This document shows positions 1 to 64,000 of a stretch of DNA of 64,000 nucleotides, piece after piece (the stretch's first letter is position 1; every line of letters begins with the position of its first letter). The notes under the pieces are model-generated. The model was not told the DNA's origin. It saw nothing but the letters and a program-made list of their open reading frames with translations, and ran no database searches. A program made the position numbers and the translations under genes. This DNA is from an uncultured Flavobacteriaceae bacterium (GTDB lineage: Bacteria > Bacteroidota > Bacteroidia > Flavobacteriales > Flavobacteriaceae): NCBI GenBank assembly GCA_947501845.1, contig CANMXP010000001.1, positions 310,001-374,000 on the forward strand. The letters are read 5' to 3'.

Positions 1-2058
1 GAAGGAAGTATTATTAATGTACAAGAAAGTTTACTAACAAAAGGAAGCACTGCATTGCAACTGTTAGAGCGTTCTCCTGGAGTGATCTTAGATCAAAGAA
101 ATAATAGTTTTTCTTTAAATGGAAAAAATAATACAACTATAATGATTAATGGAAAAGTAATTCGTATGCCTACTGCCGATGTTATTACAATGCTAAACGG
201 AATGAGCGCAGATAATATTGAACGTATAGAACTACTAACCAATCCTTCTTCTAAATATGATGCCGATGGTAATGCTGGCATTATAAATATTGTGCTGCAA
301 AAGAATGAAAACTTAGGGTTTCTTGGTAATGCTAGTATTTCTAGTGGTTATGGTTTGGGTGTTAAACAAACTAGTAGTGTCTCCTTAAATTACGGTACTG
401 AAAAAGTAGTAGCATTTGGTGCCTATTCTTTTGCTTATGATGATACTTTAGATGGCTTTAGAGGCATAGGAAGTACTACCCTTCCTGTTTTTGGTGGTGT
501 TACTTTTATTGATTTTAATAGTGAAACAGCAAGAATTAATAGAAGCCATAACCTGAATTTAGGTGTTGATTATCAATTAAACAAAAATTCAACATTAGGT
601 GCTAGTATATTATTGAACAGTTCTAGCCCAACAATTAATAGAAAAAATAGAGGTTTGTATGATTTTCAGGTGAATCCTTATTTGGATGCTCGCATCCATT
701 TGAAAAGTAATGCTAATTGGAAAAATTATAATACATCATCGTTTTACGAGTTTTCTAGTGATACTCATACATTTACAGTAACTACAGATTATATTAATTA
801 TAATAACCAATCACCAAACCTTGTTAACAGTAGTTATTTTAATGAGTTAGGAGAACCGTTTCAACCTGAAGGCGATATTTATAATACAGGAAACCGTGGC
901 TTTAATGAAACCAATATAAATGTAGGTGTGATAAAAACAGATTATAAAACTACTATTAATGAAAAACTGGTGATTGAAACAGGTCTAAAAGGTTCAATAT
1001 CTAAAACAAAAAATACAGCTCGTATAGAAATTGAAGAAGGTGGTGTTTTTGTTACTGATGATCGCTTTTTAAGTAATATAGAGACTAAAGAGCAAATTGC
1101 TGCCCTATATGCACAAGGAAATTACAATATAAGTAGTAAACTCAATCTACAAATGGGAATGCGTTACGAGTATTGGAACCAAGCTTTTGATGAATCCAAT
1201 TTAGATAGAAAGTTTGGCAAATTATTCTCATCAATTTTTCTCACTAAAACCATATCAGACACTACAAGCTGGAATATAGCATATACTAAACGTATTACAC
1301 GCCCTAACTACATTGATTTGGCATCTTACTTAAGGTACAACTCCCCTACCTCTGTTTTTACGGGCAACCCTCAATTATCACCCGCCATAACAAATACACT
1401 AAACATTACCTATAATTATAAATCATTCAGTTTTTCTTTAATGAGCACTTTAGAAGATAACCCTATTGCATATTATCAGGTTACAGAAGACCGTCGTAGT
1501 GATTTGGCTATTATATCCCCTCAAAATCTAAAATATCAAAATAGTTTAGACTTACAAATAAATATGCCTTGGCGTATCGCAAATTGGTGGAACATTAACT
1601 GTAATAATACTTTTGGTTATAGAGCATACAAGTTACTACACACACCAATAGAAACCACTAATGACTATTTTCACTATAACTTCAATGTAAACCAGACATT
1701 TAACATAACTGATAAGTTATCTTTAGAATTATCTGGATGGTATACTTCAAATCACTATAATGGTTCCTACAAAGTTGATGGTTTTGGTTCACTAAATACT
1801 GGCATTAAAAAAAGCTTTAAAAATGGATCAAGTCTTCAGTTTACTGTCACAGATCTTTTAAAAAGTATAGATATAAAATCTTCCATAGGAAGCTTAACAA
1901 GAGAAGCTTATAATAATGTGTTTAATGTAAGTTACAGACCTGAATCTGCAAGGTCTAGCATATTTAGGTTAAGTTATACTTATAACCTTGGGAATTCTAA
2001 AGTTAAAGCTGGAAATTCAAGAACTGGAGCTAAAGATGAAACCTCTAGAATTAATTAG
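1..2058 (+). CDS. TonB-dependent-receptor-like outer membrane beta-barrel protein (5' truncated)
   Basis: The reading frame is open from base 1, so the gene begins outside the window; the TTG at 55 is not the true start. The visible N-terminus is the second half of a plug domain (IMINGKVIRM, then MLNGMSADNIERIELLTNPSSKYDADGNAGIINI, typical of SusC/OMP plugs), followed by about 550 residues of alternating aromatic beta strands. This is the OMP_b-brl_3 type architecture common in Bacteroidota, where such proteins sit in the outer membrane and take up or bind ligands. The C-terminus ends with a strand plus a short polar tail. No SusD partner follows, so this is not a classic SusCD pair. The substrate cannot be read from sequence. 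Confidence 0.85.
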   Translation, partial: EGSIINVQESLLTKGSTALQLLERSPGVILDQRNNSFSLNGKNNTTIMINGKVIRMPTADVITMLNGMSADNIERIELLTNPSSKYDADGNAGIINIVLQKNENLGFLGNASISSGYGLGVKQTSSVSLNYGTEKVVAFGAYSFAYDDTLDGFRGIGSTTLPVFGGVTFIDFNSETARINRSHNLNLGVDYQLNKNSTLGASILLNSSSPTINRKNRGLYDFQVNPYLDARIHLKSNANWKNYNTSSFYEFSSDTHTFTVTTDYINYNNQSPNLVNSSYFNELGEPFQPEGDIYNTGNRGFNETNINVGVIKTDYKTTINEKLVIETGLKGSISKTKNTARIEIEEGGVFVTDDRFLSNIETKEQIAALYAQGNYNISSKLNLQMGMRYEYWNQAFDESNLDRKFGKLFSSIFLTKTISDTTSWNIAYTKRITRPNYIDLASYLRYNSPTSVFTGNPQLSPAITNTLNITYNYKSFSFSLMSTLEDNPIAYYQVTEDRRSDLAIISPQNLKYQNSLDLQINMPWRIANWWNINCNNTFGYRAYKLLHTPIETTNDYFHYNFNVNQTFNITDKLSLELSGWYTSNHYNGSYKVDGFGSLNTGIKKSFKNGSSLQFTVTDLLKSIDIKSSIGSLTREAYNNVFNVSYRPESARSSIFRLSYTYNLGNSKVKAGNSRTGAKDETSRIN

Positions 2059-2181
2059 TTCTTTAAAATGTGAGGGCTAAGCCTTTTAGAATTAAAAAGG
2101 TATTTATAAATTTAATTGTGTACTGGTGTTTGAGTCAAAAAAAACTAATAAAGTTAAAGATTTAATTAATAAAATCTTAGA

Positions 2182-2240
2182 GGAAAACACCCTAACTTGT
2201 ATAAGAAAAAAACCATGAAAAAAGGGAGTGTTTTCCGTTG
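2182..2240 (+). promoter_or_regulatory. Candidate regulatory motif (site C) upstream of the beta-helix gene
   Basis: A 26-nt element at 2215-2240 begins ATGAAAA, has a GGG core and ends CCGTTG; the same start, end and length occur at 9423-9448 and 34646-34671 (minus strand). Here a 9-bp inverted repeat is added: GGAAAACAC at 2182-2190 pairs with GTGTTTTCC at 2228-2236. The element lies 51 nt upstream of the ATG at 2292. It could be an operator, or a hairpin in the leader. An 8-codon ORF (ATGAAA...TGA) also fits inside it, so a leader peptide cannot be excluded. Confidence 0.4.
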
Positions 2241-2291
2241 ATTCCAGAGTATTAATAAATTATTATTACGTAAATATTTAATAATAATATT

Positions 2292-3326
2292 ATGAGTTTA
2301 ATAACTAATGTACAAGAATTAAGAAATGCACTAGAGGGGCTTCCAGATCCAAACATCAATTTTTTCGGAAGAAATTTGATAAGACTTGCTCCCAATACAA
2401 CATTTGAAATAGAAAAAACGATTTGGATAAGAAAGAAAGTTTTATTAGAAGGTCAAGGTTCTGTTTTGAAAATGGTTGGTTCTGGACCTTGTTTTCTAAT
2501 TGGTGAGGATTATTCAAAAGCAGATGCTTTTAGAAAACCCTTTTTGGATTCAACCTATACTACCATTAGAGACCTTGATTTTCATGGGGAATCTCCTTCA
2601 AATTATTCTGATATCGGTATATTAAGTCATTGTCATGGATTAAGACTAAGCAATGTCAATTTTTATTATTGGAAGATAGCTATCAATGCAGAAGGCAAAC
2701 AAACAGTCCATAATTCCAATAGTTCTAGTTTTAGAGATCTAAATATTAAACTTTGTGATATAGCAATTAAATTTGATGGTGTCGACTCAAGTGTTACGAC
2801 TATCGATCATTGTGAAGTAATTAGCTGTAAAGTGGGTATTGAGTTATTGAATGTTTCTTATCAAATGGTATATGGATACTATTCTGAAGCAACAGATATA
2901 CCTATTAAAAATAATAATGTAGACTACACGACTTGGGTCGCTTGTGGAAATGAAGGTGCACACCTTACAAAAGATTTTTTAGGAGGAATAGTTATTGGTG
3001 GAAATTTAGTAACTGGATCAAGGAAAGTAAATGCCAAAGGAGATAGAATTGGAAGAGGTGATAGTAGGATTCATTTTACTCTTTCAAGAGACGAAGATCC
3101 TAATAAAGGTGTAAGAGTTTTTATTCCAAGTATTTTTGGTGGTAAAGGTACTCCTAGTCCTATGGGGTTTGTTCAAATAGAAAACCAGCAAATTAAACCT
3201 ACCGATATTAGGCCAAATAACGTACACCACGGTATTATTTATAATGAAGATTGTGGTAGAAAATATATTTTAGGCACACAAGCATGGAAAATAAGAGACA
3301 AGGGATGTATTTGGAGTGTAGAATAG
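2292..3326 (+). CDS. Right-handed beta-helix (pectin-lyase-fold-like) protein
   Basis: 344 aa with no obvious signal peptide. Residues about 20-75 resemble the N-terminal cap of pectate-lyase-like proteins (IRLAPNTTFEIEKTIWIRKKVLLEGQGS), followed by short repeated beta turns (TIRDLDFHGE, LRLSNVNFYYWKIAINAEG, SFRDLNIKLCDIAIKF, TIDHCEVISCKVGIELLN) that look like successive coils of a parallel beta helix. The last 100 residues form a different, glycine-rich domain. No catalytic residues of a known lyase or hydrolase could be assigned. It stands alone between a barrel gene and a convergent operon, and its upstream region carries motif site C, shared with two operons of unusual content. Function unknown. 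Confidence 0.7.
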   Translation: MSLITNVQELRNALEGLPDPNINFFGRNLIRLAPNTTFEIEKTIWIRKKVLLEGQGSVLKMVGSGPCFLIGEDYSKADAFRKPFLDSTYTTIRDLDFHGESPSNYSDIGILSHCHGLRLSNVNFYYWKIAINAEGKQTVHNSNSSSFRDLNIKLCDIAIKFDGVDSSVTTIDHCEVISCKVGIELLNVSYQMVYGYYSEATDIPIKNNNVDYTTWVACGNEGAHLTKDFLGGIVIGGNLVTGSRKVNAKGDRIGRGDSRIHFTLSRDEDPNKGVRVFIPSIFGGKGTPSPMGFVQIENQQIKPTDIRPNNVHHGIIYNEDCGRKYILGTQAWKIRDKGCIWSVE

Positions 3327-3328
3327 AA

Positions 3329-3385
3329 TTTACCCTAATTTTATTTTATAATTTAGGTTATTTTCATTCTGCAAGATAATTTCTC
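3329..3385. terminator. Possible weak bidirectional terminator
   Basis: Between two convergent genes, TACCCTAA and TTTAGGTTA arms flank an AT-rich loop and are followed by a T-rich run (TATTTTC). The stem is short and AT-rich, so this is a tentative call based only on position and shape. Confidence 0.25.
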
Positions 3386-3393
3386 TATACTTA

Positions 3394-4872
3394 CTACCTC
3401 AAATTTAAATCTTTTAAGTCTATAGTTTTCGCTATATGTTTTGCTAAAACAAAAACTTTGGTAGCGGTACGACCTGCCCAATCTAAATGTTCTTTAGGAT
3501 GGTTTTTTAAATCTTCAATGAGCTTAAATAATTGTTGCGTAGCTTCTATACTTGTATCTATAGAAGCATTTGGTTTTTTTATACTATTGCTTAATACTTT
3601 TCCAATTTCTACACCGCCTTGTTTTAAAGACTTTAGTACAAAAGAAGCTGTAAGTGCTCTATACGAAGGATACGTGCCTTCAAAAATGCCTGCAACAACA
3701 TCAGCATATTCTTGATCTTCTTTTGCACGTTCTATCATTACGGTTAATATCTGCATCCAAACCTTAGTAAATGATTTATTTCTTGGGAATTGAACAAGTA
3801 AATCCGATAAAGCAAAATCATAACCAACTTCTTTATGCACTCTTTTAGTATATCCATATAATGAGTCTGAAGAAAAATCATTTGCTTTTAAACATGTTTC
3901 GATGGTTTCTGAAGCCCATCTGGCACTTAATAAGGCATATTGTATACCATCGCCACTTAAGGGGTTAATTAAACCTGCAGCCTCCCCTATCAACATGAGC
4001 CTATCATCGGAAATTTTTTGTTTGGAATTAAAAAATGTAATTGGCCAACCATCAATTTTCCCTTCTATTTCTCCTTTCCCTATGCGTTTTAAAATATCAG
4101 GATTATTAGAAATATGATGCATCAATAACTCCTTAATATGAGGAGGCTTATATGGCAGTGTTTTAGAAATCATTGCTATTCCAATATTAGCTCCATTTGA
4201 ACCTTTTGGAAACATCCAAAAAATACCAGGAAACCCACCTTCATCAAAGTAAATATCTACACGGTCTCTTGGGCCATTTACGTTTTTATAATAGGCACGT
4301 AGGCCAAGTAATTGGTAGTCATCTTTTGGTTTTCTATGATGTAATTTCCTTGCTATTATAGAGTTAGCCCCATCTGCACCAACAATTAGTTTTGTTTTAA
4401 GGGAAAAAGTTTTCTTTGCATCTTTTAATTGCACTAAAGCCGAATTAGAAGAAATCGAATAATTTACAACACGTGTTCCTTCTAAATAGGATGCACCAGC
4501 TTTTTTTGCTGCTTCAAAAATCCAATTATCTAGTTCTAATCGAGGAATAATTCTGGCATGAAAAGGAAGACTATCTGGTTTCGAAAGGTTAATAAAAGCA
4601 TTACTATTTTTTAAAAATAAACCTACCCTTTTTATCTCATTTGCTTTTTTAAATTTTTTGGTTCTCGTAATGCCCATTTTTTCCAATTCTGCAAGTGCTA
4701 TCGGACTCACCCCATCGCCACAAATTTTATCCCTCGGAAAAACACAGGCTTCCACCACAATGACTTTAATTCCTTTTGAAGCCAAATGAAAAGCCAATCC
4801 ACTTCCTGCTGGTCCACCACCAACAATAAGCGCATCACAATCATAATCTATTTTTGGTTTAACTGTTATCAT
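3394..4872 (-). CDS. Geranylgeranyl reductase family FAD-dependent oxidoreductase
   Basis: 492 aa. The N-terminal dinucleotide-binding loop is GGGPAGS at residues 18-24, followed by the acidic strand end IKVIVVE. The family signature CGDGVSP lies near residue 52, and the FAD phosphate motif LIGEAAGLINPLSGDGI is near residue 290. This is the geranylgeranyl reductase (GGR) branch of the p-hydroxybenzoate-hydroxylase fold; members hydrogenate isoprenoid chains of lipids, quinones or chlorophyll-type compounds. About 90 extra helical residues at the C-terminus exceed the usual size of about 400 aa. It is the last gene of a seven-gene operon, 4 bp after a polyprenyl synthetase, so that enzyme's product is the natural substrate candidate (inference). 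Confidence 0.85.
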   Translation of the reverse strand: MITVKPKIDYDCDALIVGGGPAGSGLAFHLASKGIKVIVVEACVFPRDKICGDGVSPIALAELEKMGITRTKKFKKANEIKRVGLFLKNSNAFINLSKPDSLPFHARIIPRLELDNWIFEAAKKAGASYLEGTRVVNYSISSNSALVQLKDAKKTFSLKTKLIVGADGANSIIARKLHHRKPKDDYQLLGLRAYYKNVNGPRDRVDIYFDEGGFPGIFWMFPKGSNGANIGIAMISKTLPYKPPHIKELLMHHISNNPDILKRIGKGEIEGKIDGWPITFFNSKQKISDDRLMLIGEAAGLINPLSGDGIQYALLSARWASETIETCLKANDFSSDSLYGYTKRVHKEVGYDFALSDLLVQFPRNKSFTKVWMQILTVMIERAKEDQEYADVVAGIFEGTYPSYRALTASFVLKSLKQGGVEIGKVLSNSIKKPNASIDTSIEATQQLFKLIEDLKNHPKEHLDWAGRTATKVFVLAKHIAKTIDLKDLNLR

Positions 4873-4876
4873 ATTT

Positions 4877-5905
4877 TTAATAGTCCCTATTAATCATATA
4901 AAGGATAATACTTTCTATGAGTTTTTTATCTTCAGTTTCTGGTAGTCTGGAAAAGATCGTGTAGAATTCTTTTAATGCGCCACCAGCTAAATATTTAGAT
5001 GTTTTTTTTGCATAATCTATAGACTGGTATTGCTGCATTAAATGTAAAATATGAATAGCGTCATCTTGCTTTCTTTCTTTGATAGGAAATGATAGAAATT
5101 TTTTAACCATTTTTAACTCTGAAGCTTTACAATTTTCTAACAGATGAATAAGCATAAGCGTTCTTTTTCCTTCAATAATATCGCCACATATTTCTTTACC
5201 ATATTTATCCTCGTTAGCCACTAAATTTAGCACGTCATCTTGTATTTGGAATGAGGTTCCCATAAAATAGCCTAATCGATTAAAAATATCAGGATTTATT
5301 TTACCCTTAGTTCCTATAATGGCACCAATTCTTATGGGATGTATACATGTGTACCAACATGTTTTTTTAAGTATCATCTGTAAATAATCCTTTTCTTTTA
5401 AATTACAAACATTATCTTTTCTCCACCCTAATTCCATGGCTTGTCCTTCAACAGACTCTAAAACTAAATGCTGAATTTCTGAATAAACACTTAAAGATAC
5501 TTTGTCTCCTAAAGTTTGACGATTTTTTAATAAAGGCTGTAATGCCAAAGCTTGCATAGCATCTCCAATATTTATAGCAATGGCATTCGTATTCATTTCA
5601 TGAAGCGTAGGTTTTCCTCTTCTTATATAACTTTCGTCCTCACAATCATCATGAACAAGAAAAGCATTGTGAAGTAATTCTAAACAAATAGCAGAATTAC
5701 TGGCATCTTCCTTTTTGCCTCCGTATGCTACACAAGCAGCTATACATAATCCTGGTCTAAACCCTTTACCGCCTCGATTTGGATAATCTGAAATAAGATT
5801 ATAAAGATATTTTCTTGGCTCTTTGTCTGGAATATAGTTATGAATACCTTTTAACGTTTCTGCACCATAATCGGCAAGCATAGATTTCATAAAAAAATCT
5901 TCCAT
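4877..5905 (-). CDS. Polyprenyl (trans-isoprenyl diphosphate) synthetase family protein
   Basis: 342 aa, all-helical class I prenyltransferase. The first aspartate-rich motif is DDCED at residues 86-90 (VHDDCED), followed by the usual RRGKPT. The second is QDDVLNL with D223-D224; the canonical third aspartate is replaced by N227, as in many family members. GGKGFRPGL near residue 45 is the conserved diphosphate-binding GK-R region. Such enzymes condense isopentenyl diphosphate onto allylic primers to make C15 or longer chains. Chain length cannot be set reliably by eye. It lies between helical/Ig proteins and the geranylgeranyl reductase, 3-4 bp from each neighbour, so production and reduction of the prenyl chain are probably coupled. 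Confidence 0.88.
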   Translation of the reverse strand: MEDFFMKSMLADYGAETLKGIHNYIPDKEPRKYLYNLISDYPNRGGKGFRPGLCIAACVAYGGKKEDASNSAICLELLHNAFLVHDDCEDESYIRRGKPTLHEMNTNAIAINIGDAMQALALQPLLKNRQTLGDKVSLSVYSEIQHLVLESVEGQAMELGWRKDNVCNLKEKDYLQMILKKTCWYTCIHPIRIGAIIGTKGKINPDIFNRLGYFMGTSFQIQDDVLNLVANEDKYGKEICGDIIEGKRTLMLIHLLENCKASELKMVKKFLSFPIKERKQDDAIHILHLMQQYQSIDYAKKTSKYLAGGALKEFYTIFSRLPETEDKKLIESIILYMINRDY

Positions 5906-5908
5906 CGC

Positions 5909-6598
5909 TTATATGACTTCGATTTTAAGAAGAACATTGATAACATTGTCGTTGGCATCAGATATAAATGCATTATAATTTCCAGGCAATGCATTTTTAG
6001 GAAGTTTTAATTGAATACCGATTTCTTTTTCTTCCTTAGCTTTTAAATTAAAGTCTTTAGGAATAACCTTTAGAGCTCTTGAATTTATGATTCGATTATT
6101 TGGTCCTATTAAATGGGATTTTTGAAGCTTAATTCTTGTTGATTTTTCTGAATCCTCAAAAAGCGTAAATTTAAAAACTTCTAATTGTCCAGGTTTCAAG
6201 GGGTGTTCAGTTTCTAAAAGCGTTACCGTACTCTCTTTTTTTGTTTCTGAAACGGGTTTGTCTTTGGAATTGGTTTCTTTATCGGCAGAAGATGCCAGAT
6301 TACCAACTTGTTTTGAAATTGCCGAGAGCGCGTCTAAAAAAAGATCTACAGCTTCGTGCGTATCTCTTCTTATACGGTTCATTAAATCATCTGGATCACT
6401 CCTAATATCCTCTACATCTATAATTTTTTTTTCAATTTTTTTTGCTGCTAATATTCCAGCTGCTATTTCCTCTTCAAGAACATTTACAGCAGAATTTACT
6501 ACTTTCTGAGCACCAGATAGTAGCTCTTCACTTTTTATAGCATTTAAAAAATCGTCGGTTAGTGTTTTTCTAAACGGCTCTTTTTTTTTATTGCTCAT
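5909..6598 (-). CDS. Cytoplasmic phasin-like helical plus Ig-like domain protein
   Basis: 229 aa, no signal peptide. Residues 1-100 are predicted amphipathic helices (LSGAQKVVNSAVNVLEEEIAAGILAAKKIEKK, then DTHEAVDLFLDALSAISKQVGNLASS), resembling phasins, which coat polyhydroxyalkanoate granules. A charged linker leads to a beta domain (about 125-229) ending LPKNALPGNYNAFISDANDNVINVLLKIEVI, the pattern of NEW3/COG1470-type Ig-like domains. It overlaps the upstream gene by 11 nt and ends 3 bp before the polyprenyl synthetase, so it is surely cotranscribed. The phasin comparison rests on composition and helix pattern only; function unknown. Confidence 0.6.
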   Translation of the reverse strand: MSNKKKEPFRKTLTDDFLNAIKSEELLSGAQKVVNSAVNVLEEEIAAGILAAKKIEKKIIDVEDIRSDPDDLMNRIRRDTHEAVDLFLDALSAISKQVGNLASSADKETNSKDKPVSETKKESTVTLLETEHPLKPGQLEVFKFTLFEDSEKSTRIKLQKSHLIGPNNRIINSRALKVIPKDFNLKAKEEKEIGIQLKLPKNALPGNYNAFISDANDNVINVLLKIEVI

Positions 6599-7253
6599 TT
6601 GCTGAGGTTTTAGTAGGTTTTTTTACGACATTCAAATTAATAAGAAAATGAGCTGGTTCAAAACCTAATACTTGAACTTTACTTTGATAATTTCCAGGTT
6701 CTACCTTCGCTCCTATTTTTACTTTTATTTTAATGGTTTGCGACTCTCCAGGGTTTAGCTGAAACGATTGGGGAGTAAATGTTGTTTTAAAATCATGCGT
6801 ATTATTGGAGTCTTCTTCTTTAATAAATGCGAAATTTTTCAAAGTACAAATCGCTTCCTCCTCTTTTGTGTTATCTAATACAAACTGGAACTGTGCACTA
6901 CTTCCAATAAAAACAGTTTCTGTTAAAACAAAAGCTGGCTCTGTTATATTTTCTTCATGGGTAACATCATGATCATTACTTGCTTCAAAATCACTATTTA
7001 TAATTTTTTTAGAAAATTCAAAACTTAGATCAACCATGTTTTTATAATGGTTTAAATTAAGCTTAGCAAATGCAGTAAATGCGCCAGCAACAAGCTCTGG
7101 CTGAAACGGATTGATCGTTTTTTTCTGTTTATTTGAATTACTTAATTGACCAACTAAATTGGATCCTTCTTTAAAATATTGTGTATTAATTTCTATAGTC
7201 TTTTTTAGAATGTCTTCAAGATCTTTAGCAATACTATCTTGCTCTTGACTCAT
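6588..7253 (-). CDS. Cytoplasmic phasin-like helical plus Ig-like domain protein
   Basis: 221 aa, paralogous in layout to the next gene downstream. The N-terminal 95 residues are helical (DLEDILKKTIEINTQYFKEGSNLVGQL; ELVAGAFTAFAKLNLNHYKNMVDLSFEFSKKI), with the small-residue-rich phasin-like character. Residues about 110-205 form an Ig-like beta sandwich with the signature LNPGESQTIKIKVKIGAKVEPGNYQSKVQVLG, typical of NEW3-like accessory domains. There is no signal peptide or membrane segment. In the same operon are two more Ig-type proteins, a prenyl synthetase and a prenyl reductase. A granule- or membrane-surface scaffold would fit, but this is inference. Confidence 0.6.
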   Translation of the reverse strand: MSQEQDSIAKDLEDILKKTIEINTQYFKEGSNLVGQLSNSNKQKKTINPFQPELVAGAFTAFAKLNLNHYKNMVDLSFEFSKKIINSDFEASNDHDVTHEENITEPAFVLTETVFIGSSAQFQFVLDNTKEEEAICTLKNFAFIKEEDSNNTHDFKTTFTPQSFQLNPGESQTIKIKVKIGAKVEPGNYQSKVQVLGFEPAHFLINLNVVKKPTKTSANEQ

Positions 7254-7269
7254 ATTTTATTATTTGATA

Positions 7270-7953
7270 TTAAGATTTATTTTGGGCTACATCTGGTCTA
7301 ACATCAATCCTTTTTTTATGTGGATCACAATAAAAATGAGATTGCCAATTAAGCCATTTTTGTTTATACTTTTTTTCATCATTTGGAGAAACCTCTGTTG
7401 GCGTTGAATTATTTACATGGAGTGTAAAACAGATATTTTGATTGATTTCTTTTTCTCTTAGAACTATTTCAGTTACATATGTACTTCCTGTATTAAATTT
7501 ATTTAAATCTAAGGACATTAAGACGCTTTCACTTCTTCCTGGCTGTAAGGTTACAGATGCTTTATTCAAAATAGGTTGATTAGGTGCTATGGCACCATCA
7601 TTATCCACTAATTCTCGAACACCAACGCGATATGTCTTTGTAGAAGAACAGTTATTTTTCACCAAAAAGGGAACAATAATACGTTCTCCACTCATGGCCT
7701 GTCTCGAAATTGCAGAAATACAATGCGGAGGGCATTCCTCTTTTGGTGGGCAACAGTTACTATTTTTGTTATTTTGAAAAGAAGATAGGTCTAAAGTTGG
7801 TATTTTTCCTTCTAAAACTGCATTGTTCATGTTTGAAACTGTTTCAAACATATTTTCAACTAATGGTTTCATAACATCAATAGATAACTTTGACATTTTC
7901 TGAAAGTTATCAGTAAGGGTCTTCTGTAAGGATGATTCACTTTGCTTTTCCAT
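7270..7953 (-). CDS. Helical plus Ig-like protein with cysteine-rich linker
   Basis: 227 aa. A short helical N-terminus (SLQKTLTDNFQKMSKLSIDVMKPLVENMFETVSNMNNAV) has the same start pattern as the 229-aa protein (KTLTDNF versus KTLTDDF), pointing to common ancestry. A linker with clustered cysteines follows (NCCPPKEECPPHC, about residues 66-78), possibly metal binding or disulfide forming, then an Ig-like beta domain (LQPGRSESVLMSLDLNKFNTGSTYVTEIVL). A basic tail rich in K, W and H ends the protein. It overlaps the upstream gene by 17 nt. No enzyme motif was seen. Confidence 0.55.
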   Translation of the reverse strand: MEKQSESSLQKTLTDNFQKMSKLSIDVMKPLVENMFETVSNMNNAVLEGKIPTLDLSSFQNNKNSNCCPPKEECPPHCISAISRQAMSGERIIVPFLVKNNCSSTKTYRVGVRELVDNDGAIAPNQPILNKASVTLQPGRSESVLMSLDLNKFNTGSTYVTEIVLREKEINQNICFTLHVNNSTPTEVSPNDEKKYKQKWLNWQSHFYCDPHKKRIDVRPDVAQNKS

Positions 7954-8740
7954 GGCCTCTCGTTTTATTTTGTTCTATATGAGATTTTATAACTATAGAT
8001 ATTTCTTTATTCCATAACCTGAAACTTCCATCATAATCATTCTTAGGATTTGCATTTTTCGGAATTATAAAATTAACATGAAGTACCAAGCAATCTCCAG
8101 GTTGAACAATTTGACCAAATTCATCTACAGAAACGGAAATCCAGTCTATGAGATGCGTTTTAATATTTTTTGATACTTCATCTAATGTAGACATCAAACC
8201 ATCAACACCTTTTTCTCTAAAACCAATTCCAAAAGCTCTACATAATAAATCCATATCCAATAAGGCGCCATGCTTTAAAACAGGAACTTGAAAAGGTATA
8301 TTTCCAGTATTAGTAAGTGTTAAAACGGCTGTATGTTTTTTGCCAGGAGCACTGTTTAAAAATGTAAACTTGTTTGGATATATTTCAATATCTAATGTAG
8401 GCTGCACAATCATTTTTACTTTGTGCATTTGTTTACCCAACATCATATAGTTTTCATAAGTCCCTGGAGGTGTTGTTGAAGGGAGTTCATGATCTATTGC
8501 AGTTAGCCTTTCTTCACCAGGATTTAATCTAATGGCTACCCTAATAAAATCTGCTCCTTTTTTACTAAATCTTTTTTTGTTTTTATCTACAAGAGCTAAA
8601 GACTTAATTCGCAATACTTCTTTTTGTTTATTTACAAATTGTACATACCCCTTAAGGTCTCCAGGTGAACCATTAAGAATAATTTCTTTTTCTACAATTT
8701 TTATTTTTTCCTGAGAAGTTTCGGAAGTTACAGTAATCAT
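7937..8740 (-). CDS. Double Ig-like domain cytoplasmic protein
   Basis: 267 aa, essentially all beta. The first domain (about 10-120) has the pattern IRLNPGEERLTAIDHELPSTTPPGTYENYMMLG. The second (about 122-260) contains IEIYPNKFTFLNSAPGKKHTAVLTLTNTGNIPFQVP and ends with QPGDCLVLHVNFIIPKNANPKNDYDGSFRLW. Both resemble NEW3/COG1470-type Ig folds found as accessory binding modules. Between strands of the second domain is an insertion (DLLCRAFGIGFREKGVDGLMSTLDEVSKNIKTHLIDW) that is probably helical. There is no signal peptide, which is unusual for this fold in Bacteroidota. Second gene of the operon. Confidence 0.55.
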   Translation of the reverse strand: MITVTSETSQEKIKIVEKEIILNGSPGDLKGYVQFVNKQKEVLRIKSLALVDKNKKRFSKKGADFIRVAIRLNPGEERLTAIDHELPSTTPPGTYENYMMLGKQMHKVKMIVQPTLDIEIYPNKFTFLNSAPGKKHTAVLTLTNTGNIPFQVPVLKHGALLDMDLLCRAFGIGFREKGVDGLMSTLDEVSKNIKTHLIDWISVSVDEFGQIVQPGDCLVLHVNFIIPKNANPKNDYDGSFRLWNKEISIVIKSHIEQNKTRGHGKAK

Positions 8741-8767
8741 AAAACCTTAAATTTTTAGTACTATTTA

Positions 8768-9259
8768 TTATTTACTAGCAGAAGTCGTTCTCTTAGTTTT
8801 CGACTTAGGAAAAGGTCTGGTATCTGGTTCACAACAATCGTCTTTACATTGTTCTGCTTCATTAGGCACATAAGGCTCAGTAATAATTTGACTTTCTCCC
8901 CCCATACAGACACTCATTAATTCCACGCCAAGTACTTTTAAGCATACATTGGAATAATTTGGAATTCTTACCCGCACTTTCATTAAATCTTTAATATCTT
9001 TTAATGTAAATCGAGGTAGATTTAAAATTTCTATTTTACTGTCTGTACTTACTGGCTCTTTTGGGTCGCCTGTTAACTTTAAAACATTATCAGTTGCTAA
9101 ATTGCCACTCACTTTTGTTTCTATAGCACCTCCATGAACAGCATTAAAAGCACCAGATAAACGTGTATCTAATCCGCCTTCAATATTGGAGTCTATGTCA
9201 AATATTCCTTTCGGTTTTATATTGTGAGTAAAGTTTGTTGGAATTGATGGTACACTCAT
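8768..9259 (-). CDS. Hypothetical protein, first gene of the isoprenoid/Ig operon
   Basis: 163 aa, no signal peptide or membrane segment. The N-terminal half looks like short beta strands with repeats of small polar residues (GLDTRLSGAFNAVHGGAIETKVSGNL). The C-terminal half has a predicted beta region (KVRVRIPNYSNVCLKVLGVELMSVCMGG) and then an acidic Cys-rich stretch (EQCKDDCCEPDT) before a basic Ser/Lys tail. The cysteine cluster parallels the one in the 227-aa protein two genes downstream. As the first gene after the long upstream region with motif site A, it probably defines the operon. Not recognised as any named family. Confidence 0.55.
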   Translation of the reverse strand: MSVPSIPTNFTHNIKPKGIFDIDSNIEGGLDTRLSGAFNAVHGGAIETKVSGNLATDNVLKLTGDPKEPVSTDSKIEILNLPRFTLKDIKDLMKVRVRIPNYSNVCLKVLGVELMSVCMGGESQIITEPYVPNEAEQCKDDCCEPDTRPFPKSKTKRTTSASK

Positions 9260-9422
9260 AAGAAAGATATTATTTTGTAATAAATTTACAACAAAAAATA
9301 AAAAAACGATATTTTTTTACAAATTATTTAATTAAAATTATTTAAAAATCAAGAGGTTATGATATTTCTCCTTATTATTACTTTTCTGAAAAGATCAAAG
9401 GTTTATAACATTGGTCAAATAC

Positions 9423-9448
9423 CAATAGGGGTTTTCCCTGTTTTTCAT
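9423..9448 (-). promoter_or_regulatory. Candidate regulatory motif (site A) upstream of the isoprenoid/Ig operon
   Basis: On the minus strand this 26-nt element starts ATGAAAA, contains AGGG then AAAACCCC and ends TATTG. It matches site B (34646-34671) at 18 of 26 positions by eye and shares the ATGAAAA start and TTG end with site C (2215-2240). It lies 163 nt upstream of the operon start at 9259. CCCCTAT occurs both just before and inside the element, giving a direct repeat. The rest of the 500-base gap (9260-9762) is AT-rich and holds no supported gene. Confidence 0.4.
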
Positions 9449-9762
9449 AGGGGATTTTTCTTGTAAATTTTCAAGGATTTATGCAATCATTATTAACAGA
9501 AGATTTTGGTAAAGAAATAAAACGAATAAATTTAAAATTGAACTTGTTTTAAAATAATCGAACCTATACAATCCATTTCATACACATACCCACCTTACTC
9601 CTATGGTTACACACAGGAAAAATATATGCTATATACTCTCTATCTCATTTGATAAATAAGTACTTACGCCCTCTAATAAAGACTATATTTTTAAAGAAAA
9701 TTTTAGAAATGGAAAAAGTTAAGATGATTTCTATAAGTAAACTCTATTAAATGGATAAATTA

Positions 9763-10278
9763 CTATTTCTTTATTTCGTCTGTAATCCATCCGTAAACAT
9801 CTCCTTTTCTTTGGGTTTTATAAAATAAATTAAAACGACCAAAAATTTTATTCTTTTGTATTGTATCAATTAAAATAGCATCAAAATATAAAGTACTACC
9901 GCGAGTGAACTTAAATTTGATATCATTTAAAATAGCTTGGTTGGTATAGTCATTTGTTAATGTATCAAGAAAAAGCTTTGTTTTGTTTTCATCAATAACA
10001 TTTTTTTTTGATAGTTCTTGAACTAAAATTTTAGAACCTCTATAATCTAAATCAAGAATAAATCTATTTTTAGAGTTAACCACTATTTTTTTAATGCCTA
10101 ATGTCGCTGTGTCATTTACGATTTTAAAACGATACGTATTTAAAATAGTATCTACCTGTACTTGATTAGGAATTTCATGCGTTGTTTGTTTGTTTTCAGC
10201 TTTTTTGTTTTGAACACAACCTAGCCATAGGAACATAGAAACAAAAGACAGGAGTAGCTTAATGTGGTTTTGATGCAT
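9763..10278 (-). CDS. Hypothetical lipoprotein
   Basis: 171 aa. The N-terminus is a lipoprotein signal (KLLLSFVSMFLWLGCVQNKK; lipobox LGC with Cys about residue 21), so the mature protein is probably membrane-anchored. The rest is a beta-rich domain with lysines and aspartates, ending GDVYGWITDEIKK. Small Bacteroidota lipoproteins of this kind are often filed as DUF4738-like, but that assignment is uncertain here. It stands alone with 180 bp to the next gene on one side and a 500-bp gap on the other. Function unknown. Confidence 0.6.
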   Translation of the reverse strand: MHQNHIKLLLSFVSMFLWLGCVQNKKAENKQTTHEIPNQVQVDTILNTYRFKIVNDTATLGIKKIVVNSKNRFILDLDYRGSKILVQELSKKNVIDENKTKLFLDTLTNDYTNQAILNDIKFKFTRGSTLYFDAILIDTIQKNKIFGRFNLFYKTQRKGDVYGWITDEIKK

Positions 10279-10457
10279 TAAAATCTGATAATTAAATATT
10301 TATATAAAAAATCATATATTCCGAACAAGGAGAAGTCTCATACTTTCTAAGGAGTTTCATCTCCCATACTTCACTCAGCCGATATGACAAAATACTAATT
10401 ATTAGTAATATAAGCAGTATCCTTTATAATTTTATGAACATTATATCACCTAAATAA

Positions 10458-11798
10458 TCAAGGCTTTATCAATTGACCAAGAAAATTACGATTGTTTTCC
10501 TTCAAGCTTACCTGTATCAATAACTCATCATGTGTTGTTAGGTTTACAGAAGCTTTGTCTAATTGTTTGAAGTAGTCATTTTTAACTGGTATTAAAGAAA
10601 ATTCTAATGGGTTTTCCAAATACTTTTTTATGTCTAAATATGCATTTAATTTATACTTTTTTTCTTTCAATAAGCTATTATCAAAATGTTTTAGGGTGAA
10701 AATATTTAGACTATTCTCCTGTCTTTGGGCATACATTTTATAAAGAGGTATACTTACAAAAAGAGTATCCTTTTCAAGAATTTGAACGGCTTTATGAGTA
10801 TAAAAATACTCATAAAGGCTCGCATCACTACCTAATGCTATCGTTGCATCAGGTATTTTTAATTCTTGAATCGATTTTTTCTCTATTTTATTAAAATCAT
10901 CATCATATTCATATGTGACAATAGTATCAATTTTCGTATTAACAGCTTTTAAACCAAGCACTAGACTTCCATTCCAATTATTTACGATAGAATCAACCGA
11001 TAGTTTTGTAAACTGATTGAATTTTCTCTTGTTTTTATCCGACAATAAAGATTTAAAGAGCTTATGGTATCTATTTATTTTAGTCGCAAGAAATCCAACC
11101 GAATTTTTAGAATATTCAGAGTAGGTATCCGTTATAAATAAATTGGAATGTACATTTCCTCTAATTTCAAAGAACCCCTTTTTAAAATCTCCTTCGAAAA
11201 AATCGCTATCTAAATTAGTATAGCTAATATCGCTTTTTGAATTCGAAATTAACTTAAGTAGATCGTGATCTTTTTTACAAAAATTAGTTTCTTTAAAAAT
11301 ACTTTGAATAACTGTATTTACAGATATATCCTGCTGTTCTTTATATACCATCAACACATCCTCGCCAGATACTGCTATCACAACTTTGCCCTTACTAAAC
11401 AATTCTAACTTTTTATCTGTCGATTTTTCAAACCCCTTTTGTAATAAAAATTTTTTAAACTCTGTACTGTCTGTAATCTTTATAGTATTACTAAACCAAG
11501 CCGCTTTAAAATTAGATTTATTGGTGAAAAAGAACAGGTTTCTTGGTATCTCAATTGTTTTATTAAACGAAGGCGTATTCTTTTCCTTTTTAGATTCGAA
11601 ACTGATGTATTTAAACGGATTCTTAACAGCATCAACCAACAAATGATGTTCTATTTGGCGAAGGTCGATATGGACAATCTCCGTAGCTGAAATTGGTATT
11701 CTATTTTCTATTACTAAAGGACGCTTATACCTAAAAACATATAACATCAGAACTACGATAGTAATAGTTAAGAAAAGATAGCCTAACTTTTTTTTCAT
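10458..11798 (-). CDS. Membrane-anchored protein, diverged partner of the DUF4836-like gene
   Basis: 446 aa with one N-terminal transmembrane segment (LGYLFLTITIVVLMLYVF), so it is probably anchored in the inner membrane facing the periplasm. It shares with the 572-aa neighbour the pattern TYEYDxDxxK followed about 15 residues later by PDATIALGSD (the neighbour has PDFMIMIGSK), and the opening IPISATEIVHIDLRQIEHH parallels IPNSSDAIISINGDRLIEL. The two therefore look like distant paralogues. It is the last gene of a three-gene operon, 6 bp after its partner. No catalytic motif was seen. Confidence 0.55.
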   Translation of the reverse strand: MKKKLGYLFLTITIVVLMLYVFRYKRPLVIENRIPISATEIVHIDLRQIEHHLLVDAVKNPFKYISFESKKEKNTPSFNKTIEIPRNLFFFTNKSNFKAAWFSNTIKITDSTEFKKFLLQKGFEKSTDKKLELFSKGKVVIAVSGEDVLMVYKEQQDISVNTVIQSIFKETNFCKKDHDLLKLISNSKSDISYTNLDSDFFEGDFKKGFFEIRGNVHSNLFITDTYSEYSKNSVGFLATKINRYHKLFKSLLSDKNKRKFNQFTKLSVDSIVNNWNGSLVLGLKAVNTKIDTIVTYEYDDDFNKIEKKSIQELKIPDATIALGSDASLYEYFYTHKAVQILEKDTLFVSIPLYKMYAQRQENSLNIFTLKHFDNSLLKEKKYKLNAYLDIKKYLENPLEFSLIPVKNDYFKQLDKASVNLTTHDELLIQVSLKENNRNFLGQLIKP

Positions 11799-11804
11799 CT
11801 ACTT

Positions 11805-13523
11805 TTACTTTGCTAGAGTCTCAATAAGATTAAAAAATGTTTTTAACGAGTTTCCTTCTGTATTTGATGTATTGATTTTTATTTCAGATTGTATTTTATT
11901 TCCTTTCATCTTAGAGGATTTAAAATAGGCATCTCTAAAATTATCTTTAATAGAATTAAAATATCTACGCTCTTTCTTACTTAATTCTGAAGCAGGGACT
12001 TTAGATATTAGTTTTTCTCCATTTATGTAAAATACAGCGCTATTATTTTTTATTAGTTTTTGATGCTTTCCTAAATTTTTAACAAAACGATTATTTACAA
12101 TATTCGAAATTTTTTCCTCTGAACTCGTAAAAAATAAAATATCATCTTTTACTACAGTATATAAATCGAATGGAATTTCTTTTTTTGGAGCATTTATCTT
12201 ATAATAACCTTCTTTATTTCCAACAAGTTTGTGTTTGATACCTAAACGGACAACTTTATTTAGCAACTTTTCTTTTTTAGACCCAATCATGATCATAAAA
12301 TCGGGTACGACCTCTTTTTTTGTCTTTGTAAGTTCCTTTTTTTTATAATCCTCATCATATTCGTAGGTTGTATAGCTTACTTCTTTTTCTTCAAAATCGT
12401 TCAATACAAATAACATATTACCTGTCATTAATTCTCCTATGGCTTCTTCATCTAATAGAAGGGACAAAAATTCACCACTTAGGTTCATTTCTTCCTTATA
12501 TTTTGGCATAATTCCACCATATAAACTCGTCATTAATGCAGGGTATTCTTCCAAAAGAGCCTGAGTATTCATAGAAAAACTCATATAAGCCAAGATATCG
12601 TTCTTATTGAAATAATTATAAAAGCTATTATCCATTTTAGAATTGTAGATACTTTTAAATGTCTTTTGCCATTCAGGACTCACTTCAACCTGGGTATTCA
12701 ACCTTGTAGCATCTTCGTCAAAAAATAAATTAGTGCTTATACTTTTAACGCCATATAAATTAGATGCAGACTTTAATGCGTCTAGACCAGGAATACCCAT
12801 CTTACCATACATACCAGCAACTGTTCCATAAATTAATTGACCGTAATTTCGAACCCATAGGGATGCTGCTGCATTTTTATCTTTATTTGCTGTATAGCTT
12901 TTATTATTTATAATAGAGGCTCCACCATGTCCCTTAAAAATATTTAGAGCATGGGTTCTTGACCATTGAGAAGTCATTTTTTTCTTCATTTCATAATATG
13001 ATAGCCCTTCATTTTCTGGTTTAGCCATAAAGTGTTCTTCATGTTCCTTAAAATAGGCAGACTGCCTTTCATACAATGTAAGTAAAAGTATATTATCGTT
13101 CCATAATGTAATCTCTCTATTGTTAACCAGTGTGTGGATACCTCCATCTGAAACAATTTTTTCTTTATGCCTTTTAGATAACAAGTTCTCAAACTTATTT
13201 TTATCAGTTAACTTAACTAAGAAATTATGATAACTTATACTATCTGTTTTCGTATAAAAGTAAAATGCTTTTGAGTTTATATTGAAGCCCAAATCTTTAA
13301 TACTGCTTACATTGAAGGTAGAATCCGTTTTTTTATTTATCTTTTTAAATATTTTTTTAGCAAAACTAAAGTCATCAAATTCGGTAATGGGAATTAATTC
13401 GATTAAACGGTCTCCATTTATAGAAATAATAGCATCTGAGCTGTTTGGTATTTTGCTTTCAATGTTTTGTGCTATGCTTACAAATGATGTAAAAATAGCC
13501 ACTAATAGTAGGTTTTTTTTCAT
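11805..13523 (-). CDS. Secreted DUF4836/DUF3352-like protein
   Basis: 572 aa with a signal peptide (MKKNLLLVAIFTSFVSIAQ). The mature protein begins IPNSSDAIISINGDRLIELIP, the type of opening seen in DUF4836 and DUF3352 proteins, whose function is unknown. Long alternating alpha/beta segments follow, including SLLLDEEAIGELMTGNMLFVLNDFEEKEVSYTTYEYDEDY. It sits 5 bp after the lipoprotein gene at 13529 and 6 bp before its diverged paralogue, so the three are very probably made together in the periplasm. The family name is a pattern match from memory. Confidence 0.6.
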   Translation of the reverse strand: MKKNLLLVAIFTSFVSIAQNIESKIPNSSDAIISINGDRLIELIPITEFDDFSFAKKIFKKINKKTDSTFNVSSIKDLGFNINSKAFYFYTKTDSISYHNFLVKLTDKNKFENLLSKRHKEKIVSDGGIHTLVNNREITLWNDNILLLTLYERQSAYFKEHEEHFMAKPENEGLSYYEMKKKMTSQWSRTHALNIFKGHGGASIINNKSYTANKDKNAAASLWVRNYGQLIYGTVAGMYGKMGIPGLDALKSASNLYGVKSISTNLFFDEDATRLNTQVEVSPEWQKTFKSIYNSKMDNSFYNYFNKNDILAYMSFSMNTQALLEEYPALMTSLYGGIMPKYKEEMNLSGEFLSLLLDEEAIGELMTGNMLFVLNDFEEKEVSYTTYEYDEDYKKKELTKTKKEVVPDFMIMIGSKKEKLLNKVVRLGIKHKLVGNKEGYYKINAPKKEIPFDLYTVVKDDILFFTSSEEKISNIVNNRFVKNLGKHQKLIKNNSAVFYINGEKLISKVPASELSKKERRYFNSIKDNFRDAYFKSSKMKGNKIQSEIKINTSNTEGNSLKTFFNLIETLAK

Positions 13524-13528
13524 AATAG

Positions 13529-14200
13529 TTACTCCTGTAGTTTTATTTGATTTTTGATTGAATTTTTATTTTTAATAACGTCTTGAGCATTCACTCTTAA
13601 CATGATTGCCTTTTTACTCCCAGATATTTTAGCTGTGGGATTTTTTGATGAAACAATTGAATTTTCAAAACGATAAATAGTAGTCATTGTAGCCGTTTCA
13701 AACACCTTACGATCTTCCATATTTGTTTTTTTAAATTCTTGGGAAAGATTATAATGATAATTTCTCGTAAACGTATTTTGAGATGAATCAAAACTAAAAT
13801 GCTTTTGCTGTTTTATAATGGCTGCATCTTTTTTTGAGCTAAAATTAGAGATTACTGTATTTAAGGCTTCAACATTCTTAAAATCACAGGAAACCGTAAA
13901 TATATATTCGGTAAAATTAGAAGTATTTTGAACGTTTGAAATACCATCAATTTGCTTTACTTTCTGAATTATTTGAGTGATTTTATTTTTAATTTCTGTT
14001 TTGGAAGGTACTTTATAGTTGTTAACACTATCAAGTAACATTATAGAATTTAACTTGGTTTTACTTTGGCTTAAATTCATGGTAAGTGTCACATGACCTG
14101 AACCATCTTTATTAAAACTAACTTCTTCTATAATTTCGAAACAACTCGTACATAGAATGAATAATCCTAAAAAAAAAACTTTTCCTATCTTTTTGTGCAT
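13529..14200 (-). CDS. Hypothetical lipoprotein, first gene of a three-gene envelope operon
   Basis: 223 aa. Signal and lipobox are VFFLGLFILCTSCFEIIEE (Cys about residue 20). The mature N-terminus, EEVSFNKDGSGHVTLTMNLSQSK, is an opening often seen in Bacteroidota and Firmicutes lipoproteins with a beta domain. Adjacent genes downstream encode two diverged DUF4836-like proteins at 5-6 bp spacing. A TAAATTTG -7-type element lies just upstream (14217-14224). Function unknown. Confidence 0.6.
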   Translation of the reverse strand: MHKKIGKVFFLGLFILCTSCFEIIEEVSFNKDGSGHVTLTMNLSQSKTKLNSIMLLDSVNNYKVPSKTEIKNKITQIIQKVKQIDGISNVQNTSNFTEYIFTVSCDFKNVEALNTVISNFSSKKDAAIIKQQKHFSFDSSQNTFTRNYHYNLSQEFKKTNMEDRKVFETATMTTIYRFENSIVSSKNPTAKISGSKKAIMLRVNAQDVIKNKNSIKNQIKLQE

Positions 14201-14216
14201 ATCAATTTATGAGTAG

Positions 14217-14224
14217 CAAATTTA
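14217..14224 (-). promoter_or_regulatory. Candidate -7 promoter box (TAAATTTG)
   Basis: On the minus strand this is TAAATTTG, matching the Bacteroidota -7 consensus TAnnTTTG. It would place the transcription start about 10 nt upstream of the ATG at 14200. No good -33 TTTG was found at the expected distance. Confidence 0.35.
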
Positions 14225-14295
14225 ATTGAATTGTTACAATTAGTGACTTATTAACATAAAATAATTATTCTTTGTTCTATGGAATAAGTTAATTA

Positions 14296-14340
14296 AAAAA
14301 TAAGACCCCATACATTTAAATGGAGCCTTAGCCTTATTTA
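14296..14340 (-). terminator. Probable rho-independent terminator after the 702-aa gene
   Basis: Read on the minus strand, AAATAAG and CTTATTT arms enclose a second CATTTAAATG palindrome, and the outer arm runs into TTTTTT. It lies 15 nt past the stop codon of the gene at 14355. Confidence 0.5.
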
Positions 14341-14354
14341 ATTAATCCGTTTTT

Positions 14355-16463
14355 TTATTCTAAACAAAACCCTCTGGATACATTCGGAGAATGTTTACCC
14401 ACATAAGAGCTATTAAAAACCGTTCTGTCTTCTGCTCTAATATGAATGGTATAACCGCAAGCAGGTAAGCTAGCCGTATCAATTCTCCAAGTTCCTGTGA
14501 TATAATCTAAATGACTATCCTGATCATCTAAAGAAATGGTAAGACTGCCCGAAGATATCGTCGTATCACTTGATGATATGCTCGTTGTTTGAATAGTACC
14601 CGCGGGATTATAAGGAGCCAAACTTAACCTCACATAATCAAGATGTGTGTCCTTTTTAACTTCAAATGTCCCTTCAATAATCTGTCCAACAGTAAATTTA
14701 CCGCAATTTCCACCTCCTGTAGTGATGTCTATTGCAACTTCTGGTATGTCTTTATCTACCATAAACTTAACAATTTCGCTTTGTTGGCCTGTATCACTTT
14801 CTACATACAATTCATGAATTCCATGCTCTGTTGGTTTAAATAACGCCAGAATATCATCATTTACATGCTTTTGAATAATCCCTGTAGGTTTTGGTAAATA
14901 ATTGTAAAAATCTCCAGTTGGTGATTGCAGTACATTGGCATCAGATTCTGTTCCTAAAAACGTATTGAATGTAGTCACCACAACATTAAAATTCTTATTG
15001 AAGGGTAGAAATGCCCCTCCTGGCTCTTTAATCATCATTTTATATTTAGAAACGGGGTTTTGATTTAAAATTTTTCCCGTAACATACACATTACCATCAA
15101 AAGGGCTGTAATCGGCAACAATAGAATTTGCCATACCACTTGGTCCTTTAGCCAATCCTGTTATTTGATTGATAATATCATTGTCTACACCCCCTACACT
15201 TTCTATCCAAGGCTGATTAACAAAACCAGGGAATCCTTGCGGTAAAGGTTTAATTTCTGCAGTACAAATTTCCCAATCTCCCCATGTAGCTACATAATTG
15301 GGGTTATTGGGAGCAGGTGGCGTATTCCAAGATAGAATACCTTTAATTTTTGCCTTACCCTCTTTGCAATACTTTTTTTGATGTGGGGTTAAATCTACTG
15401 GTAAGAATGTATTATACCAAAGGCCATCATTTGGTATTTGATTTATATCAAACACAGTAACCGAAGAGGTACCCATAAATTGCCATCCTGATCCAAAATC
15501 CATATAAAAAGCAACGTATTCTTTACTTCCATCACTACACAAGTCGCCAGAATACCCTGAAGCCTTTTTAATATGAATATCGGCATGTAACTCACTAAAT
15601 TTTCTATTTAAACCAATGCATTTTAATTCCTCGTAACTTGTATTAAATTGTGGGTGTATTAAAATGTCTAAGATGTTTGAAAAATCAATTTTAGCAAGTT
15701 CAAATTTGTTTTTACTTTTTATAATGTCATTTAAACTAAAATCTGTATTTATGTTTTTTAATGCCATTGAAACCAAACGCGCGTCATCTACCTCTTTTTT
15801 ATAAATCTTTTTTAGTTTATCAATATTTACAAAAGGATTGTTATTACTTAATACGGGCGGTAAATTAATTTCAGGATTAATAATATCACCTAAACCAACG
15901 GGGTTCTCAAAAAATGGTGGAATTTGAAATTGTGGTCTAGGTGCTATTTGAATTCTAGCCTCTTTTACATTTCCCCATACAGGGATATAATTTGGCGTGT
16001 TTGCAGGCGGTTCTATATTCCATGATAAAATGGCTTTTACATTAGGTAAAACAGGGTCCGAGCTACACCTTTTAGTGATTTTAGGCTTTATTTTTAGCTT
16101 AAGACCATAGCAAAGGCCTTTATGGTCTTCTATGTCATGTATTTTAAAACTTGTAACGCCTACATCTTCCCAGTTTCCATTGTTTTCGTAGTCTACATAA
16201 AATCTAACATATTCATAACTGCCCGATTGGCAGTGATCTCCTAAATATCCAGATTGATTTTTAATATGAACCGTACACCGTAGTTCTTTTGTTTTTGGGT
16301 GATAACTAACACATTCTATTTCTTCATAAGTAATCGAAGAAATAATTTTCTTCACAGGTTTTCCAAATGCTTTAATATCCAAATTTCCATAATAATTTAA
16401 ATTGGATAATAAATTAATTTTAAAACCAGAACGATCGTCTAACTTTAATTCTGTTAATTTCAT
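14355..16463 (-). CDS. Large protein with a tandem duplicated Cys-containing domain, unknown function
   Basis: 702 aa, no signal peptide. Two copies of a domain of about 150 residues are visible: copy 1 (about 25-185) has KNQSGYLGDHCQSGSYEYVRFYVD, then ILSWNIEPPANTPNYIPVWGN; copy 2 (about 265-425) has KKASGYSGDLCSDGSKEYVAFYMD, then ILSWNTPPAPNNPNYVATWGD. The shared pattern SGYxGDxCxxGSxEYVxFYxD...ILSWNxxPxxxxPNYxxxWG with its conserved Cys defines the repeat. The C-terminal 250 residues are two beta domains ending in a YTIHIRAEDRT-type strand. I recall similar proteins in other bacteria but no function. The upstream region holds a degenerate form of the A/B/C motif. Confidence 0.65.
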   Translation of the reverse strand: MKLTELKLDDRSGFKINLLSNLNYYGNLDIKAFGKPVKKIISSITYEEIECVSYHPKTKELRCTVHIKNQSGYLGDHCQSGSYEYVRFYVDYENNGNWEDVGVTSFKIHDIEDHKGLCYGLKLKIKPKITKRCSSDPVLPNVKAILSWNIEPPANTPNYIPVWGNVKEARIQIAPRPQFQIPPFFENPVGLGDIINPEINLPPVLSNNNPFVNIDKLKKIYKKEVDDARLVSMALKNINTDFSLNDIIKSKNKFELAKIDFSNILDILIHPQFNTSYEELKCIGLNRKFSELHADIHIKKASGYSGDLCSDGSKEYVAFYMDFGSGWQFMGTSSVTVFDINQIPNDGLWYNTFLPVDLTPHQKKYCKEGKAKIKGILSWNTPPAPNNPNYVATWGDWEICTAEIKPLPQGFPGFVNQPWIESVGGVDNDIINQITGLAKGPSGMANSIVADYSPFDGNVYVTGKILNQNPVSKYKMMIKEPGGAFLPFNKNFNVVVTTFNTFLGTESDANVLQSPTGDFYNYLPKPTGIIQKHVNDDILALFKPTEHGIHELYVESDTGQQSEIVKFMVDKDIPEVAIDITTGGGNCGKFTVGQIIEGTFEVKKDTHLDYVRLSLAPYNPAGTIQTTSISSSDTTISSGSLTISLDDQDSHLDYITGTWRIDTASLPACGYTIHIRAEDRTVFNSSYVGKHSPNVSRGFCLE

Positions 16464-16518
16464 GATATATTTTTTATAATTAAGTAATAAAAATCAGAAT
16501 TATTTTATATCATAAAAA

Positions 16519-16575
16519 GAGGTGTTACCTCCTATTTTAAAGGGAATTCACCCATTAACTCCTCAGTGTTTCCCT
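16519..16575 (-). promoter_or_regulatory. Palindromes and degenerate motif (site D) upstream of the 702-aa gene
   Basis: GAGGT-AAC-ACCTC is a 5-bp-arm inverted repeat at 16519-16531. Farther upstream, 16559-16575 reads on the minus strand AGGGAAACACTGAGGAG, preceded by CCATAAG, similar to the core of sites A and B but clearly diverged. A response-regulator binding region is one reading; the match is weak. Confidence 0.25.
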
Positions 16576-16737
16576 CTTATGGTTTTAAGGATAAAAAGAA
16601 TTAAGTAAATGCTTCAGTTTTTCTAAAGGAAAGTAATGGCTGCTTATCGACCAGTAAGAAGCGTAGAATAACACTACATTTTATAACAATTAGCAAATAA
16701 GAGATTTTCGTATTATTTTACGATAGCCCATTATATT

Positions 16738-16796
16738 AAAAAAGAATGAGGATTGAAAAATAATTTACGTTTTACTTTTTCAAACCCCATTTCTCT
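16738..16796 (-). terminator. Possible terminator after the T9SS protein gene
   Basis: On the minus strand, GGGGTTTGAAAAA and TTTTTCAATCCTC form an imperfect stem followed by ATTCTTTTTT. It is about 30 nt downstream of the stop at 16824. The rest of the 360-base gap (16464-16823) holds site D and no gene that I can support. Confidence 0.4.
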
Positions 16797-16823
16797 TAAT
16801 TTATAATTAAATGTTTTTAGCAA

Positions 16824-19800
16824 CTATTTAATAATGATGCGCTTCACTAAAGAGGCATCTTTTGTAGTTACTTTAATAAAATAAGTCCCTGGATTAATTT
16901 CTGATGTTATTATTTTTTGACTAACATCATTGGAATTTATTGATTGAGAACGAATCGTTCTTCCATGTACGTCCATTAATTGTAAGCCCGTTAAAGTCAA
17001 ATTTGCTTTATTTAATATATTTACAAAAGAATTAGCAGGAATTGGATAAATAGTTAAGCCTTTTTCCAACAATAGGTCATGATTCGATAAAGTGTTATTA
17101 TATTCAATACTAAATTGAGTAGCCATAGTATTCCCATTATTAAATGAATCTACAGCTATATTATTACTAATATCAACAGTTACTGTTCCGTTTGCTGTAG
17201 GCACTATATTGAATGCATAAGTATCTCCAGTGCCTGAAAAAGTATTTGCTGTACCATTTCCTATTGCTACATCTCCTAAGTCAAATCCTGTTACGTTTTC
17301 AGAAAAGATTACTGTTATAGCAATTGGGTTCGCGCCTGTTGGAGAAACTTCTGAAGAACTAATAGCAACGCTAGGTTGTGTGCCATCAAAATCAGTAACA
17401 GCTTGTGTTGCTGCTGTATTGCTATTTCCTGAATCATCGGTAGCCACACCCGCATTAACATCAATAGTTACATTACCGTCCGATGTAGGTGTGATCAGTG
17501 CTGTATAAGTATTGCCGTCTACAGCAACAAAATTACTCGCTGCACCATTTCCTACCACTATGTCTCCAATGACAAAATCATTGACATCTTCATCAAACTC
17601 AAAAGTGGCTGTAAACGCTCCGTTTGTTGTTGCTGGTACATTTTGAATGGCAAGCGTAGGTCCTGTTGTGTCTAAACAAAATTCAAAATTATCAACAGCT
17701 AAATATTGGAATACTGTTACTAATTCTATTTCAATTTTATCTATACCAATACCACTATAATCTGAAGCACCATCAGTTGCAAAATCAACTTCAAAAAAAC
17801 CATTGTTTCCTTGAGCTAAGGACGTTGGAAATGTAGTATTTCCACTATTTAGGTCAATTGTAAAAAGTGTATTGCCTTCTTTTATACCTCTAACGGTAAG
17901 CGTACCGTCTGCAGTGGGAGCGACTCCCGCATTATCTGACGACACATACAATTGTATTTTACTTACATTAAAAGGGGTACTATTGGTTGAATTGATTGCA
18001 TAAATTCCCAATCCTTTAACAGCATTCTCTAAAAAGAAATCTGAAGAACTTATACCAGCTCCCGTTTGTTCCTTAACGGCTAAAGTATTTGTAACATCAA
18101 ACAGTATTCCATTACTTGTAAAATTAGCATCGTTATCTGTAAAAGCTTCAAAAGTTTCAATATAACAATCTGACACAGAATGTAATGAGCCTGTAAAAGC
18201 TAAAACACCACTATTACCCAATAAATCTTGAATATTTGTACTGCTGTTTAAATTCACTCCTATCGTTCCTTCTCCATCAATATTTTCAACAGTCACAGTG
18301 TATATATTATTTCCTCCTGTTACCCCTGTAATATTACCAGTTGCTGTTCCAGTTGTAACTAGTGTAAAATCATCAAAACTTACATTTACAACATTTTCAT
18401 TGAAACTGACTGTAAAGTTTACAGTAGAGTCAATAGATGATGGTGTGCCTGCAACAACAATACTCTGTATTTCAGGTGGAAACGAATCCACAATACCTTG
18501 TTCACAAAACTCGAAATGATCAACTGCTAGATATACAAAAGAAGACCCTAGTATAATTTCAATTTCATCAACATTTATGGTAGAGTAATCTGAAGCACCT
18601 GCTGTAGCAAAATTTAAGTTAAAAAATCCATTATCACCATTTGATACGCTTGTTGGAAAACCTGTAGTTTTTGTAATGGTATATACAACACCATTAGACA
18701 CTTTACCATTAATAGTTAATGTTCCATCATTGGTTGGACTTGACCCATTAACAATTGAAGATAGATATAAATCTATAGTCTTCATTGTAAACAATTCACC
18801 TGCGTTAGTTTTTATTGAGAACGTGGTTCCTCCTGTTCCATTATTATCTAAATATTGATGAGAGCTACTCGCTCCTGCTCCATTTAAATTGAAAACATCT
18901 AAACCATTACTAGAAACAAACGGTAAACCATTACTGGTAAATGTATTATCTGAAACATTAAAGTTTTCAAAAGATTCTAGAAAACACGCAGACACTGTGT
19001 GGTTTTCTCCCAATGTAAAAGATGGCGTATTACCATTTGTACCATTTCCATTTGATAAATCATCAATAATATCTGTAGATCCCAATAAATCTATACTGAG
19101 TGTCCCTTCTCCTGAAATCCCATTGACTGTAATTGTATAAACAGCATCAGAACCACTAATTGCAGAAATAGTTCCAGTAGCACTACCAGAAGGATCCAAT
19201 ACAAAATCGTTTGTCGTTACATTACTGGCATTTTCATTAAACGTAACGGTAAAATCAACACTATCTGCTGTAGTACTTGGCGTACCGCTCACTTCAATAG
19301 TTTGTACGATAGGCGGTGCAGTATCTGCTGCGACAGATTCTGGGCCAAAGGAAAATTCATCAACAGCCAAATAATTAAAATTTCCTGTAAGTTCAAATTC
19401 TAATACATTAATATTGATTTCACTATTATCTACACCTCCTTCAGTTGAAAAATCAACATTAAAAAAACCATTGTCTGGAGAAAATGTGGTTGGAATCCCT
19501 GTTGTTTTTGTAATCGTGAATATGGTAGAAGCCCCCTGCTTTCCTCTAATTATAATACCACCACTACCACCAACAGACCCTCCACTATCTACAGATAGAA
19601 AAATATCTACATCTTTGGCTGTAAACAGGGCGTTATCGGTCGTTTCAATTGAATAAGTGGTACCTGTTCCAACATTAGTATCATTATCTAAATATTTATT
19701 CGAACCACTTGCTCCAGTTCCTGGGAAATTAGCTTGAACCCTAAACCCTCCTGCTGTTTCAAAGGGTTGGGAGTTATTGGTAAACGTCGTTGCATTATTG

Positions 19801-19889
19801 GATAAGCCTTCAAAATTTTCTATCTGTGCTTGTCCTGAAAATATTCCGAGAAGACTGACAAAAAAGAAGGTTAAGTAGTTTTTTTTCAT
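16824..19889 (-). CDS. T9SS-secreted repeat protein with Ig-like domains and type A sorting signal
   Basis: 1021 aa. A signal peptide (YLTFFFVSLLGIFSGQA) is followed by three copies of a unit of about 280 residues. Each unit has a beta domain (ENFEG... or ETFEAFTDNDANFTSNG...; YLDN; NGFFNVDFSTEGGVDNSEI; FNYLAVDEFSF) plus an Ig-like domain (IEVSGTPSTTADSVDFTVTFNENASNVTTNDFVL). The third unit is followed by two further Ig-like domains of Big_12 type (FDEDVNDFVIGDIVVGNG). The last 85 residues (LTIYPIPANSFVNILNK...MDVHGRTIRSQ...PGTYFIKVTTKDASLVKRIIIK) are a classic T9SS type A sorting domain. The protein is exported and anchored or released at the cell surface. It is the last gene of a six-gene operon. 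Confidence 0.85.
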   Translation of the reverse strand: MKKNYLTFFFVSLLGIFSGQAQIENFEGLSNNATTFTNNSQPFETAGGFRVQANFPGTGASGSNKYLDNDTNVGTGTTYSIETTDNALFTAKDVDIFLSVDSGGSVGGSGGIIIRGKQGASTIFTITKTTGIPTTFSPDNGFFNVDFSTEGGVDNSEININVLEFELTGNFNYLAVDEFSFGPESVAADTAPPIVQTIEVSGTPSTTADSVDFTVTFNENASNVTTNDFVLDPSGSATGTISAISGSDAVYTITVNGISGEGTLSIDLLGSTDIIDDLSNGNGTNGNTPSFTLGENHTVSACFLESFENFNVSDNTFTSNGLPFVSSNGLDVFNLNGAGASSSHQYLDNNGTGGTTFSIKTNAGELFTMKTIDLYLSSIVNGSSPTNDGTLTINGKVSNGVVYTITKTTGFPTSVSNGDNGFFNLNFATAGASDYSTINVDEIEIILGSSFVYLAVDHFEFCEQGIVDSFPPEIQSIVVAGTPSSIDSTVNFTVSFNENVVNVSFDDFTLVTTGTATGNITGVTGGNNIYTVTVENIDGEGTIGVNLNSSTNIQDLLGNSGVLAFTGSLHSVSDCYIETFEAFTDNDANFTSNGILFDVTNTLAVKEQTGAGISSSDFFLENAVKGLGIYAINSTNSTPFNVSKIQLYVSSDNAGVAPTADGTLTVRGIKEGNTLFTIDLNSGNTTFPTSLAQGNNGFFEVDFATDGASDYSGIGIDKIEIELVTVFQYLAVDNFEFCLDTTGPTLAIQNVPATTNGAFTATFEFDEDVNDFVIGDIVVGNGAASNFVAVDGNTYTALITPTSDGNVTIDVNAGVATDDSGNSNTAATQAVTDFDGTQPSVAISSSEVSPTGANPIAITVIFSENVTGFDLGDVAIGNGTANTFSGTGDTYAFNIVPTANGTVTVDISNNIAVDSFNNGNTMATQFSIEYNNTLSNHDLLLEKGLTIYPIPANSFVNILNKANLTLTGLQLMDVHGRTIRSQSINSNDVSQKIITSEINPGTYFIKVTTKDASLVKRIIIK

Positions 19890-19901
19890 AATTATTTTGG
19901 T

Positions 19902-20915
19902 TTAACAAATTGTAAGTTCCCAATTTGGGGTGTTTTTTATATAGTATTTTACTTTGAATTTAGATTTCTTAGGTAAATTATATAATGATGCTATACAAAA
20001 TGGATTTGTAATTAGAGAATCCTCATATTGTAACATTAAGGAGTCATATATTTTTATTTTAGTGTAAAGACAGATATCTGGTGTACTTTGAAAATCTGTT
20101 GGAATTGTAAATAGCTTACTTTCAAAATAATTTGTCTCTAAACGGGTTACTTTTTTAGATGTTAATTTATTTAGGGTAAATAAGTTTTCTATTGATATTC
20201 TTTCTATCGTTTCATTTGAAATATTTGAAATATAGTATTCATTACCGTATTGATTCAAAAACGGTTCTTTAGAAAAAAAGGAGTAGCCTATAGAAATATC
20301 AATTTCTTCAGGAATTAAAATACCCTTATCTGTTAATTGAGGTGCTAAATTAGAAGTAATGGCTACTTGCGGTTCTTTTGTCAATGCATGAAACATGGTT
20401 TCTGAAATAACTAAGTGCAAATCTAATGTCTTTGGAAATTTATATTTAGTAGCATCTGCAATCCTTATATCCCTAAAATAGTCATCAAGTTTTAATTCTG
20501 AAATTATGCTTTTAATGCTTTCTATAGAACTTTTATTTATATCTATCAATGTTATATTTAACTGTTCTGGCTTAAAAAATGACAGTAAAGGCAATAACAA
20601 CGTTGCATAAGGACCACTACCCGCATATAATACATTTAATCTGATATTTGGAGAATTTTCAATACATCTAACAATTGCTTTGTATACACCTTTTAAAAAA
20701 CGACTTGTTCTTTTATAATCCTTAATACAATTGGCGGCATTTTTTTTAGACAATGCTATACCATTTGCTAAATGTATTTCACCTTCAATATCATCAATAA
20801 CTTCAAATTGATTATAAAACTCATCAAGCTCCTCTACAACTCCAACTTCATTTTCGGTTGTTGATGTTAAGATCTTTCCTGCAATGCGATGTAATATTTG
20901 AGTTTTATCTAGCAT
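19902..20915 (-). CDS. Class I SAM-dependent methyltransferase-like protein
   Basis: 337 aa. The SAM-binding core is clear: motif I NVLYAGSGPYATLLLPLL (about residues 93-110), the acidic end of strand 2 ITLIDINKSS, DIRIADATKYKFP for motif II, and LHLVISETMFHAL for the next strand. The arrangement recalls protein-arginine-type methyltransferases (ISE in place of the double-E SEWMG loop), but the target cannot be assigned. It sits between a tail-collar gene and the T9SS repeat protein in one operon, so it may modify one of these products (inference). Confidence 0.7.
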   Translation of the reverse strand: MLDKTQILHRIAGKILTSTTENEVGVVEELDEFYNQFEVIDDIEGEIHLANGIALSKKNAANCIKDYKRTSRFLKGVYKAIVRCIENSPNIRLNVLYAGSGPYATLLLPLLSFFKPEQLNITLIDINKSSIESIKSIISELKLDDYFRDIRIADATKYKFPKTLDLHLVISETMFHALTKEPQVAITSNLAPQLTDKGILIPEEIDISIGYSFFSKEPFLNQYGNEYYISNISNETIERISIENLFTLNKLTSKKVTRLETNYFESKLFTIPTDFQSTPDICLYTKIKIYDSLMLQYEDSLITNPFCIASLYNLPKKSKFKVKYYIKNTPNWELTIC

Positions 20916-20964
20916 TTTATACCAAGAAACTAAGTCATAGTTTACTTATCTATCAATATAATTA

Positions 20965-21519
20965 TTAGCTTCTTGAAGGGAATACGCCTTGTAAGCAAAT
21001 AATATAATATATTCCAACAAAAGGTTGCATATTGTTTACGGCTTGACTTCCTCCTGTATTACCAATAATAACAGAATTCCCATTTAGAGTAACGTCTGGG
21101 GTCGATCTGTTAAACCCTGCTGTTTGTGTAAAAGACCTACCTTCTCCCGAACCTGGAGTCGCTATGGATGCGCCTTGGGTCGCCGCATTTTGAGTAGCAT
21201 TACCAGAACTCACATTAGCAGCTACAGCATGGGTGTGTGATGGTAATTGATTAACAGTTAAAAAGTTAGTTGGTGAACCACTTTTTTGCCCTAGTCGGTA
21301 AGTAGGTAGCCCTGGGCCACTCCCTGGACCAATTGGGGCACGCCCCCTAAGGTCTGGCAAACCAAAAGTCGTTCTGCCATCCCCACCATAAGTCGTTCCT
21401 AAAATTGAAAATAAAGCTGTGTTTTGAGAAATGGCAAGTAGCTGTCCTTCACAAAACGCCCATGTTCTGGGAGCAAAATTGCCCGCAAACATACGTATTT
21501 CGCCTATTGTTCCTTCCAT
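20965..21519 (-). CDS. Tail-collar (MdpB-type) protein, copy 2
   Basis: 184 aa. It begins MEGTIGEIRMFAGNFAPRTWAFCEGQLLAIS and continues ALFSILGTTYGGDGRTTFGLPDLRGRAPIG, the phage tail collar domain (PF07484) of free-standing microcystin-dependent-protein-like proteins. It ends with the typical MQPFVGIYYIICLQGVFPSRS. About 23 of 184 positions differ from the upstream copy, so this is a recent tandem duplication. No tail, baseplate or integrase genes accompany it, so it is not a prophage remnant. Free-standing members often sit in small operons with modification enzymes, as here. The biological role is not established. Confidence 0.85.
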   Translation of the reverse strand: MEGTIGEIRMFAGNFAPRTWAFCEGQLLAISQNTALFSILGTTYGGDGRTTFGLPDLRGRAPIGPGSGPGLPTYRLGQKSGSPTNFLTVNQLPSHTHAVAANVSSGNATQNAATQGASIATPGSGEGRSFTQTAGFNRSTPDVTLNGNSVIIGNTGGSQAVNNMQPFVGIYYIICLQGVFPSRS

Positions 21520-21561
21520 AATTTATAGTTTTAAAATTGATTGGTTTATCATAAAATAATT

Positions 21562-22116
21562 CTAACTTCTAGATGGGTAAACACCAAATAGACAAATTAT
21601 ATAATATGTCGCCAGGAATGGCTGCATATTGTTTATAGCTTGATTTGCTCCTGTATTGCCTACAACAACAGAGTTTCCATTTAGAGTGATGTCTGGCGTC
21701 GATCCGTTAAACCCAGCCGTTTGCGTAAAAGACCTACCTTCTCCCGATCCTGGAGTAGCTATAGATGCGCCTTGGGTTGCTGCATTTTGAGTAGCGTTAC
21801 CAGAACTTACATTAGCTGTCACTGCATGGTTATGTGATGGTAATTGGTTCACGGTTAAAAAGTTAGTAGGCGAACCACTTTTTTGTCCTAGTCGATAAGT
21901 AGGTAGCCCTGGACCAGTACCTGGTCCAATTGGAGTACGACCTCTAAGGTCTGGTAAACCAAAAGTCGTTCTGCCATCCCCACCATAAGTTGTTCCTAAA
22001 ATTGAAAACAAAGCGTTGTTTTGAGAAATGGCAAGTAGTTGTCCTTGGCAAAACGCCCAATTTCTGGGAGCAAAATTGCCTGCAAATATGCGAACTTCTC
22101 CAATATTTCCTTGCAT
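21562..22116 (-). CDS. Tail-collar (MdpB-type) protein, copy 1
   Basis: 184 aa, aligned without gaps to the next gene. The N-terminus is MQGNIGEVRIFAGNFAPRNWAFCQGQLLAIS, with the collar core TTYGGDGRTTFGLPDLRGRTPIGPG and a QLPSHNHAV turn, which in tail-fibre proteins lies near a metal-binding His pair. The variable tip differs in several positions (for example T61 against A61, G137 against R137, and the last 20 residues). There is no signal peptide, although it lies in an operon with Tat- and T9SS-exported proteins. It follows the formyltransferase gene by 20 bp. Confidence 0.85.
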   Translation of the reverse strand: MQGNIGEVRIFAGNFAPRNWAFCQGQLLAISQNNALFSILGTTYGGDGRTTFGLPDLRGRTPIGPGTGPGLPTYRLGQKSGSPTNFLTVNQLPSHNHAVTANVSSGNATQNAATQGASIATPGSGEGRSFTQTAGFNGSTPDITLNGNSVVVGNTGANQAINNMQPFLATYYIICLFGVYPSRS

Positions 22117-22135
22117 AATTTATTGTTTTGGTTTG

Positions 22136-23107
22136 TTATATTTTAATCGTTTCTTTTTTTATGTCTTTACTCGTTGTTGTAAATCGATGTCCTTGCTGAA
22201 TGCCTAAGTGTACATATTTAGCACCTGTAAGAGTTCCAGCGTCTGAACTAATAATATTTAACCTTAGTAGTTTTCCATATCTACAAGACACATAAAGCCC
22301 CTCTTGAGGATGCGCATGTACGATTTCTCCAGGAACTTTACCTAATATAGGAGCATAATCATCAACAGGCGACACTTCAACTATTTTCATCATGGAGCCT
22401 TGATAGTATGTCGTTGCACCTCCATAACCTGGGTTACAGGCATTTACTAAATTCTCTATATCATCTGCTGTATAAAACTCCCAATTAATAGTTGTATCTA
22501 TACTATCTGGTCGTTTATTATAGTGACTTTTTGAGGTACTTCTTTCAATACTAATGGCTTCTGGATTATTAATTAAGTCAATAGCTTTTTGGGCTAATTG
22601 TCCCAACATATAACTCATCTTAGAATTAACCATGCCTAAAGTTTCACCAATAACTATTCCAACAGGTTGTTCTAAAATAGAAGTACCAGAATCCCAATTT
22701 TTGTCTATTTTATGAACTGTGATCGCTGTTGTTTTGTCTCCATTTTTTATAGTCCAGAATATAGGGTTAGGACCTTTATTGCTTGGTAATTTTCCAAAAT
22801 GAATATTCAGAAAACCATATTTCGGAATATCTAAAAGCTCTTTAGGTATTTTCAATGAAAATCCACATACTAAAACTAATTCTGGAGCTTCATTTTTAAG
22901 CCAATCTTTAAAACCGTCGTGGATATTATGCTTATCTATTACATACGAATTATAGCCTTCTTTTTGAATAGAACGCCTCCAAAACCCACCATTAGGAATA
23001 TCTCCTTTGGGTGCTTCAAAACAAACAGCTTGTAACTGTTTGGTATCTGCTAAATATTTATAAAGAGATATACAAGTAGGAAAGTTACCTATAAGAATTA
23101 TTTTCAT
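22136..23107 (-). CDS. Formyltransferase family protein (Fmt-like)
   Basis: 323 aa. The N-terminus IILIGNFPTCISLYKYLAD, the central LNIHFGKLPSNKGPNPIFWTIKNGDKTTAITVHKIDKNWDSGTSIL, and a C-terminal beta domain match the formyl_trans_N plus Fmt C-domain layout. The catalytic triad of this fold is present: N and H in LNIHFGKLP and D in WDSG. Such enzymes transfer formyl from N10-formyltetrahydrofolate to an amino group, or act on other one-carbon donors. The neighbours (collar proteins, methyltransferase) suggest a tailoring role rather than initiator-tRNA formylation (inference). Second gene of the operon. Confidence 0.8.
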   Translation of the reverse strand: MKIILIGNFPTCISLYKYLADTKQLQAVCFEAPKGDIPNGGFWRRSIQKEGYNSYVIDKHNIHDGFKDWLKNEAPELVLVCGFSLKIPKELLDIPKYGFLNIHFGKLPSNKGPNPIFWTIKNGDKTTAITVHKIDKNWDSGTSILEQPVGIVIGETLGMVNSKMSYMLGQLAQKAIDLINNPEAISIERSTSKSHYNKRPDSIDTTINWEFYTADDIENLVNACNPGYGGATTYYQGSMMKIVEVSPVDDYAPILGKVPGEIVHAHPQEGLYVSCRYGKLLRLNIISSDAGTLTGAKYVHLGIQQGHRFTTTSKDIKKETIKI

Positions 23108-23154
23108 GAAATGTTGCGTGTTTTAATCTTTAAAAGACACTCGTATTAACAACT

Positions 23155-23739
23155 TTAACTTATACTAACTAATTGATTTTTTGAAGAACTCTTAAGTATA
23201 ATATTATTCTTATAAGTATTCTCAAATGCAAAAATACTTACCCTACCAAATGATTCTTTATTAACTTTCACAGGAGTAATAAATTCTAATACATTAATAT
23301 CCAGTTTTAAAAACTTTATATTTTCATCTAGATCTTCAATAAATTTGTTGAAACCCATACTATGATATTGGTTTAAAATATAATGTGAAAAAGAACCTTG
23401 TTCTTTTATGATCAGGGCAAGTTCTTTTGATTTATAGCCTAATATTGATGTTTTGTTTAAAGGTAGAATAAAACAATTTTGACTTAATCCAATCACTTCC
23501 ATCTCATTAAAAACATAACCTTTATTATTAAGGTTCATTACCATTTTTTTATGGGCCTTTAAAAAAGTACCTGATAATGATTTAACATAAATTTGATTTG
23601 TTCTTTTGTACAAACTATAAAAACCTTTTCCAAAGTCCGCTAGAGATACTATCTGTTTGTTTGAAATAATGGAGGCAGGAAGTATGGATACAGAACTCAA
23701 GCCTAAAGCTCCAGTTGTTAAAAAATTACGTCTATTCAT
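23155..23739 (-). CDS. Hypothetical protein with twin-arginine signal
   Basis: 194 aa. The N-terminus MNRRNFLTTGALGLSSVSILPA has the twin-arginine motif RRNFL and a hydrophobic stretch, so export by Tat is likely. The rest is a mixed alpha/beta domain with no recognised motif (SLYKRTNQIYVKSLSGTFLKAH...). It is the first gene of the operon with the formyltransferase, the two tail-collar proteins, the methyltransferase and the T9SS repeat protein. The 364-base AT-rich gap upstream (23740-24103) contains no gene I can support; it must hold the divergent promoters for this operon and the PLD-like gene. Confidence 0.6.
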   Translation of the reverse strand: MNRRNFLTTGALGLSSVSILPASIISNKQIVSLADFGKGFYSLYKRTNQIYVKSLSGTFLKAHKKMVMNLNNKGYVFNEMEVIGLSQNCFILPLNKTSILGYKSKELALIIKEQGSFSHYILNQYHSMGFNKFIEDLDENIKFLKLDINVLEFITPVKVNKESFGRVSIFAFENTYKNNIILKSSSKNQLVSIS

Positions 23740-24103
23740 AAATTAATTTAATTTTAAATGCTTTCAGGCGAGAGGGCTAAATATATAAAAAAAAACATGA
23801 CCGCTATATATTTTTCATATATATATCATATAAGACTTTACACATTTCTTTTAAAAGAAATGTATTTTATTCTCGTTTTTAGAAGTTTCTATGAAAAACA
23901 TATTCATATTATAATGTGTTGATAAACAATATTTTCATATATTTACGTAAGTATTTTTTTATAAAAATATACACTTCCTAAATAATTATCATAATAGCTT
24001 GAAAGGTTGCTATACTATTCGTTTAGCAAAAATAGTAATTAGTATCAGGGCTGTCCTTTGATAGCAACTAGTGCATGATGATAAATCAAAACACAAATAT
24101 ATT

Positions 24104-25810
24104 ATGAGTAATTCTTACAAACCCGTTGTTAGAGCTGTTAGCGGTGATTATTATGGAGCTGCTTTAGTTGGTACCTATTCTGTAATTATAGGCTGGACTT
24201 TTGATGACAAAAATTTACGCCAAGGACTTCATGGCTTTGGCATTAAACGTATTTCATTAGATCCCGAAACAGACGAAATTATGAGCATTAAATGGCTTGG
24301 AGGACATAAACGTTTTGAGGTCACTGATACAGGAAAAATTGAAGATGTGAGTTCTTTAGAAGCACCTTTTCAAAGGTTTCGTTGGAACGAATATTCGCTT
24401 AACCCTAAACGTGCTTACATTTATGAAGTTTACCCTATGCGAGGAACGCCAAAAAAGTTAACACGTGATGAAGCTCCATTAATTTTTAAAATTAGACCAT
24501 CACAAGAAGTTGAAGACAAACTTGGGGTCTACGTCAATCGTGGTGTAACATCATCTATGGCCTATCTAAGCAGGTTTAAAAATAGGGCTCCAAAAGATAT
24601 AGGAAAAAAAGCTTACCAATGGTTATCTCGTGGTTTAAAGGAATCGCTACTTAATTTTATTTCAGCGGCTAAATCGGGGGACACATTGCATTGTATTATT
24701 TATGAATTTCATGATAATGAAGTTGCCAAAGCTTTCTTAGCAGCTGAAACTAAAGGTGTTAACGTAGAGATTATTCACGATGCCAAAGCTGGTAAGCATT
24801 CTACAGAAAAAACCGAGAAAGTTATTCATGACAACCATATGTCACACTTAACAATAGCTAGAGATATGGTGAATATAAGCCATAATAAAGTGGTGATACT
24901 TTTAAGAAATAATAAAGCAAAAAAAGTATGGACGGCTTCAGCTAATTTTAGTGAGAATGCCTTTAATTTTCAAACAAATGCAGCGATCACAATTGATGAT
25001 GTTAGCGTGGCAAAAAATTACGAGGTCTCTTTCCAAATCTTAAAACCCAACCCGACAAAGAAAGATACCAAAATTGCAAATAGAAAACATATGGATACTA
25101 TTAATGCAATTCAAGGTAGATATGCTGAAAAAACCTTCTTCTCTCCTATTTCGAAAAAAGACATCTTAATTACAGCTTGCGATTTGATCAAAAATGCAAA
25201 ATCTATGGTACTCATTAGCGCGCCTTTTGGAATGGATAAAAAATTAGTTGAGGCTATGGCAGCTAATGATGATTCTATTATAGAATATGGTATTGTGAAT
25301 AGTACAGCCAAAAAGAGAATTAAAGGCTTAAATCATAAGAATACTAGATTTTTCACACCAAGCCGCTTACAAACATATATGGGACGTTCTTGGGATGCTA
25401 AAGCCTTTGGTGCACATAAAATTCATGCAAAAGTTATTATAATTGATCCTTACGGAAACCATCCAAAAGTGCTTTTTGGTTCGGCTAATTTCTCTAAAGC
25501 ATCATGCTCAGACAATGACGAAAATGCTATGCTTATAGTCAACAACAAACGTTTAGCCGCCATTATGACTGTTGAATTTATGCGTATGTACGATCATTAT
25601 AAATCACGATATTATATTAAACGAACTGAAGGTCAAAATAAAAAAATTAAAGAGAAGAACAAAGAGCGTATTTTACAAGGTAAAGAACCAAAGCCTTTAA
25701 AGACGATCCCTACGCATCTATCAGCTGATTTTTCATGGAGTAGAACGACTTTTAACTCTACACCTTATAGCCATAAGTTTCAAGATCGAATTGCTTTTTC
25801 AGGCAACTAA
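24104..25810 (+). CDS. Phospholipase D-like protein with two HKD motifs
   Basis: 568 aa from the ATG at 24104 (MSNSYKP); an in-frame GTG at 24071 would add 11 unlikely residues. After an N-terminal beta domain of about 150 residues come two PLD repeats. HKD motif 1 is HNKVVILL at about residue 260, followed by VWTASANFS; its aspartate is replaced by L. HKD motif 2 is HAKVIIID at 441, followed by VLFGSANFS, and is complete. PLD-fold enzymes hydrolyse phosphodiesters via the two histidines. There is no signal peptide, so it acts in the cytoplasm, with nucleic acid or lipid as possible targets. It ends at a strong terminator. Confidence 0.8.
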   Translation: MSNSYKPVVRAVSGDYYGAALVGTYSVIIGWTFDDKNLRQGLHGFGIKRISLDPETDEIMSIKWLGGHKRFEVTDTGKIEDVSSLEAPFQRFRWNEYSLNPKRAYIYEVYPMRGTPKKLTRDEAPLIFKIRPSQEVEDKLGVYVNRGVTSSMAYLSRFKNRAPKDIGKKAYQWLSRGLKESLLNFISAAKSGDTLHCIIYEFHDNEVAKAFLAAETKGVNVEIIHDAKAGKHSTEKTEKVIHDNHMSHLTIARDMVNISHNKVVILLRNNKAKKVWTASANFSENAFNFQTNAAITIDDVSVAKNYEVSFQILKPNPTKKDTKIANRKHMDTINAIQGRYAEKTFFSPISKKDILITACDLIKNAKSMVLISAPFGMDKKLVEAMAANDDSIIEYGIVNSTAKKRIKGLNHKNTRFFTPSRLQTYMGRSWDAKAFGAHKIHAKVIIIDPYGNHPKVLFGSANFSKASCSDNDENAMLIVNNKRLAAIMTVEFMRMYDHYKSRYYIKRTEGQNKKIKEKNKERILQGKEPKPLKTIPTHLSADFSWSRTTFNSTPYSHKFQDRIAFSGN

Positions 25811-25865
25811 TATGAAACGTTTATTCGTGATGATTTCAAATTAGAAATGGTATTTCAGTGCCATT

Positions 25866-25898
25866 AAAAAGCCGAACATAAATATGTTCGGCTTTTTT
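25866..25898. terminator. Strong rho-independent terminator
   Basis: GCCGAACATA (25871-25880) pairs perfectly with TATGTTCGGC (25883-25892) around an AA loop, flanked by an A run before and TTTTTT after, so it can act on both strands. It terminates the PLD-like gene ending at 25810. Confidence 0.85.
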
Positions 25899-25904
25899 CT
25901 CTCT

Positions 25905-26185
25905 AACTAACGTGAGTTCTAAACAGTTAGGACCATTTTATTTAAAATAATCCTTATCTTTTCGTGTCAAGTCAAGCATTTCAATTTATTTTGACTACAC
26001 TCAATACAAATCGATTAGCTTAAACTAAAATCGAAACCTATAAAATTGATTTTTATGATTTCCGACAAAATGCATTTGCCGCCCTCACAACAAAATTTAT
26101 TTTACAGTTCAGCTATGCTCTAAATGACAACACCAATATTAGTAAGGTTGTTCTAAAATAGATTTGTTTTTAAACTCACGGCAAT
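25905..26185. other. Intergenic stretch with distant inverted repeat
   Basis: No gene is supported in the stretch between the terminator and the cupin gene. CGTGAGTT near 25911 and AACTCACG near 26175 are inverted copies bounding most of it. The rest is AT-rich. It may be a decayed small repeat element, but I saw no target-site duplication and no second copy in the window. Confidence 0.2.
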
Positions 26186-26246
26186 TAAAAAGCTTTATTT
26201 TTAAGCTATGTGGAAACGACTAGCGCTACCCCATTGCCATTAATAA

Positions 26247-26693
26247 TCAATAACTTCCTTCTTCTAGTACTTCATGACCATATTTCTTGGAATAAGCTTG
26301 AATTTCTTCAAAATCATCCTGCGACAATTGCGTCAATTTATCGAAAAAATCAAAAGTTCCAGAGGGGGTGAATGTTCCTATTAAACGGCCTTCGGTATCA
26401 CCTACATTTGTAAACTTATGAGGCACACCTCTTGGTATATAAAGAAATGTTCCTGTAGGAGCCTCTGATTCGGTTTCTTCAACCTGTAATGTAAACTCGC
26501 CTTGCAGAACATGAAGGCTCTCATCATTTTTATGATGGATATGTAATGGGGCTCCTTTTCCTGCTGGTACTATTAACTCAAAATAGTCAAGCAAATCGCC
26601 TGTCACACTTTTATAAGTTCGATAAATGGCATCGAAACCTGTAATTTTCGTTTTTTGCCCCTCGTTCGGTTTTACTAGTCTTGATTCACTCAT
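26247..26693 (-). CDS. Cupin domain protein
   Basis: 148 aa, single-domain cupin. Motif 1 is GKGAPLHIHHKNDESLHVLQGEFTL (G-x5-HxH-x3/4-E-x6-G), and motif 2 is GTFLYIPRGVPHKFTNVG (G-x5-PxG-x2-H). The metal ligands H, H, E and the second-motif H are all present, so it probably binds a divalent metal. It could be an oxygenase, isomerase or binding protein; the family is too broad to choose. It is the last of three closely spaced genes (SRPBCC protein 30 bp before it, DyP peroxidase before that). Confidence 0.85.
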   Translation of the reverse strand: MSESRLVKPNEGQKTKITGFDAIYRTYKSVTGDLLDYFELIVPAGKGAPLHIHHKNDESLHVLQGEFTLQVEETESEAPTGTFLYIPRGVPHKFTNVGDTEGRLIGTFTPSGTFDFFDKLTQLSQDDFEEIQAYSKKYGHEVLEEGSY

Positions 26694-26723
26694 AGATTTT
26701 CTATTTAATTTTGTTTTAGTTAT

Positions 26724-27176
26724 TTATAGTGGGAACCGTTTTAACAGTTCGTCAAAACCTCTTTGATAGAAATCGGAAATAGCATCTTCTTTATAATAAA
26801 ATGTTGCAATCCATTGTACTATGCTTGTGCCTCCCTTTAGATCGAATACTCGCAAATCTGAATAATACTTATGAATCATCTCGCCCCATTCACCCGCATG
26901 CCATTTGTAGCGATAGTGAAAATCATCATTGTCCATCATAACTAATTCTTCGATAGCTTTAGGCTGACCAGGAAATGTAAGAAGCCTACGCATTTGGCGA
27001 GTTTCTGTTTGTTCCTTGATAACCTCAAGTTCGGTAATATCGGGATGCCATTCATGAATCGTATAAAAACCTCCAATAACTTCCCAAACTTTTTCTGCTG
27101 AAGCTCCAACTTCTATAGATTGCACAACTCTCCAATCTTTGTAACCTTGTTCTTTTTCTGTAATAACTTGTTCCAT
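26724..27176 (-). CDS. SRPBCC (START/Bet v1-like) family protein
   Basis: 150 aa. The opening VVQSIEVGASAEKVWEVIGGFYTIHEWHPDITELEVI is the polyketide-cyclase/dehydrase (SRPBCC) signature for a hydrophobic-cavity helix-grip fold, and it ends with a long C-terminal helix (DAISDFYQRGFDELLKRF). Members bind or act on lipid-like, aromatic or polyketide ligands. Placed between DyP peroxidase and cupin genes, a role in an oxidative tailoring pathway is a reasonable inference. No ligand can be named. Confidence 0.8.
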   Translation of the reverse strand: MEQVITEKEQGYKDWRVVQSIEVGASAEKVWEVIGGFYTIHEWHPDITELEVIKEQTETRQMRRLLTFPGQPKAIEELVMMDNDDFHYRYKWHAGEWGEMIHKYYSDLRVFDLKGGTSIVQWIATFYYKEDAISDFYQRGFDELLKRFPL

Positions 27177-27201
27177 AATAATTACTTGTTAATGATTAGT
27201 G

Positions 27202-28731
27202 TTAAGAATGATTTATTTTGAAGTTTTTGCAAAAGGAGATGCTTGGTGCAAAAAAATATTCGCCGCCTCGTACCTTTACCAGATCCTGATAACTAAAATC
27301 AATGACGACCTTTTTTCCTTCTATTTGAAGCTGCCATTTTTTTGCTACTTTGTCTGGGTTTGCATTTTGCCATCCAGTAATCGGGTCTGTACCAGTTCCT
27401 TCATTAAGAAAGTTTGGGTTATCTGACCAAGCACACTGCATGACTAAAAATTGTTGTTCAATATCACTTTGACATGAGAGAAAAAGTAATCCAGCATCTG
27501 TCCACTCAGAAGATGGTGACATATCTTTAGAACCATAGCTTATGCCTCTACGGGCAATACGATGATTACGTTCACTGCGCATTGGAACTCGGCTTTTCCT
27601 ATTGGTATCACCTCTTGGGTTCGTTTTTCGAATATGTGCCTGAAATGGACACCCTAAACCCTCTGTATCGTTATCATAATTAAAATTATTTAACAAGGGT
27701 TTTGTGGTTTCCCTTGAGTTTGTTGTTACTAAAGTGCCATCTTTAAACCTCCCAAATGCAAGAGCACCGGCAAGTTCTTGATCTACCTCACCTTCAACCG
27801 CATTAGAAATTAATGAGGCAAACTGTTTTGTCTGGTCATTAAAACCTTTTATATTTTGCTGCATTTTACGATATACGAAGTAGGATCCGAAACTATTTAC
27901 TGCAGAACGCCCTCCTGGGTCATTAACAGCAATTAGACCAAAAGATGCCGACGGATCGTACAGATCTGTTCCTTCTTTTTCCTCCCAATTCTTAAAATCG
28001 GATTTAAAAAATGTAGGATTACTAATGCCGTCTGCAAATCCAAAATGTTCTACAACCTTTCCCTTTTCGTTTCTTAATGTATAACCTTTTTCAATAGATA
28101 TAATAGTGGCTGTTCCTTCTATTTCGGCCTTGATCTTTTCTACAGCTTTGTCTAAATAGTTTTCACTCTTTTTAGATTCTAAACTTTCTCCACCGTAAGC
28201 AAGTATTAATAATGCATCAATGCTTTGTTTAAAAGGTAGTTCCCAATTATTAGGATTATCATTCAAGGGATTGATAGTACGCTTGTGCAACCCATCTGGT
28301 CCTGTATCATATCTAAACTCAAAGTCTTTCATTCCTGCTCGAAAGGCCTTATCATCTGGAATATTTTTATCTTCTATTCCAAGAGCCTTAAAGCCAGAAT
28401 AACTTAACATAAAACCAGTAAATAGATGTTCTCTTCCTGTATCCTTAAAATCTAGTGATGTTTTATGCTGTTCTAAAGCAGACGTTAGTCTTAATCCTAT
28501 TTTACCTACCCATTCCCTATTGCGGACAGAATCACCAATAAATTGTAAAAACAAATGCCTGGAGTGGGAACGCCCATGACTCTTTAAAATATTACCCTGA
28601 AGATCTTCAAAAACAACAGATAAATCTGGATCATTTATATCAAGCTGCGATTGACTTAATCTAATGGCAGGTTGATTAAGATCTGAGGTGGTATTTTGGT
28701 CTTGGTTAATTTTGGTAGATTCTATTTTCAC
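27202..28731 (-). CDS. DyP-type (dye-decolorizing) haem peroxidase
   Basis: 509 aa, no signal peptide. The DyP signature GFADG lies at residues 231-235 (FGFADGISNP), carrying the distal Asp. The proximal haem-ligand region RNHRIARRGISYG has His at about residue 390, and the distal Arg is probably in the second beta-alpha domain. The first 40 residues look disordered. DyP enzymes use hydrogen peroxide to oxidise dyes, phenols and other aromatics. Many DyPs are encapsulin cargo, but no encapsulin gene is nearby and the C-terminus (FCKNFKINHS) lacks a clear loading peptide. Cotranscribed with SRPBCC and cupin genes, and 169 bp downstream of the Het-C operon. Confidence 0.85.
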   Translation of the reverse strand: MKIESTKINQDQNTTSDLNQPAIRLSQSQLDINDPDLSVVFEDLQGNILKSHGRSHSRHLFLQFIGDSVRNREWVGKIGLRLTSALEQHKTSLDFKDTGREHLFTGFMLSYSGFKALGIEDKNIPDDKAFRAGMKDFEFRYDTGPDGLHKRTINPLNDNPNNWELPFKQSIDALLILAYGGESLESKKSENYLDKAVEKIKAEIEGTATIISIEKGYTLRNEKGKVVEHFGFADGISNPTFFKSDFKNWEEKEGTDLYDPSASFGLIAVNDPGGRSAVNSFGSYFVYRKMQQNIKGFNDQTKQFASLISNAVEGEVDQELAGALAFGRFKDGTLVTTNSRETTKPLLNNFNYDNDTEGLGCPFQAHIRKTNPRGDTNRKSRVPMRSERNHRIARRGISYGSKDMSPSSEWTDAGLLFLSCQSDIEQQFLVMQCAWSDNPNFLNEGTGTDPITGWQNANPDKVAKKWQLQIEGKKVVIDFSYQDLVKVRGGEYFFAPSISFCKNFKINHS

Positions 28732-28900
28732 ATCCTAAAAATAGGAAAAAAATCTATTTAACAAAAAAAAAGCTACATTTATTGTAAGATAAAGAGTTAA
28801 TAAAATGCATTTCGTAGAACAAAAGCTTCGTTTAACTCTGTATATGCTTATCACTATTTTAATTATCTGAAAAACACTTTAAAACATTAAGTATCAATAA

Positions 28901-31150
28901 TTAACTATTCAAAGGATTCAAAACATTATCTCCCCAAGGTGCTGGATCTACATCTTTTTCTAATTTGATATACAATTTTTCTAATTTTTCTTTCTCTCGC
29001 TCTCTTTCTTCTGCATTTCGGTTACGCATTCTATCGATTATGGCCTGTAAATTATTGGTTATAAAACCTATCTGAGGTTTGTCATTAATATCTTCATAAT
29101 CTGGAATTTTCCCTGTAGACCTAAATGTTTCCAACACTTCGCGTTCCCACATATTAGGATTTATATGAGGGAACCTAAGCAGATGACGTATGATGGAAGA
29201 CCATCTTATTCCTCTATTTGCTCCGCCGTTTTGTATTTCTGTGGTCATAATAGTAGCAACAATAGTTGAGGCCATGGTTGCCAGAGCTCTTGCTTCTTCA
29301 AATAAGGGCTGTGATTTTGGAGTATCTTTTGCCAAAACTGAATGGTTACCTACCGTTTCACCTGATGCACCATTATCTGAAGCTTTATTTAAAATTTCTC
29401 TTTTACCACGCCTGTCCAATTCAACGCTTCTTTTTATACTAATATCAAAATCTTTTTGGGCCATGGTCAAAAATTGTAAAAGAAACCTTCCTACGCCTCC
29501 AACAGCATCAGAGAGCGAAGATTGAAATTGTTTATCCATTTTCAAATCAATTTCAAAAGCTTTTCGAAATGCTTCTTCTGCCTGATCGTTTAAATAGCCC
29601 CGTTCTTTAAGCTTAGTAATACCATCTTCATATTTACCTTCCTCTAATTGAACACGATGCTCTCTCTGTCTAGCAGCAAGAATATCTGCATCTTCTACCA
29701 TCTCCCTGCGATATGTTTCATTAAAAAGTGCCTGCATTAAAACTAACTCCGATTCAGATATTGGTGTATTAAACGGCAACTCATCCTGAGCTATATTTTC
29801 TGGGTTCCCTGGTGTATTGGCTCGTTTTATATACTTATCTATATCCTCTACAACAAATTCTAAATTACCAATAGCACCTATCATAGTATGAAACATGTCT
29901 TTTTCTCCAAAACCTCCTGTATATATTAAATCATACGCTGGTTTCGAATCATCAGTACTTTGATCGGACTTCGATTTAAAAAGTGGATAACGTAGTCTTC
30001 TATAAAGTTTTCTAAGCCATCTCGTTTTACCACCTACTATTTCTCTTATTCTTCTATTTTCTTCGGCATCTTCTGAATAATTATGAGGACTAGAAAAGTC
30101 ATATGCTTTACTATAGCCTCCTTCACTATCTGGTGGATTATCTACTTTATAATTTCGATAGTTATCCAAAGCGTGCTCGGCAAACCAATTTTCAAAACTT
30201 TCTACGGACATACTGGAACGGGTTGCTTTTAACTCATTCCAAAGTCTTAACTCTACATAATTAGAATGAAAAAAATAATCTTCAACAGCATGTAAAATAT
30301 GCCCCATTCTTGCCAATACATCATGCCTATTTCTGTTTTGTGATGATGTACGTTTAAATTTTTTCCAATCGTATTCGATCAATATAAGCTCTTCTACAAT
30401 ATATTTTAGCTGTTCTTCCAAATAAATGATTAAGCCTCTGCGTCCTTTTTGATATCTGCGCTTGCGCTGTCTAGCAATTCCAGATTCTGTATAGGGTGGA
30501 AAATCTACATGCTCATGAGGGTAATATTGCGTGTAAGATCTTGATTCATCATTATGACCACCCCCTTTAAAAACCCTATCAATTTCTGCAGAAGCTATGT
30601 TTATTCCAGAAAACATACCTGGTAGCATGGTATCTATCCTCGCTCTTTTAGGGATATCGTCTGCAAATATAATATGTGTAATCCCCAAACAAAGCTGTTC
30701 GAAAAATTGAGCCAGTTTTCCATATCGTCTGTTCTTGGGTGTTGCTTTTCCCATTAAGACATCCATCCACTGTGTCGCTTTACCAAAACCTATTGCTGCA
30801 ATTGGAAACAGAATATATTCTGTTATAAGAAGACTGGACACAGCTAGTGCAGATTTTGCTGCACCACTTTTATTTTTTTTATCAATAAAATCTATGATTG
30901 ATGGAATAAGTGCCACACCCGCTAAAACAATATTGGTTCCAATAACATATGGGTTTTCCCTAAATGCAGCTCTAGCTTGATTAAATATTGTTTTTTTTGC
31001 AGAAAGATGTGCATATGGGTCTCTAAATTGAGAAATATCGGTTAAAAAATTACCGAGCTCCATAAAGGCATAATCTTCATCACCTCTAATATCACGAATC
31101 TTTTCTTGGTAATATTTATAGATCTCTCCATGCCTTTTTATTTCCCCCAT
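28901..31150 (-). CDS. Het-C-like membrane protein
   Basis: 749 aa. Hydrophobic segments at about residues 55-75 (VIGTNIVLAGVALIPSIIDFI) and 95-120 (LAVSSLLITEYILFPIAAIGFG) suggest a membrane hairpin. The region DTMLPGMFSGINIASAEIDR (about 168-187) and RMGHILHAVEDYFFHSNYVEL (about 280-300) carries the His/Asp-rich pattern that I associate with bacterial proteins related to fungal Het-C (heterokaryon incompatibility, PF07217), possibly a phospholipase C-like metal site. The C-terminal half is charged and helical. It is the last gene of a quartet with a coiled-coil protein, a conserved 594-aa protein and a Trypco1-like protein, which suggests a conflict or membrane-damage role (inference). Confidence 0.65.
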   Translation of the reverse strand: MGEIKRHGEIYKYYQEKIRDIRGDEDYAFMELGNFLTDISQFRDPYAHLSAKKTIFNQARAAFRENPYVIGTNIVLAGVALIPSIIDFIDKKNKSGAAKSALAVSSLLITEYILFPIAAIGFGKATQWMDVLMGKATPKNRRYGKLAQFFEQLCLGITHIIFADDIPKRARIDTMLPGMFSGINIASAEIDRVFKGGGHNDESRSYTQYYPHEHVDFPPYTESGIARQRKRRYQKGRRGLIIYLEEQLKYIVEELILIEYDWKKFKRTSSQNRNRHDVLARMGHILHAVEDYFFHSNYVELRLWNELKATRSSMSVESFENWFAEHALDNYRNYKVDNPPDSEGGYSKAYDFSSPHNYSEDAEENRRIREIVGGKTRWLRKLYRRLRYPLFKSKSDQSTDDSKPAYDLIYTGGFGEKDMFHTMIGAIGNLEFVVEDIDKYIKRANTPGNPENIAQDELPFNTPISESELVLMQALFNETYRREMVEDADILAARQREHRVQLEEGKYEDGITKLKERGYLNDQAEEAFRKAFEIDLKMDKQFQSSLSDAVGGVGRFLLQFLTMAQKDFDISIKRSVELDRRGKREILNKASDNGASGETVGNHSVLAKDTPKSQPLFEEARALATMASTIVATIMTTEIQNGGANRGIRWSSIIRHLLRFPHINPNMWEREVLETFRSTGKIPDYEDINDKPQIGFITNNLQAIIDRMRNRNAEEREREKEKLEKLYIKLEKDVDPAPWGDNVLNPLNS

Positions 31151-31168
31151 AACTAAATGTGTTTACAC

Positions 31169-31498
31169 TTATGAAGTTGGCACCATTGAAGTTAAATCGC
31201 CTGTTCCTCCTTCGGCCCATTTAATTTTAACATGAAAATTTGCCTCATCTGTTCCCTGCGTTACGGCAAAACGCTCTTGACCATTTACTGCTTTTATACC
31301 AAATGTTATTTCAAACTCTTGTGGTTTATGATTTGGAGACATGGCGTTTATTTCTTGAGATGAAATAATAGCAATATCTTTAATAACCCCCATAGAACCA
31401 GATAAATTGCTTCCAGGAGAAATACGATCATCTCCTCCAGGACTTATCTCAACTAATATGGGCTCATTATCACTGTAATATTGTTTATATGTTGACAT
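31169..31498 (-). CDS. Trypco1 (CU044_2847 family)-like small protein
   Basis: 109 aa. The pattern PILVEI near the start, a helix (MGVIKDIAIISSQEINAM), then PQEFEITFGIKAVNGQERFAVTQGTDEANFHVKIKWA is that of trypsin-co-occurring domain 1, known from predicted bacterial conflict systems where it accompanies trypsin-like proteases. No protease is encoded in this window, so the partner here would be the Het-C-like and 594-aa proteins. It lies 18 bp before the Het-C gene and 21 bp after the 594-aa gene. Assignment is by remembered motif. Confidence 0.6.
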   Translation of the reverse strand: MSTYKQYYSDNEPILVEISPGGDDRISPGSNLSGSMGVIKDIAIISSQEINAMSPNHKPQEFEITFGIKAVNGQERFAVTQGTDEANFHVKIKWAEGGTGDLTSMVPTS

Positions 31499-31519
31499 GT
31501 AGTTTCATTTAAAATTAAA

Positions 31520-33304
31520 TTAAGGGGCTTCATCTTCTGCTAAATAAATGGGTAATTCATCTGTCGTTGTATCCAGCCATACAAGACTGGTAGGTACTTT
31601 CATGAGCCAAGTGGAAGGATCATCTTTGCTTATTTCTACATCTCTATCCATATCATCGACAGTAATACTTGCTAATTCTTCAACCAGAGAACGATCAAAA
31701 TGTGTATCAAATGCAAATGGTACACTACTATCCCAATCGTATCTACCTGTAGCTTGATAAAATAATGTAGCATAATTAAATACAGGGTTAACTGGGATTA
31801 AAACTCTTGCCGCTCCTGATTTTAAAAATTTTTCAAATAAAGGATCAGTATCCTCTATAGCTAGTGTGTCTAACCATTTACCTCTACGTCCCCAGTAATA
31901 GGGGAAAAATTCATAGGTCATATTTTTCCAATCAAACGCCTTTTCAAAAAATTGGATTTTATCACTTTCGGCAAAAGTTCTAGAAAGTGCTATATCTGGA
32001 TATCCATTACTACCTGCAAAAACTCGGTTTAAATCATTAAATCTATAAAATAGACCTCTTGCACCATACATAAACAAAGAGATACAGCTTTTTTTAAGCT
32101 CTTGGCGTTCTACCTCTCTATTAATTACTGGGTTTCTTCCTGTAATTTGTACGCCATCTTGGATCTCTGCCGCTGCTAACTTTTCTTCATAGTCTAAAAC
32201 TTGTTTTTGAAAAGCATTCATAATAGCATTATAGGTTTCTATTTGCCATTTTTCAAAAGCTTCAGTCGTTAATTGGCAATAGATATTGACATGGAGAAGG
32301 AAATTCTCAACTTTTTTACCATAAACACCAATTGGTATTTTATCGGTATGAGATGCTATTGAAAGTGCATTCCAATTCATTTTAAAATAGGAACCATCAT
32401 AATACCACCAATCTGCTTGTGCAGTATGGCCTCCTGTATAAAAATAACCATCTGGAATTTTGAGGTCGTCGATTGAAATAGACCATGCTTGTTCTTTTTG
32501 AAAAGTTCTTGCAATAACTCTTGATAAGGTAATACTATGAGGTGGCGGCGGACTAACCCCTTGAACATTATATTTTTCAATCTCTGCCAAATAATTTGTA
32601 CGACTTAAACCACTTGCGGTTATAGTTGGTTTTATGGGCTCTTCTGGCAATATTAAGTTTTCTAGTTTATATTGTTGGGCATGAATAAAGAATGCTGCAG
32701 GTTCTGGTACTGTAAACTCATACATTAAGCGCTTACCATAATTTACAACTTTAGCTCTATAGTATTTATCTACCCATCTGTAAATCCCTGAAATATGTTC
32801 TTCTCCTAGAGAATTATCGAAACCATGCTCATTTATTTCTTCGGTTTCATGCAAAGAACGGCTGGTTCTTTCTTCTCTTGTTTTTTCTATAATTCGAGAT
32901 AAAGAACGCTCTGAAATATCTTTGGCGTAATTCACAGCATTTTTGTTAGATTCTACTGTAGAATTGGATGAAGCAAATTTTGCATAAGCACTTGCCTCAA
33001 CAGGTCCATAACTTACAGAAACATCAACTCCTGCTTTAAAGGAAGAGTCTGAACGAATTGTTTTTTGTGATTCTTTTTGAAGCTCAAACCGTTCTGTACT
33101 CTGTAAATCTTTTAAGTTTTCTTCGCTAAGATCTGAAGAGGTAAAAATAATATCTTCATTTTGATTTAACTGCCTATGCTTTCTATTCCTTTTTTCACTT
33201 TTAAGCACATTTTCAATATGAGCAATTTCTCCTGCTTCATAATTTACTAATTTTTGCTTGACCACTTGAAGGTCGCCTATAAATGGTTTTATTCGAGAAG
33301 TCAT
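31520..33304 (-). CDS. Conserved large protein of the Het-C operon, unknown function
   Basis: 594 aa, no signal peptide. It starts with FIGDLQVVKQKLVNYEAGEIAHIENVLKSEKRNRKHR, a well-conserved motif that I recall from proteins of unknown function in several phyla. A SYGPVEASAYAKFASSNS beta region and a helical arm with paired charges (ISERSLSRIIEKTREERTSRSLHETEEINEHGFDN) follow, then HISGIYRWVDKYYRAKVVNYGKRLMYEFTVPEPAAFF. The C-terminal half is mixed alpha/beta (WWYYDGSYFKMNWN; FFEKAFDWKNMTYEFFPYYWGRRGKW). It follows the coiled-coil gene with a 1-bp gap, so they are translationally coupled and may form a complex. Confidence 0.6.
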   Translation of the reverse strand: MTSRIKPFIGDLQVVKQKLVNYEAGEIAHIENVLKSEKRNRKHRQLNQNEDIIFTSSDLSEENLKDLQSTERFELQKESQKTIRSDSSFKAGVDVSVSYGPVEASAYAKFASSNSTVESNKNAVNYAKDISERSLSRIIEKTREERTSRSLHETEEINEHGFDNSLGEEHISGIYRWVDKYYRAKVVNYGKRLMYEFTVPEPAAFFIHAQQYKLENLILPEEPIKPTITASGLSRTNYLAEIEKYNVQGVSPPPPHSITLSRVIARTFQKEQAWSISIDDLKIPDGYFYTGGHTAQADWWYYDGSYFKMNWNALSIASHTDKIPIGVYGKKVENFLLHVNIYCQLTTEAFEKWQIETYNAIMNAFQKQVLDYEEKLAAAEIQDGVQITGRNPVINREVERQELKKSCISLFMYGARGLFYRFNDLNRVFAGSNGYPDIALSRTFAESDKIQFFEKAFDWKNMTYEFFPYYWGRRGKWLDTLAIEDTDPLFEKFLKSGAARVLIPVNPVFNYATLFYQATGRYDWDSSVPFAFDTHFDRSLVEELASITVDDMDRDVEISKDDPSTWLMKVPTSLVWLDTTTDELPIYLAEDEAP

Positions 33305-33305
33305 C

Positions 33306-34559
33306 TTATTTTAAATTTTTAATTTCGTTAATATCTGATTCTGAAAGTTTTCTTTTCACCTTTACAAAAACTTTTCCTTTAGGGATGATCCTTTCTATAG
33401 TCATTAGTTTTTCCAATTCTGCCGTTTTTTTTGCTATTTCATTTTCTAATTTTGATACAACCTCAGGCGATGTGGTTAGCTCTAAGTCTATTTTGTTTCT
33501 AGATAAAACCTTTTTGGTATTCTTTAACTTTATTTCGCTCATTTTTAGCATCCAAGACACCTGCTCTGAGTTTTTTGATGGCGGCGATGCAAACAATGAG
33601 CCTTTTTTTAAATTGGATGCATCTAACGTACCAAAATTTGAAGCACTAAAAGGAACGTTGTCTGAAGTGTTTTGGGTGTTGGTTTCTGATGTTTTTTTGC
33701 TTTCTGACCTTAAATTTTTAAATTCTTTGTCAACATATTTTTGATAATTAACAAGCGATTGATTGAGAGAATCAATGGAAGCTTGTACATTAGCCAAAGC
33801 CTTGTCTTCACTTTTTAAATCATCACATTTAACATCGCCTTTTATCTGCGTTTTTAATCTAGCAGTAAATATTTCTTCTACTTCGTTTTTAGCAAGGTTT
33901 AATTTTTCAATTTCTTTTCTTTTAAGATGAATTTCTTTTATTCTGGATAAATAAGGGTTATCATTATCTTTAGTTTTATCAATTTCTTTTGAATCATCTT
34001 CATCTTTGGTAAAAAGTTCCTTTGGAATGATTGGTGTTAACTTATTATAATTGTTTACCAGTTCAATTTTATCATTTGCAATCTGTTCTGAATTAATACC
34101 TTCCCATAATCTTAAAAGCTTAATCCACCTAACAATAACATCTCTATCTTCTGGTGATTCATGACTTAAAAGGTTTGCATAAAAGCTATCCCAAATTTGA
34201 TCTTTAAGGATTAAGAAATCCTTATTAATAATTTTAATATCTAATCCAATTTCTTCTACTAACTTTTCCTTAAACACCTTTAAATCGTTGGCATTATTTA
34301 AATTAATAGCACTTTTTATTAATTTTTCGATATTATCCAGATTGGACTCATAAGCAGCCCAAGTTCTTGAATTCTTGAAGTAAGTATTTGATGACTGATA
34401 GGCTTTTGCTAACTTTACTTTTTCTTTGAAGTTATGCGATTTTGAAAGCTTTTCTCTAAGCACAGACCTTATTCCTGTTAAATCATATTTTGGATTGATT
34501 CCAGGAACTTTTTGAGGCGGTCGAATAGAAACAAACTTAAAGGTATTCTCCGTTTTCAT
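33306..34559 (-). CDS. Coiled-coil protein, first gene of the Het-C operon
   Basis: 417 aa. A short beta-like N-terminus (FKFVSIRPPQKVPG) is followed by helical, highly charged sequence, with likely coiled coils at about residues 225-305 (RIKEIHLKRKEIEKLNLAKNEVEEIF...) and 355-400 (VVSKLENEIAKKTAELEKLMTIER). No signal peptide and no enzyme motif. It is separated by one base from the 594-aa gene downstream and has motif site B 86 nt upstream. A scaffold or structural partner is the simplest guess. Confidence 0.55.
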   Translation of the reverse strand: MKTENTFKFVSIRPPQKVPGINPKYDLTGIRSVLREKLSKSHNFKEKVKLAKAYQSSNTYFKNSRTWAAYESNLDNIEKLIKSAINLNNANDLKVFKEKLVEEIGLDIKIINKDFLILKDQIWDSFYANLLSHESPEDRDVIVRWIKLLRLWEGINSEQIANDKIELVNNYNKLTPIIPKELFTKDEDDSKEIDKTKDNDNPYLSRIKEIHLKRKEIEKLNLAKNEVEEIFTARLKTQIKGDVKCDDLKSEDKALANVQASIDSLNQSLVNYQKYVDKEFKNLRSESKKTSETNTQNTSDNVPFSASNFGTLDASNLKKGSLFASPPSKNSEQVSWMLKMSEIKLKNTKKVLSRNKIDLELTTSPEVVSKLENEIAKKTAELEKLMTIERIIPKGKVFVKVKRKLSESDINEIKNLK

Positions 34560-34622
34560 AATGAGTTATTAAAAGTGATTATCTTTATTTAACTCAAACT
34601 TCTAAATAATATAAACAACTGT

Positions 34623-34671
34623 CAATAGGGAAAAAACCTAATTAACAAGGGTGTTTACCCCTAATTTTCAT
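34623..34671 (-). promoter_or_regulatory. Candidate regulatory motif (site B) upstream of the Het-C operon
   Basis: The 26-nt element at 34646-34671 reads on the minus strand ATGAAAA, TTAGGGGT, AAACACCC, TTG; GGGGT and ACACCC form a short inverted repeat. It matches site A at 18 of 26 positions. A second shared piece, CCCTATTG (about 34623-34630), follows it, and the same octamer overlaps the end of site A. It lies 86 nt upstream of the ATG at 34559. Confidence 0.4.
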
Positions 34672-34731
34672 GTAAAACGATTTGAGAATGTCATGGAGAA
34701 TAACTATAAAATTTGCCCAGGCTATTATTTT

Positions 34732-35757
34732 CTATTCATTAAAAAGACTTTGAATTTCAGAATTAGAAAGAGCTCTGTTATAAAGCCTTAAATCGTCCAT
34801 GCGTCCAGTAACAAAATTTTGATTGGCACTGTAAGGATCTGTGCCTATGTAAAGTTCATGTTGGGTTTGTGAAATGCCTGAATTACTGATACTTTTTGAT
34901 GATTCCTCTACTCCATCGATATAAATTTTAAGCGTATTACCATCAAAAGTCCCCACTAAATGATACCAAATATTAGCAGTTAGCGGTTGTGTTGTATCTA
35001 AACATTCTTGGCAAAGGCTTTGTGGACAAGTATCTGGCTCTATACACAATTCGACAATACCTCCATTATATAGCCACATTCCATACCTTGAATGTCCGCC
35101 ATCTGCGGGATTTGTTTTCTCTATAAGAGTAAAAAACGAATTATTTTGCTGCTCCTGATAGTAAAACCAAAAAGCGATTGTTAGTTCTTTATCTAAACTT
35201 ATAGCATTACTATGCACTATTTTTATATTGCTTTTTGAATCTGCCGAGAAGGCTCCTGATGCATTTTCGACATCAAACCGATCTGCTGCATACATAAAAT
35301 TAATAGGCTCTATAGAGTTATTATTTTCACTTTTGTCGACCACACTATTATCAAAATCAATGCGTAATACATAATCCTCAGGAATTGTACCGCTTGTTTG
35401 TTCCTTAGAAACTTCAATATATCCTTTTTTTATTTCAACAACTTCATCATCAGTAGATTTTACTTTTAAACTTACATCATAAATTCCTGTGTTTTTGTAA
35501 ACTATAACAGGGGATTCATTAGTAGATATAGCAGGATCTCCACCAGGGAAAGCCCATTCTCTGGATATTATTTTGCCTTTGGACAAGTCCTTAAATTTTA
35601 TACTATTATTAATTTTAATTTTTTGGACATCCGAATCAAAATCAGCTATAAGTTCCTCTACATCCTCATTCTCCTCTTTAATAGTATTTGAAGAATCATT
35701 TTTGCTACAAGAACATAGTATTATAAGACATAAAAAATAAGGTTTCAAAATTTTCAT
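34732..35757 (-). CDS. PKD plus LamG-domain lipoprotein
   Basis: 341 aa from the ATG at 35757; an upstream in-frame ATG at 35772 would add 5 residues before the signal. The signal and lipobox are ILKPYFLCLIILCSCSKND. A PKD-like domain (about 35-115) contains INNSIKFKDLSKGKIISREWAFPGGDPA...YKNTGIYDVSLKVKS. A concanavalin-A-like LamG domain (about 150-340) follows, with LRIDFDNSVVDKSENNN, LTIAFWFYYQE, WYHLVGTFDGNTLKIYIDG and GRMDDLRLYNRALSNSEIQSLF. It is a surface or periplasmic lipoprotein likely to bind glycans or proteins. It stands alone. Confidence 0.8.
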   Translation of the reverse strand: MKILKPYFLCLIILCSCSKNDSSNTIKEENEDVEELIADFDSDVQKIKINNSIKFKDLSKGKIISREWAFPGGDPAISTNESPVIVYKNTGIYDVSLKVKSTDDEVVEIKKGYIEVSKEQTSGTIPEDYVLRIDFDNSVVDKSENNNSIEPINFMYAADRFDVENASGAFSADSKSNIKIVHSNAISLDKELTIAFWFYYQEQQNNSFFTLIEKTNPADGGHSRYGMWLYNGGIVELCIEPDTCPQSLCQECLDTTQPLTANIWYHLVGTFDGNTLKIYIDGVEESSKSISNSGISQTQHELYIGTDPYSANQNFVTGRMDDLRLYNRALSNSEIQSLFNE

Positions 35758-36007
35758 ATTTGGATTGGTCATAAAAAAGTTCGATTTAGCTATGTCGAAA
35801 TAAAATATTGAGCCTTACTTTTCTGTAATAACAATGTAAAAACTTCAAATATTTTTTACATCTCGAAAAGCCTCAAAGGTGTAATAGCATTTGAAAAACA
35901 CTTGAAAGATTAATCATATGCTATAAATAAGAAATTTTATAAATATTTGATTCTGATTTTTAGATATTCTAATAGTAAATTATTACATTAGTATTAAATA
36001 AAAAACT

Positions 36008-36250
36008 ATGTTTGGTCAAAAATATAATGATAATGGCGAAAGGCAAGCTGATATTGATGCAGAAAATATGAGGCAAAGAGAATGGGAAAGAGGAAGAAAT
36101 AATTACAATGACAATTATAGTCATCGAAATTCCTCAACAAAAGGACTGTTTTCTGGGCTGTTTAGTTCAATAGGAACTTTATTTAAAATTCTAGGTTATT
36201 TTGTATTAATAATGGTCGCATTTAAAATTATAAGTTCACTACTTAATTAG
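36008..36250 (+). CDS. Small membrane protein
   Basis: 80 aa. The first 45 residues are hydrophilic and rich in Asn, Arg and Glu (DIDAENMRQREWERGRNNYNDNYSHRN). The C-terminal 30 form one hydrophobic segment (GTLFKILGYFVLIMVAFKIISSLL), so it is a tail-anchored single-pass protein. It has its own 235-base upstream region and faces the convergent DUF5675 gene. No family recognised. Confidence 0.5.
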   Translation: MFGQKYNDNGERQADIDAENMRQREWERGRNNYNDNYSHRNSSTKGLFSGLFSSIGTLFKILGYFVLIMVAFKIISSLLN

Positions 36251-36285
36251 TAATAGCTTTAGATAAAGTGTATTTATTCTAACTG

Positions 36286-36717
36286 CTATTTATTTTGCGA
36301 ATTTATGACATGTAATGTAGAAATCGATTCTCCTTCCATGGCTTTATGAAATAGTTTCATCGTATTTCTACTATTAGTAATATCAATAAAACTGTCTCCA
36401 TCAATATCTGTCCGTTCTTTTCCTAGAGCAATACAACCATTTAGTTGTCTTGAAAAATTGGCAGCATGGAACTTACATTCTCTACGATTGGGAACATCAT
36501 ATATCTCCCATAGATCTTTTTGAAATTTAGGCGACCATTCTAATTTTAGTTTATAGATACCCGCAGGGATGCACGATATGTTTCTAGCGTTATTTAACCA
36601 ACCTCTTTCCAAACTTTGAGATGAAAATAAAATATTATTGTTTTCATCGGTTACAATACACAGACCTAAACTTAATTTTCTACCTATAGTATCACGAATA
36701 ACAAGTACTTTTTTCAT
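36286..36717 (-). CDS. DUF5675 family protein
   Basis: 143 aa. The pattern of an N-terminal beta strand, SLERGWLNNARNISCIPAGIYKLKLEWSPKF, then IYDVPNRRECKFHAANFSRQLNGCIALGK is that of DUF5675, where the SCIPAGxY and HxANxxxxxxGCIxxG motifs are characteristic. The His and Cys resemble an NlpC-like or L,D-transpeptidase-like active-site arrangement, but the activity is not known. DUF5675 genes are often found near phage or conflict loci; here it is single, convergent with a small membrane protein. Confidence 0.75.
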   Translation of the reverse strand: MKKVLVIRDTIGRKLSLGLCIVTDENNNILFSSQSLERGWLNNARNISCIPAGIYKLKLEWSPKFQKDLWEIYDVPNRRECKFHAANFSRQLNGCIALGKERTDIDGDSFIDITNSRNTMKLFHKAMEGESISTLHVINSQNK

Positions 36718-36968
36718 TTTTCTAGAGTTTAACTATATTCTAAACTATCTAAGATATAGTAATATTGTTAATCACCTCCAAAAACTGTATATATTTTCTG
36801 TAAGAAACATGAATTTATTCAAGCAAGTATCCTTCATATAATTCGGAAATTTTTCGTATCTTAAAGTGCTACGTTATAAGCATTTACTTTGTATTATGCT
36901 TAATGGATCTAGTATATTGTCCAGACTTTTAATTACAGACTATAACCTATTACTAAAACTTTGTAATC

Positions 36969-37709
36969 ATGAACCCAATACAAATATTAAGTATCATACT
37001 TGTCATTTTCCTTTTGGCAGGCATCCGTATCGTGTACGAATATAAGCGAGCGCCCAAATTCAGGTTTGGTAAATACATAAAGACCTTAAAACCTGGCTTT
37101 AGATGGATTATTCCAATTGTTGAAACCATTCAAATTGTAGACATTCGTGTTATTACCATAAACATTGTCTCTCAAGAAGTTATGACTGAAGATAATGTCC
37201 CTTGTAGTATCGATGGTGTTTTATTCTTTAAAATTAATGACCCTGAACGCGCCGTGCTGGAAGTTGAGGAATATAAATTTGCTATTACCCAATTGGCACA
37301 GGCAGCTTTACGAGACGTTTGCGGTAAAGTAGAGTTGGATACTATTTTATCAAAACGGGAAGAGATGGGAAAAAATATAAAAGACATAGTGGAGATAGAG
37401 ACCAAAGAATGGGGAATTGACATTAATGATGTAAAAATTAAAGATATTCAATTACCAGAAAACATGAGACGTATGATGGCCAATCAGGCAGAAGCAGAAC
37501 GTTCCAGACGTGCACGTATTATATTAGCTTTAGCAGAAGAGCAAGCTGCTGGAAAACTACTTGAAGCTGGAAAACTTATAGATCAGTCGCCTTCAGCCAT
37601 TAAACTAAGACTTTATCAAACGTTATCAAACATTGCAGCAGAGAAGAACTCTACTATTCTTTTCCCTTTTCCTGAAGAAGTATTGCCAAAAAACAATAAA
37701 AACCACTAA
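36969..37709 (+). CDS. Slipin-like SPFH (stomatin) domain protein
   Basis: 246 aa. An N-terminal membrane anchor (IQILSIILVIFLLAGIRIVYEY) is followed by the SPFH/band 7 domain: LKPGFRWIIPIVETIQIVDIRVITINIVSQEVMTEDNVPCSIDGVLFFKINDPERAVLEVEEY, then ALRDVCGKVELDTILSKREEMGKNI. The C-terminal helix (RRMMANQAEAERSRRARIILALAEEQAAGKLLEAGKLI) forms the oligomerising coiled coil of slipins. These proteins form ring-like membrane scaffolds at functional microdomains. There is no NfeD partner gene next to it, which is common for slipins elsewhere. It converges with a 66-aa gene 3 bp away. Confidence 0.88.
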   Translation: MNPIQILSIILVIFLLAGIRIVYEYKRAPKFRFGKYIKTLKPGFRWIIPIVETIQIVDIRVITINIVSQEVMTEDNVPCSIDGVLFFKINDPERAVLEVEEYKFAITQLAQAALRDVCGKVELDTILSKREEMGKNIKDIVEIETKEWGIDINDVKIKDIQLPENMRRMMANQAEAERSRRARIILALAEEQAAGKLLEAGKLIDQSPSAIKLRLYQTLSNIAAEKNSTILFPFPEEVLPKNNKNH

Positions 37710-37712
37710 TTA

Positions 37713-37913
37713 TTAGACGACGACCTTTTCAAAAAGAATTGAAATAAAATAATAAATTTCTTTCTCCTCATTTTCTGGTTTTATTTCAGAAAAGTAATCA
37801 AAATGAATAGCCTTATACCCTTTATCGTTCATTTCTGTAATCTTTTTATTTGCTTTTTTTGTCGATACAAGAGGCCCTACTTTAGAAGACACCGTGATTA
37901 ATTCATTATCCAT
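37713..37913 (-). CDS. Small hypothetical protein
   Basis: 66 aa, MDNELITVSSKVGPLVSTKK followed by ITEMNDKGYKAIHFDYFSEIKPENEEKEIYYFISILFEKVVV. The shape (strand, helix with ITEMNDKGY, two strands) is like DUF4177-type small proteins. It lies 28 bp before the lipoprotein gene on the same strand, and its stop is 3 bp from the slipin gene on the other strand. A weak GGAT upstream of the ATG and the tight packing argue that it is real. Confidence 0.45.
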   Translation of the reverse strand: MDNELITVSSKVGPLVSTKKANKKITEMNDKGYKAIHFDYFSEIKPENEEKEIYYFISILFEKVVV

Positions 37914-37941
37914 ATCCTAAGTTTTTATTCGTTATTTTAAT

Positions 37942-38430
37942 TTATTGTGCTAAGAATCTTTGAAGTTCTAACTGCTTATTAGCCAGTTCTGTTTCAGCTT
38001 TGACTTTATCTGTTAAAATTATTTCTTTGACCGTAGATAAGATATTTTCAAATATATCTTTAGTTTCCTTGTCGATAGAATCGCTATTATTTCTTATTTC
38101 AGAAAGCCTATGCAAAGCATCTCTAAGAATATTAACTGCTTCTGTCCGCTCACCTAATTGTGCTACGGTTCTCGTTATATTAACTGTTTGTTCGGCAGTA
38201 AATTCTTCACCTTTCCTTATGTTGCTGCTAAGCTCAAGAATAGAGCTTATGGCTACGTCTGGCTGAACCTCAGATACCGTATGTACCTTTCCATTATTAT
38301 CTTTATAAATTAGTGCGCCTCGCTTTTCTGCATCATACTTTGCTAAATAACTGCCGTCGCCCAATGATTTCACACCACAGCAACTAGATATTAAAAAAGA
38401 CGATACAATTAATGAAATAATTTTTTTCAT
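37942..38430 (-). CDS. Small lipoprotein with helical C-terminus
   Basis: 162 aa from the ATG at 38430 (MKKIISLIVSSFLISSCCGV, a lipoprotein signal with Cys at about 17). An upstream in-frame ATG at 38523 would run through a perfect palindrome and give no sensible signal, so the downstream start is preferred. The mature protein has a short beta region (LAKYDAEKRGALIYKDNNGKVH) and a long amphipathic helix (RNNSDSIDKETKDIFENILSTVKEIILTDKVKAETELANKQLELQRF). Envelope stress or scaffolding would fit; function unknown. Confidence 0.6.
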   Translation of the reverse strand: MKKIISLIVSSFLISSCCGVKSLGDGSYLAKYDAEKRGALIYKDNNGKVHTVSEVQPDVAISSILELSSNIRKGEEFTAEQTVNITRTVAQLGERTEAVNILRDALHRLSEIRNNSDSIDKETKDIFENILSTVKEIILTDKVKAETELANKQLELQRFLAQ

Positions 38431-38476
38431 GATTAAATTAGTTTTTTGTAAATGTATATTCAATGCTTTAACCAAG

Positions 38477-38498
38477 AAATACCCATTGATGGGTATTT
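38477..38498. promoter_or_regulatory. Perfect palindrome, NarL/FixJ-type response-regulator site
   Basis: Arms AAATACCCAT and ATGGGTATTT are separated by TG. The core TACCCAT-2-ATGGGTA fits the 7-2-7 arrangement and the TACYYMT half-site of NarL-family regulators. A further half site ATGGGT is at 38514-38519. Next to it on the minus strand is TTGG and, about 20 nt on, TACATTTA, so the site lies just upstream of a plausible promoter of the lipoprotein gene at 38430. An activator position is likely. Confidence 0.6.
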
Positions 38499-38601
38499 TT
38501 ATTTTTAAAAGGAAATGGGTCAATTAAAATAACTCTAGTAGCTCCATTATATAAAATAGATATCAAATTCCATAACATAGAGGCTTCCTCGAGCTTTAGT
38601 A

Positions 38602-39702
38602 TCAATTAAAATGTTTATTGAAAAAATTAACAATAACCCGATACGCATCTCTGGATTCTGGAAGCTCAGAATTGGCCAAAAACACATGTCCCAAACCTTC
38701 CCAGACATGAAGCTCTGCTTCTACTCCTAGCTTTATAAGTTGTGTATGTGTATATACTACAGAACTAAGGTGAAAATCGCGGGTAGATACAATTAGTAAT
38801 GATGGCGGAAAATTGGATAGTATTTTTTTAGATTTTAATGGTACCAGGAGCGGGTCTTCAAAATCGGGATTAGCCCCATAATAGGGCTCAAAAAAAGTAA
38901 AAGGAGCAATACCTTCATAGCCAAGAATAGCAGAAACCATATGCATAGAATCAGTTTTTGGGCGGGGTTCGGCAGCTGCCATGCAAATAATACCTACTGC
39001 GCCTGGAAGTGGTAAATTTTCTTTTTGAAACCATGCGAGAGCTTGGGAAGTTAAAGCGCCTCCAGCTGCATATCCATATATTCCAATATTTTCTGGTTTG
39101 TATGTTTTTAATAATGCCTTATAAACGGCTGTAACATCTTCACTGGCAGCTGGAAACTGATATTTTGGCCCCATTCGATAATCAATACTAATAACTTTTA
39201 TACCTAACATTGATGCAATGGGGATAGATTCTACACGGCTAAATGTTCGCGAACCATACATAAATGCTCCAGAATGAAGATTAATTAAAACGCGATCACG
39301 GTTCTCTTCCCTTATACCTTCCAATGGTGTGAATACTTCTGTATACACTCCATTTATGGTATCGATTTCTACATTAACATTATAACGAGCCTGTGTGTTA
39401 AGATATATGGGAGACTTATAAAAATATTCCTGTTTGCACACTTCATGAGTCATGATCTCATCCTCATCTGGATTTTCGGGATATGGGCAAACTACAGACC
39501 ATTCTTGAAAAAGTTTTCTTTCTTCTTCACGTTGCTTCTTGATAATAGCCTTACTTTCATCACTTAGAAAAGATGATTCTGGCAATACATATGCTGGAAC
39601 ATGAATGGTACCATCTTCCTTGACATAATATTTTTGAGTTTTGCAGGCATAAACGCTTATTAAAATTAAGAAGGTTAATAGGATATCTGTTTTTGTTTTC
39701 AT
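38602..39702 (-). CDS. Alpha/beta hydrolase-fold lipoprotein lacking the nucleophile serine
   Basis: 366 aa, lipoprotein signal DILLTFLILISVYACKTQ. The fold is of the hormone-sensitive-lipase type: RVLINLHSGAFMYGSR (in place of HGGG), ISIDYRMGPKYQFPAASEDV, then the elbow IYGYAAGGALTSQ, LLIVSTRDFHLSS and EGLGHVF. The elbow reads GYAAGG, with Ala212 (codon GCA) where GDSAGG would carry the nucleophile. The Asp (STRD) and His (GLGH) remain. It may therefore be a binding protein or pseudoenzyme. It follows a lipoprotein gene of unknown function by 22 bp. Confidence 0.75.
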   Translation of the reverse strand: MKTKTDILLTFLILISVYACKTQKYYVKEDGTIHVPAYVLPESSFLSDESKAIIKKQREEERKLFQEWSVVCPYPENPDEDEIMTHEVCKQEYFYKSPIYLNTQARYNVNVEIDTINGVYTEVFTPLEGIREENRDRVLINLHSGAFMYGSRTFSRVESIPIASMLGIKVISIDYRMGPKYQFPAASEDVTAVYKALLKTYKPENIGIYGYAAGGALTSQALAWFQKENLPLPGAVGIICMAAAEPRPKTDSMHMVSAILGYEGIAPFTFFEPYYGANPDFEDPLLVPLKSKKILSNFPPSLLIVSTRDFHLSSVVYTHTQLIKLGVEAELHVWEGLGHVFLANSELPESRDAYRVIVNFFNKHFN

Positions 39703-39724
39703 TTTTAGAAGTGTTTGTATTGGC

Positions 39725-41005
39725 TTAATTTATATAGCTTACTTTAACTGGATTTTTTAAACATTTATAAAAATATTCTATCGTCTTGGCAGGATCATTT
39801 TTATCAACCTTAAAAACGATATATGCATTTTTTTCACTGTATTTACTTCCTTTAGGTATAAAAGTATTTTTGCTATTAATTAGCCTCCTATTCCAATATC
39901 TTCCAGAATTAATACTTGCTGTAATTTTTGTATGCCTGTTTTCTGTGGGCGAATCTTTGCCATAAATATTTTTGTTGTCATAATGCAAACGCATAGAGCC
40001 AAAGGCATAAGATTCATGCGCGTTATAAAAAAATAGCCAGAGAGCATCATCTGCTATGAGCTGCTCTTCTAAATAGGTCATGGCATCCTCATTATAAAGT
40101 GGTAAATAAACAGTTTTTCCATTAGGACGTGGGAAAACCACGTGAGTAAATAGACTGTCCATGGTCATTTCATCATTTCTTAAAAGGTTTAGAGTGTCAC
40201 TGTTTGTAAAAAGCATATCACTACTAAAAATAAAATAAGGAAGACCTGCATAAAATTCATATGCCCCCATTAACAGTATTTTCTCGTACCCTTTTATGCA
40301 ACCCCGTCTAAACAGTTTAAAATAAAAAGGCCCTTTAGTTGAGGTAAACGATGAGTCTACCGAAATCATATGAGCCATCGTTCTATAGCTTAAATCTTCT
40401 TTACCAAAGTTTGGTGACCAATGAATTTTTAAATTTGGATTTTTTCGCTCTAAAATCAAATTATCGAACTCTTTTAATATGATATTTCCTAGGTGCCCTG
40501 CTCCTAACCTTTCTTGTTTGAAACCCATATACTCTTTTAAAGACGCAGAAAAATATTTGTTCTCAACTATAACATCCAATGTGTCACCAAATACACGTAA
40601 ATCGGTCTCCGTTTTAATGTGCTTATTGGGTTTAGTCGTGATGATATATTCTTTAACCTCATTGGCTCTAATGGAAATTGGAAATACGATTTGTTTTTCT
40701 TTATTATATGCTCTTTTTTCGAAAGCTTTATCTATAATTTGAGCGCAAATTGTATCTTTATCACTAATAGAATAGACATATATTTTATGATTTTCTTCAT
40801 CAGTGTTAAAAAGTGCTAAACCAACCTCTACATACTCCAAAGATCTATCAAATCCTTCTGTTTCTTCAACTTTAATTTTAAAATTGACTACACTACTGTT
40901 ATAACAACCAGTTACAAGAATACTTCCTAATAAAACTAAAATGACATAATACATCATTTTTGTAATTATTAAACCTGCTACATTTTTTATGTTTTTATGC
41001 ATCAT
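39725..41005 (-). CDS. Large hypothetical lipoprotein
   Basis: 426 aa. The ATG at 40957 (MMYYVILVLLGSILVTGCYNSS) gives a cleaner lipobox (VTGC) than the ATG at 41005, which precedes it by 16 residues; either may be used. The mature protein is beta-rich with many Tyr and Asn (VEVGLALFNTDEENHKIYVYSISDKD; SYAFGSMRLHYDNKNIYGKD). No family recognised. It is cotranscribed with the hydrolase-fold lipoprotein downstream, so the pair may act together at the outer membrane. Confidence 0.55.
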   Translation of the reverse strand: MMHKNIKNVAGLIITKMMYYVILVLLGSILVTGCYNSSVVNFKIKVEETEGFDRSLEYVEVGLALFNTDEENHKIYVYSISDKDTICAQIIDKAFEKRAYNKEKQIVFPISIRANEVKEYIITTKPNKHIKTETDLRVFGDTLDVIVENKYFSASLKEYMGFKQERLGAGHLGNIILKEFDNLILERKNPNLKIHWSPNFGKEDLSYRTMAHMISVDSSFTSTKGPFYFKLFRRGCIKGYEKILLMGAYEFYAGLPYFIFSSDMLFTNSDTLNLLRNDEMTMDSLFTHVVFPRPNGKTVYLPLYNEDAMTYLEEQLIADDALWLFFYNAHESYAFGSMRLHYDNKNIYGKDSPTENRHTKITASINSGRYWNRRLINSKNTFIPKGSKYSEKNAYIVFKVDKNDPAKTIEYFYKCLKNPVKVSYIN

Positions 41006-41246
41006 ACACTGAGTAATTCTTATATAAAATAGCTTATCGTCCTTATACCATTATTTAATCAAAGATAGATTGACTTTTTTTACTTTTTTTAAATAGCAGA
41101 TGATTAGATTATTAGCACCCTTAGAAAGCTATTCTTTGTCAATTCATCTATTTATCTGTTCAAAGACCTTATTCTACATCTACAAGTTCTGTTTTGTCTA
41201 CTTTTATAATAGATTGGTTTTTATAATTGTATTTTAGAAGATTAAT

Positions 41247-42317
41247 ATGAATCGTAGAAAAACCCAATACCATTTTTTTAACAAACCTCTCTTTAAACAC
41301 CTGTTATTTTGGTTAGGTGTCTTTTTGTATTTTGTTTTTTATATGAATATTGCTAATTATAGTGGTTACAGGCAATTGTTTGAGTTCTCTATAACTATTG
41401 TTAGCTTACAAATAGTAACAACATACATAAGTATATACTATTTAATTCCTCATTTTTTAAATAGGAAAAAAACATTTCTATTTATCTTTTGGTTATTGAT
41501 TCTGTTAATAGCTATGTATGCCCTTTACCTTGTATTTAAATCTTATTACTATGATCCAAAATACTTCGAATATTTTAGCCCTATATTAAAAGAACAAGCA
41601 AGGCAATCATTCCGGGAGCGGTTTACTAGCATTTCTGCTTTTTTAAGCAAGTCAATAAAATTTTTAACACCTGCTGCATTGCTATTAATGGCTCGTTTTT
41701 ATAAAAACCAGCAGAAGTATTTAAAACTTAGTGAACAAAAAAAGATAGCCGAGTTAACCGCTTTGAGACATCAATTAAATCCACATTTTTTATTTAACAC
41801 CTTAAATAATTTATATGCATTAGCTATTAAAAAATCCGATCAAACTCCTGAAGTAATTGAAAAACTATCAGATATTCTGGATTATATGTTATATCGCTGT
41901 GAAGAAACTTTTGTTCCGCTTAATAAAGAAATTGAACTCATTAAAAACTATTTATCTTTAGAGAAATTACGCTATGGAAAACGTGTAAACATTAGCTTTT
42001 CCCAGCAAATCGATAAAGATGTTAAAATTGCGCCGCTTCTATTATTGACTTTTATTGAAAATGCTTTTAAACATAGTGTTGTCCAAGAATTAAAGGAAGC
42101 TTATATATCAATAGAAATCAGTACCGATAAAAATCAAATTATTTTCGATATTATAAATTCAAAACCTAATCTAAAAGTTGAAGTAGATAAAATAAAAGGT
42201 ATAGGTTTAGATAATGTAAAAAAGCAGCTGGAGTTAATATATGAGAAACAATATGCTTTATATATTAAAGATGAAAAGGAAAAATATCATGTCACATTAA
42301 AACTAGCGAGTAAATAA
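41247..42317 (+). CDS. LytS/YehU-type sensor histidine kinase
   Basis: 356 aa. Four hydrophobic segments occupy the first 150 residues (LLFWLGVFLYFVFYM; FSITIVSLQIVTTYISIYYLI; FLFIFWLLILLIAMYALYLVF; FLTPAALLLMARFY). The His-kinase domain (PF06580) follows: LTALRHQLNPHFLFNTLNNLYALA with His180 in PHFLFN as the phospho-acceptor, then PLLLLTFIENAFKHSV as the N box and KGIGLDNVKKQLELIY as the G box. The kinase signals to the LytTR regulator whose ATG overlaps its stop region. Confidence 0.9.
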   Translation: MNRRKTQYHFFNKPLFKHLLFWLGVFLYFVFYMNIANYSGYRQLFEFSITIVSLQIVTTYISIYYLIPHFLNRKKTFLFIFWLLILLIAMYALYLVFKSYYYDPKYFEYFSPILKEQARQSFRERFTSISAFLSKSIKFLTPAALLLMARFYKNQQKYLKLSEQKKIAELTALRHQLNPHFLFNTLNNLYALAIKKSDQTPEVIEKLSDILDYMLYRCEETFVPLNKEIELIKNYLSLEKLRYGKRVNISFSQQIDKDVKIAPLLLLTFIENAFKHSVVQELKEAYISIEISTDKNQIIFDIINSKPNLKVEVDKIKGIGLDNVKKQLELIYEKQYALYIKDEKEKYHVTLKLASK

Positions 42318-43012
42318 TGTATAAATGCATAATTATTGATGATGAAGAGTTAGCAAGAGAGCTTATACAAACACATTTAGAGCAATTAGATGGTTTTGAA
42401 TTAATTGCTTCTTGTGCAAATGCTATTGAAGCAAGCAAAATTTTACAGCAACAAACCGTAGATTTATTATTTCTGGATATTGAAATGCCAATTTTAAAGG
42501 GTACTGAATTCTTTAGAAATCTAATCAATAAGCCCAAGGTTATTTTTATTACTGCTTATCGTGATTATGCTTTAGATGGCTTTGAATTAAATGCAGTCGA
42601 TTATTTGTTAAAACCTATTTCTTTTGGGCGTTTTTTTAATGCTATTGAAAAGTTTAAGGCCCATCAACAAATATCTATTGAAGAAAACTCAGTTAGTTAC
42701 CAACCAAACGCGGATTACACTTTTGTTACCAAAAATCGAAAGAAGATCAAAATCATATTTGAAAACATCTTATATGTTGAAAGTATAAAGGATTACATAA
42801 AAATTCACTTAACGAACGAATCTATTTCTGTGAAATTTAGTATTTCTGCTTTCGAAAAAAAATTGGATAACAGGTTTATACGGATCCACCGATCATATAT
42901 AGCAAATCGTGATAAAATCACGGCATACACAAAACAAGACATTGAAATAGGAAAAATAGAACTTCCTATTGGTGAAAATTATAAGAAGTCTCTATCTAAT
43001 TTATTATTTTAA
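42317..43012 (+). CDS. LytTR-family response regulator
   Basis: 231 aa, starting at the base where the kinase stop codon ends, so the two are translationally coupled. Receiver domain: IIDDEELARELI at the N-terminus, phospho-acceptor Asp54 in LLFLDIEMP, the conserved ITAY and the Lys in YLLKPISFGRF. The C-terminal LytTR DNA-binding domain (about 130-231) has YTFVTKNRKKIKIIFENILYVESIKDYIKIHL and FIRIHRSYIANRDKITAY. Targets of such regulators are usually near direct repeats upstream of envelope genes; none was identified here. Confidence 0.92.
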   Translation: MYKCIIIDDEELARELIQTHLEQLDGFELIASCANAIEASKILQQQTVDLLFLDIEMPILKGTEFFRNLINKPKVIFITAYRDYALDGFELNAVDYLLKPISFGRFFNAIEKFKAHQQISIEENSVSYQPNADYTFVTKNRKKIKIIFENILYVESIKDYIKIHLTNESISVKFSISAFEKKLDNRFIRIHRSYIANRDKITAYTKQDIEIGKIELPIGENYKKSLSNLLF

Positions 43013-43105
43013 ATTGAGATACCGTGCGATTTTAATCATCATAATATAATACGTAGGGTATATATTAGCGCAATGATGGCTTATAACATAAAGGAAAGCC
43101 TACGA

Positions 43106-43660
43106 TTAAAGCGACTTGTCTTGGTCTGTCGTCTCTAAATCACCAGAATAGCTAATTGAAAATCGAGACATGCCTCTTAATGTCATACGTGCTTTTAAAT
43201 TGGGATACAGCCTTATGAATACCTGAAAGTTTTCAGTTTTACTCGTTGCTTCTAATGAGATAGTATAGCTATTATCTTTATTATTTTGAGTTACTTTATA
43301 ATCCTTAAAAACACCATCAAACTGTATGGCACTATCACCACCACCATAAGCAACTTGCATCTGCCTTTCTCCATAATATGGCAAAAAAGAGGAAATACTA
43401 TCACCAGATATGGTTAAAAAATTATAATTTCCAATTAAACTAATAGCATTGGGTGTATTACCAGGTTGCATTAACCCAGAACTAAGAACCTGCTGCACTG
43501 CGTTTGTAACTTGAGGGTAAGCCCAATCTGATTCAATATGAAACTTCTGATTTTTCACAATAGCATTTAAAGCATCAATCTCAGCCTGTGTTGCTACAGA
43601 TTTTGATGCCCCACATGAAAAGAGCATTAAAATACCAATAAAAAAGTATAGAAATTTCAT
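43106..43660 (-). CDS. DUF4251 domain lipoprotein
   Basis: 184 aa. Lipoprotein signal (FLYFFIGILMLFSCGASKS). The rest fits DUF4251: an opening helix (AEIDALNAIVKNQKFHIESDWAYPQ), ISLIGNYNFLTISGDSISSFLPYYGERQMQVAYGGGDSAIQFDGVF, and a C-terminal FQVFIRLYPNLKARMTLRGMSRFSISYSGDL. These periplasmic or surface lipoproteins are widespread in Bacteroidota with no known function. It is the convergent neighbour of the LytTR gene. Confidence 0.8.
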   Translation of the reverse strand: MKFLYFFIGILMLFSCGASKSVATQAEIDALNAIVKNQKFHIESDWAYPQVTNAVQQVLSSGLMQPGNTPNAISLIGNYNFLTISGDSISSFLPYYGERQMQVAYGGGDSAIQFDGVFKDYKVTQNNKDNSYTISLEATSKTENFQVFIRLYPNLKARMTLRGMSRFSISYSGDLETTDQDKSL

Positions 43661-43755
43661 CTTAATGAGGTATTAAACAGTCCTAAATTACAAAATATTA
43701 CAATACAAATATTGTACCATTAACTTTAAATTTAGGCTTTAAGCTATTGTATTAC

Positions 43756-43794
43756 AAAAAATTAGGCCAAATAACTAATGCTATTTGACCTAAT
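43756..43794 (-). terminator. Rho-independent terminator of the decarboxylase genes
   Basis: On the minus strand ATTAGGTCAAATA pairs with TATTTGGCCTAAT (one mismatched pair) around an 8-nt loop, followed by TTTTTT. It lies about 45 nt past the stop of the gene at 43837. Confidence 0.7.
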
Positions 43795-43836
43795 ATAACG
43801 ACTGAATTATAAAATAATTGCTAAAAATCAGTCACA

Positions 43837-45066
43837 TTATTTTGGGCTATTTGGACACCTACTTATACTGGTACCATAATAACGATACGTATTGCATTCG
43901 TCTATTGTAGGTGCTTTGCCTTCCTGGAATAGTAAAATAATATCGGATCCCCCAAACAAGAAATAACCAAACTCTTCACCTTTGGCAATTTCTCTTTTTT
44001 CTGTTGCAGTCATGTGCACACCAGATACCTGACACATACCTACAGGAACTACACCTACAATCCCCATATTGCCATATTCTGGCTTGTTGGCATCAATAGT
44101 AATAATACCTCTGGACTGATTGAATTCGTATCCAGTTTCTGGTGGCGCTGGTGAATCGGAATTATCTGGAGCATCAAATTGGTTTTTGTCATTAATGTTA
44201 ACCTCTAAATAAGTCAATCCATTAACCGCTCGACATTCATCAACAATTCCCGATACTGGGGCATGAAATCTGTGGTATGAATACGGTCCTAAAAAGTAAT
44301 GAACAAACGTACCATTAGCAAACTTGTCGGCATGTGGACTTCCTTCTAATAATTTAGCAATATTGCCTATAACATGTGTTTTCTTTAAAACAGTATTTGT
44401 AATATTAGAATGGGCATCTATTTTGTACATCTTTCTATAAGTACAGTCTGCAGGCGCTACCGCCACTGTGTTATCGTTTGGTGCGTCTATTGGACGTAAT
44501 CCAGGATTAAGTTCTCGTGCAAAAAACTGATTAAAAGTTAACCATCCACTTGGGCTATTTGGTTTTCCGTTCACTAATGAATCTTCTATTCTATAATATG
44601 GTGCATACTCTTTAAAAGACCTCCAAATATCATCATTGAAAGATTCTGGTGTATTTAGAAAATCACCCCATAGGTTAGCATAGTCTACCAGCCATTGTTT
44701 AAAGCCATCAATGTTTTGTACTATAGTATTAGCGTTAGGCCCAACCTTTTGATCGATCAGAAAATAAAAATGACACAAACAATCGTATACTTCTTGCGAA
44801 TAACCTGTATCTGGGTCTTGCCAACCTTTATTACCACTTTGGTGTGGTATCCAACGACTAAATTTCCTGATATAGCTTATCCATTCATCTACAGTTGTTG
44901 GCCAATCCAACACATCGTATAATTGTTTGTCCAACTTACTATTGGCATAACTTTCGGCCTTATTAATAGATTCCACTAATAATTCTGAAAGAGTTGGGTT
45001 GCTCTTTAGCCATTTTTCTACATAGTCAATGGCATCATTAGTACTTGTAAACGCGGTTGTTTTCAT
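43837..45066 (-). CDS. PsiD/phosphatidylserine decarboxylase-like enzyme, copy 2
   Basis: 409 aa. The N-terminal 170 residues are a helical extension of the kind joined to PSD-fold enzymes in fungal PsiD-type aromatic amino acid decarboxylases (WGDFLNTPESFNDDIWRSF, WLTFNQFFARELNPGLRPID). The catalytic domain has YSYHRFHAPVSGIVDE and GGS at about residues 372-374, where Ser374 is the site of self-cleavage that creates the pyruvoyl group (EFGYFLFGGSDIILLF). It is therefore a candidate small-molecule decarboxylase rather than a lipid enzyme, which is typically near 300 aa or smaller. It follows its paralogue by 12 bp. Confidence 0.8.
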   Translation of the reverse strand: MKTTAFTSTNDAIDYVEKWLKSNPTLSELLVESINKAESYANSKLDKQLYDVLDWPTTVDEWISYIRKFSRWIPHQSGNKGWQDPDTGYSQEVYDCLCHFYFLIDQKVGPNANTIVQNIDGFKQWLVDYANLWGDFLNTPESFNDDIWRSFKEYAPYYRIEDSLVNGKPNSPSGWLTFNQFFARELNPGLRPIDAPNDNTVAVAPADCTYRKMYKIDAHSNITNTVLKKTHVIGNIAKLLEGSPHADKFANGTFVHYFLGPYSYHRFHAPVSGIVDECRAVNGLTYLEVNINDKNQFDAPDNSDSPAPPETGYEFNQSRGIITIDANKPEYGNMGIVGVVPVGMCQVSGVHMTATEKREIAKGEEFGYFLFGGSDIILLFQEGKAPTIDECNTYRYYGTSISRCPNSPK

Positions 45067-45078
45067 AATATAAATTGT

Positions 45079-46452
45079 TTAATTGGTTAAGTGGGTTTTA
45101 ATTTTTGGTGATGTATTTGCTATAGCAACTTGAGCTCTTACACGAACATAAGGACCATTATCGGAGTTTATATCTGGGTTAGGGTTTACAACTGTGAATT
45201 GTTTTATAGCTCCTTTTTGGAAAACCAAACATAAGCTTGAGCCTCCATAACTAAACGTTCCTAGTTCTTCGCCTTTTTTAACATAATCCCCTACCTTCAC
45301 TTCCATATTTATGGATGAAATTTCGGTAATACCAATAGGCATAACAGCCACCAATCCTATTTTTGGATCTTCGTGTTTAATAATGATAAGCCCTCTGGTA
45401 TTTACATTAGCTTCATAGCCTTGCGAATAGGTTCCTGCTGTTGGATCCCAACCTTCTACAGGTAATTCGCTAAACATATAGCCGTTTATAACGCGTGCCT
45501 CAACAACTTTTCCTGTTATTGGTGCTCTCCATCTATGATAATCATGACCGCTTAAAAATGTTTGCAGCACATCTCCGCCTTTAAACACTTCTGTGTATGG
45601 AGACCCTTCTAGCATATTTTTTAAGGAATAATTCTGGCTTTTAGTTTCAAAATTGTCCGAAAGTTTAACATTTCGAGCTACTCTATAAATCGTACCGTCA
45701 TTAGCTGAAACGATTACAGCATCATTATTTGGTCCATCTAAAGGGCGGCATAGAAGAATTATTTGGCGGTGGAAATAATCGTTAAAAGATTTAAACCCCC
45801 AATGTTTAGGGTCTTTAATTTTTGTTTCTTCAGTTACAAACTCATCTAAATTATTAGCAATTACTGATGCTGGGGATAACCACCCATCTGGCTGCGTAGT
45901 AACAACACTTAGTGTTTCGGGACTATCCAGAAAATCACACCAAGCTTGTAAAATTTTCCGTAAAGCATCATTAAATGCCTGGTTTTTAAAAACAATCCAT
46001 CCAGATGGAGTAGCCATCATGTATACAAATAGTCCAGACATAGGAAAAGCTGAATGGCTTACTTCTGGTTGAAATTTTGGAGCGTGATTTAAGATATAGT
46101 TCATCGCCACAAAAAGGTCATCTAATGATTTAATGGCATATCTTACATCGGGTTCGTACTTTTTATGAATTACGAGCCCTTCTTGAATCATTTTGTTAAC
46201 TTGACGCTCTAATTCCTTATTCTTAGCCAACATAGCCTTCATCTCTAAAATTGAAGGTGCCATAGTATAAGTAACTCCAGCGGTTTCCTTTTCTTTATAA
46301 GAGACTTCAACCAGATCACTTAACCATTTACCGATATGTGTTATATCTTTTGGCAAATAACCAGCTATAACACCAAATCGTCTTTGGTATTGTGTTTTTG
46401 TTTGTTCGACATGTTTTGAGGCATCAAATTTTACTGAATCTACGGTTTCCAT
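45079..46452 (-). CDS. PsiD/phosphatidylserine decarboxylase-like enzyme, copy 1
   Basis: 457 aa, paralogous to the downstream gene but clearly diverged. The helical N-terminus includes WCDFLDSPETLSVVTTQPDGWLSPASV and WGFKSFNDYFHRQI, the family's GFKSxDDFFxR-type signature. The catalytic domain has HDYHRWRAPITGKVVEAR and GTFSYGGSSLCLVF, with Ser405 of GGS as the predicted processing serine. As both copies keep processing and His residues, both may be active. The true substrate could be an aromatic amino acid or phosphatidylserine; the N-terminal extension favours the former (inference). Confidence 0.8.
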   Translation of the reverse strand: METVDSVKFDASKHVEQTKTQYQRRFGVIAGYLPKDITHIGKWLSDLVEVSYKEKETAGVTYTMAPSILEMKAMLAKNKELERQVNKMIQEGLVIHKKYEPDVRYAIKSLDDLFVAMNYILNHAPKFQPEVSHSAFPMSGLFVYMMATPSGWIVFKNQAFNDALRKILQAWCDFLDSPETLSVVTTQPDGWLSPASVIANNLDEFVTEETKIKDPKHWGFKSFNDYFHRQIILLCRPLDGPNNDAVIVSANDGTIYRVARNVKLSDNFETKSQNYSLKNMLEGSPYTEVFKGGDVLQTFLSGHDYHRWRAPITGKVVEARVINGYMFSELPVEGWDPTAGTYSQGYEANVNTRGLIIIKHEDPKIGLVAVMPIGITEISSINMEVKVGDYVKKGEELGTFSYGGSSLCLVFQKGAIKQFTVVNPNPDINSDNGPYVRVRAQVAIANTSPKIKTHLTN

Positions 46453-46684
46453 AACTTTGGTATTAATTAAGATTAAATAGGTTACAACATACTAATATCT
46501 ATATACCACCATGAGTGATACCATACATATTACATTATGATTTTTTGCTTAATTAATTAAATAGGGAGATTGTAAATATATAAATAAAAACTTACAATTT
46601 ATAAGATTTATCTTATAAATTTAAAATATATAAAAGAAAGTTTAATTGAAATAACTTCTGTTCGAAGACTATTTTATGTAGATA

Positions 46685-48259
46685 TTATGTGGTAGATTTT
46701 GGTGCTAAACCAGTAGTTCTTAAAAATTTGTTCGAGAATAGCTCGTACATATCATCTGATAACAATGATTGCCTCTGTTTAATCCATTTTTTTGCTTGTT
46801 CTCCATACATATGCTCTACCAGTCCAGAAAAAGCCCAATCACTGTTTTTGCCCCAATGCAAGGTAAAGGGTATATTATTTTCTTTTAGTACTTCAATCAT
46901 ACGTTTGGAAAACTTTTTTAAACTCATAATCTTTTTCGTTTCTTTCCAAAGAACGCCGTCAATTTCTAGCATGCATGTCATTGGAAACTTGGTAAAGGCA
47001 ATGGTGCCCTGGGATTTTTTAACAAATCGCATCGCAAAAATCCCTGGTATGGGCCCCTCGTCTCTTGTTAATTTACCTAGTAGTTCCATAGCTTTTGGAG
47101 CATCTTTATGATCTATTCCAAATGAACAGGCAAAAGCTGGTCCTTGATAGGGAGCATCCCAAAATATTTCTTTCAACATGCCCGTGGTTTTATCATCTAC
47201 CTTGGGCAAAATGGTTTTGCGTAACCGTTTTACCAGCCACGGAATACTCTTTGGTAAATTCTCGGCTAGTTTTACAAATAGATAAATAAGGTCTCTATAA
47301 AGCGATTCTTTTATTACTGGAAATGGGTCGGGATATGGTTCTTCATACTTTTTTTTGTACATCAACTCTACAACACATTCTGGATCGTTACTATATTGAT
47401 TGATAAAAATTTTATAATGATATGGCCTGTTCCCTTTTCCATTTAAATCTGTTTCTTCAGGAATAGTAAACGAAGTATTTTTAAAATCCATTGTTTTCGC
47501 CAGTTCGTAAGCAACACTTTTATTAATTTTTTTCACATAACGTTTCAGTAAAAAAATAGGCTCTGCTTCAATAACAATTCCATGAATAAAACCAAAACCA
47601 CCTAATCCTACTAAAGCAGCGTGAAATAAATCATCATCCCTTATAACCCTAGCATTAAACTTTTTAATAAACTCATTATTTAAAGCTGGTTTAGAATCGC
47701 GCTCTATATATACAATATCTTCTTTGTGGGGGCCAATTATTAAATTCAGTCCTACAACATAATCCTGTACCGACCCTACATCTAAAGCAGAACCATGAAC
47801 TCCCGTAGAAATGCAACCTGCTAAGGTTTGACCGTTACTTGCGCCACTTGTTTTGAGTGATTTACCATTTTCTGCTAAAATTTCAGATACTTCCTTTATC
47901 GTTGTTCCACATTCAAATAAAAACAGGTTTGATGCATCGTAATTGGAACTTGAATGGCAATCACTATTATGAATGGGCATGGAAATATTCATAAAACCAT
48001 TGTAATGCATCCTATCTTTATGACTGGCTATATTATTCATGGACCATGCCGAACCATAGGCACGAAATCCATCACCATCTGCATGTGTTTCCTTTATTAA
48101 ACGTTGAATTTCTTTAGCCGCATCATTATAGCGGTCTAACTTTTCAGGCATATTACGTTCGCCCTCTAGCTTGGTCTGATAAAGAATTTTTAATGGAAAT
48201 GGTCCGTTTTTATGTAATGTATTCCATTCATTTAAGAATTTGCTTTTTGTAGTAGCCAT
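46685..48259 (-). CDS. VAO-type FAD-linked oxidoreductase (aldonolactone oxidase-like)
   Basis: 524 aa. The N-terminal FAD domain has FRAYGSAWSMNNIA, then GQTLAGCISTGVHGSALDVGSVQDYVVGLNLI, the STGxHGS loop of the vanillyl-alcohol oxidase family. The C-terminus LHWGKNSDW resembles the HWGK motif of gulono- and arabinono-lactone oxidases. No signal peptide. These flavoproteins oxidise aldonolactones, alditols or other alcohols with oxygen. It is 232 bp upstream of the PsiD-like pair on the same strand, and 5 bp downstream of a lipoprotein gene, so a shared metabolic role is possible. The substrate is not clear. Confidence 0.8.
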   Translation of the reverse strand: MATTKSKFLNEWNTLHKNGPFPLKILYQTKLEGERNMPEKLDRYNDAAKEIQRLIKETHADGDGFRAYGSAWSMNNIASHKDRMHYNGFMNISMPIHNSDCHSSSNYDASNLFLFECGTTIKEVSEILAENGKSLKTSGASNGQTLAGCISTGVHGSALDVGSVQDYVVGLNLIIGPHKEDIVYIERDSKPALNNEFIKKFNARVIRDDDLFHAALVGLGGFGFIHGIVIEAEPIFLLKRYVKKINKSVAYELAKTMDFKNTSFTIPEETDLNGKGNRPYHYKIFINQYSNDPECVVELMYKKKYEEPYPDPFPVIKESLYRDLIYLFVKLAENLPKSIPWLVKRLRKTILPKVDDKTTGMLKEIFWDAPYQGPAFACSFGIDHKDAPKAMELLGKLTRDEGPIPGIFAMRFVKKSQGTIAFTKFPMTCMLEIDGVLWKETKKIMSLKKFSKRMIEVLKENNIPFTLHWGKNSDWAFSGLVEHMYGEQAKKWIKQRQSLLSDDMYELFSNKFLRTTGLAPKSTT

Positions 48260-48264
48260 AATAC

Positions 48265-48612
48265 TTAATTTGTTGATTTTTCACATACATACTTTATTTT
48301 CACCTTTCGTTTCCTCCCAAAGGTAATAGCGCTTAACAAAACACCTCCGAAAGTGTTACGATATTCAATAATGTTTAACTTTCCCGATTCGCAAGCTTCT
48401 TTTTCCTTAATCAAATAGGTAAAATCTTCTGAAGTGACTTTAATGCTAATAACAGTATCAAACTCTACAACGGTCATGCCTCTGTAGTAGTCATCTCTGT
48501 CTGAAAATGGATCTGGTTGTGGCGCACCGTTTACATTACGCAATCTCACGGAATAACAGGCTGTTAAAGCACAGCAAAAAAGAGCTATTAGTAAATATTT
48601 AAGTAGTTTCAT
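48265..48612 (-). CDS. Small lipoprotein
   Basis: 115 aa from the ATG at 48612 (MKLLKYLLIALFCCALTACYSVRLRN, lipobox TAC). An upstream in-frame ATG at 48678 gives 22 extra residues and no benefit. The mature part has VEFDTVISIKVTSEDFTYLIKEKEACESGK and a glycine-rich segment NTFGGVLLSAITFGRKRKVKIKYVCEKS with a Cys pair. Similar small lipoproteins (with TFGRKR-type endings) occur in many flavobacteria. It is the first gene of the unit with the FAD oxidase. The 300 bases upstream (48679-48976) hold only the terminator of the next gene. Confidence 0.6.
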   Translation of the reverse strand: MKLLKYLLIALFCCALTACYSVRLRNVNGAPQPDPFSDRDDYYRGMTVVEFDTVISIKVTSEDFTYLIKEKEACESGKLNIIEYRNTFGGVLLSAITFGRKRKVKIKYVCEKSTN

Positions 48613-48875
48613 TTTTAAATAATTTAAGTATTCAAAACATATGCTACTAATCGTTTTAATAAATGATGTATAATGCAAAATTTATTAAATACATGGTTTC
48701 TTAACTACTAAACAAAAGGTAATTTGTTAGATAGAAAGTTGTATTACTATTTTAATAGGGAGAGATTAATCACTCAATAACTAAGTGATTGGTTAAATAT
48801 AATAAAAATATTTTAAAATCCTTGGTGCACTGTGCTTAATATGAATCTTCTAAATACTTAAACAAATGAACTATA

Positions 48876-48908
48876 AAAAAAGAACCATCCTAAATTTAGA
48901 ATGGTTCT
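48876..48908 (-). terminator. Rho-independent terminator after the intradiol-like gene
   Basis: AGAACCAT and ATGGTTCT arms (48881-48888 and 48901-48908) enclose a nested CTAAATTTAG, and on the minus strand the stem is followed by TTTTTTT. It lies about 70 nt past the stop at 48977. Confidence 0.7.
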
Positions 48909-48976
48909 ATATGAGATTGAGTTAAAAAACTCTTTTTGAAATTTGTTGTTAAGGTTTTTAACAATAGGTAAAATCC

Positions 48977-49606
48977 TTATTCAGCATACGAATCAATTTC
49001 TTTACCTAATACGATGTCTCTTCTAGCAATATACAAGCCCTCTTTTTTATCCAGTTTTAAAATTCTATGACTAACGTCCGCTCGCTTTACTTTCGAACGT
49101 CTGTTGCTTAATAACGGATCGTCATCAAACAAATAGGTTTCAATTTTATATTCAGGTTTTCCTGGCTCTTTAACAATTGGTAATATCTGTTTTAATTCGT
49201 TACCGTATATATATTTCCCAGGTACAAAGGTGTAAAATGTGTAATGACCATCTGCATCTGTTCTTATCCAGCCTCTGTGGTGTACATAACGTTTTTTATT
49301 ATGTCTCTTTAATTCGAAATTTCCGTTTTCATCGGCCTGATGTATAAAAAGAAGTACATTTTTTGCAGGAGTGACGCCATCACTTTCATAAATAGTACCT
49401 ACAATCTTTATTTTATTCTTCTTTGAAGCAAAACCAGGTATGGTATCTACATTATTTAATTTTTTTTCTGAATAATCATAAATAGGACTACGTTTCTTAT
49501 AATCTTCAGGCTTTTCGTCTAAAACACTCGCAGATTCCTGTGCGGTGATTGCATGGCAACAGCATATTATGCATACCAAACCAAGATAGGATATTAGATT
49601 TTTCAT
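48977..49606 (-). CDS. Intradiol-dioxygenase-fold protein with apparently lost iron ligands
   Basis: 209 aa with a signal peptide (YLGLVCIICCCHAITAQE). The intradiol ring-cleavage dioxygenase pattern is present: VGTIYESDGVTPAKNVLLFIHQADENGNF, then HHRGWIRTDADGHYTFYTFVPGKY, then LPIVKEPGKPEYKIETYLFDDDPLL. In family members that I remember, the sequence before VKEP carries HIH, whose His residues bind Fe(III); here the equivalent triplet is Gln140-Ile-Leu142. So the protein probably keeps the fold but not the usual metal site. It is secreted, single and followed by a terminator. Confidence 0.65.
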   Translation of the reverse strand: MKNLISYLGLVCIICCCHAITAQESASVLDEKPEDYKKRSPIYDYSEKKLNNVDTIPGFASKKNKIKIVGTIYESDGVTPAKNVLLFIHQADENGNFELKRHNKKRYVHHRGWIRTDADGHYTFYTFVPGKYIYGNELKQILPIVKEPGKPEYKIETYLFDDDPLLSNRRSKVKRADVSHRILKLDKKEGLYIARRDIVLGKEIDSYAE

Positions 49607-50003
49607 AGGACTAACACTTAAAATTTATTTAAAATTAAGGCATTAAATCCATAAAAAATTAAAAATCATGTGAACTCTTAAATTACACGATGAAATGATT
49701 TTGCTGGTAAAAATCATCGACAAAATGAACGTTTTTTTAAAAATTATTATTCATTTTTTGTGAATAAAGACAATTAAACATTCAATAGATTTGGAACTTA
49801 TACTAGAGCAATTTGTTTAATATTTTTTATAAGCTTAATATAAAACTTAAGGTTATTTAACATGCTATTAATAACGTATTGCAAATTTTTATTAGCAACT
49901 CTAACAGTATATTAACATCATATTCTGATATTTTTATATAAATTCGCCCAGCGAAAAATAAAAAGATAGTGTGTTGTCTTTTTTAAAGTATCGAAGTATT
50001 TAT

Positions 50004-50930
50004 ATGAAATTTCTAGTCTCTCTCTCTTTTTTAACCTTGTCTATATTCAGTTTCGGGCAGGTTAACCCCAATACCATTGAATTAATTGATTATTCAGATT
50101 TTCCATTTGCTAAAACAAATATAAATATTGAAAATTCCAGTAGTGATAGTAATCATGTTAATGCCAATTTACTAAGCATAACAAAAAAATACTGGGATAC
50201 TACAACCTACAATTCTTATAAAAATGTAAAGATTGATTTTCCTGTGGAAATTAAGTTCAATGACAGTACGTATACCCCACCCATTAATTTTAAAAAAGTG
50301 GTTACGTCTCGTTATGGATGGCGAAGAGGCAGGCCGCACAGAGGTATAGACATCGATCTTGTTACTGGAGATAGTGTTGTAGCCATGTTTGATGGTGTTG
50401 TTCGCTTTGCCAATTATAGTAGAGGGCATGGAAAAACAGTGATAGTAAGACACCAAAATGGATTGGAAACTGTCTATGCACATTTGTCTAAGTACGCTGT
50501 TAAAACCAACGATATCGTTAAAAGGGGGCAGTTACTTGGCCACGGTGGCGCTTCTGGTAATGCCAGAGGAAGTCATTTGCACTTGGTTGTTAACTACAAA
50601 GGTGTATCCATAAACCCAGAGTATTTGTTTGATTTTAGCGAAAAGAATAAAATACGCGCCAAAAACATTTGGGTTACCAAAAACTGGGTGCAACCTGGTC
50701 TTCACAATTCTAAAAGACAAACAAAATTAACTATTTTAAACACCAAGGAAGAAGCCATAGCAAGCTTAGAAAAACAAAAAAAAGTTTATATTGTTAAACG
50801 AGGTGATACACTATCTGGAATTTCATCAAGAAACAATGTCTCTATAGCTTCTATATGCAAATCCAATTATATTAGAAAAACCACTCCAATAAAAATTGGT
50901 CAAAAGTTAATTCTTGAGTATGTATTTTAA
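50004..50930 (+). CDS. M23 peptidase with C-terminal LysM domain
   Basis: 308 aa from the ATG at 50004 (MKFLVSLSFLTLSIFSFGQ, signal peptide); a GTG at 49971 would put 11 residues before it. The LytM/M23 zinc site is complete: His112 and Asp116 in HRGIDIDL, and HLH (191-193) in GSHLHLVV. The core GWRRGRPHRG...FDGVVRFANYSRGHGKTVIVRHQNGLETVYAHLSKY is typical. A LysM motif (about 260-306: VYIVKRGDTLSGISSRNNVSIASICKSN...IKIGQKLIL) binds peptidoglycan. The product is an endopeptidase of the cell wall. Its AT-rich 400-base upstream gap (49607-50003) holds no gene. Confidence 0.9.
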   Translation: MKFLVSLSFLTLSIFSFGQVNPNTIELIDYSDFPFAKTNINIENSSSDSNHVNANLLSITKKYWDTTTYNSYKNVKIDFPVEIKFNDSTYTPPINFKKVVTSRYGWRRGRPHRGIDIDLVTGDSVVAMFDGVVRFANYSRGHGKTVIVRHQNGLETVYAHLSKYAVKTNDIVKRGQLLGHGGASGNARGSHLHLVVNYKGVSINPEYLFDFSEKNKIRAKNIWVTKNWVQPGLHNSKRQTKLTILNTKEEAIASLEKQKKVYIVKRGDTLSGISSRNNVSIASICKSNYIRKTTPIKIGQKLILEYVF

Positions 50931-50971
50931 ATGACTTAAGATTTGAACTTATCGCGCAACAGCCTGTACTA

Positions 50972-51604
50972 TCAATTTATATGTGTTACAACTATATTTT
51001 TAAACCATCCTTCATCACTATCCAACCATAAACCTATTTTACCTTGTGTTCTGGAACTTCTTTGTTCAACTTCTAAAGAAGCGAATTCAGATTCATTTAC
51101 ATATACTTTAACATGTGGGTAATTGATCTCAATTTTTGCATGAAACCAATCATTAGGATTTGGAACTGGAGACACAGAATTCTCATATTTTTTTGGAAAC
51201 TCTTTTCTTAAAACATGCCATGGCTCATTCGGTTTATTAATGTACTGTACAGAATGACTATGCTTTTCTATACTTTTAAAGTTAAAAGGACGAAAGTAAA
51301 TAGCATCAAAATTAGTGTCGTCTGCCCCATGAAAAGCAACACCAACAAAACTATTGCCTCGTTCATCTTTTCCTTTAATGTCAAGCTCTATAGTGCCATT
51401 CTTAAAACTGGTATTATTGAGCCATAGCAAACCATCTTCTTTATTTTCTTTTTTTAAATTAATGGTATTGGCCTTATAGACTACATAGCAATTAAATGCA
51501 GTCCAACTATCTGGTACTGCATTTATATGTATTCCTTTTTGCCCGAATGCACAACTTGTAAAAATTAGAGTAGTTAACAAACTTAGTTTTTTTATATATT
51601 TCAT
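50972..51604 (-). CDS. Secreted DUF1080/LamG-like domain protein
   Basis: 210 aa, signal peptide KKLSLLTTLIFTSCAFGQK. The single beta-sandwich domain has FKNGTIELDIKGKDERGNSFVGVAFHGADDTNFDAIYFRPFNFKS, WFHAKIEINYPHVKVYVNESEFASLEVEQRSSRTQGKIGLWLDSDEGWFKNIVV. This pattern is that of the concanavalin-A-like 3-keto-disaccharide hydrolase/DUF1080 group. It is divergent from a regulator-like gene at 51733 whose C-terminus has a related domain, suggesting a sensor and partner pair (inference). Catalytic residues could not be identified. Confidence 0.7.
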   Translation of the reverse strand: MKYIKKLSLLTTLIFTSCAFGQKGIHINAVPDSWTAFNCYVVYKANTINLKKENKEDGLLWLNNTSFKNGTIELDIKGKDERGNSFVGVAFHGADDTNFDAIYFRPFNFKSIEKHSHSVQYINKPNEPWHVLRKEFPKKYENSVSPVPNPNDWFHAKIEINYPHVKVYVNESEFASLEVEQRSSRTQGKIGLWLDSDEGWFKNIVVTHIN

Positions 51605-51624
51605 TTTCTATGTTTTAGGTTGCT

Positions 51625-51656
51625 CCAAAAATACATCCAGCCCTTTTTTAAGCCCA
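51625..51656 (-). promoter_or_regulatory. Candidate Bacteroidota promoter
   Basis: On the minus strand TATTTTTG (51632-51625) matches the -7 consensus TAnnTTTG. TTG at 51656-51654 lies 21 nt upstream, within the usual range for the -33 element. The start would be about 15 nt upstream of the ATG at 51604. Confidence 0.4.
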
Positions 51657-51718
51657 ATTAAAAAGCGGTCAAACTTCGGTCATTTTGGTTTTCTTAAATA
51701 TTTTGCATTAGAATGTTT

Positions 51719-51726
51719 TAAATTTG
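51719..51726 (+). promoter_or_regulatory. Candidate -7 box very close to the start codon (possible leaderless mRNA)
   Basis: TAAATTTG ends six bases before the ATG at 51733, so transcription would begin at or next to the start codon. No -33 element at the normal spacing was found, so this could be chance in an AT-rich region. Confidence 0.25.
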
Positions 51727-51732
51727 CCTTCT

Positions 51733-53022
51733 ATGGAATACAGTGAATCTGACTATATTGAAATTTGTAAAAAACAGTTAGAGGAAAAGTTTTCTTTTGG
51801 AAACGGACATGGTTACACTCAAAAAGATTTAGAACTTCTCTCTAACTATATAGAAGAACAAATAGGCGTTTATATAAGTTTATCAACGCTTAAAAGGCTA
51901 TGGAAAAATAATTTTAAGAAGGGACCTCAGTTAGCAACTTTAAATGCTTTAGTAAATATACTAGGTTACACCCACTGGCAACACTTCAAATTAGATAATA
52001 AAAAGGAAAAAAGTATTATTGATGAGCTTAACGCACCAACCATATCAAAAAATAAAAAAACATCAAAACTAGAAATTGTAATAGGTATTGGACTAATTTT
52101 CCTTATTGCTGGTTTCTTTTTATTTTTTATTTACAATAATAGAGCAAAAATTAATTTTCGTGGACCTATTACATTTAAAGCAAATAAAACAGTAACCAGT
52201 GGCACACCAAATACTGTTATCTTTAATTATGACCTTACAAATATAGATGCAGATAGCTTTTTCATCCAACAATCATGGAATGGATGGCGTAGGAAAAGAA
52301 TAGAGCCCACAAAAAATATACATTCTGAAATTTATTATGAAGCTGGTTACCACAGAGCTAAATTGTATGCTAATGATAGCCTTATAGCAAAACTCCCAAT
52401 TCATATCTTAAGTGATGGCTGGGAACCACATATCTATTATAACGAATCGGATGACCGTTTTATTCATTTTAAAGGAGAATCATTTATAGATAATGGTCAG
52501 TTTCATATATCGAAAGACCTTTTAAAAAAAATGAGCGTAGATACTACTCGGATATTTTATACACGAGTAAGCCACAGTAAAAAATATGGCATTTCTTCTA
52601 ATGATTTTAGTTTTCGAACTAAAACGAAACTAGATGAAAAGATTATTAAGGGTAGAAATTGTAAATGGCTTAAGGTCTTTATAGTTACTGAAGCTCATAT
52701 TTTTTATGTAAGGTTAATTCAAAAGGGATGCGAAACTTACGCAGAATATAAATTAGGAGAAATCTATAAAGGGGGCTCAAACCACAACCTTTCCTTATTG
52801 GGAAGAAATCTTTTTGAATGGCAGGAAATAGAAATACGGGCACGAGATAAAAATGCTCAAATTTTCATAAATGACTCTTTAGTTTATTCAGAAAAATTCA
52901 AAAAGAATTTTGGAGATATCGTAGGGTTGATATATATGTATGAAGGTACTGGTTTTATTGATTATGCCAAACTTACCGATAAAAAAGGTACCGCCCTATT
53001 TGAAGATCATTTCGAAGAGTAA
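51733..53022 (+). CDS. Membrane-tethered putative regulator with LamG-like C-terminus
   Basis: 429 aa from the ATG at 51733. The N-terminal 100 residues (YTQKDLELLSNYIEEQIGVYISLSTLKRLWKNNFKKGPQLATLNALVNILGYTHWQHF) form a helical domain resembling a DNA-binding helix-turn-helix common at the start of Bacteroidota proteins. A transmembrane segment follows (LEIVIGIGLIFLIAGFFLFFIYN, about 115-135). The outer part is beta: a PKD-like region (SGTPNTVIFNYDLTNI) and a LamG/DUF1080-like end (WQEIEIRARDKNAQIFINDSLVYSEKFKKNFGDIVGLIYMYEG). It would sense an envelope ligand and act directly on DNA. The divergent neighbour carries a similar lectin-like fold. Confidence 0.65.
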   Translation: MEYSESDYIEICKKQLEEKFSFGNGHGYTQKDLELLSNYIEEQIGVYISLSTLKRLWKNNFKKGPQLATLNALVNILGYTHWQHFKLDNKKEKSIIDELNAPTISKNKKTSKLEIVIGIGLIFLIAGFFLFFIYNNRAKINFRGPITFKANKTVTSGTPNTVIFNYDLTNIDADSFFIQQSWNGWRRKRIEPTKNIHSEIYYEAGYHRAKLYANDSLIAKLPIHILSDGWEPHIYYNESDDRFIHFKGESFIDNGQFHISKDLLKKMSVDTTRIFYTRVSHSKKYGISSNDFSFRTKTKLDEKIIKGRNCKWLKVFIVTEAHIFYVRLIQKGCETYAEYKLGEIYKGGSNHNLSLLGRNLFEWQEIEIRARDKNAQIFINDSLVYSEKFKKNFGDIVGLIYMYEGTGFIDYAKLTDKKGTALFEDHFEE

Positions 53023-53044
53023 TATTTATAAAACCTATATATTT

Positions 53045-54091
53045 CTACTTAAGTATTCTATCTATTTCAACAAACCAGTCATCAATGGTAGTCTCGTTTG
53101 TATTTAAAGCGACACTGCCATTACCATAAGGTTGGTATATGTTCTTATTGGTTACAGAAAAGAAACCGACCGTTGGAGTTAATGAGGCACTCGCTAAGTG
53201 CATCACGCCATTGTCTGCTGCAATAAACACCGAAGTATTTTTAATTATTGCACCCATTTGACGAATATCCTTACTATAAAAATTTGGAGCTTTAAATGAA
53301 ATTTTTGAAATGTTTTCAATAGGCAGCATTTCTACAACATTGTAATTAGGATATTCCTTCGTTAAACGCTCATAAACAGTTTCCCACCAGTCTTTAGAAT
53401 AACATTTTGCTCCAGTAGCATTTGTATAAATACAAATGGTGTTTTTATCATTTTTAACAATGTCGTCTAAAATTTTCTTTCCATTCGTTATCTCCGTTTC
53501 ATTCAGCTTTATATTTAAAACGGGGACTTCAGCATGGTTTTTAGGAAAGCCCAATTTTTCTAGAAAATGTCTTAAATTATAAACTGGGTATTTAGAAATA
53601 TGCTCATAATCCTTATAACCAGCATGAACAGCTTCATCAATATCACCAAAAACCTTGTAAGTCGCTTTAGCAAATTGAGTTGACAACCTACCCGATGATG
53701 AATTTTTATCACCATTAATCACTAAATCGTAACGTTTCTTTTTTAATTTTAACCAGCACCACCCATAATTTAATAAATGACTAAATGGTTTTTTAGGTAA
53801 TTGAATGATTTTATCGATTTCTTCGTAATTTTCAAAAACAGGATGCGCCACACCACCTTTAACAAACAGATCTATTTTACAATCTGGAAAAGTGTTAATA
53901 ACTTCCTGTACCAAAGGTGTTAATAGTAATTGATTTCCTAATCTGTGATTGGGTCTGGAAATCAATATATTTTTTATTTCAATGTTGCTATTTGGATCAA
54001 TTTCAGGTATAGAATAAGAGTTTCCTATGTTTTTAGTAAGCCCTTTCATCGCCTTGCGTCTAAAAACATTTATTCTTCTAGGTATTTTCAT
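53045..54091 (-). CDS. Glycosyltransferase family 9 (heptosyltransferase-like)
   Basis: 348 aa. GT-B fold with the family 9 pattern: ILISRPNHRLGNQLLLTPLVQEVINTFPDCKIDLFV at the N-terminus, YDLVINGDKNSSSGRLSTQFAK in the middle, then the sugar-nucleotide region CIYTNATGAKCYSKDWWETVYERL and FIAADNGVMHLASASLTPTVGFF. Such enzymes add heptose or related sugars to LPS core or other surface glycans using nucleotide-sugar donors. It is single and not in a visible polysaccharide cluster. Confidence 0.85.
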   Translation of the reverse strand: MKIPRRINVFRRKAMKGLTKNIGNSYSIPEIDPNSNIEIKNILISRPNHRLGNQLLLTPLVQEVINTFPDCKIDLFVKGGVAHPVFENYEEIDKIIQLPKKPFSHLLNYGWCWLKLKKKRYDLVINGDKNSSSGRLSTQFAKATYKVFGDIDEAVHAGYKDYEHISKYPVYNLRHFLEKLGFPKNHAEVPVLNIKLNETEITNGKKILDDIVKNDKNTICIYTNATGAKCYSKDWWETVYERLTKEYPNYNVVEMLPIENISKISFKAPNFYSKDIRQMGAIIKNTSVFIAADNGVMHLASASLTPTVGFFSVTNKNIYQPYGNGSVALNTNETTIDDWFVEIDRILK

Positions 54092-54234
54092 TAAGTTTAA
54101 TTAATATCGTTAGATGGTTAGTCTCAGAAACGCGCAAAATACAAATAAGCCAATAGCTAGCCAAATGCTTATTTATATGAAATTAAATCTATGCTTTTCT
54201 AAATATACCCAACCTACTTTTTAATTTAAAAATT

Positions 54235-54693
54235 TTACTTATTCAGGGTAAATGTGCAAGTTAGTCCAACACTCAAATTACCATAAAGTTTGTCTACGCC
54301 AAAAATCGCTCTAGAATGTATTCCTTTATCTTCTAAAAGGTTTATAAATAAATCTGAAGCCCCATTAACCACTTTTGGAGCATCATTCCAATCACCATAA
54401 GATTGATAATATGCATCAAAATGATTTAAGCCTTCAATAGCATCAAAACCAACCTTTTTATCTATTTGAGCAATCACATTTAGTGCACACATTTGCATGG
54501 CCTTATAACCATCATCTGTAGTTAGATCTGCTCCCAACCTCCCCTGATAATGTAATGTTCCATTTATAATGGGGAACTGAATGGCTACATAGACAATTTC
54601 CCTTCTAATATTCACAGATACATACGAGCCTCCTGGCGTTGATATGTTAGGTAATTCCAACCCTAAGGCTTTTAATTTTTTTTTAATATCCAT
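54235..54693 (-). CDS. RidA family protein (YjgF/Rid)
   Basis: 152 aa, longer than typical RidA at about 130. It has the opening LGLELPNISTPGGSYVSVNIRREIVYVAIQFPIINGTLHYQGRLGADLTTDDGYKAMQMCALNVIAQIDKKVG and the C-terminal NGASDLFINLLEDKGIHSRAIFGVDKLYGNLSVGLTCTFTL. The conserved Arg (HSRAIFGV), which binds carboxylates in enamine/imine deaminases, is present. RidA removes reactive imines; longer Rid subfamilies may have other roles. The gene has its own short unit. Confidence 0.85.
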   Translation of the reverse strand: MDIKKKLKALGLELPNISTPGGSYVSVNIRREIVYVAIQFPIINGTLHYQGRLGADLTTDDGYKAMQMCALNVIAQIDKKVGFDAIEGLNHFDAYYQSYGDWNDAPKVVNGASDLFINLLEDKGIHSRAIFGVDKLYGNLSVGLTCTFTLNK

Positions 54694-54906
54694 TAGTATA
54701 ACTATATTTTAATAGTAAACTCATCTTGACTTTATGTGTTCAATAAATCATTCTTATATACAAAAATGTAGCTTTTTTAGTTTCCAAACTTTACTTTTTA
54801 AAAATATTTTTTAACATTAAATGCAACCCTTTATTTATTTTGTTGTCTATAATAGTAGCTTGAAAAATAAAACTAATTTTAGGGCAAATTAGAGCTAGCA
54901 AAATAA

Positions 54907-55446
54907 TTGGTGACCAATATATTATACACTCATAAATCACTTGTTGAAAAAAGCAAGTTAGGTGACAGAAATGCGCAATACAAACTGTATGAGCTATACG
55001 TCGACGCTATGTATAATATTAGTATGCGTATGATGCATATAAAAGAAGATGCTGAAGATGTTGTACAAGATAGTTTCATTGAAGCTTTTAATAATTTATC
55101 ATCTTTTAGATATGAAAGTACTTTTGGCTCCTGGTTAAAACGCATTGTAATTAATAAAAGTATCAATCAATTAAAAAAGAAAAAAATACCAGTAGTGCCT
55201 ATAGAAAATCAAATGTTTCATATAAAGGAAGACATAGAAGATGTTCCTCCAGAAATTGATATCAAAAATATAATTAAAGGTATCAGGCTATTACCACCTG
55301 GTTATCAGCAAATAATAAATTTATATTTAATTGAAGGCTATGATCATGTAGAGATTTCAGAAATATTGGAGATAACCCCATCTACTTCTAAATCACAGTA
55401 TCACAGAGCAAAGAAAAAATTAATTGAAATTGTAAAGACATTATAA
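54907..55446 (+). CDS. ECF-type RNA polymerase sigma factor
   Basis: 179 aa. Region 2: LGDRNAQYKLYELYVDAMYNISMRMMHIKEDAEDVVQDSFIEAFNNLSSFRYESTFGSWLKRIVINKSINQLKK. Region 4: EIDIKNIIKGIRLLPPGYQQIINLYLIEGYDHVEISEILEITPSTSKSQYHRAKKKL. No good ATG precedes the conserved part, so the start is TTG at 54907 or GTG at 54910, the latter the more usual choice. The adjacent gene begins one base after the stop and encodes a transmembrane protein, the expected anti-sigma position. It probably drives this six-gene operon and other envelope genes. Confidence 0.9.
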   Translation: MVTNILYTHKSLVEKSKLGDRNAQYKLYELYVDAMYNISMRMMHIKEDAEDVVQDSFIEAFNNLSSFRYESTFGSWLKRIVINKSINQLKKKKIPVVPIENQMFHIKEDIEDVPPEIDIKNIIKGIRLLPPGYQQIINLYLIEGYDHVEISEILEITPSTSKSQYHRAKKKLIEIVKTL

Positions 55447-55998
55447 ATGGATAATTTCGAAAAATATATAAAAGAAAACAAAGCACTTTTTGATGTACAT
55501 AAAGCAGATAAAAGTAAACTTTGGGCAAATATTGAATCTGGATTAAATAAACCAGAACCTAAAACCAAGACCATTAAATTATGGAGCCAACCTATCTTAA
55601 AAGTTGCTGCCACAGTAGTTATAACCTTAGGTTTGTTTTCTCTAATTAACATTTTAATAGTTGGCCAAGCCAATAAAAACACCCAAAACAATATCGCTTT
55701 ACAAGAACTAAATGATATTGACTCCCATTACAAAGGTTTAGTTGCTTACCAGGTGAAGCTTGTAAATAAAAGCACACAATTATCTTCTGAAGAGAAAAAA
55801 GAGTTTTTATCCTTTATGGACGAATTAGATATTGAATATGGGTTATTAAAAATAGAGCTTCAAAAAAACGTAGATAGTGAACGGGTTTTAGAAGCTATTG
55901 TAATTAATTACAAAAAGAGAATTGAATTAATAGAGAACTTATTAGAGCAAATTAATAGTTCTAAAAAATTGGACAACGATGATGTATATATTTTATAA
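55447..55998 (+). CDS. Putative anti-sigma factor, transmembrane
   Basis: 183 aa. ATG directly follows the sigma gene stop. The N-terminal 50 residues are cytoplasmic and helical (FEKYIKENKALFDVHKADKSKLWANIESGLNK), resembling the zinc-less anti-sigma N-domain. One transmembrane segment follows (ILKVAATVVITLGLFSLINILIVG, about 55-78). The C-terminal part is helical and periplasmic (SSEEKKEFLSFMDELDIEYGLLKIELQKNVDSERVLEAIVINYKKRIELIENLLEQI). It overlaps the DUF4097-like gene by 20 nt. Annotated by context; no direct anti-sigma motif. Confidence 0.7.
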   Translation: MDNFEKYIKENKALFDVHKADKSKLWANIESGLNKPEPKTKTIKLWSQPILKVAATVVITLGLFSLINILIVGQANKNTQNNIALQELNDIDSHYKGLVAYQVKLVNKSTQLSSEEKKEFLSFMDELDIEYGLLKIELQKNVDSERVLEAIVINYKKRIELIENLLEQINSSKKLDNDDVYIL

Positions 55999-57064
55999 AA
56001 AAATAACTCCAATCGTTTTATTTCTAATTAGCTTTTCGATGTGTTCGCAAGAGGTTTTGACAAAAACTATTGAAGAAATATACGAAATGACTAATACTGG
56101 AGAGCTTCATATAGATAATAAATATGGTAACGTAACTATTAACGGTTGGGAAGAAAATGACATTTCCATAAAAATAGATATTAAAGTTACCAATAAGAAA
56201 AAAGAAAATGCTAAAAACCTTCTAAATCGTATTGTCGCCAACATTAAAACAGTAGACGATTTTGTAAGTATTACTTCGGAAATTTCAGAAAAGAATACAA
56301 GCCTTTTTTCCAAATATTTTAACAAGGTAAACCCTTTTGAATTTGATAAAAGTAATGTTGAAATAAATTGTACTATTTATTTACCAACAAACGCCGAAAT
56401 TGATATTACGAATAAGTTTGGTGATGTTATCATTGATAATTGGACAGGGCGCTTAAAAGCCAATATAGAACATGGAGATTTATGGATTAATGAAGATATT
56501 AGTAATGCAAGAATAGCCATGAAATTTGGTAAACTAAGAAGTAAATCTATTGCATATGGAACCGTTAGTTTAAAGAATGGTGATTTAGACATCCAATCGT
56601 CTAACAAATTACTATTAAAAACAAGTGGAACAAAAATTGAAATTGGTCATGCGAAAGATTTAGAAATTATTTCAAGCAAAGACGAAATAATTATTCAAAA
56701 GGTGGATAAAATTCAAGGCGAATTAAACTTTTCTAATACTGAAATAGAAAATGTAGAAGAAAAAATTAACCTTAGTATGAAAGTTGCCGAGCTACGTGTT
56801 GCAAAAATAAACCAACCCGCTGCCTTTGTTTCTATAAGTCAAGAGTCATCAGATATTAATATCAATATTACAGGTTTGTCTTTTATGTTTAATGCAACCT
56901 TGGAGCAAGGCCTGCTAAGGCTACCTAAAACATTTTATAACATTGAAAATAATATGATTGATAAGAGCAAACGAATAAGAGAGATAAGTGGTGCTTACGG
57001 GAAGACGACCACTGGTATATTCTCCTTCAAAGGAAAAAAGGGAGTTATCATTTTAAAAGAATAA
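55979..57064 (+). CDS. DUF4097-like beta-repeat envelope protein
   Basis: 361 aa with a signal peptide (KKITPIVLFLISFSMCSQE). The rest is a beta-solenoid of short repeats (GELHIDNKYGNVTINGWEENDISIKIDIKV; AEIDITNKFGDVIIDNWTGRLKANIEHGDLWINEDI; SRIAMKFGKLRS-type units), typical of DUF4097/DUF2807 adhesin-like families. The C-terminus continues with NMIDKSKRIREISGAYGKTTTGIFSFKGKKGVIIL. It is in an operon with sigma/anti-sigma genes and the DUF2807 gene at 58024, which belongs to the same fold group. A role in envelope surface structure is likely. Confidence 0.75.
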   Translation: MMYIFYKKITPIVLFLISFSMCSQEVLTKTIEEIYEMTNTGELHIDNKYGNVTINGWEENDISIKIDIKVTNKKKENAKNLLNRIVANIKTVDDFVSITSEISEKNTSLFSKYFNKVNPFEFDKSNVEINCTIYLPTNAEIDITNKFGDVIIDNWTGRLKANIEHGDLWINEDISNARIAMKFGKLRSKSIAYGTVSLKNGDLDIQSSNKLLLKTSGTKIEIGHAKDLEIISSKDEIIIQKVDKIQGELNFSNTEIENVEEKINLSMKVAELRVAKINQPAAFVSISQESSDININITGLSFMFNATLEQGLLRLPKTFYNIENNMIDKSKRIREISGAYGKTTTGIFSFKGKKGVIILKE

Positions 57065-57168
57065 AACTATAAACCTTAAAAAAATTAAACAATTTGAAAA
57101 AAAACCATTTTGAGATGCAACCAATTACAAACTTTGATGTCTATATATATAAACCTAGATTGAAAATC

Positions 57169-57837
57169 ATGAAACACATTGGTGTTTTTCTTTTACTAAC
57201 AATACTATCTGGCTTACAAAATAGTTTAAACGCTCAAGGGCCTGAAGATTATATTGAATTTAACGACCGTAAAAATACGGTACATGGTGTTTATTTAGGC
57301 TTGGGTTTTGGATATGGAGAAATTAATAATGCTGAAACATACTCTTCCAGTTTTAAAGTGGCCTATGTCGCCAATCAACAATTTGAGATTGGTATTATAT
57401 TAGTAGGGCTTTACTCAGACATAAATAAACTTGGTATAGATAATAGCAATAAAGATTTAGCAAGTGTGTATGGAGGTTTACATTTAGAACCAATATTATT
57501 TAGTAAATCTAAAGTGAATCTCTCATTCCCATTACTTATTGGAGGAGGTGCCGTAGCACTAATAGATGATGTTGGTAATGATGATGAGCAAGTTGTTATC
57601 AATAAGAATGATTGGAAACATGTTTTTGTTGTAGAACCTGGGGTAAATGTACTTTATAATATAAATAGATACATACAACTAGAAGCTGGGCTTAAATATA
57701 GGTTATCTAGCAGAGTGAGTTTAACACCTGAATCTGGTATAAAAAGAATAAATGGTGTTTCGGGAGGTTTTGGAATTAAAATAGGTGTATTCAACATGGG
57801 AAGAAATCGTTATAAAAAGAATATAAATGATGAATAA
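57169..57837 (+). CDS. Small outer membrane beta-barrel protein
   Basis: 222 aa from the ATG at 57169 (MKHIGVFLLLTILSGLQNSLNAQ, signal peptide); the TTG at 57094 would add 25 residues before it. The mature protein has about eight amphipathic strands: VHGVYLGLGFGYGEINNAETYSSSFKVAYVANQQFEIGIILVGLY, LASVYGGLHLEPILFS, HVFVVEPGVNVLYNINRYIQLEAGLKYRLSSRV, GVSGGFGIKIGVF. This is an OmpA/OprF-like small barrel. Cotranscribed with the ECF operon; overlapped by 8 nt by the small gene that follows. Confidence 0.8.
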   Translation: MKHIGVFLLLTILSGLQNSLNAQGPEDYIEFNDRKNTVHGVYLGLGFGYGEINNAETYSSSFKVAYVANQQFEIGIILVGLYSDINKLGIDNSNKDLASVYGGLHLEPILFSKSKVNLSFPLLIGGGAVALIDDVGNDDEQVVINKNDWKHVFVVEPGVNVLYNINRYIQLEAGLKYRLSSRVSLTPESGIKRINGVSGGFGIKIGVFNMGRNRYKKNINDE

Positions 57838-57985
57838 GAAAAAAACAAACAGTATGAATTCACAATTTGTGCATACTAAAAACAACAAAGTATATCTCAA
57901 AATCGACAACGAGATTAATGAATGGTATCCTATTAATTTTCAATGGATTCCTGTAATAGAACTTAATAAAAACATGAATCAGTAG
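57830..57985 (+). CDS. Small 51-aa protein overlapping the barrel gene
   Basis: The ATG at 57830 overlaps the barrel gene stop by 8 nt, a typical translational-coupling arrangement. The product is MNKKKTNSMNSQFVHTKNNK followed by VYLKIDNEINEWYPINFQWIPVIELNKNMNQ: a basic N-terminus and an aromatic, Trp-containing C-terminal half. No signal or membrane segment. Its in-frame length, overlap and non-random composition support it, but there is no known family. Confidence 0.45.
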   Translation: MNKKKTNSMNSQFVHTKNNKVYLKIDNEINEWYPINFQWIPVIELNKNMNQ

Positions 57986-57997
57986 TATAATCCATAC

Positions 57998-58021
57998 ATC
58001 AATCAATCAATCAATCAATCA
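57998..58021 (+). repeat. Tetranucleotide repeat (ATCA) x 6
   Basis: Six perfect ATCA units in the window from 57998 to 58021, ending two bases before the ATG at 58024. Slippage would change the spacing of the ribosome-binding region in steps of four, so expression of the DUF2807 protein might be phase variable. Confidence 0.85.
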
Positions 58022-58023
58022 CA

Positions 58024-58749
58024 ATGAAAACGAACAGATCATATTTAGCATTAGTGCTATTAAGCCTTATTTTATCATCATGCAGTGATGGCCTCCTTAC
58101 AAAGGCAAAAGAACGAGTAACATCTAGGGATGTAGATATTACCAATTACTCTTCTGTAGAAGTATCTAACGATTTTATAGCTTATATCACATTTTCTGAT
58201 ACCGAAGAATCCATTAAAATAGAAGCAAATGATAATTTGCATGACTATATTATTGCTACTAAAAAAAACAATGAGCTCCTGATATGCCTTAAAAACAATC
58301 TAAAAATTAAAGGTAAACGAACATTAAATGTCTACATTACTACAAAATCTATTAAGAGCTTTACTGCGGTTGATGATTCTCAAATTTATTTAGAAAACAC
58401 TTTAGCTGAAGATTATGTGAAAATAAAAGTAACCTCGGATAGTTTTTTTACTGGTAGAGTTGATGCTGATTACTTGGAGCTTACAGCTGCTGCTGATGCT
58501 CATGTAGATTTATTGGGCTCTGTAAATACTTTAAATGCAAATCTTTCAGCAGATACAAAACTTTCGGGTTACGATCTAAAAATTGAAGATCTAAAAATGA
58601 AAATGTCATCAGATTGTCAAGCCAGCGTAACGATAACAAAAACCATAGATATCGATGCCATAGCAAACTGCACATTACGTTACAAAGGCAATGCTACTAT
58701 TATCCATAAAAATTTGAAAGCAGATTCTAAAGTCATTAAAATCAAATAA
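58024..58749 (+). CDS. DUF2807 head-GIN-domain lipoprotein
   Basis: 241 aa, lipoprotein signal YLALVLLSLILSSCSDG. The beta-solenoid with the GIN pattern is clear: VDITNYSSVEVSNDFIAYITFSDTEESIKIEANDNLHDYI, LNVYITTKSIKSFTAVDDSQIYLENTLAEDYVKIKVTSDSFFTGRVDADYLELTAAADAHVDLLGSVNTLNANLSADTKLSGYDLKIEDLKMKMSSDCQASVTI. These putative auto-transporter adhesin-like domains coat the surface of many Bacteroidota. Last gene of the ECF operon; the ATCA repeat precedes its ATG. Confidence 0.85.
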   Translation: MKTNRSYLALVLLSLILSSCSDGLLTKAKERVTSRDVDITNYSSVEVSNDFIAYITFSDTEESIKIEANDNLHDYIIATKKNNELLICLKNNLKIKGKRTLNVYITTKSIKSFTAVDDSQIYLENTLAEDYVKIKVTSDSFFTGRVDADYLELTAAADAHVDLLGSVNTLNANLSADTKLSGYDLKIEDLKMKMSSDCQASVTITKTIDIDAIANCTLRYKGNATIIHKNLKADSKVIKIK

Positions 58750-58764
58750 ACATATTACTACTTT

Positions 58765-58899
58765 ACCCGTTGTTCATTAAAAGTGAAATCTATTAATATG
58801 GTTTTTGGCTGGTTGGTTCTAGCTCTTAACAAATTTTGGGTTAATGCTTTAAGAACCGACACGTTTTTTGGTTTATAGATTTCAAAATGTGCAACGGGT
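58765..58899. other. Nested inverted-repeat element between convergent genes
   Basis: ACCCGTTG (58765-58772) and CAACGGGT (58892-58899) bound a 135-nt stretch that contains inner inverted arms GGTTCT/AGAACC and TTAAC/GTTAA. It lies between convergent genes and overlaps the stop of the EamA gene. It could be a bidirectional terminator, a small RNA or a repeat element; I saw no second copy. Confidence 0.35.
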
Positions 58900-59741
58900 T
58901 ATTTTTGTTTTCCTTTATACAAGATATTCAAAACTAACCCTCCAATAATTAGTGCAATACCTAATAAACTCCAAAAGGTATAAACTTCACTAAAAATGAA
59001 AACACCAAGCAAAACAGTATATATTACTTCCAAATATTTAAGCGGAGCCACTTGGTTTGTCTTAGCTATTTGAAAAGCTTTTGTCATAAACAACTGTCCA
59101 AAATACCCAAAAACTCCCAATCCAAATAATAGCAACCATTCAACACCCTCTGGAGTTATCCAGTTATTTATAGATAACACCCCTCCTATTATGGTTGAAA
59201 TAATCATGAAATAATTAACGACGACTACCGGGTGATCTTCTTTACCTATTTTACTAATAGTTATATAAACCAACCCACTAAAAATAGCCGATATAAAAGC
59301 TAAAAATAGTCCATAACTATTTAGCTCAGTACCAAAACCTTTTAAAACCAAAACACCAGCAAATGCCATTGCAAAAAATAACCATTGCCATAGTTTTATC
59401 TTTTCACGCAACAAGAATATAGCAAAAATAGCTGCAAAAATAGGAGCCATATATCGTAAGGAAACGGCTGTACCTATAGGTAAATATTTGGTAGACATAA
59501 AAAAGAAAGTCATCGAAGTAACTCCAACAAGTCCTCTAATAACCAGAAGCTTTTTTTTATTCCCTAGAAAAGGAATTTTATTTTTAAGTAGAAAAGTAAA
59601 TGTAAAAACCAGAGAGCTTATAGATCTGAAAAATACAATTTGATAGGCGTTAATATGCAATAAATGCTTTACAATAGCATTCATACAAGCAAATGCTAAC
59701 GTACTAATTAGCATAAACTTTATAGCGTTCTTAACTTCCAA
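58899..59741 (-). CDS. EamA-family (DMT) transporter, copy 2
   Basis: 280 aa with ten predicted transmembrane helices in two EamA repeats (first: FMLISTLAFACMNAIVKHLL...TAVSLRYMAPIFAAIFAIFLL; second: GLFLAFISAIFSGLVYITIS...YLEVIYTVLLGVFIFSEVY). These carry small metabolites such as amino acids or nucleotides across the inner membrane, and the direction cannot be told from sequence. It overlaps the next EamA gene by 11 nt, so the two are translationally coupled and may form a heteromeric unit or just a paralogous pair. Confidence 0.88.
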   Translation of the reverse strand: MEVKNAIKFMLISTLAFACMNAIVKHLLHINAYQIVFFRSISSLVFTFTFLLKNKIPFLGNKKKLLVIRGLVGVTSMTFFFMSTKYLPIGTAVSLRYMAPIFAAIFAIFLLREKIKLWQWLFFAMAFAGVLVLKGFGTELNSYGLFLAFISAIFSGLVYITISKIGKEDHPVVVVNYFMIISTIIGGVLSINNWITPEGVEWLLLFGLGVFGYFGQLFMTKAFQIAKTNQVAPLKYLEVIYTVLLGVFIFSEVYTFWSLLGIALIIGGLVLNILYKGKQK

Positions 59742-60645
59742 TAGTTCTGGTTTTTATTCTTTTTCTTGATGTAATAAAGAAAACACCCGTTAAAAGGACA
59801 CAAGCTGCTATGATGGTTTGAGCCGTAATAGCCTCATCAAGAACGTACCAACCTAATATTATGGCTACTATAGGGTTTACATAAGCCGATGTAGAGGCTT
59901 TCTCGGTAGAAACCACCTTAAGCAAAAAATTAAAGGCTGTAAAGGCTATAACACCTCCAAATACAACTAAAAAAATTAAAGCCCCTTGTACCTTTGGACT
60001 CCAATCTATGGGTGATACCCAATTTTCATTTAAAAGGAAGCTTATAAATATTAAAAGTACGCCTGCAATACTCATTTGATAGGCTGTACTAACAAAAAAA
60101 TTTGATGGCAGATCTGCTTTGGCAACAAATACGCTACCATAACTCCAGGCTAAAACACAAGTAAAAGCCATGAACATACCGAGCAAAGTTTCATCATTAG
60201 TAATTAGTTCTTTTTGGCTTACCAACAGATACATCCCAATAACCCCTAATGTAACACCTATTAAGGATTTTGGTTGCATTTTTTTACCATCTATAAGTCG
60301 CATTAATAATAATACAAAAAGTGGCTGGGTAGAAGCTTCAAGAGCAGCAAAGCCACTGTCTAAATATTTTAAGGCCCACACAAAAACACCATTACCATAT
60401 ACTAGAAATAAAAAACCTGCTATGGTGCAATTAATAAATTGCTTTTTGCTAATTGCTAATTTAAGTTTCATAAACTTAGCTATTATCAATATAATGGTTC
60501 CTGCCATGATAAAACGTAAGGCAGCTACATAAAATGGTGGTATTTCTGTTACGGCAATTTTATTGAGAAGATAAGTAGATCCCCAAATAACATAAATGGC
60601 AAAGAACGCTAATACAATAAGAATCGTTTTTCGCGATATACTCAT
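59731..60645 (-). CDS. EamA-family (DMT) transporter, copy 1
   Basis: 304 aa, ten transmembrane helices with the opening VLAFFAIYVIWGSTYLLNKIAVTEIPPFYVAALRFIMAGTIIL, the hallmark of the rhaT/YdcZ-like EamA group. The second repeat ends TEKASTSAYVNPIVAIILGWYVLDEAITAQTIIAACVLLTGVFFI, where the xPVxAxxLGxxxLxE-type motif is conserved. It is the first gene of the pair and is more basic in its tail (SRKRIKTRTIGS). Substrate unknown. Confidence 0.88.
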   Translation of the reverse strand: MSISRKTILIVLAFFAIYVIWGSTYLLNKIAVTEIPPFYVAALRFIMAGTIILIIAKFMKLKLAISKKQFINCTIAGFLFLVYGNGVFVWALKYLDSGFAALEASTQPLFVLLLMRLIDGKKMQPKSLIGVTLGVIGMYLLVSQKELITNDETLLGMFMAFTCVLAWSYGSVFVAKADLPSNFFVSTAYQMSIAGVLLIFISFLLNENWVSPIDWSPKVQGALIFLVVFGGVIAFTAFNFLLKVVSTEKASTSAYVNPIVAIILGWYVLDEAITAQTIIAACVLLTGVFFITSRKRIKTRTIGS

Positions 60646-60710
60646 TTATGTTTGTAATTAGAAATAATAGAGAGCCCCGAAATACTATTAGAAAAAGTTT
60701 AAAAGATATA

Positions 60711-61163
60711 TTAAATCTTTTTCACTCGAACCGCATTCATTCCTTTTTGACCACGTTCCAATTCGTAAGTTACTTTGTCGTTTTCCTCAATAGGATCAAG
60801 TAAACCACTAACATGTACGAAGTATTTTTCTTGATTTATACTATCAATTATAAAACCAAAACCTTTAGAATGGTCAAAGAACGAAACTTTACCTTCTTTG
60901 TTTGCTGGTTCTTCTTCTTCTCGGTCTTCTTTTTTAGGAATTCCTAACTCGATACTTTCGGCTTCAATTTTTTCGCGCAATGCTGGATCAGGAGGCGTGT
61001 CTGTTAAGTTGCCGTTAAAATCTACATAAGCGAATTGAATCCCTTGAGGGTTTTCTTTAGCTTCTGCTCTACGAGCTTCTTTCTTTTTTTGTTTTTCTTC
61101 TCTTTTCTTTAAGCGTTTTTTTTCTTTTTCAATTTTGTTAAAAGTAACTTGAGATTTTGCCAT
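60711..61163 (-). CDS. Cold-shock-domain protein with basic helical N-terminus
   Basis: 150 aa. The N-terminal 55 residues are a highly charged helix (KIEKEKKRLKKREEKQKKKEARRAEAKE), and about 30 acidic residues follow. The C-terminal cold-shock domain (about 85-150) has KEGKVSFFDHSKGFGFIIDSINQEKYFVHVSGLLDPIEENDKVTYELERGQKGMNAVRVKKI with RNP1 KGFGFI and RNP2 YFVHVS. It binds single-stranded RNA or DNA. The fusion with a basic tail is common in Bacteroidota. A TATCTTTG promoter-like box lies upstream. Confidence 0.9.
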   Translation of the reverse strand: MAKSQVTFNKIEKEKKRLKKREEKQKKKEARRAEAKENPQGIQFAYVDFNGNLTDTPPDPALREKIEAESIELGIPKKEDREEEEPANKEGKVSFFDHSKGFGFIIDSINQEKYFVHVSGLLDPIEENDKVTYELERGQKGMNAVRVKKI

Positions 61164-61204
61164 AGTTTATAATACTGAGCTTGTTTAATGTGAATAGTTA
61201 TAAA

Positions 61205-61212
61205 CAAAGATA
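61205..61212 (-). promoter_or_regulatory. Candidate -7 box of the cold-shock gene (TATCTTTG)
   Basis: On the minus strand TATCTTTG fits TAnnTTTG, giving a leader of about 35 nt before the ATG at 61163. No clear -33 TTG was found at the usual distance. Confidence 0.4.
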
Positions 61213-61267
61213 CGCCTTATTTTAAGGATGTTATAATATTTTGGAAGTAAATTAATGTAAAAAAACT

Positions 61268-62821
61268 CTAATCTTCTGGCGGATACCCATGAATAGCCTC
61301 AAAAACTTCATCAAAATTTGAACGTAAATAGGCATTTAATTTCTTCCTGTAGTCTCCTTTTAACCACTCTACAAAATTATAAGTACTCTTACTTATACAC
61401 TTTGTGTAGCGCTGTATTCTAAAATCTATATCATCTCCCAACATTTTAGCCAACCCCAAAGCATCATAGACATCCTCACTGTTTTCAATACAAATCTTTG
61501 CATGTTGCTCTATAGAACGTTCTAAAACAACTTTTGAGGACTGTCCGCTCCTAATAGATTCTATGTAGGTCCTTTGTATATCAAAGTAAACCTCTTTAGA
61601 CTTGGAGAATTCTTTACGCAATTCATCTGGCATTTCATACCTAAAATTGCTTTCTAATTCCTCGTCACTTAAAATAGCATCTAAATAGTAATTTGGTGAT
61701 TTAAAAATGCGTTGCCAGTCTAAATTGTCACCCCAAGGACCAAATCGATGAAAATTGTTTCCTAAATCAATAACACTAAATGTATTTTTATCTTTTAAAA
61801 TACGAGAACCACGACCTATCATTTGATAATAAAGCGTCAATGATTTAGTTGCTCTGTTTAAAATAATACTCTCAACCGTTGGCTCATCAAATCCCGTGGT
61901 TAAAATACTCACCGAAGTCAAAATGGCATCAGGCGTTTTTTTAAACCACTGTAAAATAAGTGCACGTTCTTTTTTAGTATTTGTATTATCTAAATGAGCT
62001 ATAGGATATCCTGCTCTTCTAAAAGTATCGTAAACATGTAATGAGGTATTAATTCCATTATTAAAAATCAATGTCTTTTTACCCTTCGAACGCTCTTCAT
62101 AAGCTTGTAAAAGCTTGCTAAGCATATCGTTATCAGTATATAAGTCTTCAGAAGATTTTACTGTATAATCCCCATTAGCGCCAACTACTAACGAGGTTAG
62201 ACCTACGTTATAAGAAAACATTTCGGCACGTGCTAAAAATCCATTTTCAATTAAAGATTCAATGCTTTCACCAACAATTAATTCATCATAATTATCGGTC
62301 ATAGGTAATTCTATACTAGAACTTAAAGGCGTAGCAGTAACTCCTAAGATAAACGATTGACTAAAAAATTTAAAAAGTTTTGTAAACGAGTTATAATGTG
62401 CTTCATCAATAATGACCAATCCAATATCCGAAATATCCAATTTATCGTCTTGCAATCTATTATTTAAGGTTTCAACCATAGCCACAAAACAGCTATATTC
62501 TGCTTGATCACTTAAATCGGCTTTACTATCAACCACTTTATTGTTTACTCCAAATTCTGTAAGTACGTTAGAGGTCTGCTTACACAATTCGATGCGGTGG
62601 GTCATCACCAATACCTTTTTTTTATGGGTTTTAAGATATTGTCTAACAATTTCAGAAAAAATAACAGTTTTCCCCCCTCCTGTTGGCAATTGGTACAATA
62701 AATGATAATCCTGTGGCGATTCATCAAAACTTTTAAAAATTTTATCGATAGCTCCTTTTTGGTAGCTATACAAGTCTTTTCCTGCTTTTCTTTCTTCTAA
62801 TTCTGTTATTGAAACGGACAT
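61268..62821 (-). CDS. DEAD/DEAH-box (SF2) helicase
   Basis: 517 aa. Q-motif-like YSYQKGAIDKIF, Walker A QLPTGGGKTV (about 46-55), MTHRIELCKQT (Ia), Walker B/DEAH VIIDEAHY, ILGVTATP (III), and in the second RecA domain LIFNNGINTSLHVYD, ILTSVSILTTGFDEPTVESIILNRATKSLTLYYQMIGRGSRIL (V-VI). It resembles the restriction-enzyme/UvrB-like branch, but without a nuclease. The C-terminal 120 residues are helical and unrecognised. It may act in DNA repair. Single gene with its own promoter region. Confidence 0.88.
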   Translation of the reverse strand: MSVSITELEERKAGKDLYSYQKGAIDKIFKSFDESPQDYHLLYQLPTGGGKTVIFSEIVRQYLKTHKKKVLVMTHRIELCKQTSNVLTEFGVNNKVVDSKADLSDQAEYSCFVAMVETLNNRLQDDKLDISDIGLVIIDEAHYNSFTKLFKFFSQSFILGVTATPLSSSIELPMTDNYDELIVGESIESLIENGFLARAEMFSYNVGLTSLVVGANGDYTVKSSEDLYTDNDMLSKLLQAYEERSKGKKTLIFNNGINTSLHVYDTFRRAGYPIAHLDNTNTKKERALILQWFKKTPDAILTSVSILTTGFDEPTVESIILNRATKSLTLYYQMIGRGSRILKDKNTFSVIDLGNNFHRFGPWGDNLDWQRIFKSPNYYLDAILSDEELESNFRYEMPDELRKEFSKSKEVYFDIQRTYIESIRSGQSSKVVLERSIEQHAKICIENSEDVYDALGLAKMLGDDIDFRIQRYTKCISKSTYNFVEWLKGDYRKKLNAYLRSNFDEVFEAIHGYPPED

Positions 62822-62841
62822 CCCTATAATTTTATGACGTG

Positions 62842-62849
62842 CAAAAATA
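62842..62849 (-). promoter_or_regulatory. Candidate -7 box of the helicase gene (TATTTTTG)
   Basis: On the minus strand the octamer matches TAnnTTTG and is about 20 nt upstream of the ATG at 62821, giving a short leader. No -33 element was found. Confidence 0.35.
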
Positions 62850-63016
62850 ACACCTTTGTAGGGTTTATCACGAATGTTTATTACGAAAATTGTAAATGAT
62901 TATTTTTTTATACTGAAAATGAATAAGTTAAACAGCAAATTAAACTTATTTAATTTTTTCAAGTCATACATCAATATAAATTCACATAATACCCAATAAC
63001 TAAAAACTCGACATCT

Positions 63017-64000
63017 ATGATTCGTTATATTTTTATTTATCTATTTATACTAATATTTTTTTCCTGTAGCAATTCTATAGAGACCATTTATAATGCTGAA
63101 GAAGACCAAGAGAATCCTCAAAATGCAGCTCCAAATATTTTACTTATTATTGCAGACGATATGGGACTCGATGCAACGCCTGGTTATAACATAGGAAGCG
63201 AGAAACCTAATATGCCGCACTTACAAAGTTTGATGGATTCGGGCATAAAATTCACAAACTTATGGTCTAATCCAACATGTTCTCCCACGAGGGCCACTAT
63301 TTTAACAGGAAAATATGGATTTAGAACAGGTGTACTCAATGCAAGCGATGTATTGCCAACTTCTGAAACCTCTCTTCAAAGTTATATAAATACCAATGCT
63401 AGCACATCATACAATCATGCCGTTATTGGTAAATGGCACTTGTCAAATAACGTGAATCATCCAAACAACATGGGAATAAACCATTTCGCAGGTCTTATTG
63501 GTGGTGGTGTTCAATCATATTGGAATTGGAACTTAACGACTAATGGTATCACAACAAAATCTACAGAATATACGACTACCAAGTTCACCGATTTAGCTAT
63601 TAATTGGATAGCAGAACAAACAACCCCATGGTTTTTATGGCTAGCCTATAATGCACCACATACGCCATTTCACCTACCTCCTAACAATTTACATTCTCAA
63701 AGGGCTTTACCTTCTGATCAGGCGAGTATAGATAGTAACCCACGCCCCTACTATATGGCTGCACTCGAAGCACTGGATAGCGAAATGGGCCGATTGATCA
63801 ATTCAATACCCAAAGAAGAACTGGATAATACAGTTATCATTTTTATAGGAGACAATGGCACTCCAAATCAAGTTGTGCAAGAACACCCATCAACAAGAGC
63901 GAAAGGAAGCGTATATCAGGGAGGTGTTAATGTTCCTCTGGTTATTTCTGGGAAAAATGTGACACGTATTAATGAAACCGAAAGTGCCCTTATAAATACT
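63017..64000 (+). CDS. Sulfatase, Cys-type, lipoprotein (3' truncated)
   Basis: Open from the ATG at 63017 to the window end (328 codons visible). The lipoprotein signal is IRYIFIYLFILIFFSCSNS. The sulfatase signature is complete: APNILLIIADDMGLDATPGY (metal-binding DD), then TCSPTRATILTGKYGFRTG with Cys88 of CxPxR converted to formylglycine in active enzymes, KWHLS, and IIFIGDNGTPNQ. It hydrolyses a sulfate ester, in marine Bacteroidota often of algal polysaccharides. No polysaccharide-utilisation locus neighbours are visible in the window. Confidence 0.92.
   Translation, partial: MIRYIFIYLFILIFFSCSNSIETIYNAEEDQENPQNAAPNILLIIADDMGLDATPGYNIGSEKPNMPHLQSLMDSGIKFTNLWSNPTCSPTRATILTGKYGFRTGVLNASDVLPTSETSLQSYINTNASTSYNHAVIGKWHLSNNVNHPNNMGINHFAGLIGGGVQSYWNWNLTTNGITTKSTEYTTTKFTDLAINWIAEQTTPWFLWLAYNAPHTPFHLPPNNLHSQRALPSDQASIDSNPRPYYMAALEALDSEMGRLINSIPKEELDNTVIIFIGDNGTPNQVVQEHPSTRAKGSVYQGGVNVPLVISGKNVTRINETESALINT

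Follow-up and report, generated by a model that had tools for sequence, protein, structure and literature searches.

A quartet of open reading frames (ORFs) lies on the minus strand at positions 28901..34559 of the 64,000-nucleotide stretch analyzed here ("the window"). It had been proposed to be a cell-killing or self/non-self module that pairs a Het-C-like protein with a Trypco1-like protein. The question was whether these four genes form a functional unit of that kind and, if not, what the unit is. The first two products, P1 and P2, are referred to jointly as the "hub", and the features considered are as follows.

33306..34559, minus strand: P1, 417 aa; split-off N-terminal half of the hub, with an FxFVxxRPP start
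31520..33304, minus strand: P2, 594 aa; hub core
32975..33040, minus strand: candidate membrane-inserting beta hairpin (amphipathic, GP turn), P2 residues 89-110, from the pattern in the hub alignment
31169..31498, minus strand: P3, 109 aa; Trypco1 / CU044_2847 family, candidate adaptor of split hubs
28901..31150, minus strand: P4, 749 aa; Het-C, predicted hydrolase of the Zn-phospholipase-C / S1-P1 type, candidate effector
30791..30949, minus strand: predicted hydrophobic hairpin, P4 residues ~68-120, with 19-residue hydropathy maxima starting at 68 and 102
30251..30292, minus strand: predicted metal site HxxxDxxxH + NxxE, P4 residues 287-300, invariant in alignment A3

Layout and recurrence of the locus

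ORF calling returned the predicted layout, with intergenic gaps of 1, 21 and 18 bp. One further genome of the same genus carries P1-P4 in this order (77-91% identity); the expected operon conservation was thus borne out within the genus, and the shared order of all four genes argues against chance. Within the genus, 2 of 12 genomes carried the hub core, and across the phylum 16 of 395 did (the window's own being counted in both cases), a patchy distribution. Fourteen window proteins, 11 of them from 24.1-37.7 kb, were scanned with Pfam. None matched trypsin, MoxR or vWA, in accord with the earlier remark that a trypsin-like protease is missing, and no PAAR, VgrG or Hcp match was obtained for these proteins or for P1-P4. 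PADLOC profiles gave no hit at E ≤ 0.01 for P1-P4, and no immunity gene was recognized beside the Het-C gene in the window. Searches of open-licence PMC papers returned none that treats Het-C and Trypco1 together and none that cites the one hub accession tried; Trypco1 by itself is mentioned in two.

Identity of the hub

Residues 2-386 of P1 matched a profile built from 101 N-terminal extensions found on fused hubs (E 2.4e-30, one-sequence search), and P1 as the query retrieved the fused hub of locus L079 (E 1.8e-8, among 1609 ORFs). P2 was 25-37% identical to 18 distant relatives (alignment A1). The original prediction cast P1 as a scaffold and P2 as its partner; judged by this split/fused homology, they are instead the two halves of one conserved hub of ~1000 aa that is usually fused elsewhere. 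A scan of genome contigs yielded at least 506 stretches encoding hub relatives, and the titles of the best 80 of these span many bacterial phyla and three archaea. In none of Pfam, NCBIfam, PADLOC and PHROGs did the hub score above a family cut-off: the Pfam matches of P1 and P2 were all below cut-off (best E 0.031 and 0.0039, respectively), and the hubs of L047 and L051 had no Pfam domain at E ≤ 0.01. From these searches, the hub looks like an unnamed family that is widespread in bacteria and archaea. Two of 92 hub ORFs scored positive for a possible export signal under a crude hydropathy rule applied to mechanically set starts.

Proteins encoded beside the hub

The locus survey comprised the best 80 of the 506 relatives, and is therefore biased to close relatives, together with 8 plasmid and 4 viral loci; all were read on the hub strand. 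ORFs were taken as the longest open frames, so their starts are unsure in GC-rich loci. In 63 of 91 loci, no more than 60 bp separated the hub from the start of a following same-strand ORF of at least 300 aa. The two control intervals, which differ slightly from each other, gave 16/91 (after the partner) and 17/92 (before the hub). Six of the 91 partners (L035, L043, L044, L047, L050 and L056; two on the opposite strand) were added by hand.

Partner types were diverse: patatin, Het-C, PLD, LodA, arginine deiminase, M23 peptidase, pre-toxin-TG (PT-TG) proteins and unknowns. A Pfam tally covering 85 of the 91 partner proteins gave patatin 12, M23 4, PT-TG 4, LodA 3, Het-C 3, PAD 2 and PLD 1. Ordinary enzymes were also found in this position (PPK2, LodA and a sub-cut-off PhoD). 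Along a quick hub tree (93 rows, 23 open branches, 79 rows labelled, with the labels of L087, L092, L106 and the window among those set by hand), partner type switched at least 36 times by raw count. Another 46 neighbors were picked by hand from 74 with no fixed rule, those left out including 7 P1 genes. Among the 25 of 35 families listed for them, none occurred more than twice and no defence family recurred, SIR2 being a single case.

Several related loci carry features of toxins. A pre-toxin TG domain lies within the partner of L117. In L037 and L125, the first 52-99 aa of some open frames resemble the interior of the large partner at 59-90% identity, and the similarity ends beyond them; such variable tips with displaced cassettes were seen in these related loci and not in the window. 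One displaced tip scored above the Pfam cut-offs as an ADP-ribosyltransferase; for the main L125 tip, the resemblance to Tox-MPTase4 stayed below cut-off. Some partners are followed by small genes. Orphan (displaced) cassettes are a hallmark of polymorphic toxin systems. The conflict or toxin character proposed for the locus is supported; the four-gene set as its unit is not, as the unit appears to be the hub together with an effector that can be exchanged, and Trypco1 goes with split hubs.

P3 and its association with split hubs

P3 matched Trypco1 PF19493 (E 1e-7; 32.9 bits, cut-off 24.6), as the original prediction had anticipated, and NF041216 (CU044_2847 family; E 3.6e-8). All 8 split-hub loci have a Trypco1-like gene after the hub, against 0 of 85 others, L073 (short hub ORF) being scored as not split. 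The Trypco1 model was built from L042, L045, L046 and L054, all among the eight loci; the separate tests of the association are thus L043, L044, L053 and the Pfam match in the window itself. P3 is probably an accessory that belongs to the split-hub branch and may act as a chaperone or adaptor. Passages of PMC7159879 and PMC10907252 place Trypco1 next to trypsin-like peptidases in NTP-dependent conflict systems and term it an adapter.

P4 as the candidate effector

Residues 265-304 of P4, and no other part, matched Het-C PF07217 above cut-off (27.7 bits against 21; E 1.3e-6), which upholds the proposed identity of the protein. The His/Asp-rich site also stood: H7, D38, H214xD216, H287xxxD291xxxH295 and N297xxE300 were invariant across the Het-C partners of alignment A3 (7 of 7, two of them near-identical). 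Hydrophobic stretches from near residues 68 and 102 agree with the membrane hairpin that had been proposed. The part of PMC3482391 dealing with Tox-HET-C gives its motifs as H, [DE], HxD, HxxxDxxxH and Nxx[DE], with [ST]G among them as well, and its authors relate the family to Zn phospholipase C and S1-P1 nuclease. P4 is described here as a candidate effector, a predicted metal-dependent phospholipase/phosphodiesterase. Nine of the 91 partner proteins cluster with P4, including a close relative in L042; Het-C was assigned by Pfam in 3 of 85 partners, and the remaining assignments are from clustering.

Three other Het-C places were found in the 395 phylum genomes (L133, L134 and L138). All adjoin VgrG-like genes, and one lies within a Pfam-confirmed T6SS cluster. 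In the window's own genome, another Het-C is a PAAR-Het-C-LysM protein inside a T6SS cluster. T6SS effectors unlinked to T6SS genes exist. Given these VgrG-like neighbors and the polymorphic-toxin hallmarks in relatives of the locus, self-killing or self/non-self recognition, as first proposed, is not favored over a weapon against other cells.

Architecture of the hub

In the model of the L047 hub, very long beta strands surround a disordered, amphipathic insertion, which suggests an architecture consistent with pore formation. The equivalent of P2 residues 89-110 in the hub alignment shows hydrophobic/polar alternation and low charge within a charged stem. At L047 positions 470-489, alternation was 0.47/0.41 with 1.2-1.4 charges per 10 residues, against 3.7-5.4 at 420-469 and 510-539 and 2.1-2.8 at 490-509; the alternation maximum of this hub is elsewhere, at position 900. 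The hairpin-equivalent part of the model is of low confidence and was not built as a hairpin. Foldseek with the hub model returned no row at E ≤ 0.001; chains of Ib and CDTb recurred among the top rows at non-significant values (E 0.08-0.8). One sandwich domain resembled lectins and the model resembled phage tail proteins, all weakly and none significantly. No sequence match of the hub to PDB chains was found.

Comparison with known systems

The Het-C and Trypco1 families are known and the hub is undescribed; the whole is best read as polymorphic-toxin-like. Polymorphic toxin systems and the relatives of the hub have in common swapped enzymatic tips, PT-TG domains and displaced tips with a repeated junction, but here the conserved hub has a gene to itself and belongs to an unnamed family. 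P4 shares the H, D, HxD, HxxxDxxxH and NxxE motifs with Tox-HET-C, which is listed in part of PMC3482391 with T2SS, T6SS and PVC delivery, whereas P4 is a separate protein beside the hub with its own hydrophobic hairpin. T6SS Het-C proteins (L133, L134, L138 and those in excerpts of PMC6838775 and PMC13055248) have the same effector domain and are fused to PAAR/VgrG or have VgrG-like neighbors; P4 sits with the hub, and no T6SS genes were seen there among the 14 window proteins. The two-gene pore/enzyme logic recalls binary toxins (iota toxin Ib, CDTb type), from which the hub differs in that its fold matches are non-significant, a signal peptide is not evident and the range of enzymes is far wider. 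The ternary conflict systems treated in passages of PMC7159879 share the Trypco1 protein with the locus; their MoxR, vWA and peptidase genes are absent among the 14 window proteins scanned.

Weighing of the explanations

We consider it probable (roughly 0.6) that the quartet is a version of a polymorphic-toxin-like system with an undescribed hub, in which Het-C is the effector and Trypco1 an accessory of split hubs. The sequence basis is the identity of the hub, its split/fused homology, partner swapping, the toxin-tip cassettes of relatives, the Trypco1 linkage and the Het-C metal motifs. An intracellular abortive-infection or conflict system, in which the hub senses infection, Trypco1 relays the signal and the enzyme attacks the membrane of the cell that makes it, is an unlikely alternative. 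Lipases are frequent abortive-infection effectors, and signal peptides were not evident in the hubs by the crude hydropathy rule; the adapter role given to Trypco1 in NTP-dependent conflict systems (parts of PMC7159879 and PMC10907252) points the same way. On the other hand, M23 peptidase and LodA partners would make little sense in the cytoplasm, and PT-TG domains and displaced toxin tips typify systems that attack other cells. MoxR, vWA and trypsin were also missing from the 14 window proteins scanned, P1-P4 had no PADLOC hit at E ≤ 0.01, and no defence family recurred among the 46 neighbors (25 of 35 families listed; one SIR2).

Less likely still is a non-toxin structural assembly (surface fiber, shell or enzyme scaffold) that organizes enzymes. 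PPK2, LodA and the sub-cut-off PhoD among the partners would suit it, as would the non-significant lectin and phage tail protein matches, but toxin-family and pre-toxin partners, displaced tips and the patchy occurrence of the hub speak against it. The self-contained four-gene Het-C/Trypco1 self/non-self module is very improbable and, as a unit, largely refuted: its order is kept in two genomes of one genus, but no Het-C was found in the other six split loci, and Trypco1 is lacking beside the seven Het-C partners that go with fused hubs and beside one further Het-C partner.

Proposed mechanism and implications

Under the polymorphic-toxin-like reading, hub and effector would be produced together, as the gene pairing suggests, and would leave the cell, perhaps through lysis. 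The C-terminal beta domains of the hub might then bind the target surface, and its amphipathic beta hairpin might insert as an oligomeric pore, as the structural model hints. The hub would carry the effector enzyme to the target cell or admit it, and the effector, to judge from the enzyme families, would attack the target's membrane or periplasm. A bolder and rather doubtful extension is that P1/P2 is the founding case of a hitherto unrecognized, self-contained bacterial/archaeal toxin-delivery machine, a beta-barrel translocon similar to those of binary toxins, through which many unrelated enzymes would pass and which has a split, Trypco1-assisted branch including this locus.

A hub family found in many bacterial phyla and in archaea, unmatched in the libraries searched and joined time and again to new partners among lipases, peptidases, oxidases and toxin tips, would constitute a new class of microbial weaponry. 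Many unannotated proteins of ~1000 aa would gain a testable role, the unknown partner families would offer a route to new effector enzymes, and Trypco1 would gain a context outside NTP-driven conflict systems.

The operon and its hub protein

As first described, four genes lie on the minus strand of the window as open reading frames (ORFs), with intergenic gaps from P1 to P4 of 1, 21 and 18 bp:

34559-33306, minus strand, ORF of P1
33304-31520, minus strand, ORF of P2
31498-31169, minus strand, ORF of P3 (Trypco1)
31150-28901, minus strand, ORF of P4 (Het-C)

The proposed Trypco1 and Het-C identities were upheld by profile matches above the Pfam cut-offs, that of Het-C along a short stretch only. 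For P1 and P2, no family exceeded the cut-offs in Pfam or NCBIfam, and nothing was found in PADLOC or PHROGs at E ≤ 0.01. All four genes were found again, in the same order and with 77–91% identity, in another genome of the genus, which is evidently that of Flavivirga algicola; of the 12 genomes from the genus, 2 carry the P2 core, the window's own included.

Relatives of P2 were mostly ORFs of ca. 950–1250 aa, with the P2 core as their last ca. 590 residues. Because a profile of 101 N-terminal extensions of these fused proteins matched P1 (E = 2.4e-30, one-sequence search), and because P1 as the sole query retrieved the fused protein of locus L079 (E = 1.8e-8, 1609 ORFs), P1 and P2 are, as judged from sequence, two halves of one protein, termed the hub; its identity and its split are thereby established at that level.

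The flanks of the operon differ from those of F. algicola by small exchanges: a PKD/LamG lipoprotein gene 5' of P1 (34732-35772) is missing there, and two genes (421 and 69 aa; 14581-16216 of locus L042) lie 3' of Het-C instead. Elsewhere in the window were found an adjacent pair of phosphatidylserine decarboxylase genes (43837-46452; PSDC domain in one), syntenic in F. algicola; a DyP-type peroxidase gene adjoining polyketide-cyclase-like and cupin genes (27202-28731), carried by 3 of the genus's 12 genomes; and a phospholipase-D-like protein with two PLD stretches, similar to DISARM DrmC (24071-25810), with no further DISARM genes among the few neighbours scanned.

Distribution and partner genes

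Within the window's phylum, 16 of 395 genomes, its own included, carry the hub core; further occurrences are 14 plasmid records (a haloarchaeon and actinomycetes among them), four viral contigs and at least 506 genome_contigs stretches. The best 80 of the 506 were retained as loci; their titles, from which phylum names were partly interpreted, cover Bacteroidetes, proteobacteria, bacilli, actinomycetes, Chloroflexota, Verrucomicrobia, Acidobacteria, a cyanobacterium, a myxobacterium, candidate phyla and three archaea.

At 63 of 91 loci (from the best 80 of 506 plus plasmid and viral loci), a same-strand ORF of ≥ 300 aa, the partner, began ≤ 60 bp 3' of the hub; the same criterion gave 16/91 3' of the partner and 17/92 5' of the hub. 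The 91 partner proteins, including six hand-added from other positions, formed 31 clusters. Pfam families tallied for 85 of the 91 were patatin (12), M23 peptidase (4), pre-toxin TG (4), LodA (3), Het-C (3), arginine deiminase (2) and phospholipase D (1). Among 46 other neighbours picked out of 74, no displayed family occurred more than twice; those repeated were patatin and FAD-binding, the latter presumably genes adjoining LodA in L065 and L072.

On a tree of 93 hub cores (79 labelled, 17 partner types), the partner label underwent at least 36 changes. Examples of sister groups whose partners differ (SH-aLRT 98–100) are L117 (PT-TG) and three Het-C hubs, L048 (PT-TG) and L057 (arginine deiminase), as well as L077 (patatin) and L083 (PT-TG); Het-C partners occupied six separate positions. 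Within this sample, the comparisons establish that partners are swapped.

A partner family of ca. 361 aa (13 loci, L034, L068 and L089 among them; 12 aligned, alignment A5) had no profile match; its invariant His127 (FSHG-like) and Cys208 (WGC-like) are reminiscent of caspase-type dyads.

The split-hub branch

The split was a single change on the tree, and the clade of eight loci had an SH-aLRT of 100, a value to be read with caution because of two long branches inside. A Trypco1-like gene lies directly 3' of the core in all eight (the window, L042, L043, L044, L045, L046, L053 and L054); the top match in the other 85 loci had E = 0.19. This linkage is established at the sequence level; because the Trypco1 model was built from four of the eight, its separate tests are three loci (L043, L044, L053) and the Pfam match found in the window itself. 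The window and L042, and L043 and L044, are close relatives, so the eight represent about six lineages. Of the eight, only the window and L042 have Het-C; L043, L044, L053 and L054 carry PT-TG-cluster proteins near the hub (three on the opposite strand), L045 a 357-aa gene without family assignment, and L046 no clear partner.

The window's genome also encodes a second Het-C protein, PAAR-Het-C-LysM (1127 aa; L133, contig C12, 8527-11910). It belongs to a T6SS cluster that also encodes TssD (Hcp) and VgrG-like, VipA-like (below cut-off) and ClpB/ClpV-like ATPase proteins, and a lipoprotein-like gene comes after it.

Predicted structure of the hub

Structure prediction was carried out on the fused homologue L047 (63 aligned rows, pLDDT 74.5). 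The model has a helical, P1-like N-terminal part; strands at 387-415, 418-443, 518-543 and 551-581 on either side of a low-confidence insertion; and then a beta sandwich (643-737), which a long helix and finally a C-terminal domain follow. Insertion segment 470-489 (residues 89-110 of P2) alternates strongly between hydrophobic and polar residues (0.47, 0.41; descriptive figures without a significance value, exceeded in one other bin, at 900) and has 1.2–1.4 charges per ten residues, versus 3.7–5.4 at 420-469 and 510-539. The model as built has no hairpin there. The translocation pores iota toxin Ib and CDTb recurred in the best Foldseek rows; since these had E-values of 0.08–0.8 and low TM-scores, a pore function of the hub is put forward as a hypothesis.

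Toxin hallmarks

Displaced toxin tips lie 3' of the hub partner; one of them is an ADP-ribosyltransferase by matches above the Pfam cut-offs:

L125 (viral contig), 13613-19934, displaced toxin-tip cassette
L037 (Chryseobacterium plasmid locus), 10179-14461, displaced toxin-tip cassette

Across these two loci, three short downstream frames resemble the interior of the large partner over their first 52–99 residues (59–90% identity) and diverge beyond them, which is the orphan-cassette arrangement of polymorphic toxins; PMC3482391 was checked for this term and did not show it. A fourth frame, L037_11, shows distant relationship only, along most of its length. In L037, L125 and L112, the large partners can be aligned among themselves up to residues 568-581 of 713, 526-539 of 744 and 618-622 of 861, respectively, and no further. 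For the main tip of L125, similarity to metallopeptidase toxin 4 stayed below cut-off; the partner of L117 bears a pre-toxin TG domain. The hub system resembles polymorphic toxin systems in its manner of evolution, but its hub matched no family in the libraries used; the best inference is that it would serve as a weapon against other cells.
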